From Verrucomicrobiota bacterium (GTDB taxonomy: Bacteria > Verrucomicrobiota > Verrucomicrobiia > Opitutales > Opitutaceae), in the NCBI GenBank assembly GCA_016222805.1, contig JACRQG010000012.1, positions 62,001 to 126,000 of the forward strand: 64,000 nt of DNA. Reading direction: 5' to 3'. Under the pieces are notes generated by a model, which saw only the letters and a list, made by a program, of their open reading frames with translations, did no database searches and was not told where the DNA came from. Positions 1 to 64,000 of the stretch are shown here, piece by piece; within the stretch, counting starts at the first letter, position 1; each line of letters opens with the position of its first letter. The position numbers were made by a program, and so were the translations under genes.

Positions 1-1
1 G

Positions 2-574
2 GCGAGGCTCTTCACCAAGCCCGCCAACGTGCTGGTGCTCGACGAACCCACCAACGACCTCGACGCGGAAACGCTCGAACTGCTCGAGGACCTCCTGGTG
101 GAGTTCGGTGGCACGGTGCTGCTGGTGAGCCACGACCGGGCCTTTCTCAACGAGGTGACGACCAGCCTGCTGGTGTTCGAGGGTGAAGGCCGGATCACCG
201 AGTTCGTCGGGGGCTATGACGACTGGCAGGCGGCGGTTGTGCGTCAGGCCGCCCCGGGAGCAAGGGACGATGGCGCCACGCCGGCCCGGGCGAGGGTCGG
301 AAACGCCGAATTGGAAAAGAAGGCCGGAGCGACCAAGCCGCGCCGGCTGACGAACAAGGAACGGGCCGAGCTGGAGGCGCTGCCGAAACAGATCGAAGTC
401 CTCGAAGCCGAGCAGGCCGAGTTGACGGCGCGTCTGGGAGATCCGCAGTTCTTCAAGACGGCTGGTGCAGAGGTGGCCCGCGCGACCTTACGGCTGCAGG
501 AATTGGAGGCGGAGGTCGCCGCAGCCTACGAACGCTGGACGACGCTGGAAGGACAGGCGGCTACGGGAAAGTGA
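2..574 (+). CDS. ABC-F family ATPase, C-terminal part (Uup-like), cut by window edge
   Basis: This is the second nucleotide-binding domain and tail of an ABC-F protein, a soluble ATPase class acting on ribosomes. The Walker B/D-loop region reads VLDEPTNDLD, followed by the switch histidine in LLVSHDRAFL and the usual GGYDDW segment. The last ~75 residues are a charged heptad-like region (LTNKERAELEALPKQIEVLE), matching the C-terminal coiled coil of Uup. The reading frame is open to base 2, so the true start lies outside the window; a GTG at 29 is internal. Family membership is firm; the Uup subtype rests on the C-terminal coiled coil. Confidence 0.9.
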   Translation, partial: ARLFTKPANVLVLDEPTNDLDAETLELLEDLLVEFGGTVLLVSHDRAFLNEVTTSLLVFEGEGRITEFVGGYDDWQAAVVRQAAPGARDDGATPARARVGNAELEKKAGATKPRRLTNKERAELEALPKQIEVLEAEQAELTARLGDPQFFKTAGAEVARATLRLQELEAEVAAAYERWTTLEGQAATGK

Positions 575-708
575 GTCTCCGATTACGGGGAGGCGCGCCG
601 ATCGCGGGTGCGTAATGGACCCCGGGGGTGTGCGCGTTTTCCGTCCTCGCCGCGACTTGTTTGACGGCGAATTTACCGGAGCATCCTGCCGCCCAGTCCC
701 GCCGCGTA

Positions 709-1512
709 ATGGCTGTTCACATCCAACTTCCCACGAATCCCAAGGCGACCGTGCCGTTCAAACCCGCGTTCGACGGCGACCGGGCGGCGCTGTTGGCCCG
801 GCGGGCGGCCCAGCTTCCTGCAGCGGTGGTTCCGCCAACGCCGTTGCCCCCGGTTGTCGCGGCCGCAGCGGCTCCGGCGGCGAACGAGTTGCCCGCCGGC
901 GAAGCGCCGGCCTCCGAGGCGTTGCTGGAAGGGTCGAGCGCTCCCGGACGAATCCGGGCTGTCGCGCTGGTCCTGAAGTTCACGCTGGTGGCGTCGATGC
1001 TCCTGGGCGGGGCGTTTGGTTTCCTCCGTTTCGTGATGCCGGTGATAAAGGAACTCCAGCAACCGACGCCTCCCCCCGCGGCTGGCGCGAAAGCGGACGC
1101 CCCGACCGCGGTGCGCATGCTGCAGGAGACGCGGGCCGTGGTGGCCAAGAACGACGCCAATGTCGCCTACCTGAATTCAATCGTCGATCCCGAGGCCGAG
1201 GCGAAGAAGGCAGCCGCGACCCCGGTGGCCCCCGCCGCGGCGCCCGTTGCGGAGGCCCGCCCGAGTGCCGCCCCGAATCGGCAGACCACCGGGAGAATTA
1301 CCGCGGACGCCTGCCGCGCGGCGGTGGAGCGCCTGGTGATTGGCGGCGTCATGGAAGGCCCGGAGCCGCGGATCCTCTTGAACGGCCTGCTGGTGAAGCG
1401 GGGCGAGATCATCGACCGGGCGCTGGCGTTGCGCTTCATGGGCGTCGACGCGTACGACAACGTTCTCCTGTTCACCAACGCGGAGAACGAGGTCTTCCGC
1501 AAACGCTACTGA
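709..1512 (+). CDS. Hypothetical single-pass membrane protein, Ala/Pro-rich
   Basis: I do not recognise this 267-residue protein. A Pro/Ala-rich N-terminal stretch (about residues 37-80) precedes one membrane helix at about residues 84-106 (VALVLKFTLVASMLLGGAFG). A second Ala/Pro linker follows, then a compact C-terminal part of ~75 residues with no cysteines of a known site apart from DACRAA. I chose ATG 709 over the upstream GTG at 628 because the segment between looks non-coding. It follows the ABC-F gene by 134 bp. The topology suggests a short cytoplasmic head and a periplasmic C-terminal domain, but no function can be assigned. Confidence 0.7.
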   Translation: MAVHIQLPTNPKATVPFKPAFDGDRAALLARRAAQLPAAVVPPTPLPPVVAAAAAPAANELPAGEAPASEALLEGSSAPGRIRAVALVLKFTLVASMLLGGAFGFLRFVMPVIKELQQPTPPPAAGAKADAPTAVRMLQETRAVVAKNDANVAYLNSIVDPEAEAKKAAATPVAPAAAPVAEARPSAAPNRQTTGRITADACRAAVERLVIGGVMEGPEPRILLNGLLVKRGEIIDRALALRFMGVDAYDNVLLFTNAENEVFRKRY

Positions 1513-1668
1513 CCGACGACGAGGATTCCGTCCTCCGGACGGGAGCGTCACTGTGCCGCTGTCGGGCGGGGGCCAACGGGGTCCTTGCATGGCCACGCTT
1601 TCACTCCGTTCCAGCGCAGCCACCCCTGGACTGGCGGCGTTCGGCCGCGTGGCGGTGAATCGGGTCGT

Positions 1669-1686
1669 CCCGTCCGCGCGGACGGG
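1669..1686. repeat. Perfect 18-bp palindrome upstream of the hydrolase pair
   Basis: CCCGTCCGCGCGGACGGG is fully self-complementary. It sits 55 bp before the first hydrolase start, in the 229-bp gap after the orphan membrane protein. It could be a terminator stem without a T-tract, an operator, or a relic of the palindromic repeat family seen at 5868, 6121, 10864 and 14298. Confidence 0.4.
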
Positions 1687-1741
1687 CCTGCAACGCGACT
1701 TGACCCCGGCCGCGCCATCCCACCGCCTGTTTCGTCCCCTC

Positions 1742-3710
1742 ATGCGCCCCGTTACCCTTCTCGTGTTCCTGGCTGTGGCGGCTGTCGCCGCCGAACCAAC
1801 CCCGCCCCCTGCTCCCCCGAAGAAGATCCCTCCTCCTGGTTTCACGCTGACCGACCGCGACCGGGCCGAGTTGACGACGGGTGCCGACGCCCTCGGTCGC
1901 GATCTCGCGGCGCTGGCGCGGGAACTCGCGGGCGAACCCCGCTGGCTGGCGCGGCTGCCCGACGTGGAGATCTTCCACAAGGCGGTTGATTGGGCGCTGC
2001 GCTACGACGAGTTCATGGCGCCCAAGGAGGTCGCCACCGCGCGAAGTTTCCTTGCGAAAGGGAACGAACGCCTCGCGCAGCTGCGCGCGCGCCAGGCGCC
2101 GTGGCTGGGGGCGACGGGGCTCGTGGTCCGCGGCTACCGGTCGCGGCTCGACGGCTCCGTGCAGCCCTATGGCCTGGTGGTGCCGCCGAGCCTGGCGCGT
2201 CCGGCCGGGCGACCGCAACTCCTGGTCTGGCTGCTGGGCCGCGGGGAGAAGCGAACCGAGCTCGCCTTCCTGGCCGAGCGCGAGGCCGGGCCGCCGCAGC
2301 TCACGCCGCGCGACACGCTGACCCTCGTGCCCTACGGACGGTTCTGCAACGCGACCAAGTTTGCGGGCGAGATCGACGTCATGGAGGCGCTGGCGGCGGT
2401 CAGGGAGCAGTATGAAGTCGATCCGCAACGCATCGCCGTGGCCGGGTTCTCGATGGGCGGCGGCAGCACGTGGCACCTGGCGACCCACTACCCGGGCCTC
2501 TGGGCGGCGGCGTTTCCCGGCGCCGGTTTCGCCGAGACGCCCGTGTTCACCCAGGCGCTGGCGCCGGGGCGCGATGCCGCGCCGCCGACCCCGGGACGCC
2601 GGGAAAGGGAAGGAACCGCCGAAGAGGGGTACCTGCACTGCGGCCCCGCCGGCGGGCAACCTCTTCAACGTGCCCACCGTCGCGTACAGCGGCGAAATCG
2701 ACAAACAGAAGCAGGCGGCCGACATCATGACCGAGTATCTCGCCGCCGAGGGACTGCCGCTGCGGCACCTGATCGGTCCGCAGACTGCGCACAAGTACCA
2801 CCCCGAGACCAAGGCGGAACTCACGACGCTGCTGGAGCAGGCGCTCGCGCGTGGACGGCCGGCCGTGCCGGCGGAGATCCGCTTCACCACCTACACCCTG
2901 CGCTACGCCGATTCCGCCTGGGTGCGGGTGGAGGGCCTGGAGAAACACTGGGAACGCGCCGACGTGCGCGCCCGGCTGGCCGAGAGCGGAGGGGCGGTGA
3001 CGGTTGAAACGAAGAACGTCACGGCGCTGTCGCTGGTGGGCATCCCGGTGACGTCCGTGACTCTCGATGGTCAACGACTCGCAGTGGCCGGCGACCGCCC
3101 CCTTGCCTTTGGGCGGCGCGGGGGAACGTGGCGGCAGGAGCCGCCGGCGGAAGGGCGGCGCAAGCGTCCCGGGCTGACGGGGCCAATCGACGACGCCTTC
3201 ATGGAGGGGTTTGTGTTTGTGCGTCCCACCGGGCGGCCGTTCCAGGCGGACGTCGCGGCATGGGTGGAGCATGAGCTGACCGCCGCGCGACGCCTGTGGC
3301 GCGACGTCTACCGGGGCGACGTGCCGGTGAAGGCGGATCGCGAGGTCACGGAAGACGACATCGCCTCGAAGCACCTCGTGCTGTGGGGGGATCCCTCTTC
3401 CAATGCGGTGCTCGGAAAGATCCTGGCGAAACTTCCGCTCCAATGGGACGCGAAGACCCTGCGGTTCCGGGGACGGACGTTGGAGTCGGCGCACCATGCG
3501 CCGATCCTCGTCTTTCCCAATCCGCTGAATCCCCGCCGCTATGTCGTGCTCAACAGCGGGCTCGACTTTCGCGCCGAAGGCTCAGCTAACAACGCGCTGC
3601 AGACGCCGAAGCTGCCCGACTGGGCGATCGTCGACCTGCGCACCGCCCCGACCTGGCGCTGGCCGGGGCGGATCGTCGAGGCGGGATTCTTCGACGAAGA
3701 GTGGAAATGA
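1742..3710 (+). pseudogene. Secreted alpha/beta hydrolase, tandem copy 1, frameshifted
   Basis: This is a paralogue of the gene at 3784. A signal peptide (MRPVTLLVFLAVAAVAAEP) and the catalytic domain with nucleophile motif AGFSMGG read in one frame up to about 2570-2640. The rest (NLFNVPTVAYSGEIDKQKQA, GPQTAHKYHPET, then the C-terminal domain) reads in the next frame to 3710. Aligned with copy 2, the segment between TPVF and NLFN is 22 nt longer, so at least one net +1 shift lies between about 2585 and 2650. The acid (GEID) and His (AHKYH) of the triad are intact but out of frame with the serine. It is either a decaying duplicate or a sequencing error in a GC-rich run. Start ATG 1742 gives a clean signal peptide. 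Confidence 0.75.
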
Positions 3711-3783
3711 GGGGCGGATCTCCCTGGATTGCGGAGACAAAGTCCGTCTTCCGAAGCGAACCTCTTCCCTGGCAAACACCGTC

Positions 3784-5733
3784 ATGAACCTGCCCCGCGC
3801 GCTTCCGCTCCTGCTCGCCGCCTTCATGGGCGGCCTCGTTGCCCAGACGCCACCTCCGCCGGCGAAGCGGTTGCCTCCGGCTGGGGTGGCGATTCCGGCC
3901 GCCGCTCGGGCCGAGTTGCTCGCGGGCGCAGCCGCCCTGCGCGCCGATCTCGATGCGGCGGCGCGGGAACTCGCCGCGGCGCGAAACGACCGCCTGGTCT
4001 CTCTCCTGCCCGATGCCGAGATCTACCACAAGGCGGTCGATTGGGCGCTGCGCTACGATGAGTTCTTCGACGCGAAGCAGGTGGCGGTGGCGCGCCGCCT
4101 TCTGGCCGCCGGGCGGGAACGCACGGCCGCCCTGCGGGCTGGTCGGGCACCGTGGCTGGAGGCGAAGGGGCTGGTGGTTCGCGGATATCGTTCGCAACTC
4201 GACGATTCCATTCAGCCCTACGGATTGTTCGTGCCGGAAGGTTGGCGAAGGGATCAACCCGGCCGGTTGCTGGTGTGGCTGCTCGGGCGAGGGGAGAAGC
4301 GCACGGAGTTGGCCTTCCTGGCCGAACGCGAGGCGGGTCCGCCCCAGCTGACGCCGCGCGACACCTTGGTGCTGGTGCCGTATGGACGCTTCTGCAATGC
4401 AACCAAGTTCGCCGGCGAGGTGGATGTCTTCGAAGCACTCGCCGCGGTGCAAGCCGGCTACGCGATCGATGCGAACCGGATGGGCGTGGCGGGCTTTTCG
4501 ATGGGGGGCGCGAGCACGTGGCACCTCGCTGCGCATCACGCGGGCCGGTGGTGCTTCGCCGCCCCGGGAGCCGGTTTCGCCGAGACCCCCGTCTACGCCA
4601 AGGTCTTCGCCCGAGGCAAGGAGCCGCCGACCGGGTGGGAACAGAAGCTGTACCATTGGTACAACGCGACCGACTACGCGGCCAACCTCTTCAACTGCCC
4701 GACAATTGCGTACAGTGGGGAGATGGATCCGCAGAAGCAGGCGGCCGACATCATGATTCGCTCCCTCGCGGCCGAAGGGCTGTCGATCCCGCACCTGGTG
4801 GGTCCGCAGACCGCACACAAGTACCATCCCGAGACCAAGAAGGAGCTGACCGCGCGCCTCGAGGCACTCGCCGATCGCGGACGGGATCCCGCTCCGCCGG
4901 AGGTTCGAGTCACCACCTACACGCTGCGGTATCCCGGGAGTTCGTGGCTGCGGGCGGAGGGGCTGGTGCGGCATTGGGAGCGCGCCGATCTGATCGGGCG
5001 CCGTACCGGAGACGCGGTGGAGATCACGACCGAGGGGGTGACGGCGCTCAATGTGCAACTCCCCGGGTTGCGGCGGGTGTCCCTCGATGGACAAACGCTG
5101 GAGGTTCCGGCCGGAGCGGCAGAGGTGGCGGCGCATCGCGCGGGCGAGGCCTGGAAGCTGGGACGCCTGGAGGGAGGACTCCGCAAGCGTCCGGGACTGA
5201 CCGGGCCGATCGACGATGCCTTCATGGGGCGCTTTCTCTTCGTCCGCCCGACCGGACCGGCACTAAACGACCGGGTGGGGACGTGGACGCGCGGCGAACA
5301 CGCCCACGCCACCAAGATGTGGCGCGATCTCTACCGCGCCGAGGCTCCGGTGAAGGACGACGTCGCCGTGACGGACGCGGACCTCGCGTCCGCCAACGTG
5401 GTCCTCTGGGGCGACCCTTCGTCGAACCGGCTGCTGGCTCGGATCCTGCCGCGCCTGCCGGTGGTCTGGGACGGCCGCACGCTGCAGTTTCGTGGCCAGG
5501 GGCATGACGCCGCTTATCACGCCTTGATTCTGATCTTCCCGAATCCGCTGAACCCGGACCGCTACGTCGTCCTGAACAGCGGCATCGATTTCCGGGAGCA
5601 CGGTTACGGCACGAATTCGCTGCAGGTGCCAAAGCTGCCGGACTACGCGGTAATCGATCTGCGCGAGCCGCCCGGCGAGCGCTGGCCGGGGAGGGTTGTC
5701 GACGCCGGGTTCTTCGACGAGCAATGGCGGTGA
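3784..5733 (+). CDS. Secreted alpha/beta hydrolase (prolyl-oligopeptidase/esterase-like), tandem copy 2
   Basis: This 649-residue exported protein has a signal peptide (residues 1-20), a Pro-rich linker and a helical region with IYHKAVDWALRYDEF. The alpha/beta-hydrolase domain spans about residues 125-360. Its triad is visible: Ser239 in GFSMGG, Asp315 in YSGEMDPQ and His345 in GPQTAHKYH. The remaining ~290 residues form a C-terminal domain I do not recognise, with LTGPIDDAFM, LWGDPSSN and FPNPLNP(D)RYVVLNSG motifs shared with copy 1. Such proteins in Planctomycetota and Verrucomicrobiota are usually annotated as prolyl oligopeptidase family or esterase; the substrate, possibly a peptide or acylated polysaccharide, is unknown. 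It lies 73 bp behind copy 1 and is the intact member of the pair. Confidence 0.85.
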   Translation: MNLPRALPLLLAAFMGGLVAQTPPPPAKRLPPAGVAIPAAARAELLAGAAALRADLDAAARELAAARNDRLVSLLPDAEIYHKAVDWALRYDEFFDAKQVAVARRLLAAGRERTAALRAGRAPWLEAKGLVVRGYRSQLDDSIQPYGLFVPEGWRRDQPGRLLVWLLGRGEKRTELAFLAEREAGPPQLTPRDTLVLVPYGRFCNATKFAGEVDVFEALAAVQAGYAIDANRMGVAGFSMGGASTWHLAAHHAGRWCFAAPGAGFAETPVYAKVFARGKEPPTGWEQKLYHWYNATDYAANLFNCPTIAYSGEMDPQKQAADIMIRSLAAEGLSIPHLVGPQTAHKYHPETKKELTARLEALADRGRDPAPPEVRVTTYTLRYPGSSWLRAEGLVRHWERADLIGRRTGDAVEITTEGVTALNVQLPGLRRVSLDGQTLEVPAGAAEVAAHRAGEAWKLGRLEGGLRKRPGLTGPIDDAFMGRFLFVRPTGPALNDRVGTWTRGEHAHATKMWRDLYRAEAPVKDDVAVTDADLASANVVLWGDPSSNRLLARILPRLPVVWDGRTLQFRGQGHDAAYHALILIFPNPLNPDRYVVLNSGIDFREHGYGTNSLQVPKLPDYAVIDLREPPGERWPGRVVDAGFFDEQWR

Positions 5734-5756
5734 GGTGCGCGGACGGGGGGAAGAAA

Positions 5757-5946
5757 CACACCCCAGCGCTGCGCGCCACCCCCCTCGAAGGGGGAACTTT
5801 GGCGGAGACTTCTCTCCACTGCGGCTCCTTCGCGTCCTTCGTGGCTTTGCGTGGGCCCGGATTGAAGGTAGGCGGGGCGACCCCGCCCCGCGTGCGCGGG
5901 CTTCGACGTCCATCCCCGCGGGACGGGGTCGTCCCGCCTACAGGGA
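5757..5946. repeat. 190-bp direct repeat, copy 1
   Basis: It begins CACACCCCAGCGCTGCGCGC and ends at CTACAGGGA. It is nearly identical to 6010-6199, same length. The distal 74 bp is a palindromic element with ~25-bp terminal inverted repeats (5868-5941). It fills the gap between the hydrolase and the convergent DUF1552 gene; no ORF in it looks coding. Confidence 0.85.
5868..5941. repeat. Palindromic intergenic element, copy A
   Basis: The left arm GTAGGCGGGGCGACCCCGCC and the right arm (reverse complement GTAGGCGGGACGACCCCGTC) form ~25-bp inverted repeats around a ~24-bp centre. Related copies are at 6121-6194, 10864-10938 and 14298-14372, all in gaps between genes. The structure resembles REP/BIME or a MITE; no transposase is in the window. 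Confidence 0.8.
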
Positions 5947-6009
5947 GAACGGGCAAGGGTGCGGTGTTCTGAACCTCGAGACACGATTCGTTTCGCAGCT
6001 TCTCCGAAT

Positions 6010-6199
6010 CACACCCCAGCGCTGCGCGCCACCCCCCTCGAGGGGGGAACTTAGGCGGAGACTTCTCTGCGCTGCGGCCCTTTCGCGTCCTTTGTGGCTT
6101 TGCGCGAGCCCGGATTGAATGTAGGCGGGGCGACCCCGCCCCGCGTGCGCGGGCTTCGACGTCCATCCCCGCGGGACGGGGTCGTCCCGCCTACAGGGA
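6010..6199. repeat. 190-bp direct repeat, copy 2
   Basis: This is the second copy of the unit at 5757-5946, 63 bp downstream of it, with scattered substitutions. Its palindromic part is 6121-6194. A third, deleted copy covers about 6207-6290: it keeps the CTGCGGCCCTTTCGCG...GTGGCTTTGCG part but lacks most of the inverted-repeat half. The whole 5734-6291 gap is therefore repeat DNA. Confidence 0.85.
6121..6194. repeat. Palindromic intergenic element, copy B
   Basis: Its 74 bp are essentially identical to copy A at 5868-5941, with the same arms and centre. It is carried inside the second 190-bp direct repeat. Confidence 0.8.
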
Positions 6200-6291
6200 A
6201 ACCTTGAGAGGGGAACGTTGGGCAGAGTCCTCTCTCCGCTGCGGCCCTTTCGCGCCCTGCGTGGCTTTGCGTGAGCCGCCCCGCGTGCGCA

Positions 6292-7659
6292 CTACGCGAG
6301 CTCGAGGCCGCGCATGGTGCCGGTGGAGGTCGCGAACTTGTCCGCCTCGATGCCCAGGCGCTGCAGCATCGAGACAAAAAGATTGGGCAGCGGGTAATTG
6401 TGGACGCTGTCGAAGCCGAGGTGCTGGCCGTGGCGGAAGCCGCCGCCGGCGAGCAGGGTCGGCAGGTTGGTCGTCACGTGGGTGTTGGCGTTGCCGAGGT
6501 TTGAGCCGTAGAGAACCATCGTGCGGTCGAGCAGGGATTCGCCGTCCTCACGCACGGCCTTTAGGTCGTTGAAGAGCCCGGCGAGCAGGCGCATGTGCCA
6601 TTGGTCGATCGCCTTGAGTTGCGCGATCTTCGCTTCGGAGCGTCCGTGGTGCGAGAGGTTGTGGTAGCCGTCGGTGATCTTCACCTCGTGGTCGAGGTCA
6701 ATCGTGGGGGAGTTGACGCTGTCGAGGAGGAGCGAGATCGAGCGCGTCGAGTCGGTCTCGAAGGCGAGCCGCGCCATGTCGTACATCAACTTCACCTTGT
6801 CCATGTAGGCCTTGGGGCTTTCGGGATCGAGCGGCACCGGCGCGGTGACGCGCGGCTTGGGACGGGTTTCCCATTCCTTCGCGAGTTGGAGCCGCTGCTC
6901 GAGTTCGCGGACGCTGGTGAAGTACTGGTCGAGGCGATCACGGTCGCGGCTGCCGACGCTGCGTTGCAGATCGCGCGCCTGGCTGCCGACCGCATCGAGG
7001 ATGCTGCGCCCCTGGGCCAGCTTGCGCAGCTGGGCCTCGATTTCCGCGGGCGAGCCCTGCACGAAGAGACGCTTGAAGACGTCGGCCGCCTTTTCCTCGC
7101 ACGGGATCAGCACACCCGAACCGGTCCAGGAGAGGCTGCGCACGCCCTGTTGCACGTTGACGCCGAGGGTGAGCGACGGGAATCGCGTCTCGTGGCCGAT
7201 GCGCTCGGCGATGTACTGATCGAGGGAGATGGTGTTGCGGAAACCGCCGCTGCCGGGGTGGGGCGCGGCGGTGAGGAAGCAGATATCGGCGGGATGCCCG
7301 CCATCGACGTCGGGGTGCCAGACTCCGCTGAACACGGTGAAGTCGTCGCGGTGCTCCTTCAGGGTCTCGAGGTAGGGGGAGAGCGCGTAGTTCCGCCCGG
7401 TCTGCTTGGGAAAGAACTGGTCGGGGAGGAGGCCGAGGTTGTTGCAGACGGCGAGCAAGCGCCGGGGCTTTGCCTTGGCCGGCGCCGGGCTGGCGGCGCG
7501 GGCGAAGGCCGGCAGCATCGATTCGAGCAACGGGAGCGACATTGCGACGCCCGTGGCACGGAGGAACTGCCGCCGCGACAGCGCCCGCCGGGTGGCGACG
7601 CGAACGGAGGCGGAAGACAGGGGAGCGGGGGACGCGGGGAAGGGGAGAGAGGGAGGCAT
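6292..7659 (-). CDS. DUF1552 domain protein, Tat-exported
   Basis: This 455-residue protein has a twin-arginine signal ([10 protein letters not shown], about residues 28-37) and hydrophobic stretch [16 protein letters not shown]. The body shows features typical of the DUF1552 family: [43 protein letters not shown] and a C-terminal [13 protein letters not shown]...[10 protein letters not shown]-like region. The family lies in the DUF1501/sulfatase-like sphere and is nearly always beside a DUF1592-type cytochrome, as here (8158-10791). It is presumed to act in the periplasm in degradation of complex substrates, but no reaction is established. It converges on the hydrolase gene across the repeat array. 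Confidence 0.88.
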
Positions 7660-7721
7660 GGGGGTGGAAGAGGGATAGGAGGAAGCGGCGACGCGGGGAT
7701 GGGGGAAGATAACGGTGCGAC

Positions 7722-8114
7722 TTAGGGAAGGTGCCAGGCTTCAGGACGACGGATCATCGCGACCAGCATGCCGAGGATCGCATCGTATTCGGCCATCAGA
7801 GATTGTCCCTCCGGTGGCGTGAGGTAACCGCACTTCACGGCAAACTGGATCCACACCTGGGTTTCAGCCGCTTCGCCTTCGCATTCGTTGAGTTTGCTCA
7901 AAAAGGCGGCGGGATAACGACGCTTCCGCCATGCCTCAGCAAGATTGGCACAGACGGAGCGCGAGGAACGGCGACCTTGGTCGGTCAGGGCGTACCGCTC
8001 TTCGACGGGGAAGTGGCGACTGGCATTGAACCAGATCATTGCCGCTTCAAAGGCTCGCTGGAACACCTCCAGGTCGGCATGCGTTCGGATCGTGCTCTTT
8101 CGTTCGATGCTCAT
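7722..8114 (-). CDS. S23 family four-helix bundle protein
   Basis: This 130-residue all-helical protein shows the family pattern: [56 protein letters not shown], and a [10 protein letters not shown] segment. S23 proteins were first noticed in intervening sequences of 23S rRNA genes, but most copies are stand-alone and of unknown role. I chose ATG 8114 because the upstream extension to 8285 overlaps the cytochrome gene end and is out of character. It lies between the DUF1592 and DUF1552 genes, which are normally adjacent, suggesting insertion. Function is unknown. Confidence 0.85.
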
Positions 8115-8157
8115 GTGAAGGCTCTCTGCCTCTCCGCGTCTCCGGGTCTCCTCATCT

Positions 8158-10791
8158 TCATTTCCTCCGGAACAGCTCGCTTTGGACCACTTCATGAACC
8201 AAGGAGCGTACGCCCCAGCCGCTGGCGCGGGTCCGGGCCAGCATCGCTTCGACCGCGGGGCGGTCGCTGAAACGCACCGGCGCACCGGTCGCGTAGGTCA
8301 CGAGCTGCTGCACCAGGTTGCGGGCGACGGGGACCTCGTCCGCCAGCAGCAGGCGCTTGAATTCCCGGATGTCGGTGAACGGCCGACCATCGGGCATCTC
8401 CCCCGTGCAGTCCACCGGCAGCGCGTAGTGAAACGCGAACTTCTGCCCGCCGCGTCCGAGGCCCGGGGCCGCCTTGGCCGTCTCGCCCATCGCACGGTAG
8501 CGATCGCGGAATCCTCCCATGACGTCGAAGCTCTCGAGCGCGAAACCCGGCGGATCGATCTTCACGTGGCACGACGCGCAGCTGTCCACCGAACGGTGCT
8601 TGTCCAGCTGCTGGCGGATGGTGGCGGCGCCCCGGATGTCGGGTTCGACCGCCGGCGTATTGGGCGGCGGCTTGGGGGGCGGATCGCCCAGCAGGCGTTC
8701 CATGATCCAGACACCGCGCAGGACCGGCGAGGTGGTGGTGCCGTTGGCGGTCACCTTCAGGACCGCCGCCTGCGTCAGGAGCCCACCCCGCACACTGTCC
8801 GCCGGGAGCGGCACCTTCCGCAGCGCCACCCCTGACACCGGGGGGAGGCCGTAGTGCTGCGCGAGCTTCTCGTTGAGCATCGCGAAATCCGAGGCCACGA
8901 GATGGCGGGCCGGAAGGTCGGCGCGAAGCAACTCCCGGAAGAACTGCTGGGTCTCCTCGAGCGCCGACTCGGTGAGCAGATCGTCGAGATAGTAGTCGGG
9001 ATAGAGGTTCTCGTCGGGTGCGGTGCCGCCGACCTTGCGGAGGTCGAGCCAGTAATCGAGAAACGCATCCGTGAAACGCCGGGAGCGCGGATCCTGCAGG
9101 AGGCGCTCGGTCTCCGCGCGGAGCACCTCGGGCCGGCGCAGTTTCGCCTGGTCGGCTAGGGCCCGGAGCGCGGCGTCCGGAGCGGTGTTCCACAGGAACA
9201 GGGCGAGCCGGGTGGCGAGGGCGTGATCCCCGAGGGGGCCGGGACGCTCCTCCAGCCCGATGAACTCCGGCGAGCACAGCACCGCGGTGTAGCCCGCGAT
9301 CATCGCGTCCACAAAGGCCCCGCCGGCAGCGAGGGTGTGCTGCACGACGGGCAGGAATCGCGCGACCTCCCCGGCGGCGACCGGACGCCGGTAGGCGCGG
9401 CGGAGGAAACCCTCGAGCAGGCGGGCGGCATCCTCCCGCGGGTGATCCGAGATCACCTCGACGCCACCGCCGGCCGCCGCACGCAGCGGCAGATCACCGA
9501 ACAGCAGCCGGTGTCCGGCGGTGGGCCATTGCACGAAAATCGGTCCCTCGACCTCGAGCCAGCGAAACACCACGCCCGGCTGGCCTTCCTTCTCGGCGAG
9601 GGGATTCTGCCAGCGCCCGGCGCCGGGCCGGGAGCGGAAGAAGCGGGCGGCATCCGGCCGGATCGTCTCGCCGGGAAGCAGCCAGACGTCGAGTTCCTGC
9701 ACGGAAGGCTCGGGCGTCACGTCGAAGGCCCCGAGGCGGCGCAGCTGGCGCGGGGGAATCTCCGAGTAGATCGTAATCGGCTCGTCGCGCCGACCCGCGG
9801 AGATGTCGTCGAGATCAGGAATCCACCAGCGATCGGGTTTGCCCGGCACGGGTTTGCCGGGCCCCACCCAGACGGAGTAGGCGTGGAAGCGCAGCCGGTA
9901 ACGGCCGCCGTGCGGGGCCTTGAACTGGTTGAACTTCGGCTCGAGCGGCTCGTACGTGCTGGCGACGAGTCCCACGCCTTCGAGTTCCCGGGTGGCCGGG
10001 TCCCTGGCTCCGACGGTCGCGGGCGCCTTGCCGGCGCGGACGTCCGGTTGCGCGGTGCGGTCGAGCACCGGGAAGGTGGCGCGCTCCGGCGCGGTGTTGA
10101 AGACCGAGAACTTCATCGGCCCGACGAAGCTGCGCTGTTCGCGGGCGTAGTAGCGGACGGTTTTCGGCTCCGGACGGGCGACCTGGTGCGCGACGACTTC
10201 ACGCAGCGCATACTCGGCGGCGCCCAGGTAGCGCGCCATCTGCACGTGGGAGACATCGAGCGCCTCGCCGAGTTTGTTGAAGCGATGGGCTTCCCCATCC
10301 TCGGGCAGCCACTCCTTCACCTGGAGCCACGGGGCCTGGAGCAGGTCGCGCACGGCGTTCTCGTATTCGTGGCGGTTCAGGCGCCGCCGGGTGGCGCGGC
10401 CCTCGGTGGCATCCCGGGCGCGTTCCGCGGCGGTCAACGGTTGTGCCACTTCGCCCAGGAAGGCCTTCACGTCCGCGGCGGCGGGGCGGGCCTTGGACTT
10501 CGGCGGCATCTCCCCGGTGGCCACGCGATCGTGCACCTTCACCCACAGGTCGAAGTTCTTCGGATCGCCCGGGGCGAAGGCGAGGCTGGTGAGATCGAGG
10601 TTGCCCTTCTTTTCGATGTCGTCGTGACAGCCGGCGCAGTGGCGCTCGATGAAGGATCCGAGCGCTGCCGGAGGCGTGGCGGCGCCCGCAGGGGCAACGA
10701 CAAGCGCGAGCAAGGCTCCGGGGATGGCGGCGTGGGTGCGCACGGGTGGGGAACGGGCGCGCAGCTTCGAGAAGTTTGCGGGTGGCGTCAA
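8158..10791 (-). CDS. Diheme DUF1592/DUF1588/DUF1587-type cytochrome c (Planctomycete-type)
   Basis: This 877-residue exported protein has an N-terminal signal ([14 protein letters not shown]) and a first heme-binding CAGCH near residue 50, followed by GNLDLTSL. A second heme site CASCH is near residue 737 ([20 protein letters not shown]), the classic DUF1588/DUF1585 ending. Motifs between, such as [17 protein letters not shown] (DUF1587) and [10 protein letters not shown]...[12 protein letters not shown] (DUF1592), fit the family order. These cytochromes are paired with DUF1552 proteins and are thought to donate or accept electrons in periplasmic oxidation of organic matter. The S23 gene separates it from its DUF1552 partner. 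The start could be a little downstream; no strong ribosome site is visible. Confidence 0.88.
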
Positions 10792-10863
10792 TCGAGGGTT
10801 CCAGGGGAGCCGCGGCCGGGGTCGCCGTCTCCGGTTACCTCTGATTCGACCACCGTCAGCCCT

Positions 10864-10938
10864 GTGGGCGGGACGACCCCGTCCCGCGAACTCCCCGGCC
10901 CACGAAGCCAGCGCGCGGGGCGGGGTCGCCCCGCCTAC
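10864..10938. repeat. Palindromic intergenic element, copy C
   Basis: The 75-bp inverted repeat begins GTGGGCGGGACGACCCCGTC and ends GGGGTCGCCCCGCCTAC. Its arms match copies A and B but its centre differs. The 12 bases before it (ACCGTCAGCC plus two) are shared with copy D at 14298. It separates the cytochrome promoter from the end of the glycosyltransferase gene. Confidence 0.75.
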
Positions 10939-10957
10939 AGGCGGGCGCGCGGGGCGC

Positions 10958-11890
10958 CTACACCGGTCGCACGCGGCGGTGGCCGCGCCAGCGGGCGCGG
11001 GCGAGCGCCACGCAGCGCCAGAGTCCGAAGGCGATCCGGTATTTCCAGCGCACCCAGGGCGAATTGCGCGGATTGAAGTGCTTCAGGTAAACGTCGCGGT
11101 TGGCGTCGAAGATGGCCGTCGCCATCGCGTCGTAGTCCTTGGCCACACTCAGCCCCTTCAGGTGCGTGAGGCGCACGCGCCCATCGTAGACGATGCGCCG
11201 TCCGGCGGCCGCGACGCGGAGGCAGAGATCGAGATCGTCGCCGTACATGAAGAACCGCTCGTCAAACACCGCGCCATCCGGCGCGACCTGCCGGAGCACC
11301 TGGCGCGGGGCGAGCAGGAAGGCGCCATTGATTGCACCGACGTCGTAAGTGCCGTCGATCGGCAGATGGGTGAGGTTGTACCCGGCGAAGAATGCGGTGC
11401 GCGGGAAGGCGGCGGCGAGGCCGCTGGCGCGACAGAAGCCGTCCCATAGCGTCGGGATCGAGCGGCGGCAGGCGAGGTCCATCGACCCATCCGCCAGTTC
11501 GAGCCGCGGGGAGATCAGCCCGATCGCCGGGTCGGCTTGCAGGCGGCCCACGCAGTGGGCGAGGGCCTCGGGGTTGGCGATGGTGTCGGGATTGAGGAAC
11601 AACACGTACTCGCCGTGCGTCCGGGAATAGCCGCGGTTGTTGGCGCGGCCGAAGCCGAGGTTGGTCTCGGCGGCGACGTAGTCGACCCAGGGGAAATCGC
11701 GGCGGATGCACTCCCCGGCCCCGTCGCCGGGCGAGTTGTCCACGACGCAGACCTCCACCGGGCGGTCCAGCAGCCGCCGGGGCAGGGAGGCGAGGCACGG
11801 GCCGATCTCGTCGCGCGACTTGTAGGCGACGATCACCACCGACAACAGCGGCAAATCCGGCGTGGACACCCGGGGACCCTGCGTGAACAT
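10958..11890 (-). CDS. Family 2 glycosyltransferase (rhamnosyltransferase/WbbL-like)
   Basis: This GT-A fold enzyme transfers a sugar from a nucleotide donor, probably in surface glycan assembly. The N-terminal [20 protein letters not shown] is the standard GT2 opening, with [21 protein letters not shown] and the metal-binding LFLNPDT. The downstream [11 protein letters not shown] and [12 protein letters not shown] (acidic catalytic motif) are typical of rhamnosyltransferase-like members. I chose ATG 11890 over the longer ORF start at 11947, because the longer form would run into the divergent glycosyltransferase at 11904. About 310 residues. It is transcribed away from the 11904 gene. Confidence 0.88.
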
Positions 11891-11903
11891 CCTCGCCAAC
11901 GCA

Positions 11904-12650
11904 ATGTCCGCCGCGCCGACCCTCAGCGTCATCGTCGTCTGCCGCAACCCGGGCCCCCGCCTGGCCAGCGCGCTCGACAGCGTATGGGAGCAGCGTCACG
12001 TGACGCCGGAGGTGATCGTGATCGACGGTGCGTCGACCGACGGCACGGTGGCCTGGCTCGAGGCGCGGCGCGCGCGGCTGGGAGCCTTCGTCTCCGAACC
12101 GGACGGTGGCGTGTACGAGGCGATGAACAAGGGCGTGGCGCGGGCGACGGGTGAATGGGTGTATTTTCTCGGCTCGGATGATCGGCTCGCGGGCGACATG
12201 GTCCTCAGCGAAGTGGGAAACTGGATGCGCAAGACCGAGGCCGGCGTGGTGGTGGGGGAGGCGGCGTTCGACGATGGCCGGATCTACAAGCTCCGCTCGC
12301 AGGTCAACACCATCGCGCGGAATTTCGTGCATCACCAGGGCGCCTTCTACCGGCGGACGCTGTTCGAGGAGAACGGCGGTTTTGACGCCAGCCTGGCCGT
12401 GCAGGCCGACTACGACTTCAACGTGCGCCTTTGGAAGGGCCGCGTGCGCTTCAAGCCGATCCCACTGCGGGTGGCCGCGTGCGGCATCGGCGGCGTGAGC
12501 GATGGGGGAGACTGGCGGGTGTACCGGGAGGAGATCACCGTCCGCCACCGGTATTTCTCGGTGGCCCGGAGCCTGCCTTGGGACGCCCTGGCGGTGCTGC
12601 GGTGGGGGCGAAAGCAGTTCGTGCGCGGTGCGAGGCGCCAGCGGCGATGA
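11904..12650 (+). CDS. Family 2 glycosyltransferase (WcaA-like)
   Basis: This 248-residue GT-A glycosyltransferase has LSVIVVCRNPGPRLASALDS, VIDGASTDGT, EPDGGVYEAMNKGVARATGE and the acidic FLGSDDRL. The SEPDGGVYEAMNKG motif is characteristic of small glycosyltransferases of colanic-acid-like loci. I chose ATG 11904 rather than GTG 11862, which would overlap the divergent gene. The last codon overlaps the start of the 12647 gene (ATGA), so the two are co-translated. Acceptor and sugar cannot be told from sequence. Confidence 0.88.
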   Translation: MSAAPTLSVIVVCRNPGPRLASALDSVWEQRHVTPEVIVIDGASTDGTVAWLEARRARLGAFVSEPDGGVYEAMNKGVARATGEWVYFLGSDDRLAGDMVLSEVGNWMRKTEAGVVVGEAAFDDGRIYKLRSQVNTIARNFVHHQGAFYRRTLFEENGGFDASLAVQADYDFNVRLWKGRVRFKPIPLRVAACGIGGVSDGGDWRVYREEITVRHRYFSVARSLPWDALAVLRWGRKQFVRGARRQRR

Positions 12651-14245
12651 GCCGGATGGGCCGGGTTGCCCAGGGCCTGACGCTGCTGGTGTTGCCGGTG
12701 GTGCTGGCGGTCGTGGCGCTCCGGCTCGACCGGGATCGGGGGCCGTGGTGGTTGGGCTCCAACAGCGATCCCAGCTACCAGTACCTGTTGAACTCCCTGC
12801 TCGTGCGGCTGGGCCACCCGCCGTGTCACGTCGACCACCCGGGCACACCCCTGCAAAGCCTCGGCGCGGCGGTGCTGCAGGCCACGACGCCGGGCCGCGA
12901 GGGCGAGGTGCAGATGCGTGCGGTGCTGGCGGATCCCGAGGCGGCACTGGCCCGGATCCATCGGACGTTGCTGGCCGGAGCCGTGGTCGCGCTGGCGCTG
13001 GCGGGCGGGCTGGTATGGGCGCGATCCGGTTCGTGGTGGCTGGCGCTGGGTGTTCAGCTCACGCCGCTGCTGCAGGTCGGCACGTATCGGTCGACCTTGT
13101 GGGTCGATCCCGAGGCGCTGCTCGTGCCGCTGGCGGTGCTGCTCGTGGCGCTCCTAGTCATGGGCGAACTTGGGCCGGAGGGCGCGGAGGCGCCCCGGCG
13201 CGACCGCTGGCTGGCTCCGGTCCTCGGGCTGGTGGCCGGGGTGGGGCTCGCCACCAAGATCACGTTTGCGCCGCTGTGCCTGCTGGCGCTGCTCACCCGG
13301 CGTACCTGGCGCGAGGCCGGTTGGACGCTGGGCGCGATGGGGGCGGGAACGGCCGGGGCGCTGGCACCGGCTTTTTCCGAGGTGCCGCGGATGCTGCGGT
13401 GGTTCGAGCGACTGGCGACCCACACCGGAACCTACGGCACCGGCGCGGAAGGGTTCGTCGATCCGACGAGGTATCTGTCGGGCATCGGATCGATGGTGCT
13501 AGCGGATCGGGTGTTGCTGGTGCTGGCCGTGGTCGCGGTGGTGGTCGGCGGGGCCGGGGGCCGCTGGTGGGGCGGCGAGGTGGTGCGGGCGCGGCACCGG
13601 CGCCTCCTCCTGTTGACTGCTGGGGTGCAGATCCTGGGTGTGCTGCTCGTCGCCAAGCATCCGCATCCCCGCTATCTCGTCCCCGTGGCGATCTCGGCGG
13701 CCTTCAACGCTGTGCTGCTGGCCGACCTGGTGCGACGCGTCGGGCCCCGGCCAGGGGGGCGGTGGATCCGGCGCGGGGTGCTTGGGCTCGGACTGGTTGG
13801 GACGATCCTGGTGTGGAGCGACGGGCGGGAACTGGCGCAGGAACTCCGCGGCCTGCGGGATCGGCAGCTGTCGTTTGTCCGGGAGGTGGACGACCTCGCG
13901 GCCCGCGGGCGGCACGTCGACTACTACCGCAGCAGTTCGGTGGCTTTCGCGCTGCACTTCGGCAACGGCACGGCGTGGAGGTTGTTTGCCGAACCCCTGG
14001 CGGAACTGCACCCCGGCCGGCTGTTCTTCAACCGCTTCACCGGTCGGTTCGAGACCTTTGCCGGGCCTGTCCCCTTCGATCAGGTCGCCGGGAACGCTCC
14101 GCTCTTTCTCGTGGGCACGGGTGGCATCGAGTCTCCTGTCCCAGGGGGGATCGGCCTGCCACCTCCGGGTTGGTCGCTCATCGCGGTGCGACGCAGCGGG
14201 GAGATGACCTTGCACCGTCTGGGGCCGGAGAAGCGGCCGCCGTGA
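12647..14245 (+). CDS. Polytopic membrane protein, GT39/ArnT-like glycosyltransferase candidate
   Basis: This is a 532-residue integral membrane protein with about ten hydrophobic segments. The first loop has SNSDPSYQYLLNSLL followed by HVDHPGTP; an acidic residue in the first periplasmic loop is typical of GT-C lipid-linked sugar transferases. Later segments (AKHPHPRYLVPVA, then a soluble C-terminal domain with YYRSSSVAFALHFGNGTAWR) fit the ArnT/PMT or O-antigen-type membrane enzymes. It overlaps the upstream glycosyltransferase by 4 bases. The glycosyltransferase role is inferred from topology and context; family assignment is not certain. Confidence 0.7.
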   Translation: MSRMGRVAQGLTLLVLPVVLAVVALRLDRDRGPWWLGSNSDPSYQYLLNSLLVRLGHPPCHVDHPGTPLQSLGAAVLQATTPGREGEVQMRAVLADPEAALARIHRTLLAGAVVALALAGGLVWARSGSWWLALGVQLTPLLQVGTYRSTLWVDPEALLVPLAVLLVALLVMGELGPEGAEAPRRDRWLAPVLGLVAGVGLATKITFAPLCLLALLTRRTWREAGWTLGAMGAGTAGALAPAFSEVPRMLRWFERLATHTGTYGTGAEGFVDPTRYLSGIGSMVLADRVLLVLAVVAVVVGGAGGRWWGGEVVRARHRRLLLLTAGVQILGVLLVAKHPHPRYLVPVAISAAFNAVLLADLVRRVGPRPGGRWIRRGVLGLGLVGTILVWSDGRELAQELRGLRDRQLSFVREVDDLAARGRHVDYYRSSSVAFALHFGNGTAWRLFAEPLAELHPGRLFFNRFTGRFETFAGPVPFDQVAGNAPLFLVGTGGIESPVPGGIGLPPPGWSLIAVRRSGEMTLHRLGPEKRPP

Positions 14246-14297
14246 TGGCAAGGGGGACAGCTTCGCTGAAGAAAGAGCTTCACTGACCGTCAGCCTT

Positions 14298-14372
14298 GTG
14301 GGCGGGGCGCCCTCGCCCCGCCATGGCCCACCGCCGATGCGTCAGCCCGCGCGACGGGGGCGCCGCGCCTGC
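14298..14372. repeat. Palindromic intergenic element, copy D (diverged)
   Basis: The 75-bp inverted repeat opens GTGGGCGGGGCGCCCTCGCC and closes GGCGCCGCGCCTGCAG. The arms have several mismatches to copies A-C. The preceding ACCGTCAGCC is shared with copy C. It lies between two convergent genes and could serve as a bidirectional terminator. Confidence 0.65.
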
Positions 14373-14386
14373 AGGAGTTTTCGGCC

Positions 14387-15433
14387 TCAGCGAAGCGCGC
14401 GGCGCAGGAAGGCGAGGCTGCGGCCGGACCAGCGTCCGAGGCCAAGGCGCAGGTTCCAGAACCGATTTCCCACGCGCAGCCAGTCGCCGCCGAATAGGAC
14501 TCGTAGCGGCAGCGCGCGCCAGAAGGCGCGACCGAGCCGCGCGGGACGGTGCGAGAAATCAAACCCGGGCCGGCGGGCGGCAACCTCCGTGCGGACCGCG
14601 GCGAGGGCCTGCCAGTAAGGGCCATACAGGCGCTGGCGGAGAGTCCAGGGCATGACGCCGTAGTCGAGCTGCCCGGACTGCCACCACCAGTCGCCGCAGA
14701 GCGGACGGAAGCGGGCGAAGTGGAAGACGATGGGCTCGGGGTGATTTCCACCGGGTGGCGGAGCCGCCTCTGGAGAATCCCAGTTCCACGGGGCGAGGTT
14801 CACACCTGGATGTTCGAGCACGAGCAGGGCTGCGCCGAGGCGGGCCGGCCAGGCGTCCAGGTAACCCTGGTCCGCGTACCGGCCCGGTTCGACGCGATCG
14901 TGGCACCACGCCAGGCAGCGTTCGCGCCAGTCGTCGAGGCAGGCGCGGCCGGCGTCGTCGCGGCGAAAGCTGAGGATGCCGACGTTAAACCGACCGTGCT
15001 GCTCGTAGTGGCGCAGCCAGGGCGGAAAGCGGTGGGCGGTGATGAGCACGCTGGCGCGGGCAGCCTCCATCGCGGCGAAGATCGGGTCCGGCGCGGCGAA
15101 GAAGAACAGGTCGGCATCGAGATAGGTGAGTCGCGAAATCTCCGGGTGGCTGGTCAACAGCCAGCGCGGCCAGCAGGGTGACAAGGTGAAGACATATTCG
15201 ACCGGCGCGCGGTTGACCTTGGCCTCCAGGAGGGCGGGATCCGCGCGCTCCAGTTCAGCCAGCGGCACCACCTGCAGGCGCGGTTCTGCCCTTTCCTTCA
15301 GGAGGTCGGCGGTGAAGTCATCGAGCGCGAGGACCCACAGCACGGCCGCGGGGTCGTGGACGGCGAGCGACCGCCAGAGGGCGAGACCGGGCAGGAGGAA
15401 ACCGCGATCAAAATAGGTGCAGTAGTGGTTCAT
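14387..15433 (-). CDS. Glycosyltransferase-like protein (nucleotide-diphospho-sugar fold)
   Basis: This 348-residue soluble protein begins MNHYCTYFDRGFLLPGLALW and carries LTYLDADLFFF, a DxD motif for nucleotide-sugar and metal binding. It also has NVGILSFRRD, RYADQGYLDAWP and HPGVNLAPWNW, a set typical of GT8-like transferases. Start ATG 15433 overlaps the stop of the upstream gene (ATGA), which decides it over upstream in-frame ATGs. It is the last of a seven-gene minus-strand operon running from 21384. Sugar and acceptor are unknown. Confidence 0.78.
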   Translation of the reverse strand: MNHYCTYFDRGFLLPGLALWRSLAVHDPAAVLWVLALDDFTADLLKERAEPRLQVVPLAELERADPALLEAKVNRAPVEYVFTLSPCWPRWLLTSHPEISRLTYLDADLFFFAAPDPIFAAMEAARASVLITAHRFPPWLRHYEQHGRFNVGILSFRRDDAGRACLDDWRERCLAWCHDRVEPGRYADQGYLDAWPARLGAALLVLEHPGVNLAPWNWDSPEAAPPPGGNHPEPIVFHFARFRPLCGDWWWQSGQLDYGVMPWTLRQRLYGPYWQALAAVRTEVAARRPGFDFSHRPARLGRAFWRALPLRVLFGGDWLRVGNRFWNLRLGLGRWSGRSLAFLRRALR

Positions 15434-16941
15434 CGCGCCGAGACCCGTTCGAGGTATTGCCGCCATTCGGCCGCGGAAAGGGGAAACTCGCGCCCCCGCC
15501 ACGCCGGAGGCAAGGGCCGTTTTTCCCGGGAAGGATGCAGGGAGCGGCGCCCGCCCTCGCGGTCGACGACGATGGAATCGCCCACGACGCGGCCGCGTCC
15601 CCCTTCGACGTATCGCAGGAAATCCGTGAGCCGCGGCTGGGGTTCAGGATGGGCGCGGGCGGTGGGAAAGAGCTTCCAGGCGAGGTAGCCGAACGGAGCG
15701 TCGGAGGCTTCGGTGATGGCCACGGTTCCCGCCCGCAACGCGCTTTCGTAGGCGACAATCTGCTGTTCCGTTCGTTGGAGGAAGCGCCCGAGAAACACCG
15801 CGGCGACGGCGAGGGCGACCATGCCGGCGCCGCGAATCCAGTGGGTGAGCGGCGAAGGGGAGGCGGTTCCGGCATCGCCGGCACCGAGGAGGACGACGGC
15901 GGGCTCCAGAAAATAGTAGTCCCACCATTGTCCGCGGAAGGCCACGAGGGCGACGTACGCCCCCGCGCAGGCGACGAACCCGGGTTCGAGCGGGAAACGC
16001 CACGAAATCGCCCAGGCGCCCAGAAACGTCGCCGCGACCAGCAGCAGCGATCCGGCACGCTCCCAGCCGGGGGTTTCACACGCGAGGACGACGGGTTCAC
16101 CGAGGACGAGCCAGGCGCCGGCGAGTGTCAGCAACAGCGGGAGGGCCGGCCGGGCGAGGTTGGCGCGGACGGCCGCGCGCCACGAGTGACCGTGCCAGCC
16201 ACGCCAGCAGGCGAGGAGCCCGGCGAGGATCACGACACCCAGGACGAGGTTGCCGGCCAGCCGGGTGGCGCTGAACTCCTCGCGCCAGCGCGCGGCGGCG
16301 ACCACACGCGCGAAATTCACCGGCCACCAGCCGGCCAGGGCGAGCGTGGCGCCGGCCGTGAGGGCGATGCCGGCGGCGAGTTCGCGGGAAAGGCCGCGCC
16401 CGGTCCGCCAGCAGCGGATGAGCTCGACGACGGGGAGCGCCAGCAGGCAGACGGCACTCTGGCGGTTCGCGACGGCGAGGAGCACGACGGCGAAGAACCA
16501 CCGGTGGCGTCCGCGGCGCCAGGCCAGCAGCGCGGCGAGCGTGAGGGCAACCCCGAGAGGCACCCCGGTGTATTCAACTCCCTTGTTCAGCCAGACCGGG
16601 AAGACCGCCAGGGCCAGGAGCCCGAGTTCCCCGCCGGCGGTCGCGGGACGGAGCCAGCGGCGCAGCAGGAGGTAGACGGACAGGAAGATCGCCGCGTTGA
16701 GGCCGAAGGTGGCGAGCCAGAGGTTGCCCGTGACGGCGTGGAGGCCGAGGCTGAGAATCGGGAGCGGGAGATTGAACGGCTCCAGCCAGTCGCTCGGAGT
16801 CCAGGCGCCGCGACGGACGGTTTCCACCACGGTCTCGAGGTAGCCAAAGTCGTCACCGCGGACGAGCACCCGGCCCGGCAGCAGGGCGGCGAGCATCCCG
16901 GCGAGACCAGCCAGACCGGCGATGGGAAACGCGGGCTTCAT
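15430..16941 (-). CDS. Polytopic membrane protein, putative GT-C glycosyltransferase
   Basis: This 503-residue protein has ten or so membrane helices. An acidic pair in the first loop (VLVRGDDFGYLETVVETVR) and NKGVEYTGVP between helices are the kind of motifs found in lipid-linked sugar transferases. A soluble tail of ~110 residues follows (FGYLAWKLFPTARAHPEPQP). Both ends overlap neighbours by 4 bases (ATGA), so it is translationally coupled in the glycan operon. No family name can be given with confidence. Confidence 0.7.
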   Translation of the reverse strand: MKPAFPIAGLAGLAGMLAALLPGRVLVRGDDFGYLETVVETVRRGAWTPSDWLEPFNLPLPILSLGLHAVTGNLWLATFGLNAAIFLSVYLLLRRWLRPATAGGELGLLALAVFPVWLNKGVEYTGVPLGVALTLAALLAWRRGRHRWFFAVVLLAVANRQSAVCLLALPVVELIRCWRTGRGLSRELAAGIALTAGATLALAGWWPVNFARVVAAARWREEFSATRLAGNLVLGVVILAGLLACWRGWHGHSWRAAVRANLARPALPLLLTLAGAWLVLGEPVVLACETPGWERAGSLLLVAATFLGAWAISWRFPLEPGFVACAGAYVALVAFRGQWWDYYFLEPAVVLLGAGDAGTASPSPLTHWIRGAGMVALAVAAVFLGRFLQRTEQQIVAYESALRAGTVAITEASDAPFGYLAWKLFPTARAHPEPQPRLTDFLRYVEGGRGRVVGDSIVVDREGGRRSLHPSREKRPLPPAWRGREFPLSAAEWRQYLERVSAR

Positions 16942-17660
16942 GCCGGGCGTTTCCGGGCGAGCACGACATTGTCGAGGTAGAAGTCCGGGTGGGCCGGCAG
17001 GAGGGCCCCGGCCAGGGCGCCGACCAGGTTGACGGGTGCGACCAGGAGCAACTGGGCGAGGAGGTTGAGGCTGCGGTGCCGGGAGCGGGTCACCTTGTAC
17101 AGCCAGGCGGCGGCGAGTTGCGCCAGGGCGCGGGCGTCGGCGGTGGCCTTGCGCTGCACCTCGACGGCAAAGCCGTTTCGCTCGAGGAGCGCGCACAGGC
17201 CAAACGAGGAGTAGCGGGCGAAATCCTGCGGCTGTTCGTGCTCGTCCCAGACGAACGGCACGGCCAGCACGAGGAGGCCGCCGGGTCGCAACACGCGCGC
17301 GATCTCGCGCAGGAAGTCGTCGGGCGTGAAGACGTGTTCGAGCACCTGCGAGCAAAGGGCGCCGTCGAAACTCGCCGCCGGAAAGGGCAGGGTGCGGCCG
17401 TCGTAAAAGACCTCCGCGGCGGCGAGGGCGCGCGTGACCGGGGTGTCGATGTCGACGCCGACATAGCGGCTCGCCGGCACGGCGGCGCGGTAGGGCTGGC
17501 GACCGCACCCGATGTCGACCACCTCGCCGGTCAACCGGGACAGGAGCGGACGGAGTTCGCGGGCCAGCCCGCGGCGGGCGAAGTAGAACGGGTTGACGAA
17601 CAGCCCGAGCCAGCCGGGATCAAATTGTTCCTGCTGCCAGCGTCGGCGGAGGGCGTTCAT
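16938..17660 (-). CDS. SAM-dependent methyltransferase, class I
   Basis: This is a 240-residue methyltransferase of the type-11 kind. Motif I is VVDIGCGRQPYRAAVP, followed by YVGVDIDTPV, LPFPAASFDGALCSQVLEHV and VLRPGGLLVLAVPF. The C-terminal part carries a hydrophobic stretch (LLLVAPVNLVGALAGALL), suggesting membrane association. It overlaps both neighbours by ATGA. In this context it probably methylates a sugar or a glycan-lipid intermediate. Confidence 0.85.
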   Translation of the reverse strand: MNALRRRWQQEQFDPGWLGLFVNPFYFARRGLARELRPLLSRLTGEVVDIGCGRQPYRAAVPASRYVGVDIDTPVTRALAAAEVFYDGRTLPFPAASFDGALCSQVLEHVFTPDDFLREIARVLRPGGLLVLAVPFVWDEHEQPQDFARYSSFGLCALLERNGFAVEVQRKATADARALAQLAAAWLYKVTRSRHRSLNLLAQLLLVAPVNLVGALAGALLPAHPDFYLDNVVLARKRPA

Positions 17661-18469
17661 GGGGAGGTGCGTTCCAGAAGCAGGCCGCGGAACTCCGCCG
17701 CGATGTCGGCGACATCGAAGGTCGGCCACTCGGCGGTCACGCGGTACGCGGGGAGCAGGGGTTGCAGGAGCCGCGGGCGATCGAAGAACCAGCAGGGATA
17801 ACTCGCGGGGTAGATCGACGGCGGGACCCGTTGGAGGGTGAGGCGATCGCGTCCACCGGCGACAAACCCCGTGCGATCGATGATGATGGCGCCGAAACCG
17901 CGCCGGGCGGCATCGGCGAGAAGGGCGTGGGGATTCTCCAGGTAGGGCAGGACGCTCGACAGCAGCAGGGTGGAGTTGCGCGCGTCGGGCGCGGCGGCGT
18001 CGAGGGTCGGTTGGAAGCGCAGCGGACCTGTTTCGAATTCGGCACGGCCGGCGGCGACGAAATGCGCCTGTTCCACCACCGTCCAGCGGAGGCGGGGCAG
18101 GCCCTCGAGCCAGCGGCGGTGCTGCCACCACGTGCTGCCCAGGGCGCCGCCGAAATCGATCACGTCGAGGTTGCCGTTTCCGGCCGCCGCGCGGCGGAGG
18201 AGCGCGCCGAGCAGCGGGGCGTGCCATTCCGGAGTGGCGAAAAGGACGGTGTCGCGTTCGTAGGCCGCGCGGCCGTCGCGGACGGCGCGGGTGGCGGCGA
18301 CGGCTTTCTCCAGGATCGCGGGCGCTTCGTAACCCGTGGCGGCGGCGCGCGCAGCCTCCCAGGTCGGAAAGTCGCCGGTGAAGACGGGCGGCGTAAAGGC
18401 CCGGCGGAGACTTCGGACGAGCGCGGGCGGCAGCCACGCCTGGGCGAAACGGGAAAGCGGCGAGTTCAT
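17657..18469 (-). CDS. Methyltransferase of the TIGR04325 type
   Basis: This 270-residue protein shows VFTGDFPTWEAARAAATGYE near the N-terminus, then LDVIDFGGALGSTWWQHRRW (a modified SAM motif) and LLLSSVLPYLENPHALLADA. These are the marks of the putative methyltransferases found in O-antigen loci of Leptospira and other bacteria. It ends with RVPPSIYPASYPCWFFD. ATG 18469 overlaps the stop of the upstream gene. The role in glycan modification is inferred from family and context. Confidence 0.8.
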   Translation of the reverse strand: MNSPLSRFAQAWLPPALVRSLRRAFTPPVFTGDFPTWEAARAAATGYEAPAILEKAVAATRAVRDGRAAYERDTVLFATPEWHAPLLGALLRRAAAGNGNLDVIDFGGALGSTWWQHRRWLEGLPRLRWTVVEQAHFVAAGRAEFETGPLRFQPTLDAAAPDARNSTLLLSSVLPYLENPHALLADAARRGFGAIIIDRTGFVAGGRDRLTLQRVPPSIYPASYPCWFFDRPRLLQPLLPAYRVTAEWPTFDVADIAAEFRGLLLERTSP

Positions 18470-19353
18470 CGCATTCGGGCGAGGCGGGCGCGGATCCGGC
18501 GCAGCAGCCGGCGCCAGCCGCCAGGGTTGGCCGCCTGCCAGAGATCGCGGCAGGCGGGATGCTCGGTGGGCTCGGGCCACACTGTGGGGATCGGTGGGGA
18601 GGGGCGCAGGGGAGGGTTCGCCCAGTCGGTGGCGGCACCGGCATTGGTGGCGTCGCGGTCGAAGCCGAGGTGTTCGACCATGCTCCACGGCGGCCGCAGG
18701 CACAGCCCGCCATCGGCAAAGTGGTGGCAGAGCCAGCGCACGGCCCAGAGGTTGCGCGCCGTTTCCTCCTGCGCCATCGGCAGGAGATCGGCGCCGTAGG
18801 CCTCGACGGGTCGGCCGAGCTCCGCGGCCCGGCCCAGCTTGGCGAGGGCGGTCTCCTCCGTCATGCCCCGCCAGCCGCGGGCCCAGGTGCCCCAGACCCA
18901 GCAGTCCGCGCGGGCATCGAAATAGGGCGCGGCCCCGATGCCGGGCGGCGTCACGCGGGGGTGCGTCCAGGCGCTGATGCTGCGCACCCGCTCGTCCGCG
19001 GCGTAGTGGTGCAGCGCCGCGCACATCCAGGCGTAGGTGCCGGGCACGGCGATGAGATCGTCCTCCCAGACGATGAAGGCCTCGTGTTCGCGGGCGACGG
19101 CGTCGACTCCGCTGCGCACGTTGCGGCCGAGGCCGAGGTTGGCCGGGCGCTCCACGACGCGGCAATCGCACCAGTCCACCGCGCGCAACCGGGCGCGCAC
19201 CGCGCCAACGGCGGCGGCATCGGTTGCGTCCCTGGCGCCGTCGCTGAACACCCACAGGAGCGGCGCCTGATTTTCCCGCAGCACCTCGAGGACGCGCGCG
19301 AGGAGGGCGGGGCGCGCGTAGGCGAAGAGGACGACGGGGATCGGGGCGGGCAT
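18466..19353 (-). CDS. Glycosyltransferase, GT13/GNT-I-like
   Basis: This 295-residue protein opens IPVVLFAYARPALLARVLEV, then has WVFSDGARDATDAAAV, ERPANLGLGRNVRSGVDAV and the metal-binding VWEDDLIAVPGTYAWM. The EDD motif and gene context fit a GNT-I-like transferase. GWGTWARGWRG-like aromatic segments (WVWGTWARGWRGM) recall bacterial members annotated as glycosyltransferase family protein. Start ATG 19353 sits 4 bases after the preceding stop. Substrate unknown. Confidence 0.78.
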   Translation of the reverse strand: MPAPIPVVLFAYARPALLARVLEVLRENQAPLLWVFSDGARDATDAAAVGAVRARLRAVDWCDCRVVERPANLGLGRNVRSGVDAVAREHEAFIVWEDDLIAVPGTYAWMCAALHHYAADERVRSISAWTHPRVTPPGIGAAPYFDARADCWVWGTWARGWRGMTEETALAKLGRAAELGRPVEAYGADLLPMAQEETARNLWAVRWLCHHFADGGLCLRPPWSMVEHLGFDRDATNAGAATDWANPPLRPSPPIPTVWPEPTEHPACRDLWQAANPGGWRRLLRRIRARLARMR

Positions 19354-19357
19354 GGGT

Positions 19358-20071
19358 TCAGTGCAGACGGTAGAGCAGATCGGCCCGGGTGCCGAGATCG
19401 GTGAGCGTTTCGAACAGGCGGTAGCGGGGCGCCAGCAGTGCCGTGATGGCCGCGGCGTCGCGGGCCTCCACGCAGATGAACCGGGGAGCATGGCGGGCGA
19501 GATCGAGACCCTGCAGCGCGGTGATTTCGGCGCCTTCCACGTCGAGACTGAGCAGATCGATGCGCCCGCCGATCCGGGCCTCGTCGATGAGGGCGGAAAG
19601 GGTGCGGGCCGGCACCGTCAGCCGGCGGGAGGAGGCCAGCCCCTGGGCGGCCAGCCCGGCGGCCACGTGGGCAGCGGTGGCGGCTTCGTCCCCGAGGGCG
19701 CCGCGCACGGTCGACATCAGGCCGGCGAAGTGCAGCTCGACCGTGGCGCCCGGCTCGTCGCGGGCGGCGAGGGCGCAGGCGGCGACCTGCGCGCGGCGGT
19801 TGCGGCGGCATTCGGCGGCGAGTTCGGGCACGGGTTCGATCAGGAGGCCGGTCCAGCCGCGGATCTTCTCGAAGTAGTAGGTGTTGCTCTGGCGCACGCC
19901 GTCGTTGGCGCCGGCCTCGATGAACACGCCGTGGTCGAAGTCGAGGTGGCGTTCGAGTTTGCGGTCGAGGTCGTGAAGGGCCGGCCGGGAATAACGCAGG
20001 ATGCCCAGACGTTCACAGCCGCGGCGGCGAAGCCGGAGCAGGGATTGGCGGAACCGCGACGGGAGCCTCAT
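19358..20071 (-). CDS. FkbM family methyltransferase
   Basis: This 237-residue methyltransferase has the FkbM signature FIEAGANDGVRQSNTYYFEK, LIEPVPELAAECRRNR and the late LLSLDVEGAEITALQGLDL. FkbM-type enzymes O-methylate sugars or polyketides. The N-terminal basic stretch ([18 protein letters not shown]) may touch the membrane. ATG 20071 overlaps the flippase stop. It is the third methyltransferase of the operon, so the glycan may be heavily methylated. Confidence 0.88.
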   Translation of the reverse strand: MRLPSRFRQSLLRLRRRGCERLGILRYSRPALHDLDRKLERHLDFDHGVFIEAGANDGVRQSNTYYFEKIRGWTGLLIEPVPELAAECRRNRRAQVAACALAARDEPGATVELHFAGLMSTVRGALGDEAATAAHVAAGLAAQGLASSRRLTVPARTLSALIDEARIGGRIDLLSLDVEGAEITALQGLDLARHAPRFICVEARDAAAITALLAPRYRLFETLTDLGTRADLLYRLH

Positions 20072-21384
20072 GATCGCCGGAGGTAACCCCACGCGCGGAA
20101 GGGAATCAACAAGGCGCGGGTCTGCAGGAGGGCGATCGGCCGCACGGAGCGGTGCAGGAACGACGAGAGCCAGGCCGCGGCGGCGTAGGAAATCACGGTG
20201 GCCAGGGCGGCGCCGAGGCCGCCCCAGCGGGGAATGAGGAGGAGGTTGAGTCCGATGTTGAGCAGCGCCCCCCCGGAGGTCGCGACGAGGTAGAAGCGCT
20301 GGTGGCTCTCGTTGACCAGCCACTGGCCGCGGGCCACGCCGAGAAAGACAAAGACGCTCGCCCAGACGTGCAGCGCGACGATTCCGGCCGAGGCGGAGTA
20401 CTCGGGTCCGTAAGCCAGGCGCACGATCCACGGGGCGGCCAGGGCCACCGGCACGGCCAGGGCGTAGGCGGCGGCGGCGCTGAGATCAAAGTACTGCTGG
20501 AAGCGCAGGTGATAGGCCTCGGATCCCCGCTCACGGGCGCGCAGCAGGGCGGGAAGGGTGCTGGAGGCGAGCGCGGTGGGGATGAAGTACCAGATCTCCG
20601 TGAGGCGCGTGGCCGCGGAGTAGAGGCCCACAGCGGCCGGACCGACGAGGTGGCGCAGCATCACCTCGTCGATTTTCATGTACAGGACCACGGCGAGGCT
20701 GGCGAAAAGCAGGGGCCACGACTCCCGGAGCAGCCGGCCCATCTCGCTGCGCGTGGCGGCCGACCAGCGGAACGGGCAGCCGGCGCGGCGAGCCGCCCAG
20801 TGAAGCCCGGCGGCGGCCAGCCCCGCCTCGAGCACCAGCACCGCGGCGAAGCCGGCCAGCGGTGCGGCGGTGGCGATCAGCCAGAGGCGCAGCGCGGCCC
20901 CGACGCCCAGGACGGCGGTTTGGATCACCGTGGCAGGACGCGCCAGCAATTGGGACTGTAGCCAGACTTCCGGCAGGAGCAGCGCGGGTTGCAGGAGCGT
21001 GGCGGCGAGCAGGGCGAGCAGCGGGGCCTCCGCCCCGGGCGCGAGGGCGGCGAAGCCGAGGAGGGCTCCGATGGTGGGGAGGGCCGCCAGCAGGCGCAGA
21101 CAAGCTCCGCTGGCCAGAATCTCCGCGGTGCGGGCCGGCTCGCGCAACACGTCGCGTTTCACGATCGACTCGACTCCGAGGGAAACAACGGCGCCGGCAA
21201 GCGTGGTGAGGGCGATGGCGTAGTTCAGGCCGCCGAGTTGTTCCGGGCCGAGGTGGCGGGCGACCAGGAACCCGACGCCCACGCCCAGCACGAGGCGCAC
21301 CGCCCGCTCGGCAAAGAGCCAGCCAAGGTTGGCGGCGGCCCGTTGCAGGCCGGGACTGGCCATGACTTCCGCCGCGTGCTGCAT
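20068..21384 (-). CDS. Wzx-like oligosaccharide flippase
   Basis: This 438-residue membrane protein has about 12-14 hydrophobic segments and the MATE/Wzx pattern: [43 protein letters not shown] and [15 protein letters not shown]. Such flippases move undecaprenyl-linked repeat units across the inner membrane. An alternative start is ATG 21363 (MASPGLQ). It heads the minus-strand glycan operon (21384 to 14387), and 108 bp separate it from a divergent glycosyltransferase. Confidence 0.87.
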
Positions 21385-21492
21385 GCGGGCGGACGATGGG
21401 TTCGGCGGCAGGGGCGGTCAAGGACGCCACGGGGCCGGGGAAAAAGGCTTCCCCCTTCCCGGCGGGCGGCTACGGTCGCGCCGTCAGCCCGC

Positions 21493-22182
21493 ATGAAGCT
21501 CTCCATCGTCATTCCCTGCTACAACGAGGCCCGGACCATCCGGAATATCGTGGACCGGGTGCGTGCCTCGCCCGTCTCGGACAAGGAGATCATCATCGTG
21601 GACGACTGCTCCCGCGACGGCACACGGGATCTGCTCCGCACCCAGATCACGCCGCTGGTCGACAAGATCATCTACCACGAGGTGAACCAGGGCAAGGGGG
21701 CGGCGCTGCGCACGGGGTTCCAGGCGGCGACGGGCGACGTGGTGATCGTGCAGGACGCCGACCTGGAATATGATCCCGGCGAATACCCGAACCTGCTGAA
21801 GCCGATCCTGGACGGCAAGGCGGACGTCGTGTTCGGCTCGCGCTTCCAGGGCGGCCAACCCCACCGCGTGGTGTATTTCTGGCACATGGTCGGCAACAAG
21901 TTCCTGACCCTGCTCTCGAACATGGCGACCAACCTCAACCTCACGGACATGGAGACCTGCTACAAGCTGTTCCGCCGGGAGGTGATTCAGAAGATCGCGA
22001 TCGAGGAAAACCGCTTTGGTTTCGAGCCGGAGATCACCGCCAAGGTGGCGAAGCTGGGGGTGACGATCTACGAGGTGGGCATCGGCTACTACGGCCGGAC
22101 CTACGCCGAGGGGAAGAAGATCGGCTGGCGCGACGGCTTCCGCGCGCTGTGGGCGATCTTCAAATACAACTTCCTGCGGTAG
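21493..22182 (+). CDS. Family 2 glycosyltransferase, polyprenyl-phosphate (DPM1-like)
   Basis: This 229-residue enzyme has [56 protein letters not shown] and the catalytic [10 protein letters not shown]. This is the pattern of dolichyl/polyprenyl-phosphate mannosyl- or glucosyltransferases without membrane anchor. Such enzymes make the lipid-linked donor for GT-C transferases, which fits the polytopic proteins nearby. ATG 21493 is the first start of the conserved domain. Confidence 0.9.
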
Positions 22183-22232
22183 GGTGCCCGCCGGGGCGCA
22201 TGCCCTGACGCGAAGCATCACCTGGGTGCGCC

Positions 22233-23927
22233 ATGGCCTCCGAACTTCTAGGGCTTCTTGGCGTGGCGGGCGTCGGAGGGGTGCTGGTGGCCGGGCTGGG
22301 CTGGCCGGTGGTGGCCCGGCTGCCGCTTGCGGCGACGGAGCGGCTGGTGGCGGGGGCGGCCGTTTCGCTCCTCGGTGTATTCCTGATCGGGTGGCTGGGA
22401 TTCGTTTGGCACTGGCCCCTCGTGAGTGCCTGGGTCCTGCCGGTGTTGGCGGTCGCGGGCCTGGCGTGGCGGCGCCGGGAACTGGCGGCGGTCGTGCGCG
22501 ATCCCGAGGCGCGGGAGCTGTTGATCGCGCAGGCGCTGGTCACGGCGTGGTGCCTCGGCTGGCTCGCGACGGTGGTGACCTACTCGGGTGGAGGGTGGGC
22601 GGCGGATTGGTACGAGCATTGGGAACGCACGCGTCATCTGCTGGCGCGGGGAACGCACGACGTCGTCTTCATCGATCACGCCGGGCTGACGGCGCGACCC
22701 CCGCTCGTCAATGCAGCGGTGGGGGCGGTGCTGGCGCTGACGCGGGTGGACTTCGCGGCGTTCCAGCTGGCGTCGACGCTGTTTGGCAGCCTCGCCTTCG
22801 CGCCGGCCGCGTTGCTGGCGCGACGCTGGGGCGGGGCGTTGGCGGTGCCCGCGTTGGCGGTGCTGTTCTGCCTCAACCCGCTCTTCGTGCAGAACGCGAC
22901 CTTCGCGTGGACGAAGCTGCCGGCGGCGTTTTTCGTGCTCACCGCGGGATATTTCTTCCTGCGGGCCCTGGAGGCGGAGGATCCGCGGATTCCGGCCGGG
23001 CTGTTCAGCGCGAGCCTCGCGGCGGCAATCCTGGCGCACTATTCCGCGGGTCCGTATGCCGTCGTCCTGGCGGCGGTGTGGCTCGGGTGGACCTGGAGGC
23101 GGCAGAGTGAAGCGGCCTGGTGGCGCGCCAGCCTGCTGGCGCTGGCGATCGGGCTGGCGGTGCTGGCGCTGTGGTTCGGCTGGGCCCTTTCGGTTTATGG
23201 GTGGCGGGGGACGCTGCTGGCCAACACCAGTGTGCAGGCTGCGGACGCTTCCGGCGGACAATTCACCCGCATCTGGCTCAACCTGCGCGACACGATCGTG
23301 CCTCATTTCCTCCGTCCGATGGACGGGGATCTCATTGCCCAGTCCAGTCCCTGGGGACGCTGGCGCGACTGGTTCTTCCAGGGCTATCAGGTCAATCTCG
23401 TGTTGGCCTTCGGCGCCACGGGCTGGCTTGTGCTAGGGCGGGCGCTGGCGGGCGCGGGGGCGGGGCAGGCGGGATCGGGGCGGTGGGTCTGGTTCGGTGC
23501 CGGCGCGGCCATCGTGCTCCTGGGGGTGGGTGTCCACGGGGCGCGCGATACCTGGGGCCTGGCGCACATCTGCCTGCAACCGCTGGTGCTGGCCGGGCTG
23601 GCGGCGCTTGCGGCGCGGGTGGCGTTCCTGTCGCGGGGGTGGCGGTGGTTGCTGGCGGCGGGCGCCGTGATCGACGGGGTGTTCGGCCTAGTCCTGCATT
23701 TTGGCGTGCAGAACCTGGCCTGGGATCGGTGGTTCGCGCCGGGGCGCACGTACGACGAGATCTTCGCGACCTACAACCGGGTGGCTTACATGAACGTGGC
23801 CGCGAAGGTGCAGCACGGGCTGAGCTTCTTCGCCGACGACCTGGCGGCGCCGCTGCCGCTGGTACTGGTGTTCCTTGCTGGCGTCCTCACGCTGGCATGG
23901 TCGCGGTGGCGACGCGCGGGATCCTGA
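22233..23927 (+). CDS. Polytopic membrane protein, probable GT39-like transferase
   Basis: This 564-residue protein has a dozen membrane helices. A periplasmic loop reads GGGWAADWYEHWERTRHLLA, and FIDHAGLTARPPLVNAAVGA follows, close to the RPPL motif of GT39-type transferases. It lies 50 bp behind the polyprenyl-phosphate glycosyltransferase and could use its product as donor. The C-terminal WAPGRTYDEIF-like part is soluble. Function is inferred from topology and context. Confidence 0.72.
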   Translation: MASELLGLLGVAGVGGVLVAGLGWPVVARLPLAATERLVAGAAVSLLGVFLIGWLGFVWHWPLVSAWVLPVLAVAGLAWRRRELAAVVRDPEARELLIAQALVTAWCLGWLATVVTYSGGGWAADWYEHWERTRHLLARGTHDVVFIDHAGLTARPPLVNAAVGAVLALTRVDFAAFQLASTLFGSLAFAPAALLARRWGGALAVPALAVLFCLNPLFVQNATFAWTKLPAAFFVLTAGYFFLRALEAEDPRIPAGLFSASLAAAILAHYSAGPYAVVLAAVWLGWTWRRQSEAAWWRASLLALAIGLAVLALWFGWALSVYGWRGTLLANTSVQAADASGGQFTRIWLNLRDTIVPHFLRPMDGDLIAQSSPWGRWRDWFFQGYQVNLVLAFGATGWLVLGRALAGAGAGQAGSGRWVWFGAGAAIVLLGVGVHGARDTWGLAHICLQPLVLAGLAALAARVAFLSRGWRWLLAAGAVIDGVFGLVLHFGVQNLAWDRWFAPGRTYDEIFATYNRVAYMNVAAKVQHGLSFFADDLAAPLPLVLVFLAGVLTLAWSRWRRAGS

Positions 23928-23943
23928 GGCCGGGCGGCGGGAT

Positions 23944-24693
23944 TCACGCCGCCCTCGGTGCCGGTTGGTGGGCGCGGAGGATACCGTCCTCCATCTCGAG
24001 GATGCGGTCGCAGAGGTCGAGGGCGCGATGATCGTGGGTGACCACCACGACCCCGGCGCGTTGCTCGTGGGCGACGCGGCGGAAGAGCTCCATCACCTGG
24101 CGGCCGAGCCGGCCGTCGAGGGCGGCGGTGGGCTCATCGGCGAGGATGAGATCCGGGCGGTTGGCGAGTGCGCGGGCGATGGCGACGCGTTGCTGCTGAC
24201 CTCCCGAGAGCATGAAAGGCAGGTTGTGCAGCCGGTCGCCGAGCCCGAGGTAGGCCAGCAGTTCCCCGGCGCGGTCGCGGGCGGTGCGCGGGGCGACGTC
24301 GTTGATCTCGAGGGCGACCTGGACGTTCTGCCGCGCGGTGAGGAACGGGATTAGGTTCGCCTTCTGGAAGACGAAGCCGAGGTGATGACGGCAGAACGCC
24401 CGCAGTTCCACGAGCGCATGGGGTCCGTCCATCACGGCCTGACCGGCGACGGCGACGCGGCCGGCGGTCGGCGGGTTGATCAAGCCGACGGCGGCAAGCA
24501 GGGTCGACTTGCCGGATCCGCTTGGACCGAGCAGGGCCACGACCTCGCCGCGGGCGACGCCGAAGCTCGCGTCGCGCACCGCGACGACCTCGGTGTTGCC
24601 GCTGCCGTAGATCTTCGTGAGGCCCGCAACCTCCGCGGCCAGTTCGGCGCCGGCGGGCGGATGCAGGGAGGGCGGCGTCGCGGCGGGGTTCAC
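23944..24693 (-). CDS. ABC transporter ATP-binding protein (DevA/LolD-like)
   Basis: This 249-residue ATPase has Walker A GPSGSGKST, Q-loop FVFQKANLIPFL, signature LSGGQQQRVAIARAL and Walker B LILADEPTAALD. It belongs to the MacB/LolD/DevA family that energises FtsX-type permeases. The start is taken as GTG 24693, which overlaps the permease stop (GTGA); the longer ORF start at 24840 lies inside the permease gene. With 24690 and 25898 it forms a DevBCA-like exporter. Confidence 0.9.
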   Translation of the reverse strand: MNPAATPPSLHPPAGAELAAEVAGLTKIYGSGNTEVVAVRDASFGVARGEVVALLGPSGSGKSTLLAAVGLINPPTAGRVAVAGQAVMDGPHALVELRAFCRHHLGFVFQKANLIPFLTARQNVQVALEINDVAPRTARDRAGELLAYLGLGDRLHNLPFMLSGGQQQRVAIARALANRPDLILADEPTAALDGRLGRQVMELFRRVAHEQRAGVVVVTHDHRALDLCDRILEMEDGILRAHQPAPRAA

Positions 24694-25901
24694 GAGAGGA
24701 TGGTGTTGGGCTGGATGCGCAGCGCTTTCCAGATGCCGAGTCCACTGGCCGCGACGGAGATCAGGATCACGATGCCGGCGAGCATGGCCCGATCGGTCGC
24801 GGTGATGAGCACCAGGCGAGGAAAGGCGGGGAAGAGCCATTCGCCGAGGGCCCAGGCAATGGCGTAACCCACGGCGCCGAGCAGCAACGCCTGCTGGAGG
24901 ATCAGGCCCACGATCACGCGGTTACGGGCGCCGATCAGCTTGAGCATCGCGATGTCGTGGGCCTTGTCGAGGGTCAGGGTGTAGATGATCAGCGCCATGA
25001 TGATGGCGGAGACGAAGACCAGGATCACCCGGAAGAGCCCGAGTTGGCGGCGGGCGCGATCGACGTTGCCGCGCAGGAGAAAGTCTCGCTGCTCCTGCGC
25101 CGTGTAGACGGAGATGTCGGGCCAGCCAGCCAGGGTGCGAATCACCGTGGCGGCGTCGGCCCCGGGGCCGAGGGAGATCAGGAGGGCGCTGACGGTGGGA
25201 GGGCCCAGCGCCGGCAGAGCCGCGGATGGCAGGTCCGCCCGATCGAGGAGCCCGGGTTGCTGGCGGCCGAGGTCGCCGGCGGCGGCCCGGGCCTGCCGCG
25301 CGGCGCGTTCGAGCCGGATGGCTTCACCCGGGAGATCAAACTGCACCGCCTGCGCATCCCGCAAGGTGAAGAAGGCCATCGGATCTCCCGAGGAAGACGC
25401 CATGCCGCGGGTCAGGCCGACCACCGTGTAGGTTTCCTTGCCGAGGCGGACCTTCTCGCCCAAGGGCAGGCCAAGGGAGCGGTCGGCGATCATCTCGTAG
25501 TGCGCGTGCGCGAGCGGCCGGCCGGCGATCAGCGGCAGGGAGGTGCCCGGGTCGCCCGGCCAGTCGAGGCCCTGCACCGAGAAACGCCATGGCTGGCCGT
25601 GGCGTTCGCGCTGGATGGTGTGGAAGACGAACCGGCGGGCGCGGGCGACACCCGGCACGGCCTCGAGCCGGGAAACCAGGTTGGCGGGCACGCGCGAGAT
25701 TTCCGCGAAGGGCCCGCGGGTGGCATGCTGGACGACCCAGAGGTCGGCTTCGAGGCGGTCGACGAGGAGCGTGGCCTCGTGGACCAGGCCGGAGTAGATG
25801 CCGCCCATGCCGAGGACGAGCATAAGCAGGAGGCCGATTCCGGCGGCCGTCAGGGCGAAACGTCCGCCATTGTGGCGGATGTCCTGCGCGGCAAGATTCA
25901 T
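24690..25901 (-). CDS. FtsX-type ABC permease (DevC-like)
   Basis: This 403-residue permease has one N-terminal helix (FALTAAGIGLLLMLVLGMGG), a periplasmic domain of ~230 residues and three C-terminal helices. Motifs such as LTLDKAHDIAMLKLIGA and the ADLWVVQHATRGPFAE segment recall DevC of the cyanobacterial glycolipid exporter. It overlaps the adaptor upstream (ATGA) and the ATPase downstream (GTGA). The exported compound is unknown; the locus upstream handles sulfur. Confidence 0.87.
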   Translation of the reverse strand: MNLAAQDIRHNGGRFALTAAGIGLLLMLVLGMGGIYSGLVHEATLLVDRLEADLWVVQHATRGPFAEISRVPANLVSRLEAVPGVARARRFVFHTIQRERHGQPWRFSVQGLDWPGDPGTSLPLIAGRPLAHAHYEMIADRSLGLPLGEKVRLGKETYTVVGLTRGMASSSGDPMAFFTLRDAQAVQFDLPGEAIRLERAARQARAAAGDLGRQQPGLLDRADLPSAALPALGPPTVSALLISLGPGADAATVIRTLAGWPDISVYTAQEQRDFLLRGNVDRARRQLGLFRVILVFVSAIIMALIIYTLTLDKAHDIAMLKLIGARNRVIVGLILQQALLLGAVGYAIAWALGEWLFPAFPRLVLITATDRAMLAGIVILISVAASGLGIWKALRIQPNTILS

Positions 25902-27037
25902 CGGGCGGCGATCCGGCGGCCTTCCACCGAGATGCCCGGCGCGGCGGGCCGCACCACCTGGTCGCCGGTTTGCAGGCCGGCGCGGATCTCCACCAGATCC
26001 TTGCCGCGCAGCCCGGATTCGACCGGTTGCCAGCGGGCTCGGCCGCCCTGCAATCGGAAGACTCCCACGGCGCCGTCACGGTACGCGAGAAAGGCCGGCG
26101 GCACCGCCACGACACCGGACCGGCGGCCGGATTCGATGAAGACTTCGGCCCGCTGGCCGATGGTCCAACGGCCCGGCAGCCGGTCGACTAGGACGTCGAC
26201 GAGGAACTCGCGAGTCTCGCGATCGGTTTCGCGGCCCAGGCGGGCGACGCGCCCGGGCAAGGGGTTCTCGGGCTCGGAGCGAAAGACGATGCGGGCCGGC
26301 TGATCCGGGGCGAGCCGGGCCATCGCGGTTTCATCGACCCAGGCGGAGACCCAGAGTTGGTCGGTGGCCGCCAGTTCGAGCACGGCGCCGCCGGGAGAAA
26401 CAACGTCACCGGGATGTCGGTGTCGTCGGAGGATAAGGCCGGAGAAAGGCGCGGTGAGGCGCGTGTGGGCCAACAACTCCTGCTGCAGCGCAATCTGGCT
26501 CGCGGCCGCGGCCCGGGCCTGGCTGGCCTCGGCGATGGCGGCATGCACGCGGGCGAGTTCGGCCTCGGCGATGCGGAGTTGTTCGGTGGCCTTGTCGCGT
26601 TCCGCTTCGGCGAGAGTGCGGCTCTCGGCCAGCGAGACGGCGCGGGTGTGCTCGATCCGGGCGCGGGCGAGCACGGCTTGGGCGCGCGCCTCGTCGGTGC
26701 GGATGCGTTCGACCGTGGCGGCGGCGGCGGCGTGGGCCGTTTCGGCGGCCTCGAGGTGGCGCCGTGCCTCGGCGTCGTCGAGGGTGGCGAGGAGCTGGCC
26801 GGCCTCCACGCGATCGCCCTGGTCGACGGTGACCGTGCTCAGGCGACCGGTGAGGCGCGGGCTGATCGACGCGGAGTAGCGGGCTTCGAGCGTGCCGGTG
26901 CCGAGCGTTTCGCCCTTCACCTCGGCGGTGGCCACGCGGTGGACAACCGCGGGCGCGGAATCAAAACGGAGGAAGTACACCGCCACTCCGGCCGGCAGGA
27001 GCAGCAGGAGCCATCTCCAGGAGCGGAAGAGGGACAT
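25898..27037 (-). CDS. HlyD-family membrane fusion protein (DevB-like adaptor)
   Basis: This 379-residue periplasmic adaptor has an N-terminal helix (WLLLLLPAGVAVYFL), a lipoyl half (GRLSTVTVDQGDRVEAGQLL), a long coiled-coil hairpin (about residues 85-185, Ala/Glu/Arg-rich), the second lipoyl half (LTAPFSGLILRRHRHPGDVV) and beta-barrel domains. It links the DevAC pair to an outer-membrane tunnel, possibly the TolC encoded at 39173. It starts 9 bp after the flavoprotein stop, so it is probably in the sulfur operon. Confidence 0.88.
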   Translation of the reverse strand: MSLFRSWRWLLLLLPAGVAVYFLRFDSAPAVVHRVATAEVKGETLGTGTLEARYSASISPRLTGRLSTVTVDQGDRVEAGQLLATLDDAEARRHLEAAETAHAAAAATVERIRTDEARAQAVLARARIEHTRAVSLAESRTLAEAERDKATEQLRIAEAELARVHAAIAEASQARAAAASQIALQQELLAHTRLTAPFSGLILRRHRHPGDVVSPGGAVLELAATDQLWVSAWVDETAMARLAPDQPARIVFRSEPENPLPGRVARLGRETDRETREFLVDVLVDRLPGRWTIGQRAEVFIESGRRSGVVAVPPAFLAYRDGAVGVFRLQGGRARWQPVESGLRGKDLVEIRAGLQTGDQVVRPAAPGISVEGRRIAAR

Positions 27038-27046
27038 GGCGGCGGG

Positions 27047-28723
27047 TCAGGGCGTCGGCAGCTTGGCCGGGCTGCGGGGATCGAAGTGCGCGCGGATGCC
27101 TCCGGTGAGAGCCGAGGCCTGGAAGCCGTTTTGCGCGAGGATGCGCGCGGCGAAGTAGGCGGTCTTGCCGAGGGCGCAGACGGTGATGACGGGACGCGTG
27201 CGGTCCAGTTCGCCGAGGCGGCCGCGCAGTTGGGCGAGCGGGATGTTGCGCACTCCGGGGTGCGGCACCGGGTGGGCCTGGACCAGCGGCGGGGGCCGCA
27301 CGTCGAGCACCTGCACCGAAGGATCGGCCGGCAGGCTGTCGACGGGCGTGACCAGGCCGTCGCGCGCGTTGCCCGCGGTGAAGCCGGCGAGGTTGACGAT
27401 GTCCTTGGCGGAACCGAAGGGCGGGGCGTAGGCGAGCTCCAGCTGGGCGAGGTCGTCGATGGTGAGCCCGCCGGCGATGGCGGTGGCGATGACATCGAGG
27501 CGCTTGTCGACACCGGCAAGTCCGGTGGCCTGCGCGCCGAGCACGCGACCATTGGCGGGATCCCAGAGCAGCTTGAGCAGGATCGGCTTGGCGCCGGGGA
27601 AATAGCCCGCGTGGTGGTTGTCGTTGACCGTGACGGTGCGGTAGGCGCGGCCGGCGGCGCGCAGGCGCTTTTCCGTCCAACCGGTGAGGCCCGCGGCGGC
27701 GTCGAAGACCCGGACGATCGCCGTGCCGAGCGAACCGTGATACGGCTTGGTTTCGGTGGGCCGGAAGATGTGATCGGCGGCGAGCCGGCCCTGGCGGTTG
27801 GCCGGACCGCCCAGCGGCACCGCGAGGGCGTCGCCGGAGATGAAGTCCTCGGTTTCGATGGCGTCGCCGGCGGCGTAGACCGCCGGGTCGCTCGTCTGCA
27901 TGAAGGCGTTGACGCGGATATGCCCGCGCGGGCCCAGGGCGAGGCCGGCCTCGCGCGCGAGGGCGGTTTCGGGGCGGACGCCGACGCTGAGCACGACGAG
28001 GTCGGCGGGAAGGTCGCGGCCGGAGGCGAGGCGGCAGGTGAGGTTTCCGCCAGCGGCGCCGGGGACGAAGGCGGTCACGCGATCGCCGAGCACGAGTTCG
28101 ACCGAGCGACGATGCAGTTCGTCCTGGAGCAGGCGCGTCATCGGCCGATCGAGCGGCGGCAGCACCTGATCAGTGAGTTCCACGAGGGTCACCTGCTTGC
28201 CGAGCCGGACGAGTTGCTCGGTGAGTTCCAGGCCGATGAAACCCGCGCCGATGACAGCGACGCGCCGGGCGGCGTCCGCGGCGGCCTTGAGCCGATCCAT
28301 GTCGGCGAGGGAGCGGAGGGTAAGGATGCGCGGGTCGTCGACGCCGGGAAGTTCGGGACGGAGGGGGACGGCGCCCGGGGCGAGGAGCAGCCGGTCGTAG
28401 GGCAGCCACTCGGTGGTGCCCGCGGCGACGTGGCGCACCTGGACACGCCGGCCGGCGCGATCGAGCGCGATCGCCTCGGTGTGGGTGCGCACGTCGAGGG
28501 CGAGCATGGCCTTGAGCGTGGCCGGGGTCTGCACCGCGAGGGCGTCGCGCTGGGAGATCTCGCCACCGACAAAGTAGGGCAGGCCGCAATTGGCGAACGA
28601 GACGTCGGGTCCGCGTTCGATCAGGGTGATCGCGGCCGACTCGCTGAGGCGGCGGGCGCGGGCGGCGGCGGAAGCGCCGGCCGCGACGCCACCGATGATG
28701 ACGAGACGGAGAGGTGGGTTCAT
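27047..28723 (-). CDS. CoA-disulfide-reductase-like flavoprotein with C-terminal rhodanese domain
   Basis: This 558-residue protein has an FAD-binding GGVAAGASAAARARR and redox Cys46 in SFANCGLPYF, the single catalytic cysteine of the CoADR/NADH oxidase/persulfide reductase family. A second nucleotide-binding site follows (VAVIGAGFIGLELTEQL), then FAD motif VYAAGDAIE. The last ~100 residues are a rhodanese domain with VITVCALGKTAYFAAR holding the active cysteine. Fused CoADR-rhodanese proteins act as CoA-persulfide or polysulfide reductases. ATG 28723 is chosen because upstream ORF sequence is non-homologous. It lies 34 bp behind the rhodanese gene. Confidence 0.9.
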   Translation of the reverse strand: MNPPLRLVIIGGVAAGASAAARARRLSESAAITLIERGPDVSFANCGLPYFVGGEISQRDALAVQTPATLKAMLALDVRTHTEAIALDRAGRRVQVRHVAAGTTEWLPYDRLLLAPGAVPLRPELPGVDDPRILTLRSLADMDRLKAAADAARRVAVIGAGFIGLELTEQLVRLGKQVTLVELTDQVLPPLDRPMTRLLQDELHRRSVELVLGDRVTAFVPGAAGGNLTCRLASGRDLPADLVVLSVGVRPETALAREAGLALGPRGHIRVNAFMQTSDPAVYAAGDAIETEDFISGDALAVPLGGPANRQGRLAADHIFRPTETKPYHGSLGTAIVRVFDAAAGLTGWTEKRLRAAGRAYRTVTVNDNHHAGYFPGAKPILLKLLWDPANGRVLGAQATGLAGVDKRLDVIATAIAGGLTIDDLAQLELAYAPPFGSAKDIVNLAGFTAGNARDGLVTPVDSLPADPSVQVLDVRPPPLVQAHPVPHPGVRNIPLAQLRGRLGELDRTRPVITVCALGKTAYFAARILAQNGFQASALTGGIRAHFDPRSPAKLPTP

Positions 28724-28757
28724 GGGGAAAGGGAGCGCGACGGGGCGGGGTGGGCCG

Positions 28758-29135
28758 TCACCTGCGGGTGGGTTTGGGGCGGGTGACCGGCCAGCCGGCG
28801 TTGGTCCACTCCCCGAGACCGCCGGTGTTGGCGGCGCGGTGGCCGTCGTTGGTGAGGAGTCGCGCGGCGATGGCCGAGCGACCGCCGGAAGCACAGTAGA
28901 CGAGCAACTCCTTGTCCGCATTGGCCGCCAGGAACGGCTGCCATTGGGTTCGCCGGCCGGTCAGGTCGGAGAGCGGAAGGAGGACGGCGCGCTCGGCCAC
29001 CCCGGACGTCCATTCCCCGGGTTCGCGCACGTCGATGAGCACCGCCTCGCCGGAACGCACGCGATGGGCGCAGTCGAGGGGGGCGAGTCGCGGGGCGGAG
29101 GAGAACAGGGCCTTGCAGATCTTGAGAAAACTCAT
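28758..29135 (-). CDS. Rhodanese domain protein
   Basis: This 125-residue single-domain sulfurtransferase has ALIDVREPGEWTSG-like text (VLIDVREPGEW) and active-site loop YCASGGRS with the catalytic cysteine. It has no obvious signal peptide, so it is probably cytoplasmic. It carries sulfane sulfur between low-molecular thiols and protein carriers such as the TusE and DsrE proteins next door. It starts 12 bp after DsrE. Confidence 0.9.
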   Translation of the reverse strand: MSFLKICKALFSSAPRLAPLDCAHRVRSGEAVLIDVREPGEWTSGVAERAVLLPLSDLTGRRTQWQPFLAANADKELLVYCASGGRSAIAARLLTNDGHRAANTGGLGEWTNAGWPVTRPKPTRR

Positions 29136-29147
29136 GCCACGTTCGAA

Positions 29148-29654
29148 TCAGGTGAAGATGATCTGGCCGCCGGCGGAGAGCTCGTAGAAGTCGCCGACCG
29201 TCAGCACGCGCTCCATGTGCGGCACAAAATCGTCCGGGGTGAGGTGGAACATGTCGACGGTCGCCTTGCACGCGTAGAGGTGGCCGCCGGCATCGGCGAT
29301 CATCTGCGTGAACTCGCTCACCGGCGGGATGTCGAGTTTCTCCATCTCCTTCTGCATCATCTTGGTGGCAAACGCGGACATGCCGGGGAGGGCGCCGAGC
29401 AGGGTCGGGAGGGGAAACCCCTTGGCGTCCGGCACGCGCATCGCGGGGTTGCCGACCGTGGCGATCTTGATCTTGTCCTGGTATTCCTTCAGGACGGCGT
29501 AGAGGCCGAAGAAGGTGAAGAACAGGTTGGCTTCGATGCCCTCCATGCGGGCACCGTTGGCCATGATCAGGCCCGGGTAGACGCCGTCGAGCGACCCACG
29601 GGAGACGATGATGGAGACTTTCTTGATCTTTTCTGGGGAGGAGGTCGAAGACAT
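29148..29654 (-). CDS. DsrE/DsrF-like sulfur-relay protein (DsrE2 type)
   Basis: This 168-residue protein has KKVSIIVSRGSLDGVYPGLI, LFFTFFGLYAVL and the C-terminal HLYACKATVDMFHL, where the cysteine corresponds to the persulfide site of DsrE-family proteins. DsrE2-like proteins exchange sulfane sulfur with rhodaneses and TusA in sulfur oxidisers. The LFFTFFGL stretch is hydrophobic and may be membrane-attached. It sits between TusE and the rhodanese, the standard arrangement for a sulfur relay. Confidence 0.88.
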   Translation of the reverse strand: MSSTSSPEKIKKVSIIVSRGSLDGVYPGLIMANGARMEGIEANLFFTFFGLYAVLKEYQDKIKIATVGNPAMRVPDAKGFPLPTLLGALPGMSAFATKMMQKEMEKLDIPPVSEFTQMIADAGGHLYACKATVDMFHLTPDDFVPHMERVLTVGDFYELSAGGQIIFT

Positions 29655-29786
29655 GGGAGAGAGGAAGTCGGAGGAGGGAGGAAGACGGGGAAGATAGGCG
29701 ACGAGGGAGAGGGAGAGGAGACAGAAGGGAGGACGGGGCGGAGGCCCCCGGTCCCTTGGTCTCGTGGTCCTTCGGTCCCTGGTGCC
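29655..29786. other. Purine-rich intergenic tract
   Basis: On the plus strand about 85 bases are almost all G and A (GAGAGGAAGTCGGAGGAGGG and on), followed by a C/T-rich end with repeated GGTCC triplets. There is no ORF. It lies between the TusE stop and the DsrE start and would appear as a pyrimidine-rich spacer in the mRNA. No function is clear. Confidence 0.5.
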
Positions 29787-30104
29787 CTAGATGCAGCCGT
29801 GCGGTTTCTTGATCCCGGCGATCTTGGCGGCCTTCTTGGCGGGGCCACCCGGGAACAGCTCGTAGAGCTCCTTGGTGGGAACGCCGCTTTCCTTCGTGAG
29901 CTTGCGGATGCTCGGTCCGTCGCCCTTGGCTTCAAATTCCTTGCGCATGAAGTTGAGGACCACGAGGTGGCGGTCATTCAGGGAGGCGATGCCCTCCTCG
30001 GCGGCGATGACCTTGGCGACCTCGAGGTCCCAGTCCTTGTAGTTGGTCATGAACCCCTCGGCGTCGAACTCGATGGGTTTGTTGTTGAGGGTGCGGACGG
30101 CCAT
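29787..30104 (-). CDS. TusE/DsrC/DsvC family sulfur-relay protein
   Basis: This 105-residue protein ends in KKPHGCI, with the conserved penultimate cysteine (CysA) at the flexible C-terminal arm. The partner cysteine that true DsrC carries 11 residues earlier is alanine here (PAKKAAKIAG), so it is the TusE-like or single-cysteine form. It binds and transfers persulfide sulfur. FDAEGFMTNYKDWDLEVAK and FMRKEFEAKGDGPSIRKLTK are typical. It starts 12 bp after DUF1641 in the same operon. Confidence 0.92.
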   Translation of the reverse strand: MAVRTLNNKPIEFDAEGFMTNYKDWDLEVAKVIAAEEGIASLNDRHLVVLNFMRKEFEAKGDGPSIRKLTKESGVPTKELYELFPGGPAKKAAKIAGIKKPHGCI

Positions 30105-30116
30105 GGTGGATGTCAG

Positions 30117-30833
30117 TTAGGGTTGAGGTTGGAGGGAAGTCGGGCGGGTGGTCGGCGGAACCTGGTGTTCCGCGAGGTTGCGGAGGAACGAAAGGAGGAA
30201 GCCCAGCGCGCGGCGCATTTCCGGCTGGTTGAGTTCGCGGAACGCGCCCCAGAGCGAAACCTCCTGCATCTTCTGGAAGTCGAGCTTGCGGTAGATCTCC
30301 ATGGCGTTGTTCACGGCGAGGAGCATCTCGGGCTGGGTGAGATTCTTCAGGGTCTCCATCATCACGACGATGTTGTCGGCCAGGCGGCGCGCGTCCTCCG
30401 GCGTGAAATGGGTGACGACGTTGTCGAGGGCGCGGCCGAGTTCCCGCCCCATGGCGAAGTAGCCCTTGCGGTCGAGTTCATCGAGCTTCGCGAGGCCGTC
30501 GGTGAAGACCTGGCGGGCGAGGGGCGTGGCATCCTGCAGGAACTCGCGGGCGCTCTCGAGCTGCACGAGCAGGTCGTGCAGGGTGTTGGTGTTCCGGATC
30601 AGGCGCTTGCCCAGGGCGGCGAAGTCGCCGGTGTGCACGAAGGGCGAGACCTCGTCGAGCTCGGTGACGACGGAGCGGAACACGTCCTTGCCGACGCGTG
30701 CCAGGTCCTCCTTGAGCTCCTCGACCTCGCGGCGGATGCGCCGCACCTCCTCGACCTCGGCGAGGACGAGATCGAGCTTGCGATCGAGCGCCTCGAGACG
30801 CTCCACCAGCGCGGGGGAATCGGGGGCGTTCAT
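30117..30833 (-). CDS. DUF1641 domain protein
   Basis: This 238-residue, mostly helical protein has an N-terminal coiled-coil region (VEEVRRIRREVEELKEDLAR) and the DUF1641 core with LNQPEMRRALGFLLSFLRNL at the end. DUF1641 proteins are often beside FAD/NAD(P)-binding SQR-like proteins and TusE or formate dehydrogenase genes; the role is unknown. It starts 2 bp after the flavoprotein stop. Confidence 0.87.
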   Translation of the reverse strand: MNAPDSPALVERLEALDRKLDLVLAEVEEVRRIRREVEELKEDLARVGKDVFRSVVTELDEVSPFVHTGDFAALGKRLIRNTNTLHDLLVQLESAREFLQDATPLARQVFTDGLAKLDELDRKGYFAMGRELGRALDNVVTHFTPEDARRLADNIVVMMETLKNLTQPEMLLAVNNAMEIYRKLDFQKMQEVSLWGAFRELNQPEMRRALGFLLSFLRNLAEHQVPPTTRPTSLQPQP

Positions 30834-30835
30834 GG

Positions 30836-32065
30836 TCAGCGCCGCTTGCCCGCCATGGTCATCTCCGCCTCGATGGGCAGCTCGGCCCCGCGGAGGAGCA
30901 GGTTCCAGTAGACCCACCGGAACATCATCTTTCCGTAATGGTTCATCTTGGTCTCCTCCAGGAGGGAGAAGGGCCCGATGCCGGGGAGCGGGAACTTGCC
31001 CGGCAGCGGCTCGGTTTCGTAGTTGAAGTCGATCAGCAGCCCCTTGTTGAAGCCGGATTCGATGAAGCAGTTCGCGTGGCCGTCGAAGTGGGCCCGGAGC
31101 GGACGTCCGTCGATCGCATCGAGCAGGTTTTCGAAAAGGATGTCGGCCTGGAAGTGCGCGACCGAACCGGCCTTGGACGCCGGCAGGTCGGTGGCATCGC
31201 CGAGGACGAAGATGTTGTCCTTCACCTTTGACCGCAGCGTGTGCTTGTCGGTGGGAATGAAGTTCAGCTCGTCGCCGAAGCCGGAGCGCGCGATCGCCTC
31301 GTCGCCCATGTTGGTGGGGATGGTGACGAGGAGATCGTACGCGACCTCGCGCTGATCCCAGGAGACGATCTTGCGGGCGCCGGCATCGACGCTGCCGGTG
31401 GCGAACTCCGCCGTGAGGCGGATGTTCTTCTTGTCGAGGAAATCGCCGAGCATCGCGGCGGCGCGGGGCTTGGTGAAGGCCCCGGGCAGCGGGGTGACGT
31501 ACTCGATCTCGACCTTGGGCCGCAGGCCGGCCTCGGTGAAGAACCAGTCGGCCAGGAAGGCAAACTCCAGGGGCGCGACCGGGCACTTGATCGGCATCTC
31601 CACGATGTTGATGACCAGGCGACCCCCTTCCCAGTGCTGCAGCCGGCGCGCGAGGGCCGAGGCCCCTTCCAGGGTGTAGAAGTCGAAGATCGAGCGGTGC
31701 CACTCCTCCCCCAGCAGGCCCTCGGTCTGGGCCGGGACCGGCCGGGCGCCGGTCGCGATGATCAGGAAGTCGTATCCGAGGACACGGCCGCCGCTGAGGC
31801 GGACCCGGTTCTGATCCGGCTCGATCACCTCGATGCCTCCCATCACGACCTCGACCCCGCGGGGCAGGTAGTCGCGGCGCGGCTTCACCACATCGCGCGG
31901 GGTGTAGATCCCGAACGGGATGAAGAGATAACCGGGCTGGTAGTGGTGGGATTCGTCGCGGTCGACGATCGTGATCTGCCATTCGTCCCGGGACAGGACG
32001 CCGGCCAGCTTGTTGGCCATGATGGTGCCGGCCGTGCCGGCACCGAGGATGAGGAGTTTCTTCAT
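30836..32065 (-). CDS. Sulfide:quinone oxidoreductase-like flavoprotein
   Basis: This 409-residue FAD protein has LLILGAGTAGTIMANKLAG at the N-terminus, IIATGARPVPAQ and FVLGDATDLPASKAGSVAHF for FAD binding. Cys161 in IKCPVAPLEFAFLAD occupies the place of a redox cysteine of SQR; a further cysteine occurs in GHANCFIESG. The C-terminal KMMFRWVYWNLLLRG is amphipathic and fits monotopic binding to quinone. It could oxidise sulfide or persulfide and pass electrons to quinone; a missing third cysteine of classical SQR leaves the exact subtype open. Confidence 0.85.
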   Translation of the reverse strand: MKKLLILGAGTAGTIMANKLAGVLSRDEWQITIVDRDESHHYQPGYLFIPFGIYTPRDVVKPRRDYLPRGVEVVMGGIEVIEPDQNRVRLSGGRVLGYDFLIIATGARPVPAQTEGLLGEEWHRSIFDFYTLEGASALARRLQHWEGGRLVINIVEMPIKCPVAPLEFAFLADWFFTEAGLRPKVEIEYVTPLPGAFTKPRAAAMLGDFLDKKNIRLTAEFATGSVDAGARKIVSWDQREVAYDLLVTIPTNMGDEAIARSGFGDELNFIPTDKHTLRSKVKDNIFVLGDATDLPASKAGSVAHFQADILFENLLDAIDGRPLRAHFDGHANCFIESGFNKGLLIDFNYETEPLPGKFPLPGIGPFSLLEETKMNHYGKMMFRWVYWNLLLRGAELPIEAEMTMAGKRR

Positions 32066-32095
32066 GGCAGGGAGGGGGCGGAGGTGGAGTGCGGC

Positions 32096-33499
32096 TCAGA
32101 AGCGGTAGCTGTACATCACCTGCGCGTTGACCTGGCTGTGGCTCACCCGCACGCCGCCGCCATTGGTCTTGGCCACCTCGAAACCGCGGGCGACGGACAG
32201 GTCGAGGGACTGGCGCGCATCGATTTTCCAGCCGAGGCCGGCGGTCAGATGACGCTCGATGGTCGCCGGGAAGAGGCAGTTGAGGTAGCGATCCGGGATC
32301 GGATCCGTGGCGAAGTTGAAGCCGGCCCGCAGGGTGAGGGCCGGGCTGACCGTGTACGCGACCCCCAGCTGGATCACGGTCTGGTCATCCCATTGCTGGA
32401 ACAGCACGGACTCGAGGGACTGTCCGGCGAAGTTGCCGTTCGCGGCGGTGTTGGCGGCGTTGAAGCTCATGTTGAACTGCGCCATCACGTCGGACCAGAA
32501 GATCTGGCGCACGTCGGCGGCCAGGAGCCAGTCCGGCGCGGCCTGAACCGCGACGCCGAAGCCGAGGAGAGCGGGCCACTCGAAGTCGCGGACCTTGATG
32601 TCACCTGCGAGCGTCTGCGCCATCCGGCCCATGCCCGGAACGTTCATCTGGAAAGCCATGGAGTGGCCGGGGGCCTTGAGGTCGGACAGCCGGGTCTGCG
32701 AGTGGTAGACGCCGCCCAGGGTGACCGTGGGGGCGAACTGGTACACGAAGCCGACCTTGCCGGCGTAGCCGTAGCCGCGGGCGGCGCCGGTGAAATCGGA
32801 TCCGTTGGAGAAGTTGAAGTAGGTGTAGTCGACGCTGGTGCCGCGGGGCATCTGCTGCATCACCTGGCCGAAGGTCTGCACGATGGAGCCGGACGCGCGG
32901 CCGAACTGCTGGCTGGTGGGGGTGACCAGGTCCATGAACTGGGCCCCGCTCATCGCCATCTGCAGATCCATCCCGGCCCAGACGAAGTCGACGGTGGCGG
33001 CGAGGTGGAAGCGCTCGTTGACCTTCCAGGACAACGGAACGATGGCCCGCCCGACGGACACTTCCGTGCGGTTCGTCAGGCCGAAGCCGAGGCCGCGCCA
33101 CGAATTCCGGTCGTATTCGCACCCCATCCCGCCCTGGCCGAACACGCCGAAGCCAAAGGTCAGGTCGCCGCGGCGCACGGCGTACCCGAACGCGGGCATG
33201 TAGAAGGCGGTGGCGCTGGAGTCCGCGGGCACCCCGGTGGGGCTCGTGGCGGTGATGTCGGGGCCAAGGAGGCCCACGGCGATGTCGAGACGGGCGCGGC
33301 TGGCCATCAGGCCGAGCGTGGCCGGGTTGTTGATCACCGCCGCGGTGCCGTTGTCGAAGGCGAGCGAGGTGCCGCCCATGGCCGCCGCGATCGGGCCGTA
33401 GCCCTCGAGGTTCATGCCGTTGGTGGCGAACAAGGGCTGCGCGGCGAGAAGCGCGAGCAGCACGCTGGCGGTGCGGGACAGGGGGCGGAGGAGTTTCAT
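32096..33499 (-). CDS. OmpP1/FadL-family outer-membrane transporter
   Basis: This 467-residue beta-barrel protein has a signal peptide (MKLLRPLSRTASVLLALLAA) and the FadL-like N-terminus TNGMNLEGYGPIAAAMGG with SLAFDNGTAAVINNPATLGL. The C-terminus ends VNAQVMYSYRF, a typical outer-membrane insertion signal with terminal Phe. FadL proteins admit hydrophobic molecules. Next to an SQR it might admit elemental sulfur, polysulfide or an organic sulfur compound; that is inference. ATG 33499 precedes the signal peptide, and the start at 33619 would be upstream of the mapped promoter. Confidence 0.9.
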   Translation of the reverse strand: MKLLRPLSRTASVLLALLAAQPLFATNGMNLEGYGPIAAAMGGTSLAFDNGTAAVINNPATLGLMASRARLDIAVGLLGPDITATSPTGVPADSSATAFYMPAFGYAVRRGDLTFGFGVFGQGGMGCEYDRNSWRGLGFGLTNRTEVSVGRAIVPLSWKVNERFHLAATVDFVWAGMDLQMAMSGAQFMDLVTPTSQQFGRASGSIVQTFGQVMQQMPRGTSVDYTYFNFSNGSDFTGAARGYGYAGKVGFVYQFAPTVTLGGVYHSQTRLSDLKAPGHSMAFQMNVPGMGRMAQTLAGDIKVRDFEWPALLGFGVAVQAAPDWLLAADVRQIFWSDVMAQFNMSFNAANTAANGNFAGQSLESVLFQQWDDQTVIQLGVAYTVSPALTLRAGFNFATDPIPDRYLNCLFPATIERHLTAGLGWKIDARQSLDLSVARGFEVAKTNGGGVRVSHSQVNAQVMYSYRF

Positions 33500-33602
33500 G
33501 GGAGCGGTTGGCTCACGCCGGCCGGCAAGACCGGCGCTAGCCTGACTCTCCCACGATCCCGGGCCGAGCGGCTGCGCATCAGTTGGCGATTGGCTCGCAC
33601 CT

Positions 33603-33635
33603 ATTGTACATTTGCGCATATATGGATATAAAAGG
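33603..33635 (-). promoter_or_regulatory. Promoter and ArsR-type operator of the FadL/sulfur operon
   Basis: On the minus strand a -10-like TACAAT (33603-33608) is preceded 17 bp upstream by an AT-rich TTATAT. Between them, read on the plus strand, is TGCGCATATATGGATATA (33613-33630). This matches 15 of 18 positions of the site at 39681-39698 in the ArsR promoter. The predicted transcription start is near 33596, giving a ~97-base leader before ATG 33499. It probably lets the ArsR at 39708 control the operon. Confidence 0.65.
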
Positions 33636-33676
33636 GCCGCGATCGCTCGAGTGTGCGGGCCGGGCCTCCGGAACCG

Positions 33677-36600
33677 CTACGGCTGTTCGGCCCGGGCGTT
33701 GGCCATGTAGTAGAGGACGGGCACCGCCATCCGGCTGATGAGGAGGGAGGCGATTTCGCCGAACATCAGGCTGATCGCCAGGCCCTGGAAGATCGGGTCG
33801 GCCAGAATCACGCTGGCTCCGACCACGACGGCGAGGGCGGTGAGCAGCATCGGGCGGAAACGCACGGCTCCGGCCTCGACGACAGCCTCGCGCAGCGGCA
33901 GGCCGTGGGCGCGCCGGAGTTCGATGAAGTCGACGAGGATGATCGAGTTGCGCACGACGATGCCGGCGCCCGCCATGAAGCCGATCATCGACGTGGCGGT
34001 GAAGAAGGCGCCCATCGCCCAGTGGGCCGGCAGGATGCCGATGAGGGAGAACGGGATCGCGGCCATGACCACCAGCGGAGTCACGTAGCTGCGGAACCAG
34101 CCAACCATGAGCATGGCGATGAGGACGAGAACGGCGGCAAATGCGAGGCCGAGATCGCGGAACACCTCGAGCGTGATGTGCCACTCGCCGTCCCATTTCA
34201 GGGCGGGCGACAAGTCATCCGCCGGCAGGTTGAGGTGGTAGATTGGCAGGGCCGGCGTCGTGCCCCCGAACTGGCGCGCGTCGAGCTTCCGCAGGGCGGC
34301 ATCGATGGCGAACATCGCGTAGGCCGGGCTTTCGACCGCTCCGGCGACATCGGCCGTCACGTAGGTGACGGGCTTGAGGTTCTTCCGGTAGAGGTTCGGG
34401 CTGCCGATCGTGCGTTCGATGCGCACGAGTTCGGAGAGCGCCACGAGGGGCGCGGCCGGGTTCTGGTCCGCCCGCACCTGCAGGGTGAGCAGGGCTTCGG
34501 GCTGGCTGCGGGCGGCCGCGGGCAGTTCGAGGACGATGGGCACGTCCTCCCGTTCGTCGGCGAGGTGCAGCAGGTCGACGGCCTGCCCCTGGGTGGCCAG
34601 GTGCAGGGTCTCGGTGATGGCGGCCTCGCTCACGCCGTGCAGCGCGGCCTTGGCCTTGTCGATGACGAATCGCACCTTGGGTTGGGGATCCTCGACGTAC
34701 CAGTCGATGTCCACCACGCCCGCGGTCCGCTCCATGATTTGTCGCACCTCGCGGGCCAGCGCGATGCGCTTCTCCGCGTCGGGTCCGTAGATCTCGGCCA
34801 CGATCGATTGCAGGACCGGCGGTCCCGGCGGCACCTCGGCGACCGCGACCGCGGCCCCGTGTTGGCGGGCGATGGCGGTGACGAGCGGACGCACGCGTTT
34901 GGCGATGGCGTGGCTCTGGTCGGAGCGTTCGCCCTTGCCGACGAGGTTCACCTGGATGTCGGCGACGTTGGGTCCGCGCCGGAGATAGTAGTGGCGTACC
35001 AGTCCGTTGAAGTTGAAGGGGGCAGCGGTGCCCACATAGACCTGGTAATCGCGCACCTCCGGCAGGGTACGGAGGGCGGCGGCCATTTCCCGGGCGACCC
35101 GCGCAGTCTGCTCGAGGGTGGTGCCCTCCGGGGTGTCGATGATGACCTGGAATTCCGACTTGTTGTCGAAGGGCAGCATCTTCACCTGCACCTTGCCCAG
35201 CCCCACGAGGCCCACGGAGCCCAGGAGCAGGGTCACGATCACGGCAAGGAAGACCCAGCGCCAGATGGGACGGCCGAGGAGCGGGTCCATCACGCGGTGG
35301 TACAGGCGGGTGAACCAGTCTTCCGGGGCGTGTTCGTGTTCAAAGGTGAGGGCGGAGCGTTCGGCCTCGGGCAGCTGTTCCTCGCATTCGGCACGGCGGC
35401 GGAGGACGCGGATGGCAGCCCACGGCGTGATGGTGAAGGCGATGGCGAGGGAGAAGAGCATCGCCGCCGTCGAGCCGATCGGGATGGGCCGCATGTAAGG
35501 CCCCATCAGTCCGCCGACGAAGGCCATCGGCAGGATGGCGGCAATGACGGCCCAGGTGGCGAGGATGGTGGGATTGCCCACCTCGTTGACCGCTTCGAGC
35601 GCCACCTGGTTGAGCGACTTCCGGGCGGCACCCGGGAGGCGCACGTGGCGGACGATGTTCTCGACCACCACGATCGCGTCATCGACGAGAATGCCGATGG
35701 AAAAGATCAGCGCGAACAGCGTGATGCGGTTCAGCGTGTACCCATAAAGGTAGAAGACCAGGAGCGTGAGCGCCAGGGTCGACGGAATCGCCAGGAGCAC
35801 GACGAGCGATTCCCGCCAGCCGAGGAAGAAGAGGATGAGCAAGGCGACGCCGAAGACGGCGATGCCCATGTGCAGGAGGAGCTCGTTGCTCTTTTCCGCG
35901 GCGGTGTGGCCGTAGTCGCGGGTGATGGCGAGATCGACGTCGGCGGGAATCAGCCGGCCCTTGAGACCGTCAACCTTGGCCAGCACGTCGTTGACGACGT
36001 CGATGGCGTTGGCGCCGGGGCGCTTGGCGACACTGATGGTGACCGCCGCCTCCTCGGTGGCGACGGAACGGGACGCGGCCGCCGGCGGGCGCGATGCCGG
36101 CCGGGCGGCGTGGGCCGCGCCGTCGCCGTGCAGCACGTACGTGGCGGCCTCCTCGGCTCCGTCGGTGATGACGGCGACGTCCCGCAGGTACACGGGGCGA
36201 TCGGCGTGCACGCCGACGACTACGTTGCCGACATCCGTGGCGTCGCGAAGAAAGGTGCCGGTCTCGAGCAGGATCTCGGCGTTCGCGAATGGCCGCGAAC
36301 CGCTCTGCAGTTGCCGGTTGGACTGCTGGAGGGCGGGAACCAACTGGCCGGGGGAAAGCTGGCGGGCGGCCAGGGCGCCGTGATCGAGCTGGACGCGGAC
36401 CGCGCGGCGGGAACCGCCAATCACGACGGTTTCAGCCACCTGGGGCACCGACTTGATGGCATCGTCGACCTGGGCGGCCAGCCGGCGCAGGGTCAGGTGA
36501 TCCTGCTGCCGGCTGTGCAGCGTGAGGGCGAGGATCGGCACGTCGTCGATGGTCCGCGGCTTGACCAGCGGATGACTGACACCGGCCGGGATGCGATCGA

Positions 36601-36988
36601 AGTTCCCGTGGAGCTTCTGGTTCAGGCGGACGAGGGCGTCCTCGATGTCGGTGCCGACCTTGAACCGGACGATCACCAGCGCCCCGCCGGGGCTGGAGGT
36701 GGAATAGAGATACTCGACCCCGGGAATCTCCCAGAGGAGCTTCTCCATCGGGCGGGTGATGCGGTTCTCGACCTCGGAGGCGAGGGCCCCGGGCATGCCG
36801 ACGAAGACATCGACCATCGGGACCTTGATCTGCGGCTCCTCCTCACGCGGGAGCATGAACACCGCAAAGATCCCGAGGAGGATCGACGCGATGATCGCGA
36901 TCGGTGTCAGTTTCGACGAGACGAACATCCCGGCGACGCGGCCGGCGAAGCCGGCGTCGGTGGGAGCGGAGGCGGTGGGCTCGCTCAC
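33677..36988 (-). CDS. RND efflux pump permease (AcrB/HAE family-like)
   Basis: This 1103-residue inner-membrane pump has TM1 with [20 protein letters not shown], two large periplasmic loops and twelve predicted helices. The proton-relay Asp pair is in [18 protein letters not shown] (TM4). The start is GTG 36988, which overlaps the adaptor stop (GTGA). It works with a periplasmic adaptor and TolC to export small molecules. The absence of heavy-metal signature motifs leaves substrate open; the sulfur context suggests toxic sulfur or metal compounds. Confidence 0.9.
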
Positions 36989-37806
36989 GGCTGCACCTCC
37001 AGTGACTGGCCCTCCCGGAGCGTGGCCGGAGGATCGAGCACCACCCGATCGCCGTCGGCGAGTCCGGAGGAAATCTCGAGGCGGTCGCCGCGGCGTGCGC
37101 CGGACTTCACGAGGCGGAGCACGGCGCGATTCTGATCGCCGACGACAAACACCCGTTCCATCTGGCCGAGCGGCGAGACAGCGGCGGCCGGCACCAGGAC
37201 CACCCGCAGGGACGGACCGGACACTTGGACCCGGGCGAACTGGCCGGAGCGAACCGAGGTGCCGGCGGGGACGGCGAGCTTGGCCAGGACGCTGCGGGCA
37301 TTGGGATCGGCGGCCGGGGAGAGCTCGGCCACGGTCGCGGCGAACGCGCGACTGGTGGCGGGGATCTCGACCTGCAGGGAGGCGCCGGGCGAAAGCGGGG
37401 CCGCGAAGGAGTCAGGCACCGGGACCTCGATCTGAAAAGCATCCCCGCCCTCCAGCTCCAGCAGGGGCTGGCCGGGCGCGGCAAGGTCACCGGCCTGGGA
37501 GTGTTTGCGGGCGATCACCCCGGCAAACGGCGCGCGGAGTGTCGCGTAGCCCAGCATGACCTCGGCTTCGCGGACCTGGGCCTCGGTGAGGGCCACCCGG
37601 TCCTCGAGGCCGCGCACAAGATCGGCGGTGCTGGCGCCCTTGCCGAGCAGGTCGCGTTCGCGGGCGAGGTCGCGACGCGCGACGTTGAGCTGCGACTGCG
37701 CCTGCGCGACGCGGGCGGAGATTTCCCCGGCGGAGATCTTCACCAGCAGGTCGCCGGCGCGGACGATCTGACCGAGCACGACTGGCATTTCCTCGATCGT
37801 CCCCAT
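36985..37806 (-). CDS. RND periplasmic adaptor, lipoprotein-type, without a clear start
   Basis: From ATG 37806 it encodes 273 residues: a lipoyl half ([20 protein letters not shown]), an alpha-hairpin with [40 protein letters not shown] and beta-barrel domains. The same frame stays open and homologous-looking upstream to about 38010: TIAATATLTGTV, VRAGTIRAE and a lipobox LALVAGC (Cys codon 37966-37968) after a short basic hydrophobic segment. This upstream part has no ATG or GTG, because it joins directly to the TolC gene at 38000-38010. The start codon appears lost. The 37806 start would give a protein without signal peptide. Confidence 0.72.
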
Positions 37807-39173
37807 GACCTTTGTCGCCAGCTGGGCGCGCTGGACGGGGCGGACGGTGCCGGTGAGGGTTGCGGTGGCGGCGATGGTTTCGGCGCGGATGGTGCCGGCG
37901 CGGACCTTGGCCGGGGGAAGGGAGGCCGCCGGATCGGCAGCCGTTCCGGCGGAGTGCGGGCGACCGCAGCCGGCGACGAGGGCGAGGGCGGGAAGGCCTC
38001 CTTTTCGAAGCGCGCGCGGCTGAGGGCGGCGCTTTCGGCGGCTTGGTCGACGGCGCGGGAGGAAACGGCGAGGCGTTCGGTGGCATCCGCGTGGGCAAGG
38101 CGCGCCTGTTCGACTTCGAGGCCGATGCCGAGCGACGTCTTGCGGAGGGATTCCTTCAACTCGGTGACCGCCGCGGTCGCCTGGCGGACCTTCCCGGCGG
38201 TCTGGCCGCCGTCGAACACGTTGAGATCCACGGACAACCCGGCGAGCCAGCCGTCGCCGGAGCGGCTAGTCTTCCAGCCGTGGTCATACTGGTAGGAGGC
38301 GAAGGCGTTGACCGTGGGCCGGTGGGCGCCGCGGGCGGCCTCGACCAGGGCTTCGGCGGCCCGGAGACGGGCCTGGAGGCCGTGCAGTTCCGGGCGGGCG
38401 GAAAAGTCAGCCTCGGTGGGAACGGTAAGGCGGGCGAGTGCGGGGTCATCGTCCACGAGTTCCACGGCGGCCACGGTTGGTTCGAGGCCGAGCACGAAGT
38501 GGAAGGCGCGGGCGGCGAGGTGGGCTCCGTGGCGGGTGGAGGAGAGCTGTTCGCGGGTCTGGGCGAGTTGCACCTCCAGGCTGAGCAGGTCGGCCTTGAG
38601 CAACTGCCCGGCATCATAGCGGGCGCGGGCGACGGCGACGGCGGCCTCGTAGGCGCGGACCCCGCCCTCCAGCGCGGTGACGGCCTCGCGGACCTTGCGC
38701 AGATTCAGCGCGGCGCGCACGACCTCGGCGGCGAGCCGATGATGGGCGGTCCGCAGGTCGAGGTCGGCGGCCTCCGCGCCGGCGCGGGCGGCGGAGCGGC
38801 CGGCGGAGGAGCGACCGCCGGCATACAAATTGTAGGCGACGGTGCCCGTGGCATTGAGGTTGTCGACGTGCCCGGGGCGGTTGAAGTCCAGGCCGAAGTC
38901 AAAGGCGCGCTGGTTGAGGATGGCACCGAAGGCCGCCATCGAGTTGTTCGTATTGGTGTACCGGCCGGACAGCGTCACCTGCGGGCGCCACGCGGACTGG
39001 GCCTGGTCGACCAGCGCCCGGGCGCCCTCGAGGCGGGCGCGGGCGACGCGGGCGTCGGGGCTGCGTTCCAGGGCGGTGGCAACGGCGCGATCGAGCGTCC
39101 AGGTCTCGGCGGGAAGCGCGGAAGGCAGGAGGCAGGTGGCGAGGAGGAGCAGGCGACGGGGCGAAGGCATCAT
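37740..39173 (-). CDS. TolC-family outer-membrane efflux protein with replaced C-terminus
   Basis: The first ~390 residues are a TolC protein: signal peptide (PRRLLLLATCLLPSALPAE), WTLDRAVATALERSPDARVA, the internal repeat, LGLEPTVAAVELVDDD and up to ALSRARFEK. At about 38000 the frame leaves TolC homology and reads ~88 Pro/Ser/Arg-rich residues that are the adaptor gene in the wrong frame, ending at 37740. A TolC should continue for about 50 more residues, so the C-terminal helices are missing. Start is ATG 39173 (or 39170). A deletion between TolC and adaptor is the simplest explanation; assembly error is possible. Function is doubtful. Confidence 0.72.
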   Translation of the reverse strand: MMPSPRRLLLLATCLLPSALPAETWTLDRAVATALERSPDARVARARLEGARALVDQAQSAWRPQVTLSGRYTNTNNSMAAFGAILNQRAFDFGLDFNRPGHVDNLNATGTVAYNLYAGGRSSAGRSAARAGAEAADLDLRTAHHRLAAEVVRAALNLRKVREAVTALEGGVRAYEAAVAVARARYDAGQLLKADLLSLEVQLAQTREQLSSTRHGAHLAARAFHFVLGLEPTVAAVELVDDDPALARLTVPTEADFSARPELHGLQARLRAAEALVEAARGAHRPTVNAFASYQYDHGWKTSRSGDGWLAGLSVDLNVFDGGQTAGKVRQATAAVTELKESLRKTSLGIGLEVEQARLAHADATERLAVSSRAVDQAAESAALSRARFEKEAFPPSPSSPAAVARTPPERLPIRRPPFPRPRSAPAPSAPKPSPPPQPSPAPSAPSSAPSWRQRSWGRSRKCQSCSVRSSAPATCW

Positions 39174-39220
39174 GACGAAGTTCGAATCGGGCGAGGTCAC
39201 CGGGGAGGGCACGCGGTGCT

Positions 39221-39403
39221 TCAGGCGGAACGGGACGAGAAGGCGGCCAGGAGGCCGAGGGTGCCGCCATAGAGAGCACCACGCCACCAGGTGGAGGTGA
39301 GAGGGCAGGTGCCGGAGGTGCATTGGCCGAAGGTGCCGAGCAGGGCCCCGAGGAGGGCGCCGCCCAGCACAGTAAGGGCGAAACGAAGCAGCGGGGAGTG
39401 CAT
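39221..39403 (-). CDS. Small membrane protein, DUF6132-like
   Basis: This 60-residue protein has two predicted helices, LLRFALTVLGGALLGALLG and WRGALYGGTLGLLAAF, joined by TFGQCTSGTCPLTSTWW with two cysteines. Such CxxxxC-type (QCTSGTC) small proteins recur beside rhodanese and YgaP-type genes. The ATG 39403 is the first start. It lies 20 bp behind the DUF2892 gene and is probably co-transcribed with it. Confidence 0.75.
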   Translation of the reverse strand: MHSPLLRFALTVLGGALLGALLGTFGQCTSGTCPLTSTWWRGALYGGTLGLLAAFSSRSA

Positions 39404-39423
39404 AGTGGGAAATCGGTCGTGAA

Positions 39424-39654
39424 TCAAACCCCGGGTTTGCGGCCGCCCCAGTGGATGACGTCGCGGTCGTCGACCCAGCCGAGCTTGCGCAGGAGCAGGG
39501 AGGGCGGGCAGAAGCCGGTGAAGACCGACTGGATGAGATTGAGGCCGACGAAGGCGGGGAGCAGCAGCCACCAGGGGCTGACGAAGTGGGTGAGGGCGAC
39601 GCCGAGCAGCGTGACGGTGCCGGCGAGGAGGCGGACGAGGTCGTTGGTGGTCAT
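39424..39654 (-). CDS. DUF2892 (YgaP transmembrane-type) protein
   Basis: This 76-residue protein has hydrophobic LLAGTVTLLGVALTHFV and WWLLLPAFVGLNLIQSV, followed by FTGFCPPSLLLRKLGWVDD, the usual DUF2892 end. In YgaP of E. coli this domain is fused to a rhodanese. The start is ATG 39654, because the alternative at 39687 overlaps the operator region. It is the first minus-strand gene of the divergent pair with arsR. Confidence 0.82.
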   Translation of the reverse strand: MTTNDLVRLLAGTVTLLGVALTHFVSPWWLLLPAFVGLNLIQSVFTGFCPPSLLLRKLGWVDDRDVIHWGGRKPGV

Positions 39655-39669
39655 GGGAGGGATTTGTGG

Positions 39670-39700
39670 TTGACTAAACATGCGCATATACTCATATACT
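39670..39700 (+). promoter_or_regulatory. arsR promoter with overlapping operator
   Basis: A -35 TTGACT (39670-39675) and -10 TATACT (39695-39700) are 19 bp apart. Between them lies TGCGCATATACTCATATA (39681-39698), matching 15/18 positions of 33613-33630. It lies between the DUF2892 start (39654, minus strand) and the arsR start (39708), so it may control both directions. The predicted transcription start is near 39707. Confidence 0.7.
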
Positions 39701-39707
39701 TGAAACT

Positions 39708-40070
39708 ATGTCAAGCGCCTGTTTGCTGTCCCGCATGGCCAAGAAGCTTCCCTTGTCCGACGATGCCCTGGAGATGGTGGCACGACGCTTCGCCGTGCTG
39801 GCGGAGCCGATGCGGCTGCGGCTGATCCAGAACCTGTTCGAGGGGGAGAAGAACGTGAACGCGCTGGTGGAGGCGACGGGTGGCACGCAGGCGAACATTT
39901 CGCGGCACCTCCAGACCCTGACGCAGGCCAGCGTGCTGGCCCGGCGGAAAGAGGGCCTGCAGGTCTTCTATTCGATCGCGGATCCGTCGATCTACCGGTT
40001 GTGCGAGCTGGTGTGCGGCTCCCTCGAGAAACAGGCGGTGCGACAGGCGGAGGCGTTCGGGACGGACTGA
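39708..40070 (+). CDS. ArsR/SmtB-family transcriptional regulator
   Basis: This 120-residue winged-helix repressor has FAVLAEPMRLRLIQNLFEGE, helix-turn-helix NALVEATGGTQANISRHLQT and VLARRKEGLQVFYSIADPS. Cysteines occur in the last helix (YRLCELVCGSL), where some family members bind metals or sense thiols. The start is ambiguous: ATG 39708 would be nearly leaderless given the predicted transcription start; ATG 39735 (MAKKLPL) has a 27-base leader. Operators at 39681 and 33613 suggest it represses both the efflux genes and the FadL operon. The inducer is unknown. Confidence 0.9.
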   Translation: MSSACLLSRMAKKLPLSDDALEMVARRFAVLAEPMRLRLIQNLFEGEKNVNALVEATGGTQANISRHLQTLTQASVLARRKEGLQVFYSIADPSIYRLCELVCGSLEKQAVRQAEAFGTD

Positions 40071-40127
40071 GCGCGGCGGGTCCGCGGGACGGCCACGGCC
40101 GGGCGATGACCTCGGCGCCGAGTTGGC

Positions 40128-40730
40128 TCAGCGCCAGGATGTGCTCGCGGGCGGAAGATCGGTGGGCGAGTTGAGGTTCGCCAGGATACCGGCGTCGGCC
40201 GCCGGCACCTCCAACGGGAGAATGGCGCCGGCCTCCGCCGCGGCTTGGAGCAAGGGCTGCAAGGCCCGACTTCCTTCCTGGCGATAACATCGGGCACGGG
40301 GGAGCAGCCCCCGCGGATACACCGCCGCCAGCGGTTCCCAGCGGCCCTGGCAGCGGGGGACGACGCCGACGCCGGGCGACGCACCTCCCAGCAGGCGGCC
40401 GAGAAACGCCGGCGTCATGGCGGGCATGTCCACGGCGAGGACCAGCACAAGGGGAGTCGTGGCCGCGGCCAGCACCGCGATCAGCCCCCCGAGGGGTCCC
40501 TCGTCCGGCACGTCGTCGAAGACGACGCGTGCCTCCGCCACCGCGTAATCGGTTTCGGGACGACCAGAAATCAGCAGTTCCGCCGGGCCAAGGGCGCGCA
40601 GCGTCGCCACCTGGTGGTCAATCAGGCGTCGCGGGGGAAAGGGCAGGAAGGCCTTGTCCCGCCCCATCCGCGTTGACCGTCCGCCTGCGAGCACGGCCGC
40701 GGTCCACGGCGGCTGCGGCCCGGGGTTCAC
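40128..40730 (-). CDS. mobA: MobA-like molybdenum cofactor guanylyltransferase
   Basis: This 200-residue enzyme opens with WTAAVLAGGRSTRMGRDKAF, the NTP-binding signature of MobA, then DEGPLGGLIAVLA and VLAVDMPAMTPAFL with the catalytic Asp. It adds GMP to molybdopterin to make the bis-MGD form used by the PsrA-like enzyme at 53035. The start is GTG 40730, which overlaps the MOSC stop (GTGA). The gene sits in an ArsR-MOSC-mobA operon. Confidence 0.9.
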   Translation of the reverse strand: MNPGPQPPWTAAVLAGGRSTRMGRDKAFLPFPPRRLIDHQVATLRALGPAELLISGRPETDYAVAEARVVFDDVPDEGPLGGLIAVLAAATTPLVLVLAVDMPAMTPAFLGRLLGGASPGVGVVPRCQGRWEPLAAVYPRGLLPRARCYRQEGSRALQPLLQAAAEAGAILPLEVPAADAGILANLNSPTDLPPASTSWR

Positions 40731-41251
40731 GGCGGCAGCGGCGACGTGGGAGGTGGCGTCGCGCGCGTCAGCCAGCCATCGGTGAGGATGCGGGCGCGGA
40801 GGCCGCCCCGGCCGCGCAACCAGGCGTTGGCGCCGGGACCGATGGCGCCGTCCATCCAGTAGCAGGGCCGGCATTCCTCGGTACCGAGGAACCGCACCCC
40901 TTGGACCTGGAATTCCATCCCCACGAGGGCGCCGAGATCGACGCCGGAGACGAGGACGTTGCGACGGGCCGCCTCGGGGCGGGCCTCGGGCAGGCCGAGT
41001 TCGCGACGCAGGGCTTCCAGGACCTCGCGGGAGAAGAAAGTGATCTGGCCCTTGTAGTCGGGCGCGTGGTCGAAGAAGCGATCCCCCCGGATGCCGCGGC
41101 CGGCGACGCATTCGAGGCGGTCCACCTCCACCGTTGGTTGCGTGCCGGCGGGGCCGCCGTGGTGGCCGAAGAAATTGTGGCCGGGTGACAGGAAGAGACG
41201 CTCGACCACGAGCGGTGGCGGTCCGGGAAGGTCGGAGGCCGGCGAGCTCAT
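40727..41251 (-). CDS. MOSC domain protein
   Basis: This 174-residue protein has FLSPGHNFFGHHG, GRGIRGDRFFDH and LVSGVDLGALVGMEFQVQGV. FLGTEECRPCYWM holds the conserved cysteines. MOSC domains carry sulfur or bind the molybdenum cofactor; stand-alone ones are poorly understood. It is coupled by ATGA overlap to the ArsR-rhodanese gene and by GTGA overlap to mobA, which suggests a role in cofactor sulfur chemistry for the molybdoenzyme. Confidence 0.88.
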   Translation of the reverse strand: MSSPASDLPGPPPLVVERLFLSPGHNFFGHHGGPAGTQPTVEVDRLECVAGRGIRGDRFFDHAPDYKGQITFFSREVLEALRRELGLPEARPEAARRNVLVSGVDLGALVGMEFQVQGVRFLGTEECRPCYWMDGAIGPGANAWLRGRGGLRARILTDGWLTRATPPPTSPLPP

Positions 41252-41946
41252 GCCGGGCGGGACTGCACCAGGGGCTGGTGGCCGGGCGATCGACTGTGCG
41301 GCAGGCCGGCTGCGGCCCAGTCCTTCACCCCTTCGTTTAGGCGCAGGGCGCGAATCGAGCGGGCGGCGAGCTGCTGCTGCGCGTTGTCACCCAGCAGGCA
41401 ATAGGGCCCGCGGCAGTACAGCACGACCAGTTTGTCCTGTGGCAGTTCGCCTACGCGCTCGATCAGCTCCCCGAGAGGAATGGAAATCGCGCCGGGTAGG
41501 TGATCGGCATCGTATTCCTCCCGCGGTCGCACGTCGACCAGCACCACGGAGCCCTTCTGGAGAAGGTCGGCCAGCGCTTCGCGGCTGATGGTGCCGCCGC
41601 GCTGGCTGCGCTGGGCGGCGAGGCCGGCGTAAAGCTGCTGGAGTTCGGCCAGACGCGTGGCGCTGTAGTCACGATACTGCAGCCAGAAGGTCTTCACCGA
41701 CTCGTCGGCAATCCCGTAGGCGACATGGCGACCCAGCCGGCGGGTGGCGACCAGGTTCGCCTTCTTCAGCAGTTGCAGGTGATGGGAGACGTTGGCGACG
41801 GGTTGCTGCATGACCTCGGCCAGATCCTCCACCGTGCGATCACACTGGCAGAGGAGATGAAGGAGGCGGAGGCGATGGGGGCTGGCGAGGACGTGTCCCA
41901 GGGTCGCGATCAGGTCGAAGGGAGCCTGGGGATCGTCGGTCTTCAT
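41248..41946 (-). CDS. ArsR-type regulator fused to a rhodanese domain
   Basis: This 232-residue protein has an ArsR winged helix at residues 1-100 (ASPHRLRLLHLLCQCDRTVE, QPVANVSHHLQLLKKANLV) and a rhodanese domain at 115-215. In the latter, VVLVDVRPREEYDADH and the active loop VVLYCRGPYCLLGDN hold two cysteines. Fusion of a DNA-binding repressor to a sulfurtransferase suggests sulfane-sulfur sensing. Its gene starts an operon with MOSC and mobA. A TCAAACG site is about 40 bp upstream (41986-41992). Confidence 0.9.
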   Translation of the reverse strand: MKTDDPQAPFDLIATLGHVLASPHRLRLLHLLCQCDRTVEDLAEVMQQPVANVSHHLQLLKKANLVATRRLGRHVAYGIADESVKTFWLQYRDYSATRLAELQQLYAGLAAQRSQRGGTISREALADLLQKGSVVLVDVRPREEYDADHLPGAISIPLGELIERVGELPQDKLVVLYCRGPYCLLGDNAQQQLAARSIRALRLNEGVKDWAAAGLPHSRSPGHQPLVQSRPA

Positions 41947-41985
41947 GCAGGTGGCGGAGGATCAGCGGAGAATTCGGAGGCGACG

Positions 41986-42000
41986 TCAAACGCTCGTTCG
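41986..42000. promoter_or_regulatory. Possible operator, TCAAACG motif upstream of ArsR-rhodanese
   Basis: TCAAACGCTCGTTCG is a partial inverted repeat (TCAAACG / CGTTcG). The same heptamer occurs in the porin promoter (43949-43955, minus strand) and before the molybdoenzyme (53063-53069). It could be the binding site of the ArsR-rhodanese protein for self-control. Confidence 0.35.
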
Positions 42001-42080
42001 GACCGGCGGCGGCCGGCGCAGACAAAGCAAAGGGCGCGGGGCGTCCGTTGGCGGAGCCGCCGCGCCCGGGAGCTGGCATG

Positions 42081-42099
42081 GGTGGCGCGGCGCGCCACC
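42081..42099 (-). terminator. Hairpin after the ExtJ-like gene
   Basis: GGTGGCGC, loop GGC and GCGCCACC form a perfect 8-bp stem 8 bases after the stop codon at 42107 on the minus strand. No T-tract follows, so it may stabilise the 3' end or work as a weak terminator before the ArsR-rhodanese gene. Confidence 0.45.
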
Positions 42100-42106
42100 G
42101 GTGGAC

Positions 42107-42445
42107 TCAGCAGCCCGCGGTGGGCTTGCCCTTGCTGAGCTTGTACGATTCGCCTGCCTTCATGTCCTTGGCCATGGCGGACTGCATCGTGACGACCTTG
42201 CCATCGATGGCGGTGACCTTGGCGCCGCGGAGCACGAGCGTGCCCTTCTCCGACACGGCCCGGACGTAGGCGCCCTTCTTGAGCCAGGAGGCAAGGTCGC
42301 CACTGATCTCGACCTTGACGGTGCTGCCGGTGACCGCAGTCACCTTGGCGGTGGAGATTTCCTCTCCCTTGGCCGCGTCGGCGGCGGGGAGCGGGGCGAG
42401 CGCGAGGAGGGCGGCGGCGAGGAGGGCGAACAGTTTTTTGATCAT
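42107..42445 (-). CDS. Small exported protein, ExtJ-like (tentative)
   Basis: This 112-residue protein has a signal peptide (MIKKLFALLAAALLALAPLP) and a small beta-rich mature domain with two repeated TAVTGSTVKV / TAIDGKVVTM segments, ending KGKPTAGC. It lies 39 bp behind the porin gene, as ExtJ follows ExtI in Geobacter selenite/tellurite loci; the resemblance is recalled, not computed. The terminal cysteine is notable. It could be a periplasmic plug or partner of the porin. Confidence 0.65.
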   Translation of the reverse strand: MIKKLFALLAAALLALAPLPAADAAKGEEISTAKVTAVTGSTVKVEISGDLASWLKKGAYVRAVSEKGTLVLRGAKVTAIDGKVVTMQSAMAKDMKAGESYKLSKGKPTAGC

Positions 42446-42484
42446 GGTGATGTTGGTTGGAGGGAGGTGGAGAGGAGGGGGAGA

Positions 42485-43807
42485 TCAGAAGGCGACCTGG
42501 AACATGGTGCGCAGGGAGGTATTGGCGGTGTTGGTACCGACCGAGGAGGTGACGGTGCCGTTGGCGAAGGCGGTCGGCTTGGCGAACTTGTTGCGCTGGT
42601 ACTCGACGGTGAGGCGGACGTTGTTGTTGCCGGTGATGTACCAGTTGAAACCCACGGCGCGCTGCTTGATGTTCTGCTCGGTCACGCCGGAGATTTGGGC
42701 AAAGTCCCAGTCCTCGTGGTAGGCGTAGGGCTGCAGCTTGCCACGCTTGCCGATCGTGATCGGGAGGATGTAGCCGCCGCGCACGTACCAGCCTTCCTTC
42801 TGTCCGTTGAGGCCGCCGATGTTGGCCAGCCGGTCGCCGGGGTTGAAGTTGGTCCGGTAGGCGTCGTCGAAGTGGTTCTTGAGGTAGGCGGAAGTGAGGG
42901 TGTAGGTGCCGGTGGAGGTCGGGTATTCGAACAGGACGTCGGCGGTGAAGGCGGTGTAGTCGACGGTTTCCTTGTTCAGCACGACGCCGGCGGAGCTGAC
43001 GTTGCGGTACACGGCGGAGGGTTCGTAGATGCCGCCGATGCCGAAGGTGAGGACCTTGAGTTCGCCGAGGTAGGAGCCTTCGTAGCCGGAGGCGGCCTCC
43101 TTATCGAGGAACGAGTAGTGCACGCGGCCGACGTACATGAAGTTCTCATTCGGGGTCGGGCTGGAGGTCACGGAGGCCAGGGTGAAGGGGTGGGTCATGC
43201 GGGTGACGCCCTCCCGTCCCTGGAAGACCGAGGCCTGATAGACCACCCGGCCGTCGGCGAGGCGACCCCAGGACGTGACTCCGATGTCGCGGCTGGTCTT
43301 GGCGGGAACGGTGCCGTACGCGGAGAAGATGAACGCGGAACGGTCGATGCCGAGCGGATCGAAGCAGCCATCGAGGTTGCCGCGGGTCAGCGGGATCTTG
43401 GTGAGGCCGATCTTGAAGTTCAGCCAGTCGGTGTAGTTGGCGATGAAGTAGCCGTCGTGGAGGCGGATGTCGCCGTCGTTCGAGTCCGTGTCCTGGGCGG
43501 AAACGCCATATCCGGTCGAGCCGGTCTTGGTGGAACTCGTGATGCTGGTGGTGTTGATTTGAAAGCCGTAGGTCTCGTCCATCATGCCGGTGAGGGTGAG
43601 GCGGAAACGGGCAAAGCGGAGGTCGGTGCGGTTGCCCTCAAACGCGGTGCCGGAGCCGTAGTCGGTGTTTTCGGCCAGGAGTTGGCCCCGGAGTTTCACC
43701 TCGAGGCTGATCATGTTGCCTTCGATGATATTGGCGGAGGACGGCAGGGGCGCCGACAGGATGGCGAAGCCGGCGAGTGCGGCGAGTTGGGTGCGAAGCG
43801 GTTTCAT
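42485..43807 (-). CDS. Outer-membrane porin, ExtI-like (tentative)
   Basis: This 440-residue beta-barrel has a signal peptide (LAALAGFAILSAPLPSSA), a first strand LEVKLRGQLLAENTD and long alternating strands throughout. It ends TSLRTMFQVAF, with the C-terminal Phe of outer-membrane proteins. Segments FKIGLTKIPLTRGNL and YVRGGYILPI resemble phosphate-selective or oxyanion porins. In ext loci such a porin is paired with cytochromes for selenite/tellurite reduction; here the multiheme cytochrome is encoded next door at 44651. It has a candidate operator 140 bp upstream. Confidence 0.8.
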   Translation of the reverse strand: MKPLRTQLAALAGFAILSAPLPSSANIIEGNMISLEVKLRGQLLAENTDYGSGTAFEGNRTDLRFARFRLTLTGMMDETYGFQINTTSITSSTKTGSTGYGVSAQDTDSNDGDIRLHDGYFIANYTDWLNFKIGLTKIPLTRGNLDGCFDPLGIDRSAFIFSAYGTVPAKTSRDIGVTSWGRLADGRVVYQASVFQGREGVTRMTHPFTLASVTSSPTPNENFMYVGRVHYSFLDKEAASGYEGSYLGELKVLTFGIGGIYEPSAVYRNVSSAGVVLNKETVDYTAFTADVLFEYPTSTGTYTLTSAYLKNHFDDAYRTNFNPGDRLANIGGLNGQKEGWYVRGGYILPITIGKRGKLQPYAYHEDWDFAQISGVTEQNIKQRAVGFNWYITGNNNVRLTVEYQRNKFAKPTAFANGTVTSSVGTNTANTSLRTMFQVAF

Positions 43808-44650
43808 GGATGTTCTGGCGGTAGTTTGCGCCCCAGGGGTGGTGTCTCGGAGGCCTGGCGCGAGAGGAGGCGACGGGCCCGAGGTGAAGGCGGCTTGTCG
43901 ACGGGCGGCATCGGCAGGACGGACGTTCACCGACACAAAAACAACTATCGTTTGAATGTAAGACAATGTGAATCCAGGACGCCTTCTCATCTATCATACT
44001 TATAGGGTTTGTGGGAAAGTCAGGCTTATGAATCGCAAGCAGAAAACAAGAGAATCTGATTAGATGTGTGTGTTAAGAGTAGTCTTAAGTAGATTGTTAC
44101 TAATTTTATATGGATAACATGCTAATCCCGGGTTTGTCGGACCAATCTCTAGATGCGGGCTCCACTTCCTGCCGCGGTGGTGTGCGCGACCTTCCTCCGC
44201 GTATGGGGCGGGTTCATTCCGGAATGCCGTTTTTCGGGACGAATTCTCCTATTAAACAAACAATCAAGCGAAACTTGAAATAAGCCCATTCCGGAATCAT
44301 CACCAAGGGCGCAGTGAACAGCTTGATCGGGCGAATCGCGTGGTGCCGAACCGCCCTCGGTTGCGGCCCATGGACCAATCTGGATTCACTCCCGCAGATT
44401 TCTCCTCACCCCAGGGGGGCCCTCCTCCCTCGTGGCTCCTCGCCCACTGTCGGGCGCCGCCGCAGCGCCGAACCGCGGCCACTCCTCGCCCGCGTGCCGT
44501 TGCGGGCGCGGCGACGCGACACGGCCTCTGCGCGGCCGCAGTCTTCCCTGTGCTGGGCGATGGCCCTCCGGTTTTCCCGAGGCTTCGCCGCCCGGGATGA
44601 TGGGGCTCCTCCGTGCTCCCCGACGAAATGGACACATCTCCCGGGTGCGC
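43808..44650. other. 843-bp intergenic region with AT-rich island and repeats
   Basis: No convincing gene is present; short ORFs here are GC-rich shadows. It holds a markedly AT-rich stretch (about 43930-44300), unusual in this genome. Notable items: TCAAACG/ACATTCAAA site at 43949-43960; a possible -10 TATGAT for the porin at 43993-43998 (minus strand); a hairpin TTAAGA-GTAG-TCTTAA at 44073-44088; and two copies of CATTCCGGAAT around 44215 and 44287. The multiheme cytochrome ends at 44651, so the region separates it from the porin. Confidence 0.55.
43945..43960 (-). promoter_or_regulatory. Candidate operator upstream of the porin gene
   Basis: Read on the minus strand: TACATTCAAACGATAG. The core ACATTCAAA recurs at 53074-53083 (with TTTGAATGTA on the plus strand) and 53253-53261, and TCAAACG at 41986 and 53063. 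It lies about 140 bp before ATG 43807, close to a possible -10 at 43993-43998. Confidence 0.45.
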
Positions 44651-47359
44651 TCAATCCGGCCAGGAAGGCACGCGACAGCTGGAGGTGCGGCGGCCAAGTA
44701 CCGTCGCGAAGTCGGCGATGGCCTCCTGCATCAGGTTCGAGGAACCGTCGTGGCAGGTCAGACACGCCCCAACCGTCAAGATGCGACGTTGCTCCGCGGC
44801 GTTGAAGGGTCGGACATCGTCGCGCGTGGACACCAGACCAGTCCGGGTTTGCAGAAACCCAGTCCAGGCATCGCCGGGAAGCTGATCGTGGGCGGTCCGT
44901 GCGTTCGCCGGGGAAAACGACCAGCGCGCCGCACCGGAAGTGAGATCAAGCCGCAGGTCCCCCTGGCCATAACCGAGGGCCGCGGGGTCATTGTGGCACG
45001 ACTGACAGGAACGCGACTCGCGGCTGATGGTGTGCGCGGCGGTATGGGCGTAGAGCCGCTGGAAGATCAGGTCGCGCGGGGCACCGGCCTCGCGGTTCCG
45101 ATCAAGTTCGAGGATCATGCCTGGGACAAACGTGTCGACGATCTCGGCGGGCGACGCCGGGTCCCCGGTCATCCGTCGAATGCCGAGGGTGGGAGGTGCG
45201 GCTTCGAAGGGACCGGAGCTTTCCACCCAGCTGCCGCGGACCTCCTGCTGGCTCAAGTGGTCGAAGCCGGTCTGCGTCGGATCGAACTGGGTATGGCAGG
45301 TGACGCAGCGCGGAGCCCACGCGGTGTGGCAACTCGCACACGAAAGCCGGTCGTGTCCCTTTCCCGCCCGGCACGCGCCGGACGGCGCCCGCAAGGGAAG
45401 GAAGTCGCCGGTGCGTTTGCGGCGGAGCTGGCCGGTGCCGTCGGGGGCGACCACCACGTTGTTCAGCGCCGATCCCGCCTGCGTGCTGCCCAGGCGAAAG
45501 CCCGGTGGCAGCGACCATTGGGACTTGCGCCGGACCATCCGGCCGCTGCCCATGACCTCGGTGGGAGTGTGGCAGTCGATGCAATCGAGCCCGCGCACGT
45601 GATGCACGTCGGGCGAGACGCGGATGAAATGGCGGCCGTCGTCCAGGAGCCGGAATCGGGGCGAGACGCTGGAGTCGCGACCCAGCGCGGCGGCGGAGGG
45701 AGGTTCCCGGAGTTCGTGCCACCCTTCGTAGCTGGTCGAAATCCGACCCGAGCGGCTGTGGCAGCCGAAACAGTGCCCATTTTCCGGATTGAGAATGAGG
45801 GAGGGGTGTTCGCCGGGAAGCGATGCCTGCCGTTGTCCGGCCGGTGCGGACTCGAACCGATCGAGGGCCTGCTGGGCGGCGGGCGAGTACACGAGGTGGC
45901 AGGCATTGCAGCCACCGCCGCGGGACTCCTGGGTGATCGGCCCCCAGGTGACCTTGTCCTGGCCGAGATGACAGGAAACGCAGAGCTGCCGGAGGTGGCT
46001 GTCGGCGGCGCTGTGACCGAGTCGCTGCACGTGAGGGACGGAGTCGTCCGGGGTGGAGGTCTCGCCGAAGATGCGGCGGTTGACCTCGATCACGCCGGAG
46101 AACGTCGCCATGATCGAGCGATCCACGCGGCGCACGACCTCCGGGTGGCAACCCGTGGTGCCGCACGTGCGCGGGGCGTCGGCGAGGTTTCCCGGAACGC
46201 GAATCAGGGAGGCGTGGGCGCGTTCGGGATCGAGCGAAGTGGTGTCGCCGGCGTGGCAAACGGCGCAGCCGATGGCTTCGGGGCGGTGCGAGACACCGAG
46301 ACCTGCGACGCGGCTGTGGCAGACGAGACAGCCTTCCGGCCGGCCTCGAGCCTCGGGAACGCCGCGAGGGTTCGGTGCTTCGGCTCGAAATGTCGCCGCG
46401 ATGAGGCCGGGTCGCCAGTCTCCCCGGTCGACCGGCCAGCGCCAACGGCGGGTGTCGGGTGGACCCGGCGCCACAGTTCCCCAAATGACGAGGGCAAGCA
46501 GGCCGGCGGCCAGGCCCAGCAGGGTTCCTCGCACTCGGGCCTGAGTCCGGTCCGCGAACCGGGGCAATGCCCACCAGCACCAGAGGAACGCGAGCCCCAG
46601 CGTAACCGCCAGGAAGGTCGAGGGCACGAGGTGCAGGAAGGCTCCAACTCCCGCGAGCACCCACGGTCCTGACACGGTCCCGTCCAGTCCGTCGTTCAGG
46701 CCCGGCGAAAGGAGCATCGCCACGAGCAGCGTCAGCGCGCCGGTGCTGATCAACGGAGTGAGGCGGGGGCGGTGCGGGCGGGCCGTCGCAGCCAGTCCAA
46801 TCCCGACGAGAATCACCCCGCCCCAGACATGGCCCAATAACACCGGCGTGAGGTCCTCAACGGAGTCGCGCCAGCGGGCGGCTACGGGCGGACCCACGAC
46901 CGGCAGCTCCGCGATCAACTGTGTCGCCAGCGGGAGGGAGGCCTGGGCATCGGCGTCACCCCGCAGGAGGAACCCGGAAAGCTGGAGCAGGACGGCGAGC
47001 GGGACCGCCAGCACGAGGACAGCCCGGAGTGCGCTTCCGGGCCGGATGCCGTTCTCCGGCAGGAGTCGGCGCCAGGTGAACCACGCGGTGGCGACCGTTG
47101 CGGTCAGCGCCGACCACGCGTGGAGATTGCGTGCCAGGAGGAGCAGAGGATCCCCGAGGAGCCAGAGTGCGATCGTGGCGGGAGCGCGGCGGGCGTCATA
47201 CGCGCTGTGCAGGGCGATTCCGGAAAGGGCGCAAATGGCAAGGGACGCGGCCGCCACCTCCCCGGCGCTGCCCCCGGCCACGCGCGTCCACGCCTGGCGC
47301 AACCAGGCACCCTTCGGGTGCCGTTCGATTCCAGTGGTGCGTCCGGAGGTCAGCGGCAT
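44651..47359 (-). CDS. Cytochrome b fused to undecaheme cytochrome c
   Basis: This 902-residue protein joins an N-terminal membrane cytochrome b (about residues 30-295) to a periplasmic multiheme domain (340-870). Candidate b-heme ligands are His51, His80, His177 and His243. Eleven c-heme sites follow: ten CxxCH (ending at His348, 369, 464, 488, 534, 597, 678, 689, 789 and 870) and one CGTTGCH (399-405). The order suggests quinol oxidation on the membrane side feeding a long heme wire. Separate b-type and c-type cytochromes occur in ext loci; a fusion is unusual. It has no signal peptide apart from the membrane helices. Confidence 0.88.
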   Translation of the reverse strand: MPLTSGRTTGIERHPKGAWLRQAWTRVAGGSAGEVAAASLAICALSGIALHSAYDARRAPATIALWLLGDPLLLLARNLHAWSALTATVATAWFTWRRLLPENGIRPGSALRAVLVLAVPLAVLLQLSGFLLRGDADAQASLPLATQLIAELPVVGPPVAARWRDSVEDLTPVLLGHVWGGVILVGIGLAATARPHRPRLTPLISTGALTLLVAMLLSPGLNDGLDGTVSGPWVLAGVGAFLHLVPSTFLAVTLGLAFLWCWWALPRFADRTQARVRGTLLGLAAGLLALVIWGTVAPGPPDTRRWRWPVDRGDWRPGLIAATFRAEAPNPRGVPEARGRPEGCLVCHSRVAGLGVSHRPEAIGCAVCHAGDTTSLDPERAHASLIRVPGNLADAPRTCGTTGCHPEVVRRVDRSIMATFSGVIEVNRRIFGETSTPDDSVPHVQRLGHSAADSHLRQLCVSCHLGQDKVTWGPITQESRGGGCNACHLVYSPAAQQALDRFESAPAGQRQASLPGEHPSLILNPENGHCFGCHSRSGRISTSYEGWHELREPPSAAALGRDSSVSPRFRLLDDGRHFIRVSPDVHHVRGLDCIDCHTPTEVMGSGRMVRRKSQWSLPPGFRLGSTQAGSALNNVVVAPDGTGQLRRKRTGDFLPLRAPSGACRAGKGHDRLSCASCHTAWAPRCVTCHTQFDPTQTGFDHLSQQEVRGSWVESSGPFEAAPPTLGIRRMTGDPASPAEIVDTFVPGMILELDRNREAGAPRDLIFQRLYAHTAAHTISRESRSCQSCHNDPAALGYGQGDLRLDLTSGAARWSFSPANARTAHDQLPGDAWTGFLQTRTGLVSTRDDVRPFNAAEQRRILTVGACLTCHDGSSNLMQEAIADFATVLGRRTSSCRVPSWPD

Positions 47360-47413
47360 GGTGCGTCCGGAGGCGATGGTGGTTCGGTGGACCCGGAAAC
47401 GATAAAGCGACGA

Positions 47414-48676
47414 TCAACACCCCTCGCGTTTCTTCTTGGCGACCGGGGCGGCGGATTTGCTACCGGGAGTGGTGGCGGGTGTCGGCGGGGGACCGAGGTT
47501 TGACGGAGGCTCCGGCGTCCCGACCGCGGCGCCGCGGGGGGAACCGCCCAGGTGGCGGGCCACGGCCACGCGCCGGGCAAACGCCGCGTTGGCGGATGGA
47601 GTTTCCTCCGCCGGGGCGGCCGGAAAAAGAACCTCGTGATTCCAGGCGTCGAGTCCTCCGGCAAGGGTATAGACGGCCTTGAAGCCCTGTGCCTTCAGGA
47701 GCACCCAGGCCTGGGCGGCCTGGGCCTCACTGGCGGCGTAAAGGACGAGCTTCTCGGTTCGCGGCACGATCGTGTCGTCCAGGGAGGCCAGCGGTACGTG
47801 GCGGGCGCCGGGAATCCGGTGTCGGGCGTACTCGGCTTCGCTGCGGAGATCGACCAACACGAAGTCGGCGCGGCCTTCGATGATCCAGGCCCCCAGATCC
47901 TCGGCCGTCACCTGATCGACGGCGGATCCGGCGAGTTCGGCGAGCCGGCGGGCGTCGAGCCTGACGCGTCCCTCGCGATAGGGATTGCCTGCGACGGCGG
48001 CGACCAGGCCCAGTCCGAGCAGACCGGCGACGAGTCCGCGGGCGGGATTCAAGGGACGCGGCGAACCGAGGAGCGATCCGGGTCCCGGCTCGACGCCGCC
48101 GAGCTTCCGTTCCGCCCATTCGGCGGCGACAAAGGCACCGATTGCCAGCACCACGACCGCCAGCACCACCACGCCATGGGGCAGGTGGAGGACGGCCGGC
48201 AGCGTGCGCGCGCCGAAGGCGGTGAGGGAGGCAAGGGGTGCGAGCACCGGGGAGGCGAAGCCGATCGCGAGGGTGCCCGCGAACATGCCGCCGAGGAAGA
48301 CCACGGCGTCGAGGCGTCCGGTGGCGGCGGATACGACGGAGGTGCCCGGACAGTAGCCGCCGATGACAAAGCCAATCCCGAGCAGCACCCCGCCGAGGAG
48401 CTGCGGCACGAGGAAAGTCGGGGTGAGGTGGACCAGCGAGAGGTCGACGAGCCCGAAGCGCGAGACGACATACAGTCCGGTCATCGCCGTGAGGATGGCG
48501 GTGAACATCACCTTCAGGACGGAGAGATCCTTGAAGTAGAACTGCGCCGTGAGCTTGCGGGCACTGCCGAAGCCGGCGCGTTCGAGGAAGAAGCCGAAGG
48601 CGAGACCGATGACGAAGGCGACGATCAGCGAGGTTTCGTCGTTGAAGGCGCCAAATCGGAAGAAGGGGGCGTTCAT
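47414..48676 (-). CDS. YeeE/YedE sulfur transporter fused to a degenerate rhodanese
   Basis: This 420-residue protein has YeeE/YedE helices to about residue 235, with GFVIGGYCPGTSVVSAATGR holding the conserved cysteine of the thiosulfate-type transporters. A rhodanese domain follows (about 250-360), VLVDLRSEAEYARHRIPGA, but the active-site position reads LVLYAASEAQAA with no cysteine. The tail is Pro-rich and ends KKKREGC. Start ATG 48676 (third codon of the longer ORF) has GGAGG 8 bases upstream and overlaps the preceding stop by ATGA. Confidence 0.85.
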   Translation of the reverse strand: MNAPFFRFGAFNDETSLIVAFVIGLAFGFFLERAGFGSARKLTAQFYFKDLSVLKVMFTAILTAMTGLYVVSRFGLVDLSLVHLTPTFLVPQLLGGVLLGIGFVIGGYCPGTSVVSAATGRLDAVVFLGGMFAGTLAIGFASPVLAPLASLTAFGARTLPAVLHLPHGVVVLAVVVLAIGAFVAAEWAERKLGGVEPGPGSLLGSPRPLNPARGLVAGLLGLGLVAAVAGNPYREGRVRLDARRLAELAGSAVDQVTAEDLGAWIIEGRADFVLVDLRSEAEYARHRIPGARHVPLASLDDTIVPRTEKLVLYAASEAQAAQAWVLLKAQGFKAVYTLAGGLDAWNHEVLFPAAPAEETPSANAAFARRVAVARHLGGSPRGAAVGTPEPPSNLGPPPTPATTPGSKSAAPVAKKKREGC

Positions 48677-49203
48677 AGCCATTGCCTCCGGACAAACCAG
48701 GCGAAGCCGTAGGCCCCGCCGAAGATGCAGACCATCGCCGCCCAGCTGCCGGCGTTGAGCAACGCCCCGCCGGTGAGCGCCTGCCCGCTCATGCAGCCGA
48801 GGGCGAGCTTGGCCCCCATTGCCAGGATGGCTCCGCCGACAAAGGCAAGGAGGAGCCGACGCGGGGTGGAGAAGTGCGGACCCTTCTCGACGGTGACGCG
48901 CAGGCGATTGCCGAAGGCCCCCGAAAGGAGGCCGCCCACGAAGACCCCGATCACCTGGAACACGAGCCAGTCCTTGAAGGGGCTGATGGAACCGTCCCCG
49001 AGATAGTCGCTGAAGAACGGACTGGCCCCGGCGTACGCCGGGGCGACCGTCCGGACGGCGACGGCCGCCGTGGTGGTCACGGCTCCGGAGGCCCCGAGGC
49101 CGCGGCCCATGATGACAAACGCCGAGAGCAGCACCAGACCCAGGCCGAAGCCGGCGAGGTAGGGATTGAGGTAAGGTTTGGGAGGCGCCGAAGGAGCAGA
49201 CAT
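48673..49203 (-). CDS. YeeE/YedE family sulfur transporter
   Basis: This 176-residue protein has four to five helices and KLALGCMSGQALTGGALL, with the motif cysteine of the YeeE/YedE family. These are thiosulfate or sulfur-compound importers. The half-size form pairs with another half (the next gene). The ATGA overlap with the fusion gene suggests coupled translation into one complex. It lies 30 bp behind the NrfD gene. Confidence 0.87.
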   Translation of the reverse strand: MSAPSAPPKPYLNPYLAGFGLGLVLLSAFVIMGRGLGASGAVTTTAAVAVRTVAPAYAGASPFFSDYLGDGSISPFKDWLVFQVIGVFVGGLLSGAFGNRLRVTVEKGPHFSTPRRLLLAFVGGAILAMGAKLALGCMSGQALTGGALLNAGSWAAMVCIFGGAYGFAWFVRRQWL

Positions 49204-49233
49204 GGGAAGGAAGACAGGGAGAGGGGGCTGGGC

Positions 49234-50286
49234 TTACGGGAGCGAGGCGACGCGCGCCCAGTGGCTTTCCTGGCCGGCGAACACCAGGATGAAGCGCAGG
49301 GTGAGTCCGCCGACCAGGACGAGCACGGCGGGCGCGAGGGTGTGGCGGATGCGGTTCTGCAGTTCGAGATACTGGAGCGTGAGCGGAGCCAGGATGCCGC
49401 TGCCGATTACGAGGACCCAGAACGGGGCCGCGTAGGGGCCCGTGAGGAGCAGCGCGGCGGCCTGCTGGCTGGCGGCGGTGGAACTCACCATGCCGAGGAG
49501 GAACAGGATGAGCAGGCCCAGTTCGACGGTAAGAAAACTGTTGTCCGCCTGGGTGAGCAGCGGGGCGATGCGGGTGTCGGGGGCGCGGCCCTCGGACCAG
49601 CGGGCGAGCGAGGAGAGCAGGAAGTCGGCAAACGCCGGCCGCTCGCCATCCTTGAAGGACAGCACGAGGATTCCGTGGAGCAGGGCGGCGGCGGTCGAGA
49701 GCCCGGAGAACAGGAAGAGCGGCCCGAGGATGGCGGTGTTCCAGAGGGGGCGGGCGGGGAGGGCGCTGAGGAGAATGCCGGTGTAGAGACCGAGGGCCAC
49801 GCCGACGACTATGTTGGCGAGGCCGATGCCGATCACCACCCGGGGCCGGGCGAGAATGAAGTCACTGATCGCGACAAACGCGTGAAACCGTCGGGCGACC
49901 GAGGGAATCGCCTCGGGCAGGTGCGTGAGGGCGTTGGCGAGCAGGGCCGGGTAAACCAGCAGCAGGATCCACGATCCCCACGACATCGGCGACGTGATCT
50001 GGAAAGTGAGATAGAGTCGCCAGACGTAGAGCTTGTGGGAGAGGTCGAGAAAGAGCGCGAGCATCCCGAGGCTCAGCAAGGTCAGTCCCACCAGCGGGCC
50101 AATCGTGCAGCAGACCATCGCCTGTCGTTCGCGGGGCTGGACGAGCACCAGGCGCACCCCGGCGATGATCATCAGGCCGGCGACGAGGCCGCCGAGGAAA
50201 AGGTACACCGGGATCTCCCAGCCCCAGACATGCAGTGTGGGATCGATGCCGGGGTTATGGCGGGTGGTGGTGAGTTCGATCGGCAT
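49234..50286 (-). CDS. NrfD/PsrC-type membrane subunit
   Basis: This 350-residue protein has about nine helices, starting GWEIPVYLFLGGLVAGLMII, the standard NrfD opening. The motif WGSWILLLVYPALL and GLSTAAALLHGILVL follow. It anchors the FeS subunit and exchanges electrons with quinone. It starts 15 bp after the FeS gene in the order PsrA-PsrB-PsrC. Confidence 0.92.
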   Translation of the reverse strand: MPIELTTTRHNPGIDPTLHVWGWEIPVYLFLGGLVAGLMIIAGVRLVLVQPRERQAMVCCTIGPLVGLTLLSLGMLALFLDLSHKLYVWRLYLTFQITSPMSWGSWILLLVYPALLANALTHLPEAIPSVARRFHAFVAISDFILARPRVVIGIGLANIVVGVALGLYTGILLSALPARPLWNTAILGPLFLFSGLSTAAALLHGILVLSFKDGERPAFADFLLSSLARWSEGRAPDTRIAPLLTQADNSFLTVELGLLILFLLGMVSSTAASQQAAALLLTGPYAAPFWVLVIGSGILAPLTLQYLELQNRIRHTLAPAVLVLVGGLTLRFILVFAGQESHWARVASLP

Positions 50287-50300
50287 GGCGGAAGGCGGGC

Positions 50301-50834
50301 TCAGGTGAGGTAGAAGACATGGGGCTGGCAGCCGGCCTCGGGCAGGAGCGCGTGGTGGGCACGCGAACGCAGCAGGCGGCTGACTTCGCTCTCCGGGTTG
50401 TCGAGATCCCCGAAGTGCATGCAGTGCGTGGGGCAGACCGAGACGCAGGCCGGCAGCTGGCCCTGGTCCACGCGGTGATGGCAAAAGGTGCACTTGTCCG
50501 CGTAGCCGTCGGGATGGGTGAAGCGCGCATCGTACGGGCAGGCGGCGAGGCACGCCTTGCAGCCGATGCACTGCCGGTGCGCCACGAGGACGACACCGCC
50601 TCGGTGGACGCGACTGGCGCCGGTCGGGCAGCACGAGACACACGGCGGCCGGGCGCAGTGATTGCAGCGCTCGGAACGGATTTCGAGCCGCGGCTGGGGG
50701 TAGGCGCCGCGCACCTCCTCGGTGATCCAGTCGCGGTTGTAGCCTTCCGGGACGTTGTTTTCCGTCTTGCAGGCGACGACGCAATCCATGCAGCCGACGC
50801 AGCGACGGGTGTCGATGACCATGACGTAACGCAT
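50301..50834 (-). CDS. Four-cluster ferredoxin subunit (PsrB/PhsB-like)
   Basis: This 177-residue protein binds four [4Fe-4S] clusters: CVGCMDCVVAC, CNHCARPPCVSCCP, CIGCKACLAACP and CTFCHHRVDQGQ with LPACVSVCP. It carries electrons between the molybdoenzyme and the NrfD subunit. ATG 50834 is 2 bases after the molybdoenzyme stop, which fixes it over the long shadow start at 51518. Confidence 0.93.
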   Translation of the reverse strand: MRYVMVIDTRRCVGCMDCVVACKTENNVPEGYNRDWITEEVRGAYPQPRLEIRSERCNHCARPPCVSCCPTGASRVHRGGVVLVAHRQCIGCKACLAACPYDARFTHPDGYADKCTFCHHRVDQGQLPACVSVCPTHCMHFGDLDNPESEVSRLLRSRAHHALLPEAGCQPHVFYLT

Positions 50835-50836
50835 GT

Positions 50837-53035
50837 TCAGGCCCGCTCCGCGGGTTCGAGGGTGACGAAATTGACGTTCATGGCGGTGCCGCCCATGAGC
50901 GGGTCGACCTTGTAGCGGGTGATGAGCTGCGCGTCGCTGGCTCCTTTTCCGAAGGCATGCCGGAGGCCGCGGGCGGTATGGCCGAAACCGTGGACGAGGT
51001 AGACGCAATCGGGGCGGATCCTCTCCGTCGCCTTGACACCAACCGCATGGCTGAGCACGCCGTCCTGGTTGCGCAGGCGCACGCGGTCGCCGCTCTTGAG
51101 GCCGAGGCGCCGGGCGGCGGCGGCATTCACCCAGACGGCATTCTCGCTCATCATGTCGCTCAGCACGCGGTTGGTGTGGGTGCGACTGAAGGTATGGACC
51201 GGGGCGCGTCCGAAGAGCAGGCGGAACGACCCGGGCGGGCCGGCCTCGGGCCGGGTGAACTTCGGAACGGGATCGAATCCGGCTTGCTGGAGCTGGTTGG
51301 AGTAGAATTCGATCTTGCCGGAGGGCGTGCCGAACTCGGCTGGAGCACCGTCCTCGAAATAAAGCGGTTCGCGCGGACCCCGGATGAGTCCGTGCTTCTT
51401 CAGTTCCGCGAAATCGAGGCCGGCCTCCTTCACCCGGGCGCCCAGGTACTCCTCGATGTCCTTCCAGGGATAATACGATTCGAGGCCGAGTTTCACGGCG
51501 AGCTGGCGGGCAATCCACCAGTTCGGTTTTTGGTCGTGCGGCGACGCGATGACCGGCTGGCGCAGGGCGACGAAGGGCTCCTTGAACACCTCGACGTTCA
51601 GCTCATCGTGCCGCTCCAGGTAGGTGGACTCCGGCAGCACGACGTCGGCCCAGCCGGCGGTCTCGCTCGGCACCACGTCGATGACGACGAGCAGGTCGAG
51701 TTGCTGGATGGCGCGAATCGTCTCGGCTTCGCTGGGCAGCGCCTGGAGGAGGTTGGTGGCGTAGACGAGCCAGCCCTTGATGGGGTACGGCTGCCCCGTG
51801 AGGGTGGCTTCGCGAATGCCGGTCGTGAGGGTCTCGTGGGCGAAGCGGTACTTGTGGTCGGGGTTGTCGACCTTGGGCCGCTTCGCCTTCGGGTATTCCG
51901 GGTAGGGATAGTCGGGCACGGCCATGGTCGACGGCGCGTAGAAACCTCCCTTGCGACCCCAGCTGCCGAGCAGGGCGTTCAACAGGGCAAGGGCGCGGCT
52001 GCGCTGCGCATCGTCGCCATACCAGTTGGTGTGGCGGCCGGGGTGGACCAGGGTGGCCGGTCGATAGCGGGCCATCTCGCGGGCGGTGGCGCGGATGAGG
52101 GCAGGGTTGATGCCGGTTTCCGGATAGGCCCATTCCGGGGTCCAGGGAGCCAGGGCGGCCACGAAGGCCTCGAAGCCATGCCCGTGTTTCGTGACGTACT
52201 CGACGTCGTAGAGCTTCTCCGTCACGAGCACGTTCATCCAGGCCAGGATGAGGGCCAGGTCCGTGCCGGGCTTGATCGGCAGGTAATACTTGGCCTTGCC
52301 GGCGGCAACGGAGAAGCGGGGATCAACCACGATGAGAGAGGCGCCACGGCCGACGGCGGTGGCGAACTCCTGCACCTGGGTGTTGTGCATGTTCTCCCCG
52401 AGGTGGGACCCGATCAGGACGAGGCACTGGGCGTTCTCGATGTCGGTGCGTTCCGGGGAGCCGATGTCCTCGCCGAAAGTGAGACGGAAGCCGACGTCGC
52501 GCGGGCCGCGGCACTGCGCAAAGGACGGGGCGGCGATGTTGGGGGAGCCAAACGCCTTGAGGGTGTGTTTCAGAAAAGTGCCACCGATGCCGTGACTGAA
52601 CAGCGCCATCGCCTCCGGCCCATGGGTGGCGGCGATCTTCTTCATCTTCTCGGCGATATGGGTCAGGGCCTCCTCCCAGGTGGCCTCCTTCCACTTCTCC
52701 GCGCCGCGTTCCTGCGTGCGAATCAACGGCGTGCGCAGGCGATCCGGGTCGGTAAGGGCGCCAACTCCGCCCGTTCCCCGTGGGCAGAGGCGACCCCGGC
52801 AAAGTGGGTCGAGGGGATTGCCTTCCAGCTTCCACAGGCGTCCCTCCCGCACGGTCGCGATGCAGCCGCATTTCCAGAAGCAAATGTCACAAAAAGTGGG
52901 GACCTGGCGAAGGCCGGATTCCCCGGTCGCCCCGGAAGTCCGAGCCAAGGCGGCGAGGGAGCTCCCGGCTGCCCCGGCCGTGACGATCGAGGCGGAGGAG
53001 ATCTTGAGGAAGCGACGGCGGGAAAGCTCAGGCAT
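50837..53035 (-). CDS. Tat-exported molybdopterin oxidoreductase (PsrA/PhsA-like)
   Basis: This 732-residue periplasmic catalytic subunit has the twin-arginine signal SRRRFLKISSASIVTAGAA. The [4Fe-4S] site is Cys49, Cys52, Cys56 and Cys84 (C-x2-C-x3-C-x27-C). Cys175 in SFAQCRGPRDVGF is the likely molybdenum ligand, as in polysulfide/thiosulfate reductases. IGSHLGENMHN and HPGRHTNWYGDD are cofactor-binding regions. Substrate could be polysulfide, thiosulfate, tetrathionate, selenate, arsenate or similar; sequence alone does not decide. ATG 53035 is chosen over a TTG at 53059. With 50301 and 49234 it forms a PsrABC-like complex. Confidence 0.9.
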   Translation of the reverse strand: MPELSRRRFLKISSASIVTAGAAGSSLAALARTSGATGESGLRQVPTFCDICFWKCGCIATVREGRLWKLEGNPLDPLCRGRLCPRGTGGVGALTDPDRLRTPLIRTQERGAEKWKEATWEEALTHIAEKMKKIAATHGPEAMALFSHGIGGTFLKHTLKAFGSPNIAAPSFAQCRGPRDVGFRLTFGEDIGSPERTDIENAQCLVLIGSHLGENMHNTQVQEFATAVGRGASLIVVDPRFSVAAGKAKYYLPIKPGTDLALILAWMNVLVTEKLYDVEYVTKHGHGFEAFVAALAPWTPEWAYPETGINPALIRATAREMARYRPATLVHPGRHTNWYGDDAQRSRALALLNALLGSWGRKGGFYAPSTMAVPDYPYPEYPKAKRPKVDNPDHKYRFAHETLTTGIREATLTGQPYPIKGWLVYATNLLQALPSEAETIRAIQQLDLLVVIDVVPSETAGWADVVLPESTYLERHDELNVEVFKEPFVALRQPVIASPHDQKPNWWIARQLAVKLGLESYYPWKDIEEYLGARVKEAGLDFAELKKHGLIRGPREPLYFEDGAPAEFGTPSGKIEFYSNQLQQAGFDPVPKFTRPEAGPPGSFRLLFGRAPVHTFSRTHTNRVLSDMMSENAVWVNAAAARRLGLKSGDRVRLRNQDGVLSHAVGVKATERIRPDCVYLVHGFGHTARGLRHAFGKGASDAQLITRYKVDPLMGGTAMNVNFVTLEPAERA

Positions 53036-53062
53036 GGAAGAGGCGGAAGAAGGAAACAATCA

Positions 53063-53083
53063 TCAAACGATGATTTGAATGTA
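53063..53083. promoter_or_regulatory. Candidate operator upstream of the molybdoenzyme
   Basis: TCAAACGATGATTTGA is a partial palindrome (TCAAA / TTTGA) and runs into TTTGAATGTA, a 10-mer also at 43951-43960. It lies 28 bp before ATG 53035, so binding would block transcription or initiation. Another TTTGAATGT is at 53253. Confidence 0.5.
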
Positions 53084-53406
53084 GTCCTCTACCGCCTCTG
53101 TTAAAGGTCAACTTCACCGAACAAGCGGTTCAGTTGCCCGGCTTCGGGTGGCCATTAGTCTGCATTCATCGCGCCGCGGCGTGGGGGCCCTACCATCCTG
53201 CGATGCGTGGCCCGATCCAGCCAACCTCGATCGGGTCGGCTTCGATCCGGAATTTGAATGTGGCGGAGTCGCGCTCTCCCAAGCGCCGCCAGGCCCCACC
53301 GGCGGTTGAGAAACCGCAGCTGCTACCGGCCGGATTTCGGCGCAGAGCGGAGGCCGCGCCTTTCCTGGAGATCGAGACTGCCCCGCCGCGCCGCCGCCCG
53401 ATGGCC
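53084..53406. other. Intergenic region before the molybdoenzyme operon
   Basis: No convincing ORF. It carries TTTGAATGT at 53253-53261 and a possible -35 TTGACC (minus strand, near 53105-53110). No hairpin with a T-tract is evident after the aminotransferase stop at 53407. Confidence 0.5.
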
Positions 53407-55071
53407 TCAGCCACCAGCCTGCCGCTCGCGGAGCGGTGCGGACGAGGCGGTCTGCGGCCGGTTGTCGATCACATGCAGCGTGTGGAGGAAGCGCTCCAGG
53501 TCCGCGCGGGGTGGATCGCCGAGGAGGGAAGCCTGGACCCAGCCGCGCGACAACAGATGGGCGCTGCGGAAGTTGAGCCAGAAACCGCGCCGTTCCAACT
53601 CCTCGCCGAGCAGGGCGGCCTGCCCCGGGGGTTCGACCGCGAGCGTGACCAGGGCGGGGCAGGCGGCGGACTCCGGGGCCACCACCGTGTAACCGCGCTG
53701 GCGGAGGGCATGCCGGAGCCAGGCGCCGTTTTCGGCGATGCGGCGGCGGCGCTCCGGCGTGGCGAGGCGCACGGCGGCGGCCAACGCGGCGACCAGATTG
53801 GAAGGGTGCGTGTGGGCGGCGCTGTCACCGGCGGCCCAATGGCCGAGATCCAGGTAGCCGGGCAGGCGATCGGGTTCCGGGCGCGTGACGTAGTCGTGAA
53901 AGACGAGGGCGAGGCCCGGGAAGGCGCCGAGGCCCTTGCCGCTGGTGGCGGTGGCGAGGTGCACGCCGCGAAGGTCGACCGGCACGGCACCGAGGGAGCT
54001 GATGCAGTCGGCGCAGAAATGCAGGCCGTGGTCGACGGCGAGGGCCTTCAGGGCATCGAGCGGATTCAGCACGCCCGTGGACGTCTCGTGGTGCACGCAC
54101 CAGACCCAGCCGCCGCGCGGCACCCGGGCGACAAACGCGGCAACCTGTTCGAGGTCGAATACGTCGCCCCAGCGAAGGCGGAGCCAGTCGAAGCGCAGGC
54201 CGGCGCGCCGGGCCTCGGCGGCGAGTCGTTCGCCGAATTCGCCGTTGGACAGGACGAGGCCGGTGGTGGCGTGGAGCGAGAGCTGGGCGGCAACCATCGC
54301 CGTGCCGAGCGAGCCGGACCCCGGCACGATCTGCACGTCGCGTGCACCCGTGGCGGCGCACAGGTCGGAGCGGAGCGCGGCCAGTTGTTTCAGAAAGGCG
54401 GGTCCGCGGTGGGAGATGGCCGGGGAGGCCAGGGCGGCGTCGACTTCGGGGGCGGTGCGGACGGGGCCGGGGAGGAGGTTCAGGGGCCGGACGGGGGGAG
54501 GTTCGGCGGTGAATTTCTCGCGGAGCGCGACGCTCTTTTCGAGCGTCTGGCCAAAGGCCTCCAGCGTGAGGTACATCGGCTGGTACGGCGCTTCCGCGGT
54601 GCCAACCAGGGGCCCGAACGGAATGAAACCCAGGTGGCGGTACAACTTGAGCTGCCGCGTGGTCCCGGAGATGAGCGCGATGTCAAAACCCTGTTCAAGG
54701 CAGCGCCGGACGGCGAACTCGAAGAGGCCGAGGAAGAGCGAGGTCTTCCGGAACTCCTTGGCCACCGCGAGCAGGCGAACCTCGATGGGGCGGCGGCCGG
54801 CCGGCAGGTAGGTGTCGAGATTGGGGAGCTTGGCGTCGAGGGAGAAAGGGCGCTGCGGACGGAGCGCCATCATGCCGGCCAGGGTGCGGTCCTGAAGCGC
54901 GATGACGTAAGTGTTCTCGGCATGGAAACGATCGACCAGACGACCCTCGGGGTTGGGGGCGTGCTGGGGAATCTCCTCCACGAAGGTGCGGTAGTTGAGC
55001 CGGTGGATCTGCTCGATTTCCCACGGCTCCGTGGCGATCTTCAGCTGGAGTTCAGGCGGCAGGGTTTTCAT
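53407..55071 (-). CDS. Fusion of GNAT-like acyltransferase and class V aminotransferase
   Basis: This 554-residue protein has an N-terminal GNAT-like domain (about 1-175). IEQIHRLNYRTFVEEIPQHA resembles the opening of N-acyl amino acid synthases (FeeM-like) and acyl-homoserine lactone synthases, and later SGTTRQLKLYRHLGF is typical of GNAT. The rest is a PLP-dependent class V enzyme: LLPGPVRTAPEV, STGVLNPLDA, CADCISSLGAVPVD (Asp355) and Lys379 in TATSGKGLGAF, the cofactor lysine. It recalls 2-aminoethylphosphonate and serine-pyruvate transaminases. It overlaps plsY by 20 bases. A combined amination and N-acylation of a small substrate is possible; that is inference. Confidence 0.82.
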   Translation of the reverse strand: MKTLPPELQLKIATEPWEIEQIHRLNYRTFVEEIPQHAPNPEGRLVDRFHAENTYVIALQDRTLAGMMALRPQRPFSLDAKLPNLDTYLPAGRRPIEVRLLAVAKEFRKTSLFLGLFEFAVRRCLEQGFDIALISGTTRQLKLYRHLGFIPFGPLVGTAEAPYQPMYLTLEAFGQTLEKSVALREKFTAEPPPVRPLNLLPGPVRTAPEVDAALASPAISHRGPAFLKQLAALRSDLCAATGARDVQIVPGSGSLGTAMVAAQLSLHATTGLVLSNGEFGERLAAEARRAGLRFDWLRLRWGDVFDLEQVAAFVARVPRGGWVWCVHHETSTGVLNPLDALKALAVDHGLHFCADCISSLGAVPVDLRGVHLATATSGKGLGAFPGLALVFHDYVTRPEPDRLPGYLDLGHWAAGDSAAHTHPSNLVAALAAAVRLATPERRRRIAENGAWLRHALRQRGYTVVAPESAACPALVTLAVEPPGQAALLGEELERRGFWLNFRSAHLLSRGWVQASLLGDPPRADLERFLHTLHVIDNRPQTASSAPLRERQAGG

Positions 55072-55675
55072 GCGAAGGGGAAGCGGGTGGGTGGGTCGGG
55101 CGCGCGTTCGGGGCGCCGGACTTGGTCAGATAGGATCGGTGGGTGTACAGGACGATGGCAAACACCCCGACGGTCAGGATGGCTCCGGGCAGGGAACGGG
55201 TTTCGAACCATCCGGCCGCCGGCAACACGAGGGCGCCGAGCAACCCGGCGTGAATGCGGCGGCGGGTGATCGCCCAGGTCGCGCCGGCCAGGAGCAGGCA
55301 GCCCAGCATCGCCCAAGGCGTGAGCACCAGCCAGGCCCCGAGGAGCGGGGCGAGCCCCCGGCCGCCCTGGAAGCGCAGTTGCACCGGCCAGACATGGCCG
55401 GCCACCGTGGCGAGGCCGGCCGCGAAGGCTCCGGCTGCCGGCAGCCCGGCCACCCGCGCCAGCAACACCGCCGCGGCCCCCTTGGCCGCATCCCCGGCGA
55501 GGACCGCAATGAAGCCCCGCGCGCCCAGAACCCGACCGGCGTTGGTGGCGCCGGTGGCGCCGCTTCCCTGGGTGCGGAGATCCGCGCCAGTGCGCGCCCG
55601 CACCAGCCAATAGCCGGTGGAGACGCCACCGAGCAGGTAGGCGAAGGGCACGACGAACCAGGGCCAAACATGCAT
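55052..55675 (-). CDS. plsY: Acyl-phosphate:glycerol-3-phosphate acyltransferase PlsY-like
   Basis: This 207-residue membrane protein has GSGATGATNAGRVLGARGF, AGHVWPVQLRFQGGRGLA and five to six helices, the conserved PlsY motifs. It makes lysophosphatidate, the first step of phospholipid synthesis. The 3' end overlaps the GNAT-aminotransferase gene by 20 bases, and the start is 3 bases after the MFS stop. It may be the main PlsY or a second copy; cannot be told here. Confidence 0.92.
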   Translation of the reverse strand: MHVWPWFVVPFAYLLGGVSTGYWLVRARTGADLRTQGSGATGATNAGRVLGARGFIAVLAGDAAKGAAAVLLARVAGLPAAGAFAAGLATVAGHVWPVQLRFQGGRGLAPLLGAWLVLTPWAMLGCLLLAGATWAITRRRIHAGLLGALVLPAAGWFETRSLPGAILTVGVFAIVLYTHRSYLTKSGAPNARPTHPPASPSHENPAA

Positions 55676-55678
55676 GGA

Positions 55679-56941
55679 TCAGGAGTGGGTCGGCGGCGCG
55701 TCCTCACGCACACGCGAGAGGAGCCAGAGCCCGCCACCAAAGAGGAGCAACAACGACAGGATCGACGTCCGCGAGTCGGTCAGCAGCGCGGCCACCCCCA
55801 TCAGGGTCGGGCCGAGGATGGCGGCGAACTTGCCCACCATGTTGTAAAAGCCGAAGTATTCGCCCCCCTTGTCCGCCGGGATCAACCGTGCGAAATAGGA
55901 GCGGCTCAGCGATTGCACGCCGCCCTGCACGAGCCCGACCACCACGGCCATGGCGAAGAACTCGCGCTGCGAGTCCATCCGCGTGGCGAACAGGCAGAGT
56001 CCGGCGTAGACGGCGACCCCCAGCATGATGCCGCGGCGGGCGCCGAAGCGTTCGCCGATACGCCCGAAGGCGATGGCGGCCGGAAACGCCACGAACTGCG
56101 TGACAATCAGCGCCAGCAGGAGCCCGCCGGAATCGAGCCCGATCGCCTTGCCGAAATCCACCGCCATCTTGATCACGGTGTTCACCCCGTCGATGTAGAG
56201 GATGTAGCCGCCGAGAAAGTACAGAATCCGCCGATCTCGGCGGAGATCCCGGAAGGTAATCACCAACTGTCGGAAGCCCCGGGTGAGCACCGACCCCGCC
56301 CCGGCGGGCGGGACCCCGGGGGCCTCGCGAACCCAAAGGAGGGCCGGCAGGGTGAAGAGCAGCCACCAACCGGCGGTGAGCCAGAAGGCCAGGTGCACCG
56401 CCGGCACGGGACCCGAGAGACCGAACTTCGCCGGTTCCTTCACGAGCAACGAGCAGAAGACAAAGAGGCCGCCGCTCCCGACATAGCCGAGCGCGTAGCC
56501 CAGCGCCGAGACCCGATCGTAGCGGGCCGGCTCCGCCACATCGGTGAGCAGGGCGTCGGAGAACATGTTGTTGCCGGAGAAGCCGAGGGCGGCGATGGCG
56601 TAGAGCGTGGCGGCAAGGGTGAACTGGCCCTGGGCGGCGAGCGGCAGCAGGGCGGTGGCGGTGCTGCCGAGGAGGGTGAAGCCGAGGAGGAACCGGCGCT
56701 TGCCGTTGCCCTGGTCGGCGATGGAGCCGAGCAGCGGGGCGACGACGGCGACCACCAGGCTGGAAATCGTGTTGGCGAGCCCGAGGTAGAACGTGCTCTT
56801 TTCCGCCGTCATGCCCGGGCCCTGACACCAGTGGTCCTTGAAGAAGATAGGGAAGAACGCCGTCATCACCACGATCGCGAACGCGGAGTTGGCCCAGTCG
56901 ATGAAGGCCCAGGACCAGATGGCGCGGCGGTTTTCAGACAT
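55679..56941 (-). CDS. MFS transporter, UMF1/Atg22-like
   Basis: This 420-residue transporter has 12 predicted helices. The N-terminus reads AIWSWAFIDWANSAFAIVVM, the UMF1 family signature. LGSIADQGNGKRRFL is the MFS loop motif, and GVQSLSRSYFARLIPADKGG follows. UMF1 members in bacteria have unknown substrates. It is the first gene of a three-gene operon with plsY and the GNAT-aminotransferase. Confidence 0.88.
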   Translation of the reverse strand: MSENRRAIWSWAFIDWANSAFAIVVMTAFFPIFFKDHWCQGPGMTAEKSTFYLGLANTISSLVVAVVAPLLGSIADQGNGKRRFLLGFTLLGSTATALLPLAAQGQFTLAATLYAIAALGFSGNNMFSDALLTDVAEPARYDRVSALGYALGYVGSGGLFVFCSLLVKEPAKFGLSGPVPAVHLAFWLTAGWWLLFTLPALLWVREAPGVPPAGAGSVLTRGFRQLVITFRDLRRDRRILYFLGGYILYIDGVNTVIKMAVDFGKAIGLDSGGLLLALIVTQFVAFPAAIAFGRIGERFGARRGIMLGVAVYAGLCLFATRMDSQREFFAMAVVVGLVQGGVQSLSRSYFARLIPADKGGEYFGFYNMVGKFAAILGPTLMGVAALLTDSRTSILSLLLLFGGGLWLLSRVREDAPPTHS

Positions 56942-57275
56942 GGGGTGGACAAGGTGAGGTTGGCGAGCGCGGGGAAGGCGGCAAGAACGGGTTAGGGGGG
57001 ATCCGGTGAGCGAGAGGCGAAGGCGCAGGGCGTCGCGTGGGAAAAGGGCGAGGCAGGCGTTGGGTGGGTGGGCAGGGAGAGATGCGGAAATCGCCGGATG
57101 GCTGGATCGCGAGATCGCGGCAAAAGGAGCACAGGTGGGCGGTGGGAGAGCCCTCGGCCGGCCTGCTGGGGAGGTCCTCACCAAGCCCTGGGGTCGGCAC
57201 CGGCAGGCGAGTCGCTCGGAACTGGCCCGCGGTGGAGACCCCTCCCGCCGGGCGGCTACGCGCGGGCGGCCGCGT
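56942..57275. other. Intergenic region between TonB receptor and MFS genes
   Basis: Nothing clear is seen: GC-rich, no convincing ORF, no T-tract hairpin after the receptor stop at 57276. It must contain the MFS promoter. Confidence 0.5.
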
Positions 57276-60200
57276 TCAATAGGTGCCCTTCACGCCGACC
57301 ATGAACTGGACCCCGTTGCCGCGGGTTTCGTAGGTCTTGGCGTACTCGGGTGTGAGCGGGCCGTAGCGCTGCCACGTGTCATAGTGATTGAAGACGTTCT
57401 GGGCGGTGGCGTAGGCCGAGAGGTTGCGGCGAAGTTGGACTTCGGCGTTCAGATCGAGCGTGAGGCGGGCGAGCTGGTATTCGTAGCCATTCACGGAGGT
57501 CTGGGGGCTGCGCTGCTGTTTGCCGCGGTAATTCCACTTTGCCATGAGGCTGACGGGCCGGCGGCTGAAGTTGAGGCCCCAGTTGGCGGTCTCCGGAATG
57601 AAACCGGAGAAGTCGGTGTTGCGGTCGCCACCCAGCTTGAGCTTGGTGGCGTTGGCGAAGCCCTGGAAGTGCTTGCCCCAACTTCCCAGGAAACGCAGGG
57701 GCTGGCGGACGTTGATTTCGAGGCCGCGGACCGTGGCGCGGCCGGGCACGTTGTATTGGGTGGCAAGCTCCCACCCGGTGTAGCGCGGGTCCAGACCGAG
57801 CGCCTGGATATCCTCCGCGGTGGCGGTGCGCACCCCGCTGCCAAAAAAGTCCTGCACCTCCTTGAGGAACCCTCCGATGCTCAAGAGGCCGCCGTGCTCG
57901 GAGTAGTGTTCAATCGAGACGTCGTAATTGTGCGCGGTCCAGGGCTTGAGGCCTGTGTTGCGGATGTTGATCCGGCCGCGGACGAGCGAGGGATCGGCGG
58001 TGTCGGCATCGAGATCGACTTCGTCGATGGTGGAGTTGGGGACGATATTGCTGAAATCGGGCCGCCCGTAGGTCTGGGCGTAGGCGGCGCGCCCGAGCAG
58101 ATTCTCGCGGATCTGGAAGGTGAAGTGGAGGCTCGGGTAATAGCCGTCGTAGGTTCGCTTGCCGTAGGCCTTGCGCTCGGCCCGCGTGAGCAGCAGCTCC
58201 TGCATGGAGCCGGTGGCGCCGGCGTCAGGCCGGCGGATGCGCTGGCCGCGGGCATCGCGGGTGAAGCTGCCGTCCGGATCGCGCAGCCAGACCGCGGCAG
58301 GGTCGTACCAGGGCCCTCTTCCCTCGGCGGTGGTGGTCTCGAAGCGCACGCCGCCGAGCAGACGCAGGCGGTTTTGCCAGAGGGAGGCTTCGCCCTGGAG
58401 ATAGGTGCCGGTCACGGCCTCATTGAGCCATTCCGAGTTCTGAATCCGGTTGGACTCCTCGGAGACGGTCTGGGCGGCGGTCTTGGTGAAGATGGCCGGG
58501 TTCTGCTGAAAGGCTGCCCACACCTTGGCGGGTGCGATCCAGGGCAGGTTGCGGAAACCGAAGCCATCGTAGCGATTGACGTAGTTGGTCGTCGCAAAGC
58601 GCGCGGGAGAAAAATCGCCGTCGGGTGGCGTGTAATTCCACGTGGTGTTGTAGCGGCGGACGTCGTGGGTCTGTTCGCGATAGGCGCCGCCGAGCTGGAC
58701 GGCGGCGGGAAACGGCAGGAAGCCGAGGCCCTTGCGCACATCGAGCTTGGCATTGCGCAGGTGATCATCGATGTCGCGCGGCTGGATGTTGGCCGTGTTG
58801 AGGCGGTAGTTGCGCAGGTCGTACAGGTCGACCTCGCGGTTGCTGTTGTCGTAGACGCGGATGGTGCGGGCGCGCACGTCGTCGTAGTCGGCGAGAGTGA
58901 CGCGCACGGGAGAGGCCATCGCGATGCCGAATTGCCGGAACGTGCCGTTGGCGGAATCCAGGTAACCGCCGTACGAGATGGAGGCGCCCGCGCCCGCCTC
59001 GATCCGCCAGTCGCCGTTGTCGAAGCGGTAGCGCAGCTTGCCCGCCTGCGTGGTGAGGAGCTGCTGCACGACGGCGGTGTCGCCGAGGATGGCGACCGAG
59101 CCACGCCCGGTGGCGCCCTGGGTAAAGGAGTCGCCGAAGCTCATCGGCACACCGGAGGCCGGGGTCGGCGTGCCGTTGGTGCCCGTGCCGAAGTTGATGT
59201 TCTGCGAAGGACGGTCCGAGACGAAGCGGCCGACCTCGAGGGTGGCGGAAAGCACGCCGTTGCGGTGCGGGCGCCAGTCGGCCCGCAGGCCGGCGGAGTG
59301 GCGGTTGTTGACGCGCGGGCCGGTGGTCAGGTGCAGCGTCTGCAGAAAGGGCCGGGCGAAGGAGGCGCCGGTGCTGGTCCCGCCGGCATTGAAGATCTTG
59401 CGGACCCGGTGCTGGTTGGTGAAGCGGTTGGTGCTCGAACCGGTGGCGACGAGGCCGAAGTTGCGCGTGACGGGCAGCGTGTAGTCGAAGGCGAAGCTCG
59501 GGAGGATCTTCCAGATGCGTTCGTCGGAGGCGTGCGGTTGCTTGCCGAAGGCGAGATCCTCGTGGTTGGCGGAGAGGCTGACACTGTAACTGAGGCGCGC
59601 GTCCTTCCGCTCGAAGGCACTCTTGGTGACCATGTTCACGGACCCACCCATCGAGCCCGCCGGGGTGGAGGGAGTCGGGATCTTGGTCACCTCGAGACGC
59701 GAGACGTTGTTGATCGAGACCTGGCCGAACTGGAACACGCGCGAACTGCCGGTCGCGTTGCCGGTATTCGCCAGCTGCGCCCCGTCGCTCGACACCACCG
59801 CCATCGCCGTGGGGAAGCCGCGCACTGAGATGGAGGAGACGGAACCGCCGCCCTCGGAATCGTATTCGGCGACGAGCCCCGGCAGGAACTTCAGAAACTC
59901 GCCAACGTTGCCATCCATGAGATCGCCGAGGGCGTCGGCCGGGATGACGTTTTTGATGTTGGGCGCGAACCGCTGTTCGTTGATCGCGATGGCCTCGCTG
60001 TCGGTCTCGCGGGCGGCGGCCACCGTGAAGGCGTCCAGTTGGTGGGTTTCGCCGTAGCGGGCGATGCTGGTGAGGTCGATGTTGCGTTCGACGGTGCCGC
60101 CCGGCGGCACTTGCACCGGGACCTGCTGGGGATCGAGTCCGGTGTAGAAGACGTCGAGTGTGACCGTGCCGCCGGGCACCCGCGGAAGACGGAAGGCCCC

Positions 60201-60395
60201 GGTCTGATCCGTGAACGCGACCAGATCGGTGCCGCGGACCGCGACGCGCGCGTTGCCGAGATACTGGCCCGTGGCGACGTTGAGCACCCGGCCGCTGATG
60301 GCACCCGTGGCCGCGTCGGCCGCTCCGGCGCGCGACACGGCGCAAAGGATGATGGCGAACCAGGCAAGCGGCAGGGAGAGGAGGGAGCGTTGCAT
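57276..60395 (-). CDS. TonB-dependent receptor
   Basis: This 1039-residue outer-membrane receptor has a signal peptide (LSLPLAWFAIILCAVSRAGA) and a carboxypeptidase-regulatory-like domain (about 27-110: GAISGRVLNVATGQYLGNAR). A plug domain follows with NVIPADALGDLMDGNVGEFL and SSISVRGFPTAMAVVSSDGA, and a long barrel ends in GVQFMVGVKGTY. It imports a large ligand such as a siderophore, B12 or glycan fragment using TonB energy. ATG 60395 precedes the signal peptide. No sigma/anti-sigma pair is adjacent, so regulation is not visible. Confidence 0.92.
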   Translation of the reverse strand: MQRSLLSLPLAWFAIILCAVSRAGAADAATGAISGRVLNVATGQYLGNARVAVRGTDLVAFTDQTGAFRLPRVPGGTVTLDVFYTGLDPQQVPVQVPPGGTVERNIDLTSIARYGETHQLDAFTVAAARETDSEAIAINEQRFAPNIKNVIPADALGDLMDGNVGEFLKFLPGLVAEYDSEGGGSVSSISVRGFPTAMAVVSSDGAQLANTGNATGSSRVFQFGQVSINNVSRLEVTKIPTPSTPAGSMGGSVNMVTKSAFERKDARLSYSVSLSANHEDLAFGKQPHASDERIWKILPSFAFDYTLPVTRNFGLVATGSSTNRFTNQHRVRKIFNAGGTSTGASFARPFLQTLHLTTGPRVNNRHSAGLRADWRPHRNGVLSATLEVGRFVSDRPSQNINFGTGTNGTPTPASGVPMSFGDSFTQGATGRGSVAILGDTAVVQQLLTTQAGKLRYRFDNGDWRIEAGAGASISYGGYLDSANGTFRQFGIAMASPVRVTLADYDDVRARTIRVYDNSNREVDLYDLRNYRLNTANIQPRDIDDHLRNAKLDVRKGLGFLPFPAAVQLGGAYREQTHDVRRYNTTWNYTPPDGDFSPARFATTNYVNRYDGFGFRNLPWIAPAKVWAAFQQNPAIFTKTAAQTVSEESNRIQNSEWLNEAVTGTYLQGEASLWQNRLRLLGGVRFETTTAEGRGPWYDPAAVWLRDPDGSFTRDARGQRIRRPDAGATGSMQELLLTRAERKAYGKRTYDGYYPSLHFTFQIRENLLGRAAYAQTYGRPDFSNIVPNSTIDEVDLDADTADPSLVRGRINIRNTGLKPWTAHNYDVSIEHYSEHGGLLSIGGFLKEVQDFFGSGVRTATAEDIQALGLDPRYTGWELATQYNVPGRATVRGLEINVRQPLRFLGSWGKHFQGFANATKLKLGGDRNTDFSGFIPETANWGLNFSRRPVSLMAKWNYRGKQQRSPQTSVNGYEYQLARLTLDLNAEVQLRRNLSAYATAQNVFNHYDTWQRYGPLTPEYAKTYETRGNGVQFMVGVKGTY

Positions 60396-60552
60396 GGGGA
60401 GGCAGGGGACGCGGGAAGTGCGCCGGTTTTCGAACTGGTCCAGGGCAGGCTGCGCGGGCGCAGCGACGGGAGCGTACGACCGGCGACGGGGGCGCGCCAA
60501 GGGAATAGAGAAGCGGCGGTCACGCCGCGTCACCGGCCCGAAGGCAATCTTC

Positions 60553-61623
60553 TCACCGCGGCAGGGACTGCGCCCAGGTGCCGAGTGAATTGGCGCCCTT
60601 GTTCCGCTCCAGCGAACGCGGCTGGGATGACGGGGGCTGGGCGGTCTCGTGCGCCGCGGCCGGGAGCGAGGCGTACGTCAGATCCCGTTTCACCTCGCGC
60701 AGCAGCGCCGTGACATGGCTGGGGGTGACGACCCAGAGGTGCGAAGCCGGTTGAAAGGTGATGGAGGCATCCGGGGCGTAGCGGCGGATGGTGCGCTCGA
60801 CCAGGTCACGCGGCTTGCCCTGCCAGTAGCCGTCGTTGGCGGCGACGAGAGCATAGGTCGGGCAGGATAACGGGGCGCGAATCTGGCGGACCACATGCCG
60901 CGTCGCGGCACCGAGTTGGCTGGGCGAGACGTAGTCCCATTCCAGGCCGAACAGCCGGAAGCGCGATTCCAGATCTGCCTTGCGAAAGCGCCGGTGCTGC
61001 GGGCCATCGCTCCAGGCGTGGGAGTGGCTGGTATCGGGGTTCAGCCACCTGAACGCGTTGTGATTGGGATAGGCGAACCAGCGGTGGCCGTCGTACTCGA
61101 AGCCGTTGAGGGGATAGAAGACCCGCTCCCAGGCCGTTGGCTCGAAGTGATCCGGCGCGCAGGCACCCCAGACGAGATGAACGCGGTCGCGGATGGTCCC
61201 GGCCGGCAGGCGCCCGGCGGCCGCGGCGAAATCGTAGAAGCCGTTGCTCGAGGCGATGACGACGACGTGTTCGTGCCGCGAAAGGAGCTGCTCCAGATCC
61301 GCCTGGAGGCGGTCAAGCTTCCGGTCGACGTTGGCCAGCGTGTACTTCATCCACGTCGGGCGGCGGGCGGAGAACTCGGGCAGGTGGAGCGAGCGAACCT
61401 GCAGGCGCCGGCCGAAGACGCGGGTGAGGCTCGGCAGCACGAAGCGGACCTGCCCGGGCGTGCCGTTGATGCCGGGCACGAAGTAGAAGACGTGCTCGGC
61501 GCCCGCTGCGTCGCCGATGACGTCGACATCGTCGTAGAAGAACCGGTAGTCGTCGAGGGAACGCAGGTAGCGTTCACGGAAGAGGCGGGCGAAATGGCCC
61601 TCGTGGCGGCAGGTGGCGGTCAT
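60553..61623 (-). CDS. Conserved protein, possible alpha/beta-hydrolase fold
   Basis: I do not recognise this 356-residue soluble protein with confidence. VFYFVPGINGTPGQVRFVLP and HVVVIASSNGFYDFAAA look like the early strands and nucleophile elbow of an alpha/beta hydrolase, and ASHLWVVTPSHVTALL near the end could hold the His. The centre has many aromatics and FAYPNHNAFRWLNPDTSHSH. It overlaps the TRAP permease stop by ATGA, so it is in the TRAP operon and may act on the imported acid. The start is ATG 61623. Confidence 0.65.
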   Translation of the reverse strand: MTATCRHEGHFARLFRERYLRSLDDYRFFYDDVDVIGDAAGAEHVFYFVPGINGTPGQVRFVLPSLTRVFGRRLQVRSLHLPEFSARRPTWMKYTLANVDRKLDRLQADLEQLLSRHEHVVVIASSNGFYDFAAAAGRLPAGTIRDRVHLVWGACAPDHFEPTAWERVFYPLNGFEYDGHRWFAYPNHNAFRWLNPDTSHSHAWSDGPQHRRFRKADLESRFRLFGLEWDYVSPSQLGAATRHVVRQIRAPLSCPTYALVAANDGYWQGKPRDLVERTIRRYAPDASITFQPASHLWVVTPSHVTALLREVKRDLTYASLPAAAHETAQPPSSQPRSLERNKGANSLGTWAQSLPR

Positions 61624-63455
61624 GGTGCGGAAAGGAGGACGCCCGGCAGCCAGGTCGTGAGCGGCGGGCAGTAGGTGATGAGCAGCACGCCGAGGAACAT
61701 CACGGCGAGCAGGGGCAGCGTGGCCCGGGCGACCTCGCCGAGGGGACGGCGCAGGCGCGAGGCGGCGAGCAGGAGGTTGAGCCCGAAGGGGGGCGCGAGG
61801 AAGCCGAGCTCCATCGTCGCCAGGAAGATGATACCGAGGTGCACCGGATCCACGCCGAGCTGGAGGCCGAGCGGCACCAGCAGGGGCACGACGACAACGA
61901 TGGCGGCGAAGATCTCGACCACGCTGCCGACCAGGATGAGGACGACGTTCAGCCCCAGGAGGAAGAGTCCGCGCGACTGCACGTGGGTGAGACTCCACTC
62001 GGCCAGCGCCTCGGGCACGCCCTCGTGGATCAGGTGGTTGGTCAGGCCCAGCGCGACCCCGAGGATGAGCAGGATGCCGCCGATGAGCAGGCCGGCTTCG
62101 GCCATGACGCGCGGGCAGTCCCGCCGCCAATGGAGATCGCGGTGAATGACGACCTCGATGAGAAACGCGAAGCCGGCGGTGACGGCCGCGGCCTCGACGG
62201 GCGTCGCCCAGCCGCTGAAGAGCGTGGCGAGGGCCACGACCGGAAGGGCCAGTTCCCACTTGGCCGCCCACAGGGCGGCGAGGATCTCCGCCCGGTCGGG
62301 CCGGGCCTCGATCCGTGGAGCGCGCCGCCCGACCCACATTCCCCACGCCGCCGTGAGCAGGATGAGCAGCACTCCGGGCACCAGGCCGGCCACGAACATC
62401 GTGTTGATGTCCACCTTGGCGATGATCGCGTACAGGATGACCGGCAGGCAGGGAGGGAGCAAGATGCCGAGGGAGCCGGCGCCGGTGATGAGTCCAAGCG
62501 CGTGCCGTTCGGAAAAGTGGGCGCCCACCAGCACGGGCAGCAGGAGCGCACCGAGGGCGAGGACGGTCACGCCGGAACCGCCGGTGAAGGCTGTAAAGAA
62601 GGCGCAGATCAGGGCGGTGGCGATGGCCGGGCCGCCGCGCACCCAGCCGCTGAGAGCCTGGAACAGCCGGATCAACCGGCGGGACGCTCCTCCCTCGGCC
62701 ATGAAGTAACCGGCGAGCGTAAACAGCGGGATCGCGGGCAGGGCCGGGTTGGTGACCAGGCTGTAGTGGTCGATGGCGATCGCAGCGAGCGGGGCGCCGC
62801 TCCCGGAGATCAGAACCAGGGCCGCTCCGCCCAGCAGTGCGAAGATCGGCGCGCCAAGAAAGGTGGCGAGCAGCAGGCCTCCCAGGGAGAGCACGGGAGG
62901 CGCCAGGCGGGCGGCGACACCCAGGACGCCAGCCAAGGCGAGAGCGGCGAGGCGCGACCGCAGGGTTGCACCCGCGTGCCAGACCTGGCGAAGGGCGATG
63001 ACCCCGAACCCCACGGGTAGCGCCAGTTGCAGCGTCCAGCGCGGGATCCCATAGGCGAGCGTGCCGCCGGTGGCGCGTTCCTGGAGCACAAACTGGAGAC
63101 CGGCCTGGGCCAGCAGGGCGGCCACCGCAGCGCCGGTGCCCGCACCCAGAATCCGGGCGGCGGCGGCTCCCCGGGCCGGCAGGAAGTGTGCCGGTCCCGC
63201 CAGCGCGAGCAGCCGGCCTTCGCGAGCCGCCAGCGCTCCTCCCGCCATGCCGACCAGCAGCGTCAGATGGCGCAGGAAATCGGGAGCACTTGGGATCCCC
63301 ACCGAAAACTGGCGTAGGAGAATCTCGACCAGGGGCAGGGCGATCATCGCCCCCAGCAGCAGGGCCACCGCGTGATCCTCGAGGGTCGCCCAGGGACCCC
63401 CCGGGGCAGAATCACCTCCGGCGCGGGCCAAGGGGGCGGCGGCTGCGACCTTCAC
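61620..63455 (-). CDS. TRAP transporter fused small and large membrane subunits (DctQM)
   Basis: This 611-residue protein has a DctQ-like four-helix N-terminus (about 25-165: VALLLGAMIALPLVEILLRQ) and a DctM large subunit (about 185-605). DctM motifs include LPAIPLFTLAGYFMAEGGAS, GGSGVTVLALGALLLPVL and ELGFLAPPFGLNLLLAAS. It imports carboxylates with a DctP binding protein using the sodium or proton gradient. The GTG start at 63455 overlaps the DctP stop. Fused QM proteins are known. Confidence 0.9.
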   Translation of the reverse strand: MKVAAAAPLARAGGDSAPGGPWATLEDHAVALLLGAMIALPLVEILLRQFSVGIPSAPDFLRHLTLLVGMAGGALAAREGRLLALAGPAHFLPARGAAAARILGAGTGAAVAALLAQAGLQFVLQERATGGTLAYGIPRWTLQLALPVGFGVIALRQVWHAGATLRSRLAALALAGVLGVAARLAPPVLSLGGLLLATFLGAPIFALLGGAALVLISGSGAPLAAIAIDHYSLVTNPALPAIPLFTLAGYFMAEGGASRRLIRLFQALSGWVRGGPAIATALICAFFTAFTGGSGVTVLALGALLLPVLVGAHFSERHALGLITGAGSLGILLPPCLPVILYAIIAKVDINTMFVAGLVPGVLLILLTAAWGMWVGRRAPRIEARPDRAEILAALWAAKWELALPVVALATLFSGWATPVEAAAVTAGFAFLIEVVIHRDLHWRRDCPRVMAEAGLLIGGILLILGVALGLTNHLIHEGVPEALAEWSLTHVQSRGLFLLGLNVVLILVGSVVEIFAAIVVVVPLLVPLGLQLGVDPVHLGIIFLATMELGFLAPPFGLNLLLAASRLRRPLGEVARATLPLLAVMFLGVLLITYCPPLTTWLPGVLLSAP

Positions 63456-64000
63456 CGGGTGGCTCCTTCCCGGCTGGCGCGGTAGGCGGCGACTTCTGAC
63501 TGGACGCGGTCAAACAGGTCGGCCGGGACCATCCGGCCGCGGATTTGCGGATAGACCCTGGCCGCCATCGCCTGCCATTCCGCGGCCACTTCCGGCGAGA
63601 CCGCGTGAACAGTGAGACCGCGCTTCTTCATGGCGACAATGGCCTGTTCATCCTCCTCGCGCCCGCGGGCGCGGATGCGTTCGCCGGTCGTGGCGGCGGC
63701 GGCGAGGAGTCCGGGGCGGAGCGAGGCGGGAACCTGCTCCCAGACCTCGCGACGGACGATGGCGGCTCCGACGATCGGCACCCAGTTGAGGTCGACCATA
63801 TGGTGAACCCACTTGGTGTACTGCATGGCGTTGGCGAGGAACGGAGGCACCGGCACGGCGGTGATCATCCCGCTCGCGAGCGAGGTCGGAATCGTGTCGG
63901 TCTCCAGGCTGACCGGCTGGTAACCGAGCGAACGGAGGATGGTCATCTGCTGCGGTTCACCGGCCCAGACGAAGAGCTTGTGCCGCTGGAAATCCGCCGG
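63452..64000 (-). CDS. TRAP transporter substrate-binding protein (DctP-type), cut by window edge
   Basis: The C-terminal ~180 residues of a periplasmic DctP protein are present; the frame is open to base 64000 and the start lies outside. FVWAGEPQQMTILRSLGYQP and TIPTSLASGMITAVPVPPFL are the typical substrate-site and hinge region. TKWVHHMVDLNWVPIVGAAI follows, and the end is helical. It delivers a carboxylic acid or similar ligand to the QM protein next door. Specificity is unknown. Confidence 0.88.
   Translation of the reverse strand, partial: PADFQRHKLFVWAGEPQQMTILRSLGYQPVSLETDTIPTSLASGMITAVPVPPFLANAMQYTKWVHHMVDLNWVPIVGAAIVRREVWEQVPASLRPGLLAAAATTGERIRARGREEDEQAIVAMKKRGLTVHAVSPEVAAEWQAMAARVYPQIRGRMVPADLFDRVQSEVAAYRASREGATR

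Follow-up and report, generated by a model that had tools for sequence, protein, structure and literature searches.

A candidate sulfur-respiration island joining a PsrABC-like molybdoenzyme, an ExtI channel and proteins with Gly-Cys tails in an Opitutaceae genome

Results

Gene content and extent of the island

The window analyzed here is a 64,000-nucleotide stretch of a Verrucomicrobiota genome of the Opitutaceae (contig JACRQG010000012.1). The original prediction placed at 41248..53035 a respiratory locus made of a PsrABC-like molybdoenzyme, YeeE/YedE transporters, a cytochrome b/c fusion, a porin with a small exported partner and an ArsR-rhodanese fusion, followed by MOSC and mobA genes. 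We found all these genes on the minus strand, at coordinates exact or a few bases off (Table 1), and confirm that the cluster, from 53.0 to 40.1 kb, is real. Its assigned limits did not hold, as the island continues leftward to about 27 kb. From PsrA to the cytochrome, the intergenic gaps are at most 54 bp. Since 843 bp separate the cytochrome from the porin, ExtI, ExtJ and the ArsR-rhodanese regulator may form a separate unit. Partial gene order of the island is seen again in other genomes, which argues that the grouping is more than chance. MobA relatives adjoin Psr genes at four loci (L025, L026, L030 and L050). Relatives of the divergent ArsR lie near Psr genes in genomes G029 and G460, whereas in G045 the distance is about 26 kb. 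The TolC/HlyD/RND block adjoins the Psr cluster in G029; in G045 it is about 20-26 kb away from PsrA.

Several genes of the leftward part had been overlooked, namely those for a FadL channel, a type III sulfide:quinone reductase (SQR), DsrC, DsrE2, a rhodanese and a CoA-disulfide reductase (CoADR)-rhodanese fusion. A FadL gene is directly upstream of PsrA in G029, G059, G045 and L024. The family matched by SQR models a selenoprotein subtype, and the window gene uses ordinary codons. CoADR-rhodanese reached 407 bits against TIGR03385, below its cut-off of 579. SQR, DsrC and DsrE2 were not detected within the flanks read in G029, G045, G059, G038, G460 and G466, so that only the window shows their link to Psr.

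Table 1. Features of the island, with positions in the window
Feature	Position	Strand	Basis
PsrA-like periplasmic molybdoenzyme	50837..53035	-	Molybdopterin, Molydop_binding, Fe4S4 domains (Pfam)
PsrB-like ferredoxin subunit	50301..50834	-	Fer4_11, 78.8 bits
PsrC/NrfD quinol-binding membrane subunit	49234..50289 (about; start inferred)	-	PF03916 NrfD, 127.9 bits
YeeE/YedE half, C-terminal	48673..49203	-	PF04143 positions 177-309
YeeE/YedE half, N-terminal, fused to rhodanese; tail KKKREGC	47414..48682	-	PF04143 positions 1-162
Cytochrome b + 11 c hemes, ExtP/ExtM/ExtN relative	44651..47359	-	Below all three cut-offs
ExtI outer-membrane channel	42485..43807	-	NF040900, 279 bits; structure model
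ExtJ-like small exported protein; sole Cys is the last residue (-AGC)	42107..42445	-	NF040942, 47.2 bits
ArsR-rhodanese regulator, catalytic Cys kept (YCRGPYC)	41248..41946	-	HTH_5 + rhodanese domains
MOSC-domain protein	40727..41251	-	PF03473
MobA-like protein, putative	40128..40697 (about)	-	Named in original prediction and by eye; position
ArsR-family regulator, divergent	39735..40070	+	HTH_5
YgaP-like membrane protein	39424..39687	-	PF11127, 33.9 bits
DUF6132 membrane protein	39221..39403	-	PF19628, 97.3 bits
TolC (start inferred), HlyD, RND efflux genes	33677..39200	-	Family matches
FadL/OmpP1/TodX outer-membrane channel	32096..33424	-	66% identity to the FadL directly upstream of G029 PsrA
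Type III SQR	30836..32065	-	NF049943, 657.7 bits (cut-off 525)
DsrC/TusE-family sulfur relay protein	29787..30104	-	TIGR03342, 87.4 bits (cut-off 53.5); PF04358, 110.7 bits
DsrE2-like sulfur carrier	29148..29654	-	PF13686, 104 bits; NF047629, 114.3 bits (below cut-off 210)
Single-domain rhodanese	28758..29135	-	PF00581, 40.2 bits
CoADR-rhodanese fusion	27047..28921 (true start probably ~28723)	-	Pyr_redox_2, 208 bits; Rhodanese, 33 bits

The molybdoenzyme, the YedE pair and the cytochrome

The molybdoenzyme proved complete: it shows the make-up of PsrABC/PhsABC, with a molybdopterin subunit carrying a Cys ligand, an iron-sulfur subunit and an NrfD membrane subunit. PsrA has a Tat-like signal (RRRFLK, by eye), and its nearest solved structure is T. 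thermophilus PsrA (2vpw, 730 bits; next 213). Equivalents of His145, Cys173 and Arg332, which we take to be the key residues of PsrA, are kept in 24/24 environmental cluster rows of the tree. The window PsrA scored 511 bits with the NCBIfam PhsA equivalog, whose cut-off is 694. The Cys Mo-ligand stands in a QCRG context in the window clade, against LCTA in T. thermophilus PsrA and TCPA in plasmid PhsA; because of this difference, the clade may have another substrate.

Both predicted YeeE/YedE genes are present, but each of them encodes half of a single YeeE/YedE fold rather than a transporter of its own. The rhodanese attached to the N-terminal half is recognized by its fold (59.7 bits) and lacks the catalytic Cys. 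In the cluster rhodaneses carried on YedE, this Cys is replaced by Ala or Ser and the Lys-rich end finishes with EGC (7/7 in both cases), while 0/26 other rhodaneses end in GC, in a control comparison that covered last residues only.

The cytochrome indeed combines a b domain with eleven c hemes, judged by both its heme sites (ten CXXCH and one CX4CH) and a cytochrome b6-like N-terminus (profile of six relatives, best E 6.2e-9). All five aligned relatives have one extra heme, within a 37-residue stretch missing from the window protein. In comparison with the three relatives that have a b domain, each heme-b pair of the window cytochrome is missing its second His, and the protein keeps ligands for one b heme only. 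No Rieske gene adjoins it and none was found in its own genome (search at E 0.01, run without a positive control), whereas one adjoins the bc-type b domain in L024 and L035. With a single ligated b heme and no adjoining Rieske gene, the cytochrome is therefore probably an electron store or a side branch and not a working bc complex.

ExtI, ExtJ and the Gly-Cys tails

The search with the ExtI model called for in the original prediction gave 279 bits for the porin, above the curated cut-off of 150. Its structure model has about 16 strands and finds its best fold matches in OprO and OprP; although of medium quality (pLDDT 72.7; OprO match with TM 0.57 and rmsd 9.4), it models as an OprP/OprO-like channel. 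Cys148, in the loop between strands 5 and 6, is invariant (24/24). A second ExtI copy, adjoined by an ArsP-family permease, is present elsewhere in the genome. As for the small protein, family likeness, its place next to ExtI and its -GC end point to ExtJ, while its score stays under the NF040942 cut-off of 52.5.

The ExtJ copies that were read all end in Gly-Cys (52/52; 23 + 29). Among 814 called proteins, this ending occurs in 30, all within four cluster families, and in 0/784 others. A common Gly-Cys tail on several unrelated proteins of such islands suggests a shared hand-over of sulfur between proteins.

Distribution in other genomes

PsrA adjoins ExtI in 14 of 25 ExtI loci, spread over four phylum-level groups, and does not in the other 11; it was not found in 5 of 22 ExtI genomes searched at E 1e-60. 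A single further locus, L024, was found to unite PsrABC, both YedE halves, the b/c cytochrome, ExtI, ExtJ and ArsR-rhodanese, and searches of an open-access library gave no description of the combination, in line with the original prediction. Among the kin of the window, an ExtI over the cut-off is rare: in a set of 95 relatives it occurs in the genome itself and in G038, in 0/26 other genomes of the genus, and in the genome itself alone among 387 genomes of the phylum. The predicted grouping would have been in doubt had the porin and small protein matched unrelated families or lacked co-conservation; neither is the case, since they group with ExtI and ExtJ, a pair that is conserved together with PsrAB(C) elsewhere.

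Discussion

A proposed route for zero-valent sulfur

The original prediction listed polysulfide, thiosulfate, selenite, tellurite or something similar as possible substrates. The presence of SQR, DsrC, DsrE2, CoADR-rhodanese, FadL and a YgaP-type protein in the wider island favors sulfide/polysulfide over selenite/tellurite, selenite being a less probable substrate. We give roughly even chances to a pathway in which zero-valent sulfur enters by ExtI/FadL, is ferried by tails with a terminal cysteine and serves as the substrate that PsrABC reduces. The sulfur, as polysulfide, as chains derived from S8 or in another sulfane form, would reach the periplasm by two channels, anionic chains through ExtI and hydrophobic sulfur through FadL, and the persulfide would be held there on the flexible terminal cysteines of ExtJ (-GC) and of the YedE-rhodanese (Lys-rich -KKKREGC). 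Menaquinol electrons would pass through PsrC and PsrB to PsrA, which would reduce the sulfur to sulfide, while the YedE pair would hand part of it to the cytoplasmic carriers rhodanese, DsrE2 and DsrC. SQR could work in the opposite direction, re-oxidizing sulfide, and the sulfane pool would be sensed by ArsR-rhodanese and the second ArsR. The proposal is backed by the closeness of PsrA to T. thermophilus PsrA with its kept key residues, by the sulfur genes of the island, by FadL directly upstream of PsrA at other loci, by the OprO/OprP fold of ExtI, by the Gly-Cys endings and by the findings in Desulfurivibrio dismutans given below. What computation shows is which genes and families are present, that their order is partly kept elsewhere, that the terminal cysteines are conserved, that the rhodanese Cys is lost and that the porin-type fold is modeled with medium quality. 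We infer the substrate, the direction, the membrane side of the rhodanese tail, the persulfide loading of the tails and the division of labor between ExtI and FadL. Counted against it are the selenite/tellurite phenotype of extI, the SrrA lineage, QCRG, the ExtI loci without PsrA, ArsP/Acr3, the SQR/DsrC/DsrE2 link seen in the window only, the PhsA cut-off, and the medium-quality ExtI model together with the 21 transmembrane domains given in print.

More tentatively, and with somewhat less than even confidence, the at least four protein types with a terminal Gly-Cys (ExtJ, the Cys-less YedE rhodanese, the small partner of DUF3373 porins and Lys-rich peptides after PsrB) could represent chalcogen carriers of a new periplasmic type. 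With the same thiol arm of one residue, they would pass zero-valent sulfur to PsrA and YedE from three outer-membrane channels, ExtI with its invariant Cys in the strand 5-6 loop, FadL and DUF3373; the Geobacter ext genes would then serve sulfur first of all, and their reduction of selenite/tellurite would be secondary.

Other readings of the locus

Respiration of selenite or tellurite, with an SrrA-like PsrA, ExtI/ExtJ admitting the oxyanion and terminal thiols reacting with selenite or binding Se0/Te0, is in our estimate unlikely. It can draw on the ExtI membership together with the selenite and tellurite reduction phenotype of a Geobacter extI mutant (PMC5877670), on the selenite reductase SrrA within the PsrA/PhsA/SrrA lineage (PMC10100899), and on the resemblance of the modeled ExtI fold to the phosphate channel OprP and to OprO. 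However, the nearby SQR, DsrC, DsrE2-like, CoADR-rhodanese, YedE and rhodanese genes are sulfur genes, and what the mutant shows may stem from a side reaction. We regard as quite improbable a reverse operation, in which PsrABC would oxidize sulfide/polysulfide into the quinone pool, ExtI/FadL would export the product and the bc-type cytochrome would forward the electrons. An SQR within the same island, two quinone-linked modules at one locus and the Rieske-associated b domains of L024 and L035 fit such a flow, but the window b domain is without the second His of both pairs, no Rieske was found in the genome at E 0.01, and the characterized Psr enzymes are sulfur reducers. Data on Desulfurivibrio dismutans agree with this role of Psr (PMC12142623).

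The original prediction also envisaged a possible quinone-to-surface electron path, which our analysis does not support. An outer-membrane conduit leading from quinol through the cytochrome and ExtI to the cell surface is very unlikely: the modeled OprP/OprO-like channel of about 16 strands is narrow for a cytochrome plug, the MtrB barrel having 26, the locus has no second multiheme protein, the membrane-embedded b domain is partly degenerate and without a Rieske partner, and the fused cytochrome occurs in just 4 of the 14 ExtI-PsrA loci (the window, L024, L034 and L035). Moreover, extI is dispensable for Fe(III) citrate reduction (PMC5877670). The b/c fusion and its ExtM/ExtN kinship speak for a conduit, as does a Geobacter strain with extHIJKL as sole conduit cluster, which showed up to 50% of wild-type Fe(III) oxide reduction and 75% of Mn(IV) oxide reduction, in a study stating 21 transmembrane domains for ExtI (PMC6148476). 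Finally, arsenic-related respiration, for example of thioarsenates whose As-S sulfane bond PsrA would split, seems highly improbable. Of 22 loci scanned, 10 have ArsP-family and/or Acr3 genes in the neighborhood of ExtI, 7 of them with Acr3; Geothrix L035 has ArsM and Acr3, and an ArsP-family permease accompanies the second ExtI copy of the genome; against this, the window has no match to ArsP, Acr3 or ArsC, the L036 ArsP-family protein is under the cut-offs of the named families matched, and PsrA reaches 146.5 bits with the NCBIfam ArrA model, whose cut-off is 1600.

Significance and comparison with known systems

The passage of zero-valent sulfur through the outer membrane is an unsettled matter; for sulfur-oxidizing bacteria, one paper states that the membrane proteins responsible lack experimental confirmation (PMC10045233). 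Because channel, terminal-thiol carrier and reductase are co-encoded in four phylum-level groups, the question can be tested by single-residue changes. If true, the sulfur pathway would give ExtI/ExtJ a native role and a reason for the selenite/tellurite impairment of Geobacter extI mutants.

The island shares with PsrABC polysulfide reductases (T. thermophilus 2vpw; Wolinella Psr-Sud) the subunits, the Cys Mo-ligand, the His145/Arg332 equivalents, NrfD and a periplasmic sulfur-transfer partner, which in Wolinella is Sud. It differs by QCRG instead of LCTA, by linked outer-membrane channels, and by candidate Gly-Cys-tailed carriers in place of a Sud-type rhodanese. SoxY and DsrC are swinging-arm sulfur carriers with a Cys on a flexible C-terminal tail, as proposed here, but they belong to other families; in the island the Cys is final after Gly and is found on ExtJ, the Cys-less rhodanese and Lys-rich peptides. 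Like MtrCAB/Pcc conduits, the locus combines a porin and a multiheme cytochrome; unlike them, it has a channel to which a model of medium quality gives about 16 strands, instead of a large plugged barrel, no surface cytochrome, and a single multiheme protein with its own membrane domain.

During sulfur disproportionation, D. dismutans up-regulates a Psr operon that includes a triple-rhodanese protein, and a porin adjoining YeeE/YedE and sulfurtransferases was proposed as polysulfide importer (PMC12142623). Psr with an exported rhodanese and a porin with YeeE/YedE thus have counterparts there, but at separate loci, and the available text of that paper mentions neither ExtI nor a Gly-Cys tail. 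The Geobacter extHIJKLMNOPQS selenite/tellurite cluster resembles the island by an ExtI over the cut-off, an ExtJ-like partner and an ExtM/ExtN/ExtP-related cytochrome. Instead of the separate ExtH, ExtKL, ExtM, ExtN, ExtO, ExtP, ExtQ and ExtS genes of that cluster, of which ExtH, ExtKL, ExtO, ExtQ and ExtS were not seen in the locus, the island fuses relatives of ExtP, ExtM and ExtN in one protein and adds PsrABC and YedE.

Gene content of the island

All the genes named in the original prediction were found on the minus strand, from 53,035 to 40,128, and are transcribed in the order PsrA, PsrB, PsrC/NrfD, a split YeeE/YedE pair, the cytochrome, ExtI, ExtJ, ArsR-rhodanese, MOSC and MobA. A single PF04143 fold is divided between the two YedE genes, the second of which carries a rhodanese. 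Intergenic gaps are short with the exception of 843 bp ahead of ExtI and 160 bp behind ExtJ. A hidden ExtKL or selenocysteine gene was looked for in the 843-bp cytochrome-ExtI gap (three frames, one strand), and nothing convincing was seen. The left-hand genes of the island are masked by antisense frames and were recovered with tblastn and family scans. The ORF calling used here often chooses antisense frames in this GC-rich DNA, as for ExtI-ExtJ, FadL-SQR and PsrC of the window and most of locus L051, and it skipped ExtJ in the window, in the second ExtI locus of the same genome (L009) and in L033; the key genes thus rest on tblastn and family scans. The 7.9 Mb genome contains another molybdoenzyme cluster (L013, on G000:C23, 7297-12651) with four-haem and eight-haem cytochromes, whose MOSC protein is 66% identical to that of the window.

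Features of the window around the Psr cluster
Feature	Position	Evidence or remark
FadL/OmpP1 channel	32,096-33,424	tblastn and family scans
Type III sulfide:quinone reductase (SQR)	30,836-32,065	657.7 bits, cut-off 525
DsrC/TusE	29,787-30,104	87.4 bits, cut-off 53.5
DsrE2-like protein	after DsrC/TusE	model match under cut-off
Rhodanese	between DsrE2-like protein and CoA-disulfide reductase	
CoA-disulfide reductase fused to rhodanese	after rhodanese	CoA-disulfide-reductase model under cut-off
RND, HlyD, TolC, DUF6132, YgaP-type protein, second ArsR	between the sulfur genes at left and MobA	
Acyltransferase (FeeM/GNAT-like) fused to class V aminotransferase	53407-55071	upstream of PsrA, same strand

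Phylogeny and active site of PsrA

The best solved relative of the window PsrA is T. thermophilus PsrA (730 bits, the next one scoring 213). In a tree of 27 rows, from which the distant rows L002, L003, L079, L082 and L083 were left out, it groups with the PsrA of locus L024 and of the genomes G029, G059 and G045 (support 88/87), and the smallest strongly supported set holding it has 13 rows. PsrA adjacent to ExtIJ needs three changes on this tree, of which well-supported branches force two. The equivalents of His145, Cys173 and Arg332, which have catalytic roles, are retained in all 24 environmental cluster rows. QCRG is found at the ligand in the same proportion (24/24), in contrast to LCTA in T. 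thermophilus PsrA, TCPA in E. coli plasmid PhsA and LCLA in a second Geothrix enzyme. Since published phylogenies place polysulfide, thiosulfate, selenite and archaeal S0 reductases in a single lineage, according to the section of PMC10100899 consulted, the substrate cannot be named from sequence alone.

Association of ExtI with PsrA across genomes

Scanning named genomes with three ExtI sequences led to 22 loci, which come from Verrucomicrobiota, Gemmatimonadota, Acidobacteriota (Geothrix included) and bacteria of the Geobacter/Desulfuromonas type; the window, L009 and the locus of genome G038 (L010) bring the total to 25. The closest relatives of the window ExtI are carried by Lacunisphaera, Candidatus Didemnitutus and Opitutus, from which the window probably belongs to an Opitutaceae-like bacterium of the Verrucomicrobiota. 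ExtI has PsrA as a neighbour in 14 of these 25 loci (window, L010, L024-L027, L029, which is cut by a contig end, L030-L032 and L034-L037) but not in the other 11. ArsR-rhodanese, ExtJ and PsrC are also present in each of the six PsrA-bearing Verrucomicrobiota loci (window, L010, L024, L025, L026, L030). A PsrA relative was detected at E 1e-60 or better in 17/22 ExtI genomes and at E 1e-100 in 4/387 genomes drawn from the phylum of the window (own genome counted), a rough contrast only, as thresholds and phyla differ. Among 95 relatives, ExtI passed the cut-off in the own genome and G038 only; none of the 26 other genomes of the genus had it over the cut-off, and a wide survey of the phylum added distant barrels in seven further genomes, all of them below the cut-off.

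The membrane subunit varies: Verrucomicrobiota have NrfD, the Acidobacteriota locus L034 has a cytochrome b561-type protein, and the Gemmatimonadota locus L027 has no adjacent counterpart. The YedE pair is present in the window, L024, L049-L051, L093 and L094. A FadL channel is encoded directly upstream of PsrA in G029, G059, G045 and L024, the latter carrying both FadL and ExtI, and the Geobacter-type loci L085, L087 and L091 have a DUF3373 porin, a small protein and a triple-rhodanese protein ahead of PsrA (family scan for L085 only). Three outer-membrane channel families (ExtI, FadL, DUF3373) are thus linked to the same reductase. A LysR regulator occurs in 14 ExtI loci and also upstream of the porin-less PsrABC of L086 and L088 (73% identity). 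The RND-HlyD-TolC-YgaP-ArsR block adjoins the Psr cluster in G029 (with DUF6132) and lies ~20-26 kb from PsrA in G045. No SQR, DsrC or DsrE2 was seen in the flanks examined in G029, G045, G059, G038, G460 and G466, so that their link to Psr is seen in the window alone. The complete window set was found again in one other locus, L024.

Other neighbourhoods were observed. The second ArsR-rhodanese, ExtI (286 bits) and ExtJ set of the own genome (L009:7906-10776, on G000:C44) is without PsrABC and has nearby an ArsR gene together with genes for an ArsP-family permease and for thioredoxin-MerB-like and FMN-reductase-like proteins. The ExtI loci L029, L035-L041, L044 and L045 (Acidobacteriota, Geobacter-type) have ArsP-family and/or Acr3 genes nearby, together with ArsM in L035. 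L040 and L044, from Geobacter-type genomes, carry an RND pump matching that of the window at 51-54%.

ExtI as a putative channel

The ExtI model, built from 24 sequences, has a pLDDT of 72.7 and ~16 main strands. Its best fold matches are OprO (E 6.7e-14) and OprP (E 9.2e-14), with TM of 0.57 and 0.55 and rmsd >9, and many general porins rank behind them. In classical porins, the constriction loop lies between strands 5 and 6; Cys148 is located in the strand 5-6 loop of all 24 ExtI sequences. Mature ExtI has no other Cys in seven of them and one or two extra in the rest. As regards Geobacter ExtI, one cysteine is reported in the pages consulted of PMC5877670, and 21 transmembrane domains in those of PMC6148476, the latter at odds with our ~16-strand model. 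On the basis of this predicted fold, we read ExtI as a candidate substrate channel.

Shared terminal Gly-Cys tails

The last residue of ExtJ is a Cys preceded by a Gly in all 52 copies read, namely the window copy, 22 from the 24 other loci examined (neither L042 nor L045, which breaks off within ExtI, yielded a credible ExtJ) and a further set of 29/29 (30 loci listed, L127 being without a frame at the expected place). This Cys is the sole one of the window ExtJ; 14 of the 29 further copies have a second Cys eight residues before it. A Gly-Cys-Sec end was rejected, the stop codon varying between TAA, TAG and TGA. The rhodaneses attached to or following YedE all have a Lys-rich EGC end and an Ala or Ser replacing the catalytic Cys (7/7 in both cases). 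In a comparison of the last residues, none of 26 further rhodaneses that this query retrieved from the phylum has a GC end. The YedE-rhodanese gene of L024 (5013-6275) is interrupted in frame by one stop codon in the public contig, due to mutation or assembly error.

Among the 814 called proteins of the loci, 30 end in GC (21 ExtJ-type, five cluster rhodaneses, three DUF3373 partners and one Lys-rich peptide) and the remaining 784 do not; a second Lys-rich peptide (L092) is below the length limit of this count. These counts amount to four families, whose members are not independent of each other. Joining ExtJ and the DUF3373 partner into one family was rejected (hhalign probability 4%). The two Lys-rich peptides (L091:13186-13401 and L092:6843-7073; 71 and 76 residues) have a signal-like start and a Ser-Gly-Cys end and are encoded directly after PsrB. 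L034 contains a second ExtJ-like gene (4454-4792; 29% to that of the window, -GC end) close to the LysR gene that lies ahead of PsrA.

No mention of such tails was found in the open-access literature searched. ExtJ and cysteine occur together in two papers, PMC5877670 and PMC13130476; the passages found in the former leave the cysteine of ExtJ undiscussed, and the word cysteine does not occur in the text of PMC6148476. The shared Gly-Cys tails may be more novel than the rest of the cluster.

The fused cytochrome

The N-terminal domain of the window cytochrome matches cytochrome b6 and weakly ExtP, and the remainder matches ExtM and ExtN, the three Ext matches being under the cut-off. A fused cytochrome with a b domain is found in four loci (window, L024, L034, L035), and no b domain was seen in L049 and L094. 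The full form occurs in L024, L034 and L035, with an adjoining Rieske gene in L024 and L035. Compared to these three, the window protein misses the second His in both b-haem pairs; a 37-residue deletion has removed one c haem, and the interval from YedE-rhodanese to cytochrome has no room for a Rieske gene. These three features make a working quinol:cytochrome complex in the window unlikely. A Rieske search of the own genome, run without positive control, gave no match. The predicted structure of the cytochrome was unusable (pLDDT only 36.6).

Substrate and relation to known systems

Zero-valent sulfur is proposed as the substrate with moderate confidence, in view of the gene context, the Psr family and the presence of rhodaneses and carriers; the confidence is moderate because the same terminal-thiol chemistry also fits selenite and tellurite. 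Polysulfide anions would be caught by thiols at the end of flexible tails, often rich in Lys, which could deliver the captured sulfur to PsrA or YedE. We give an even chance to the overall reading, in which zero-valent sulfur would pass the channels, be held by terminal-Cys carriers and be reduced by PsrABC. Against sulfur, ArsP-family and/or Acr3 genes are near ExtI in 10/22 scanned loci (L010 has a piece of Acr3 at its edge as well; the window has none of these genes), and the ExtI mutant phenotype described in the part of PMC5877670 consulted concerns selenite and tellurite. An outer-membrane electron conduit draws on a Geobacter strain having extHIJKL as sole conduit cluster, which still partly reduced Fe and Mn oxides (PMC6148476, relevant section); we consider such a function of the window cluster improbable. 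The window ExtJ scores under the cut-off of its family. In gene content, the window cluster is not the Geobacter ext cluster. The original prediction, which likened the porin and small protein to those of Geobacter selenite/tellurite loci within a chalcogen/sulfur respiration locus, is confirmed as to the genes observed and partly supported as to their interpretation.

The window locus probably represents a new form of sulfur/chalcogen respiration, and a related proposal has been made for Desulfurivibrio dismutans. As described in the portion of PMC12142623 consulted, the Psr operon of this bacterium encodes a triple rhodanese that is exported, and the operon is up-regulated during sulfur disproportionation; polysulfide import is suggested for a porin beside YeeE/YedE. 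Both elements, Psr with rhodanese and import by porin and YeeE/YedE, are akin to the zero-valent sulfur reading presented here.
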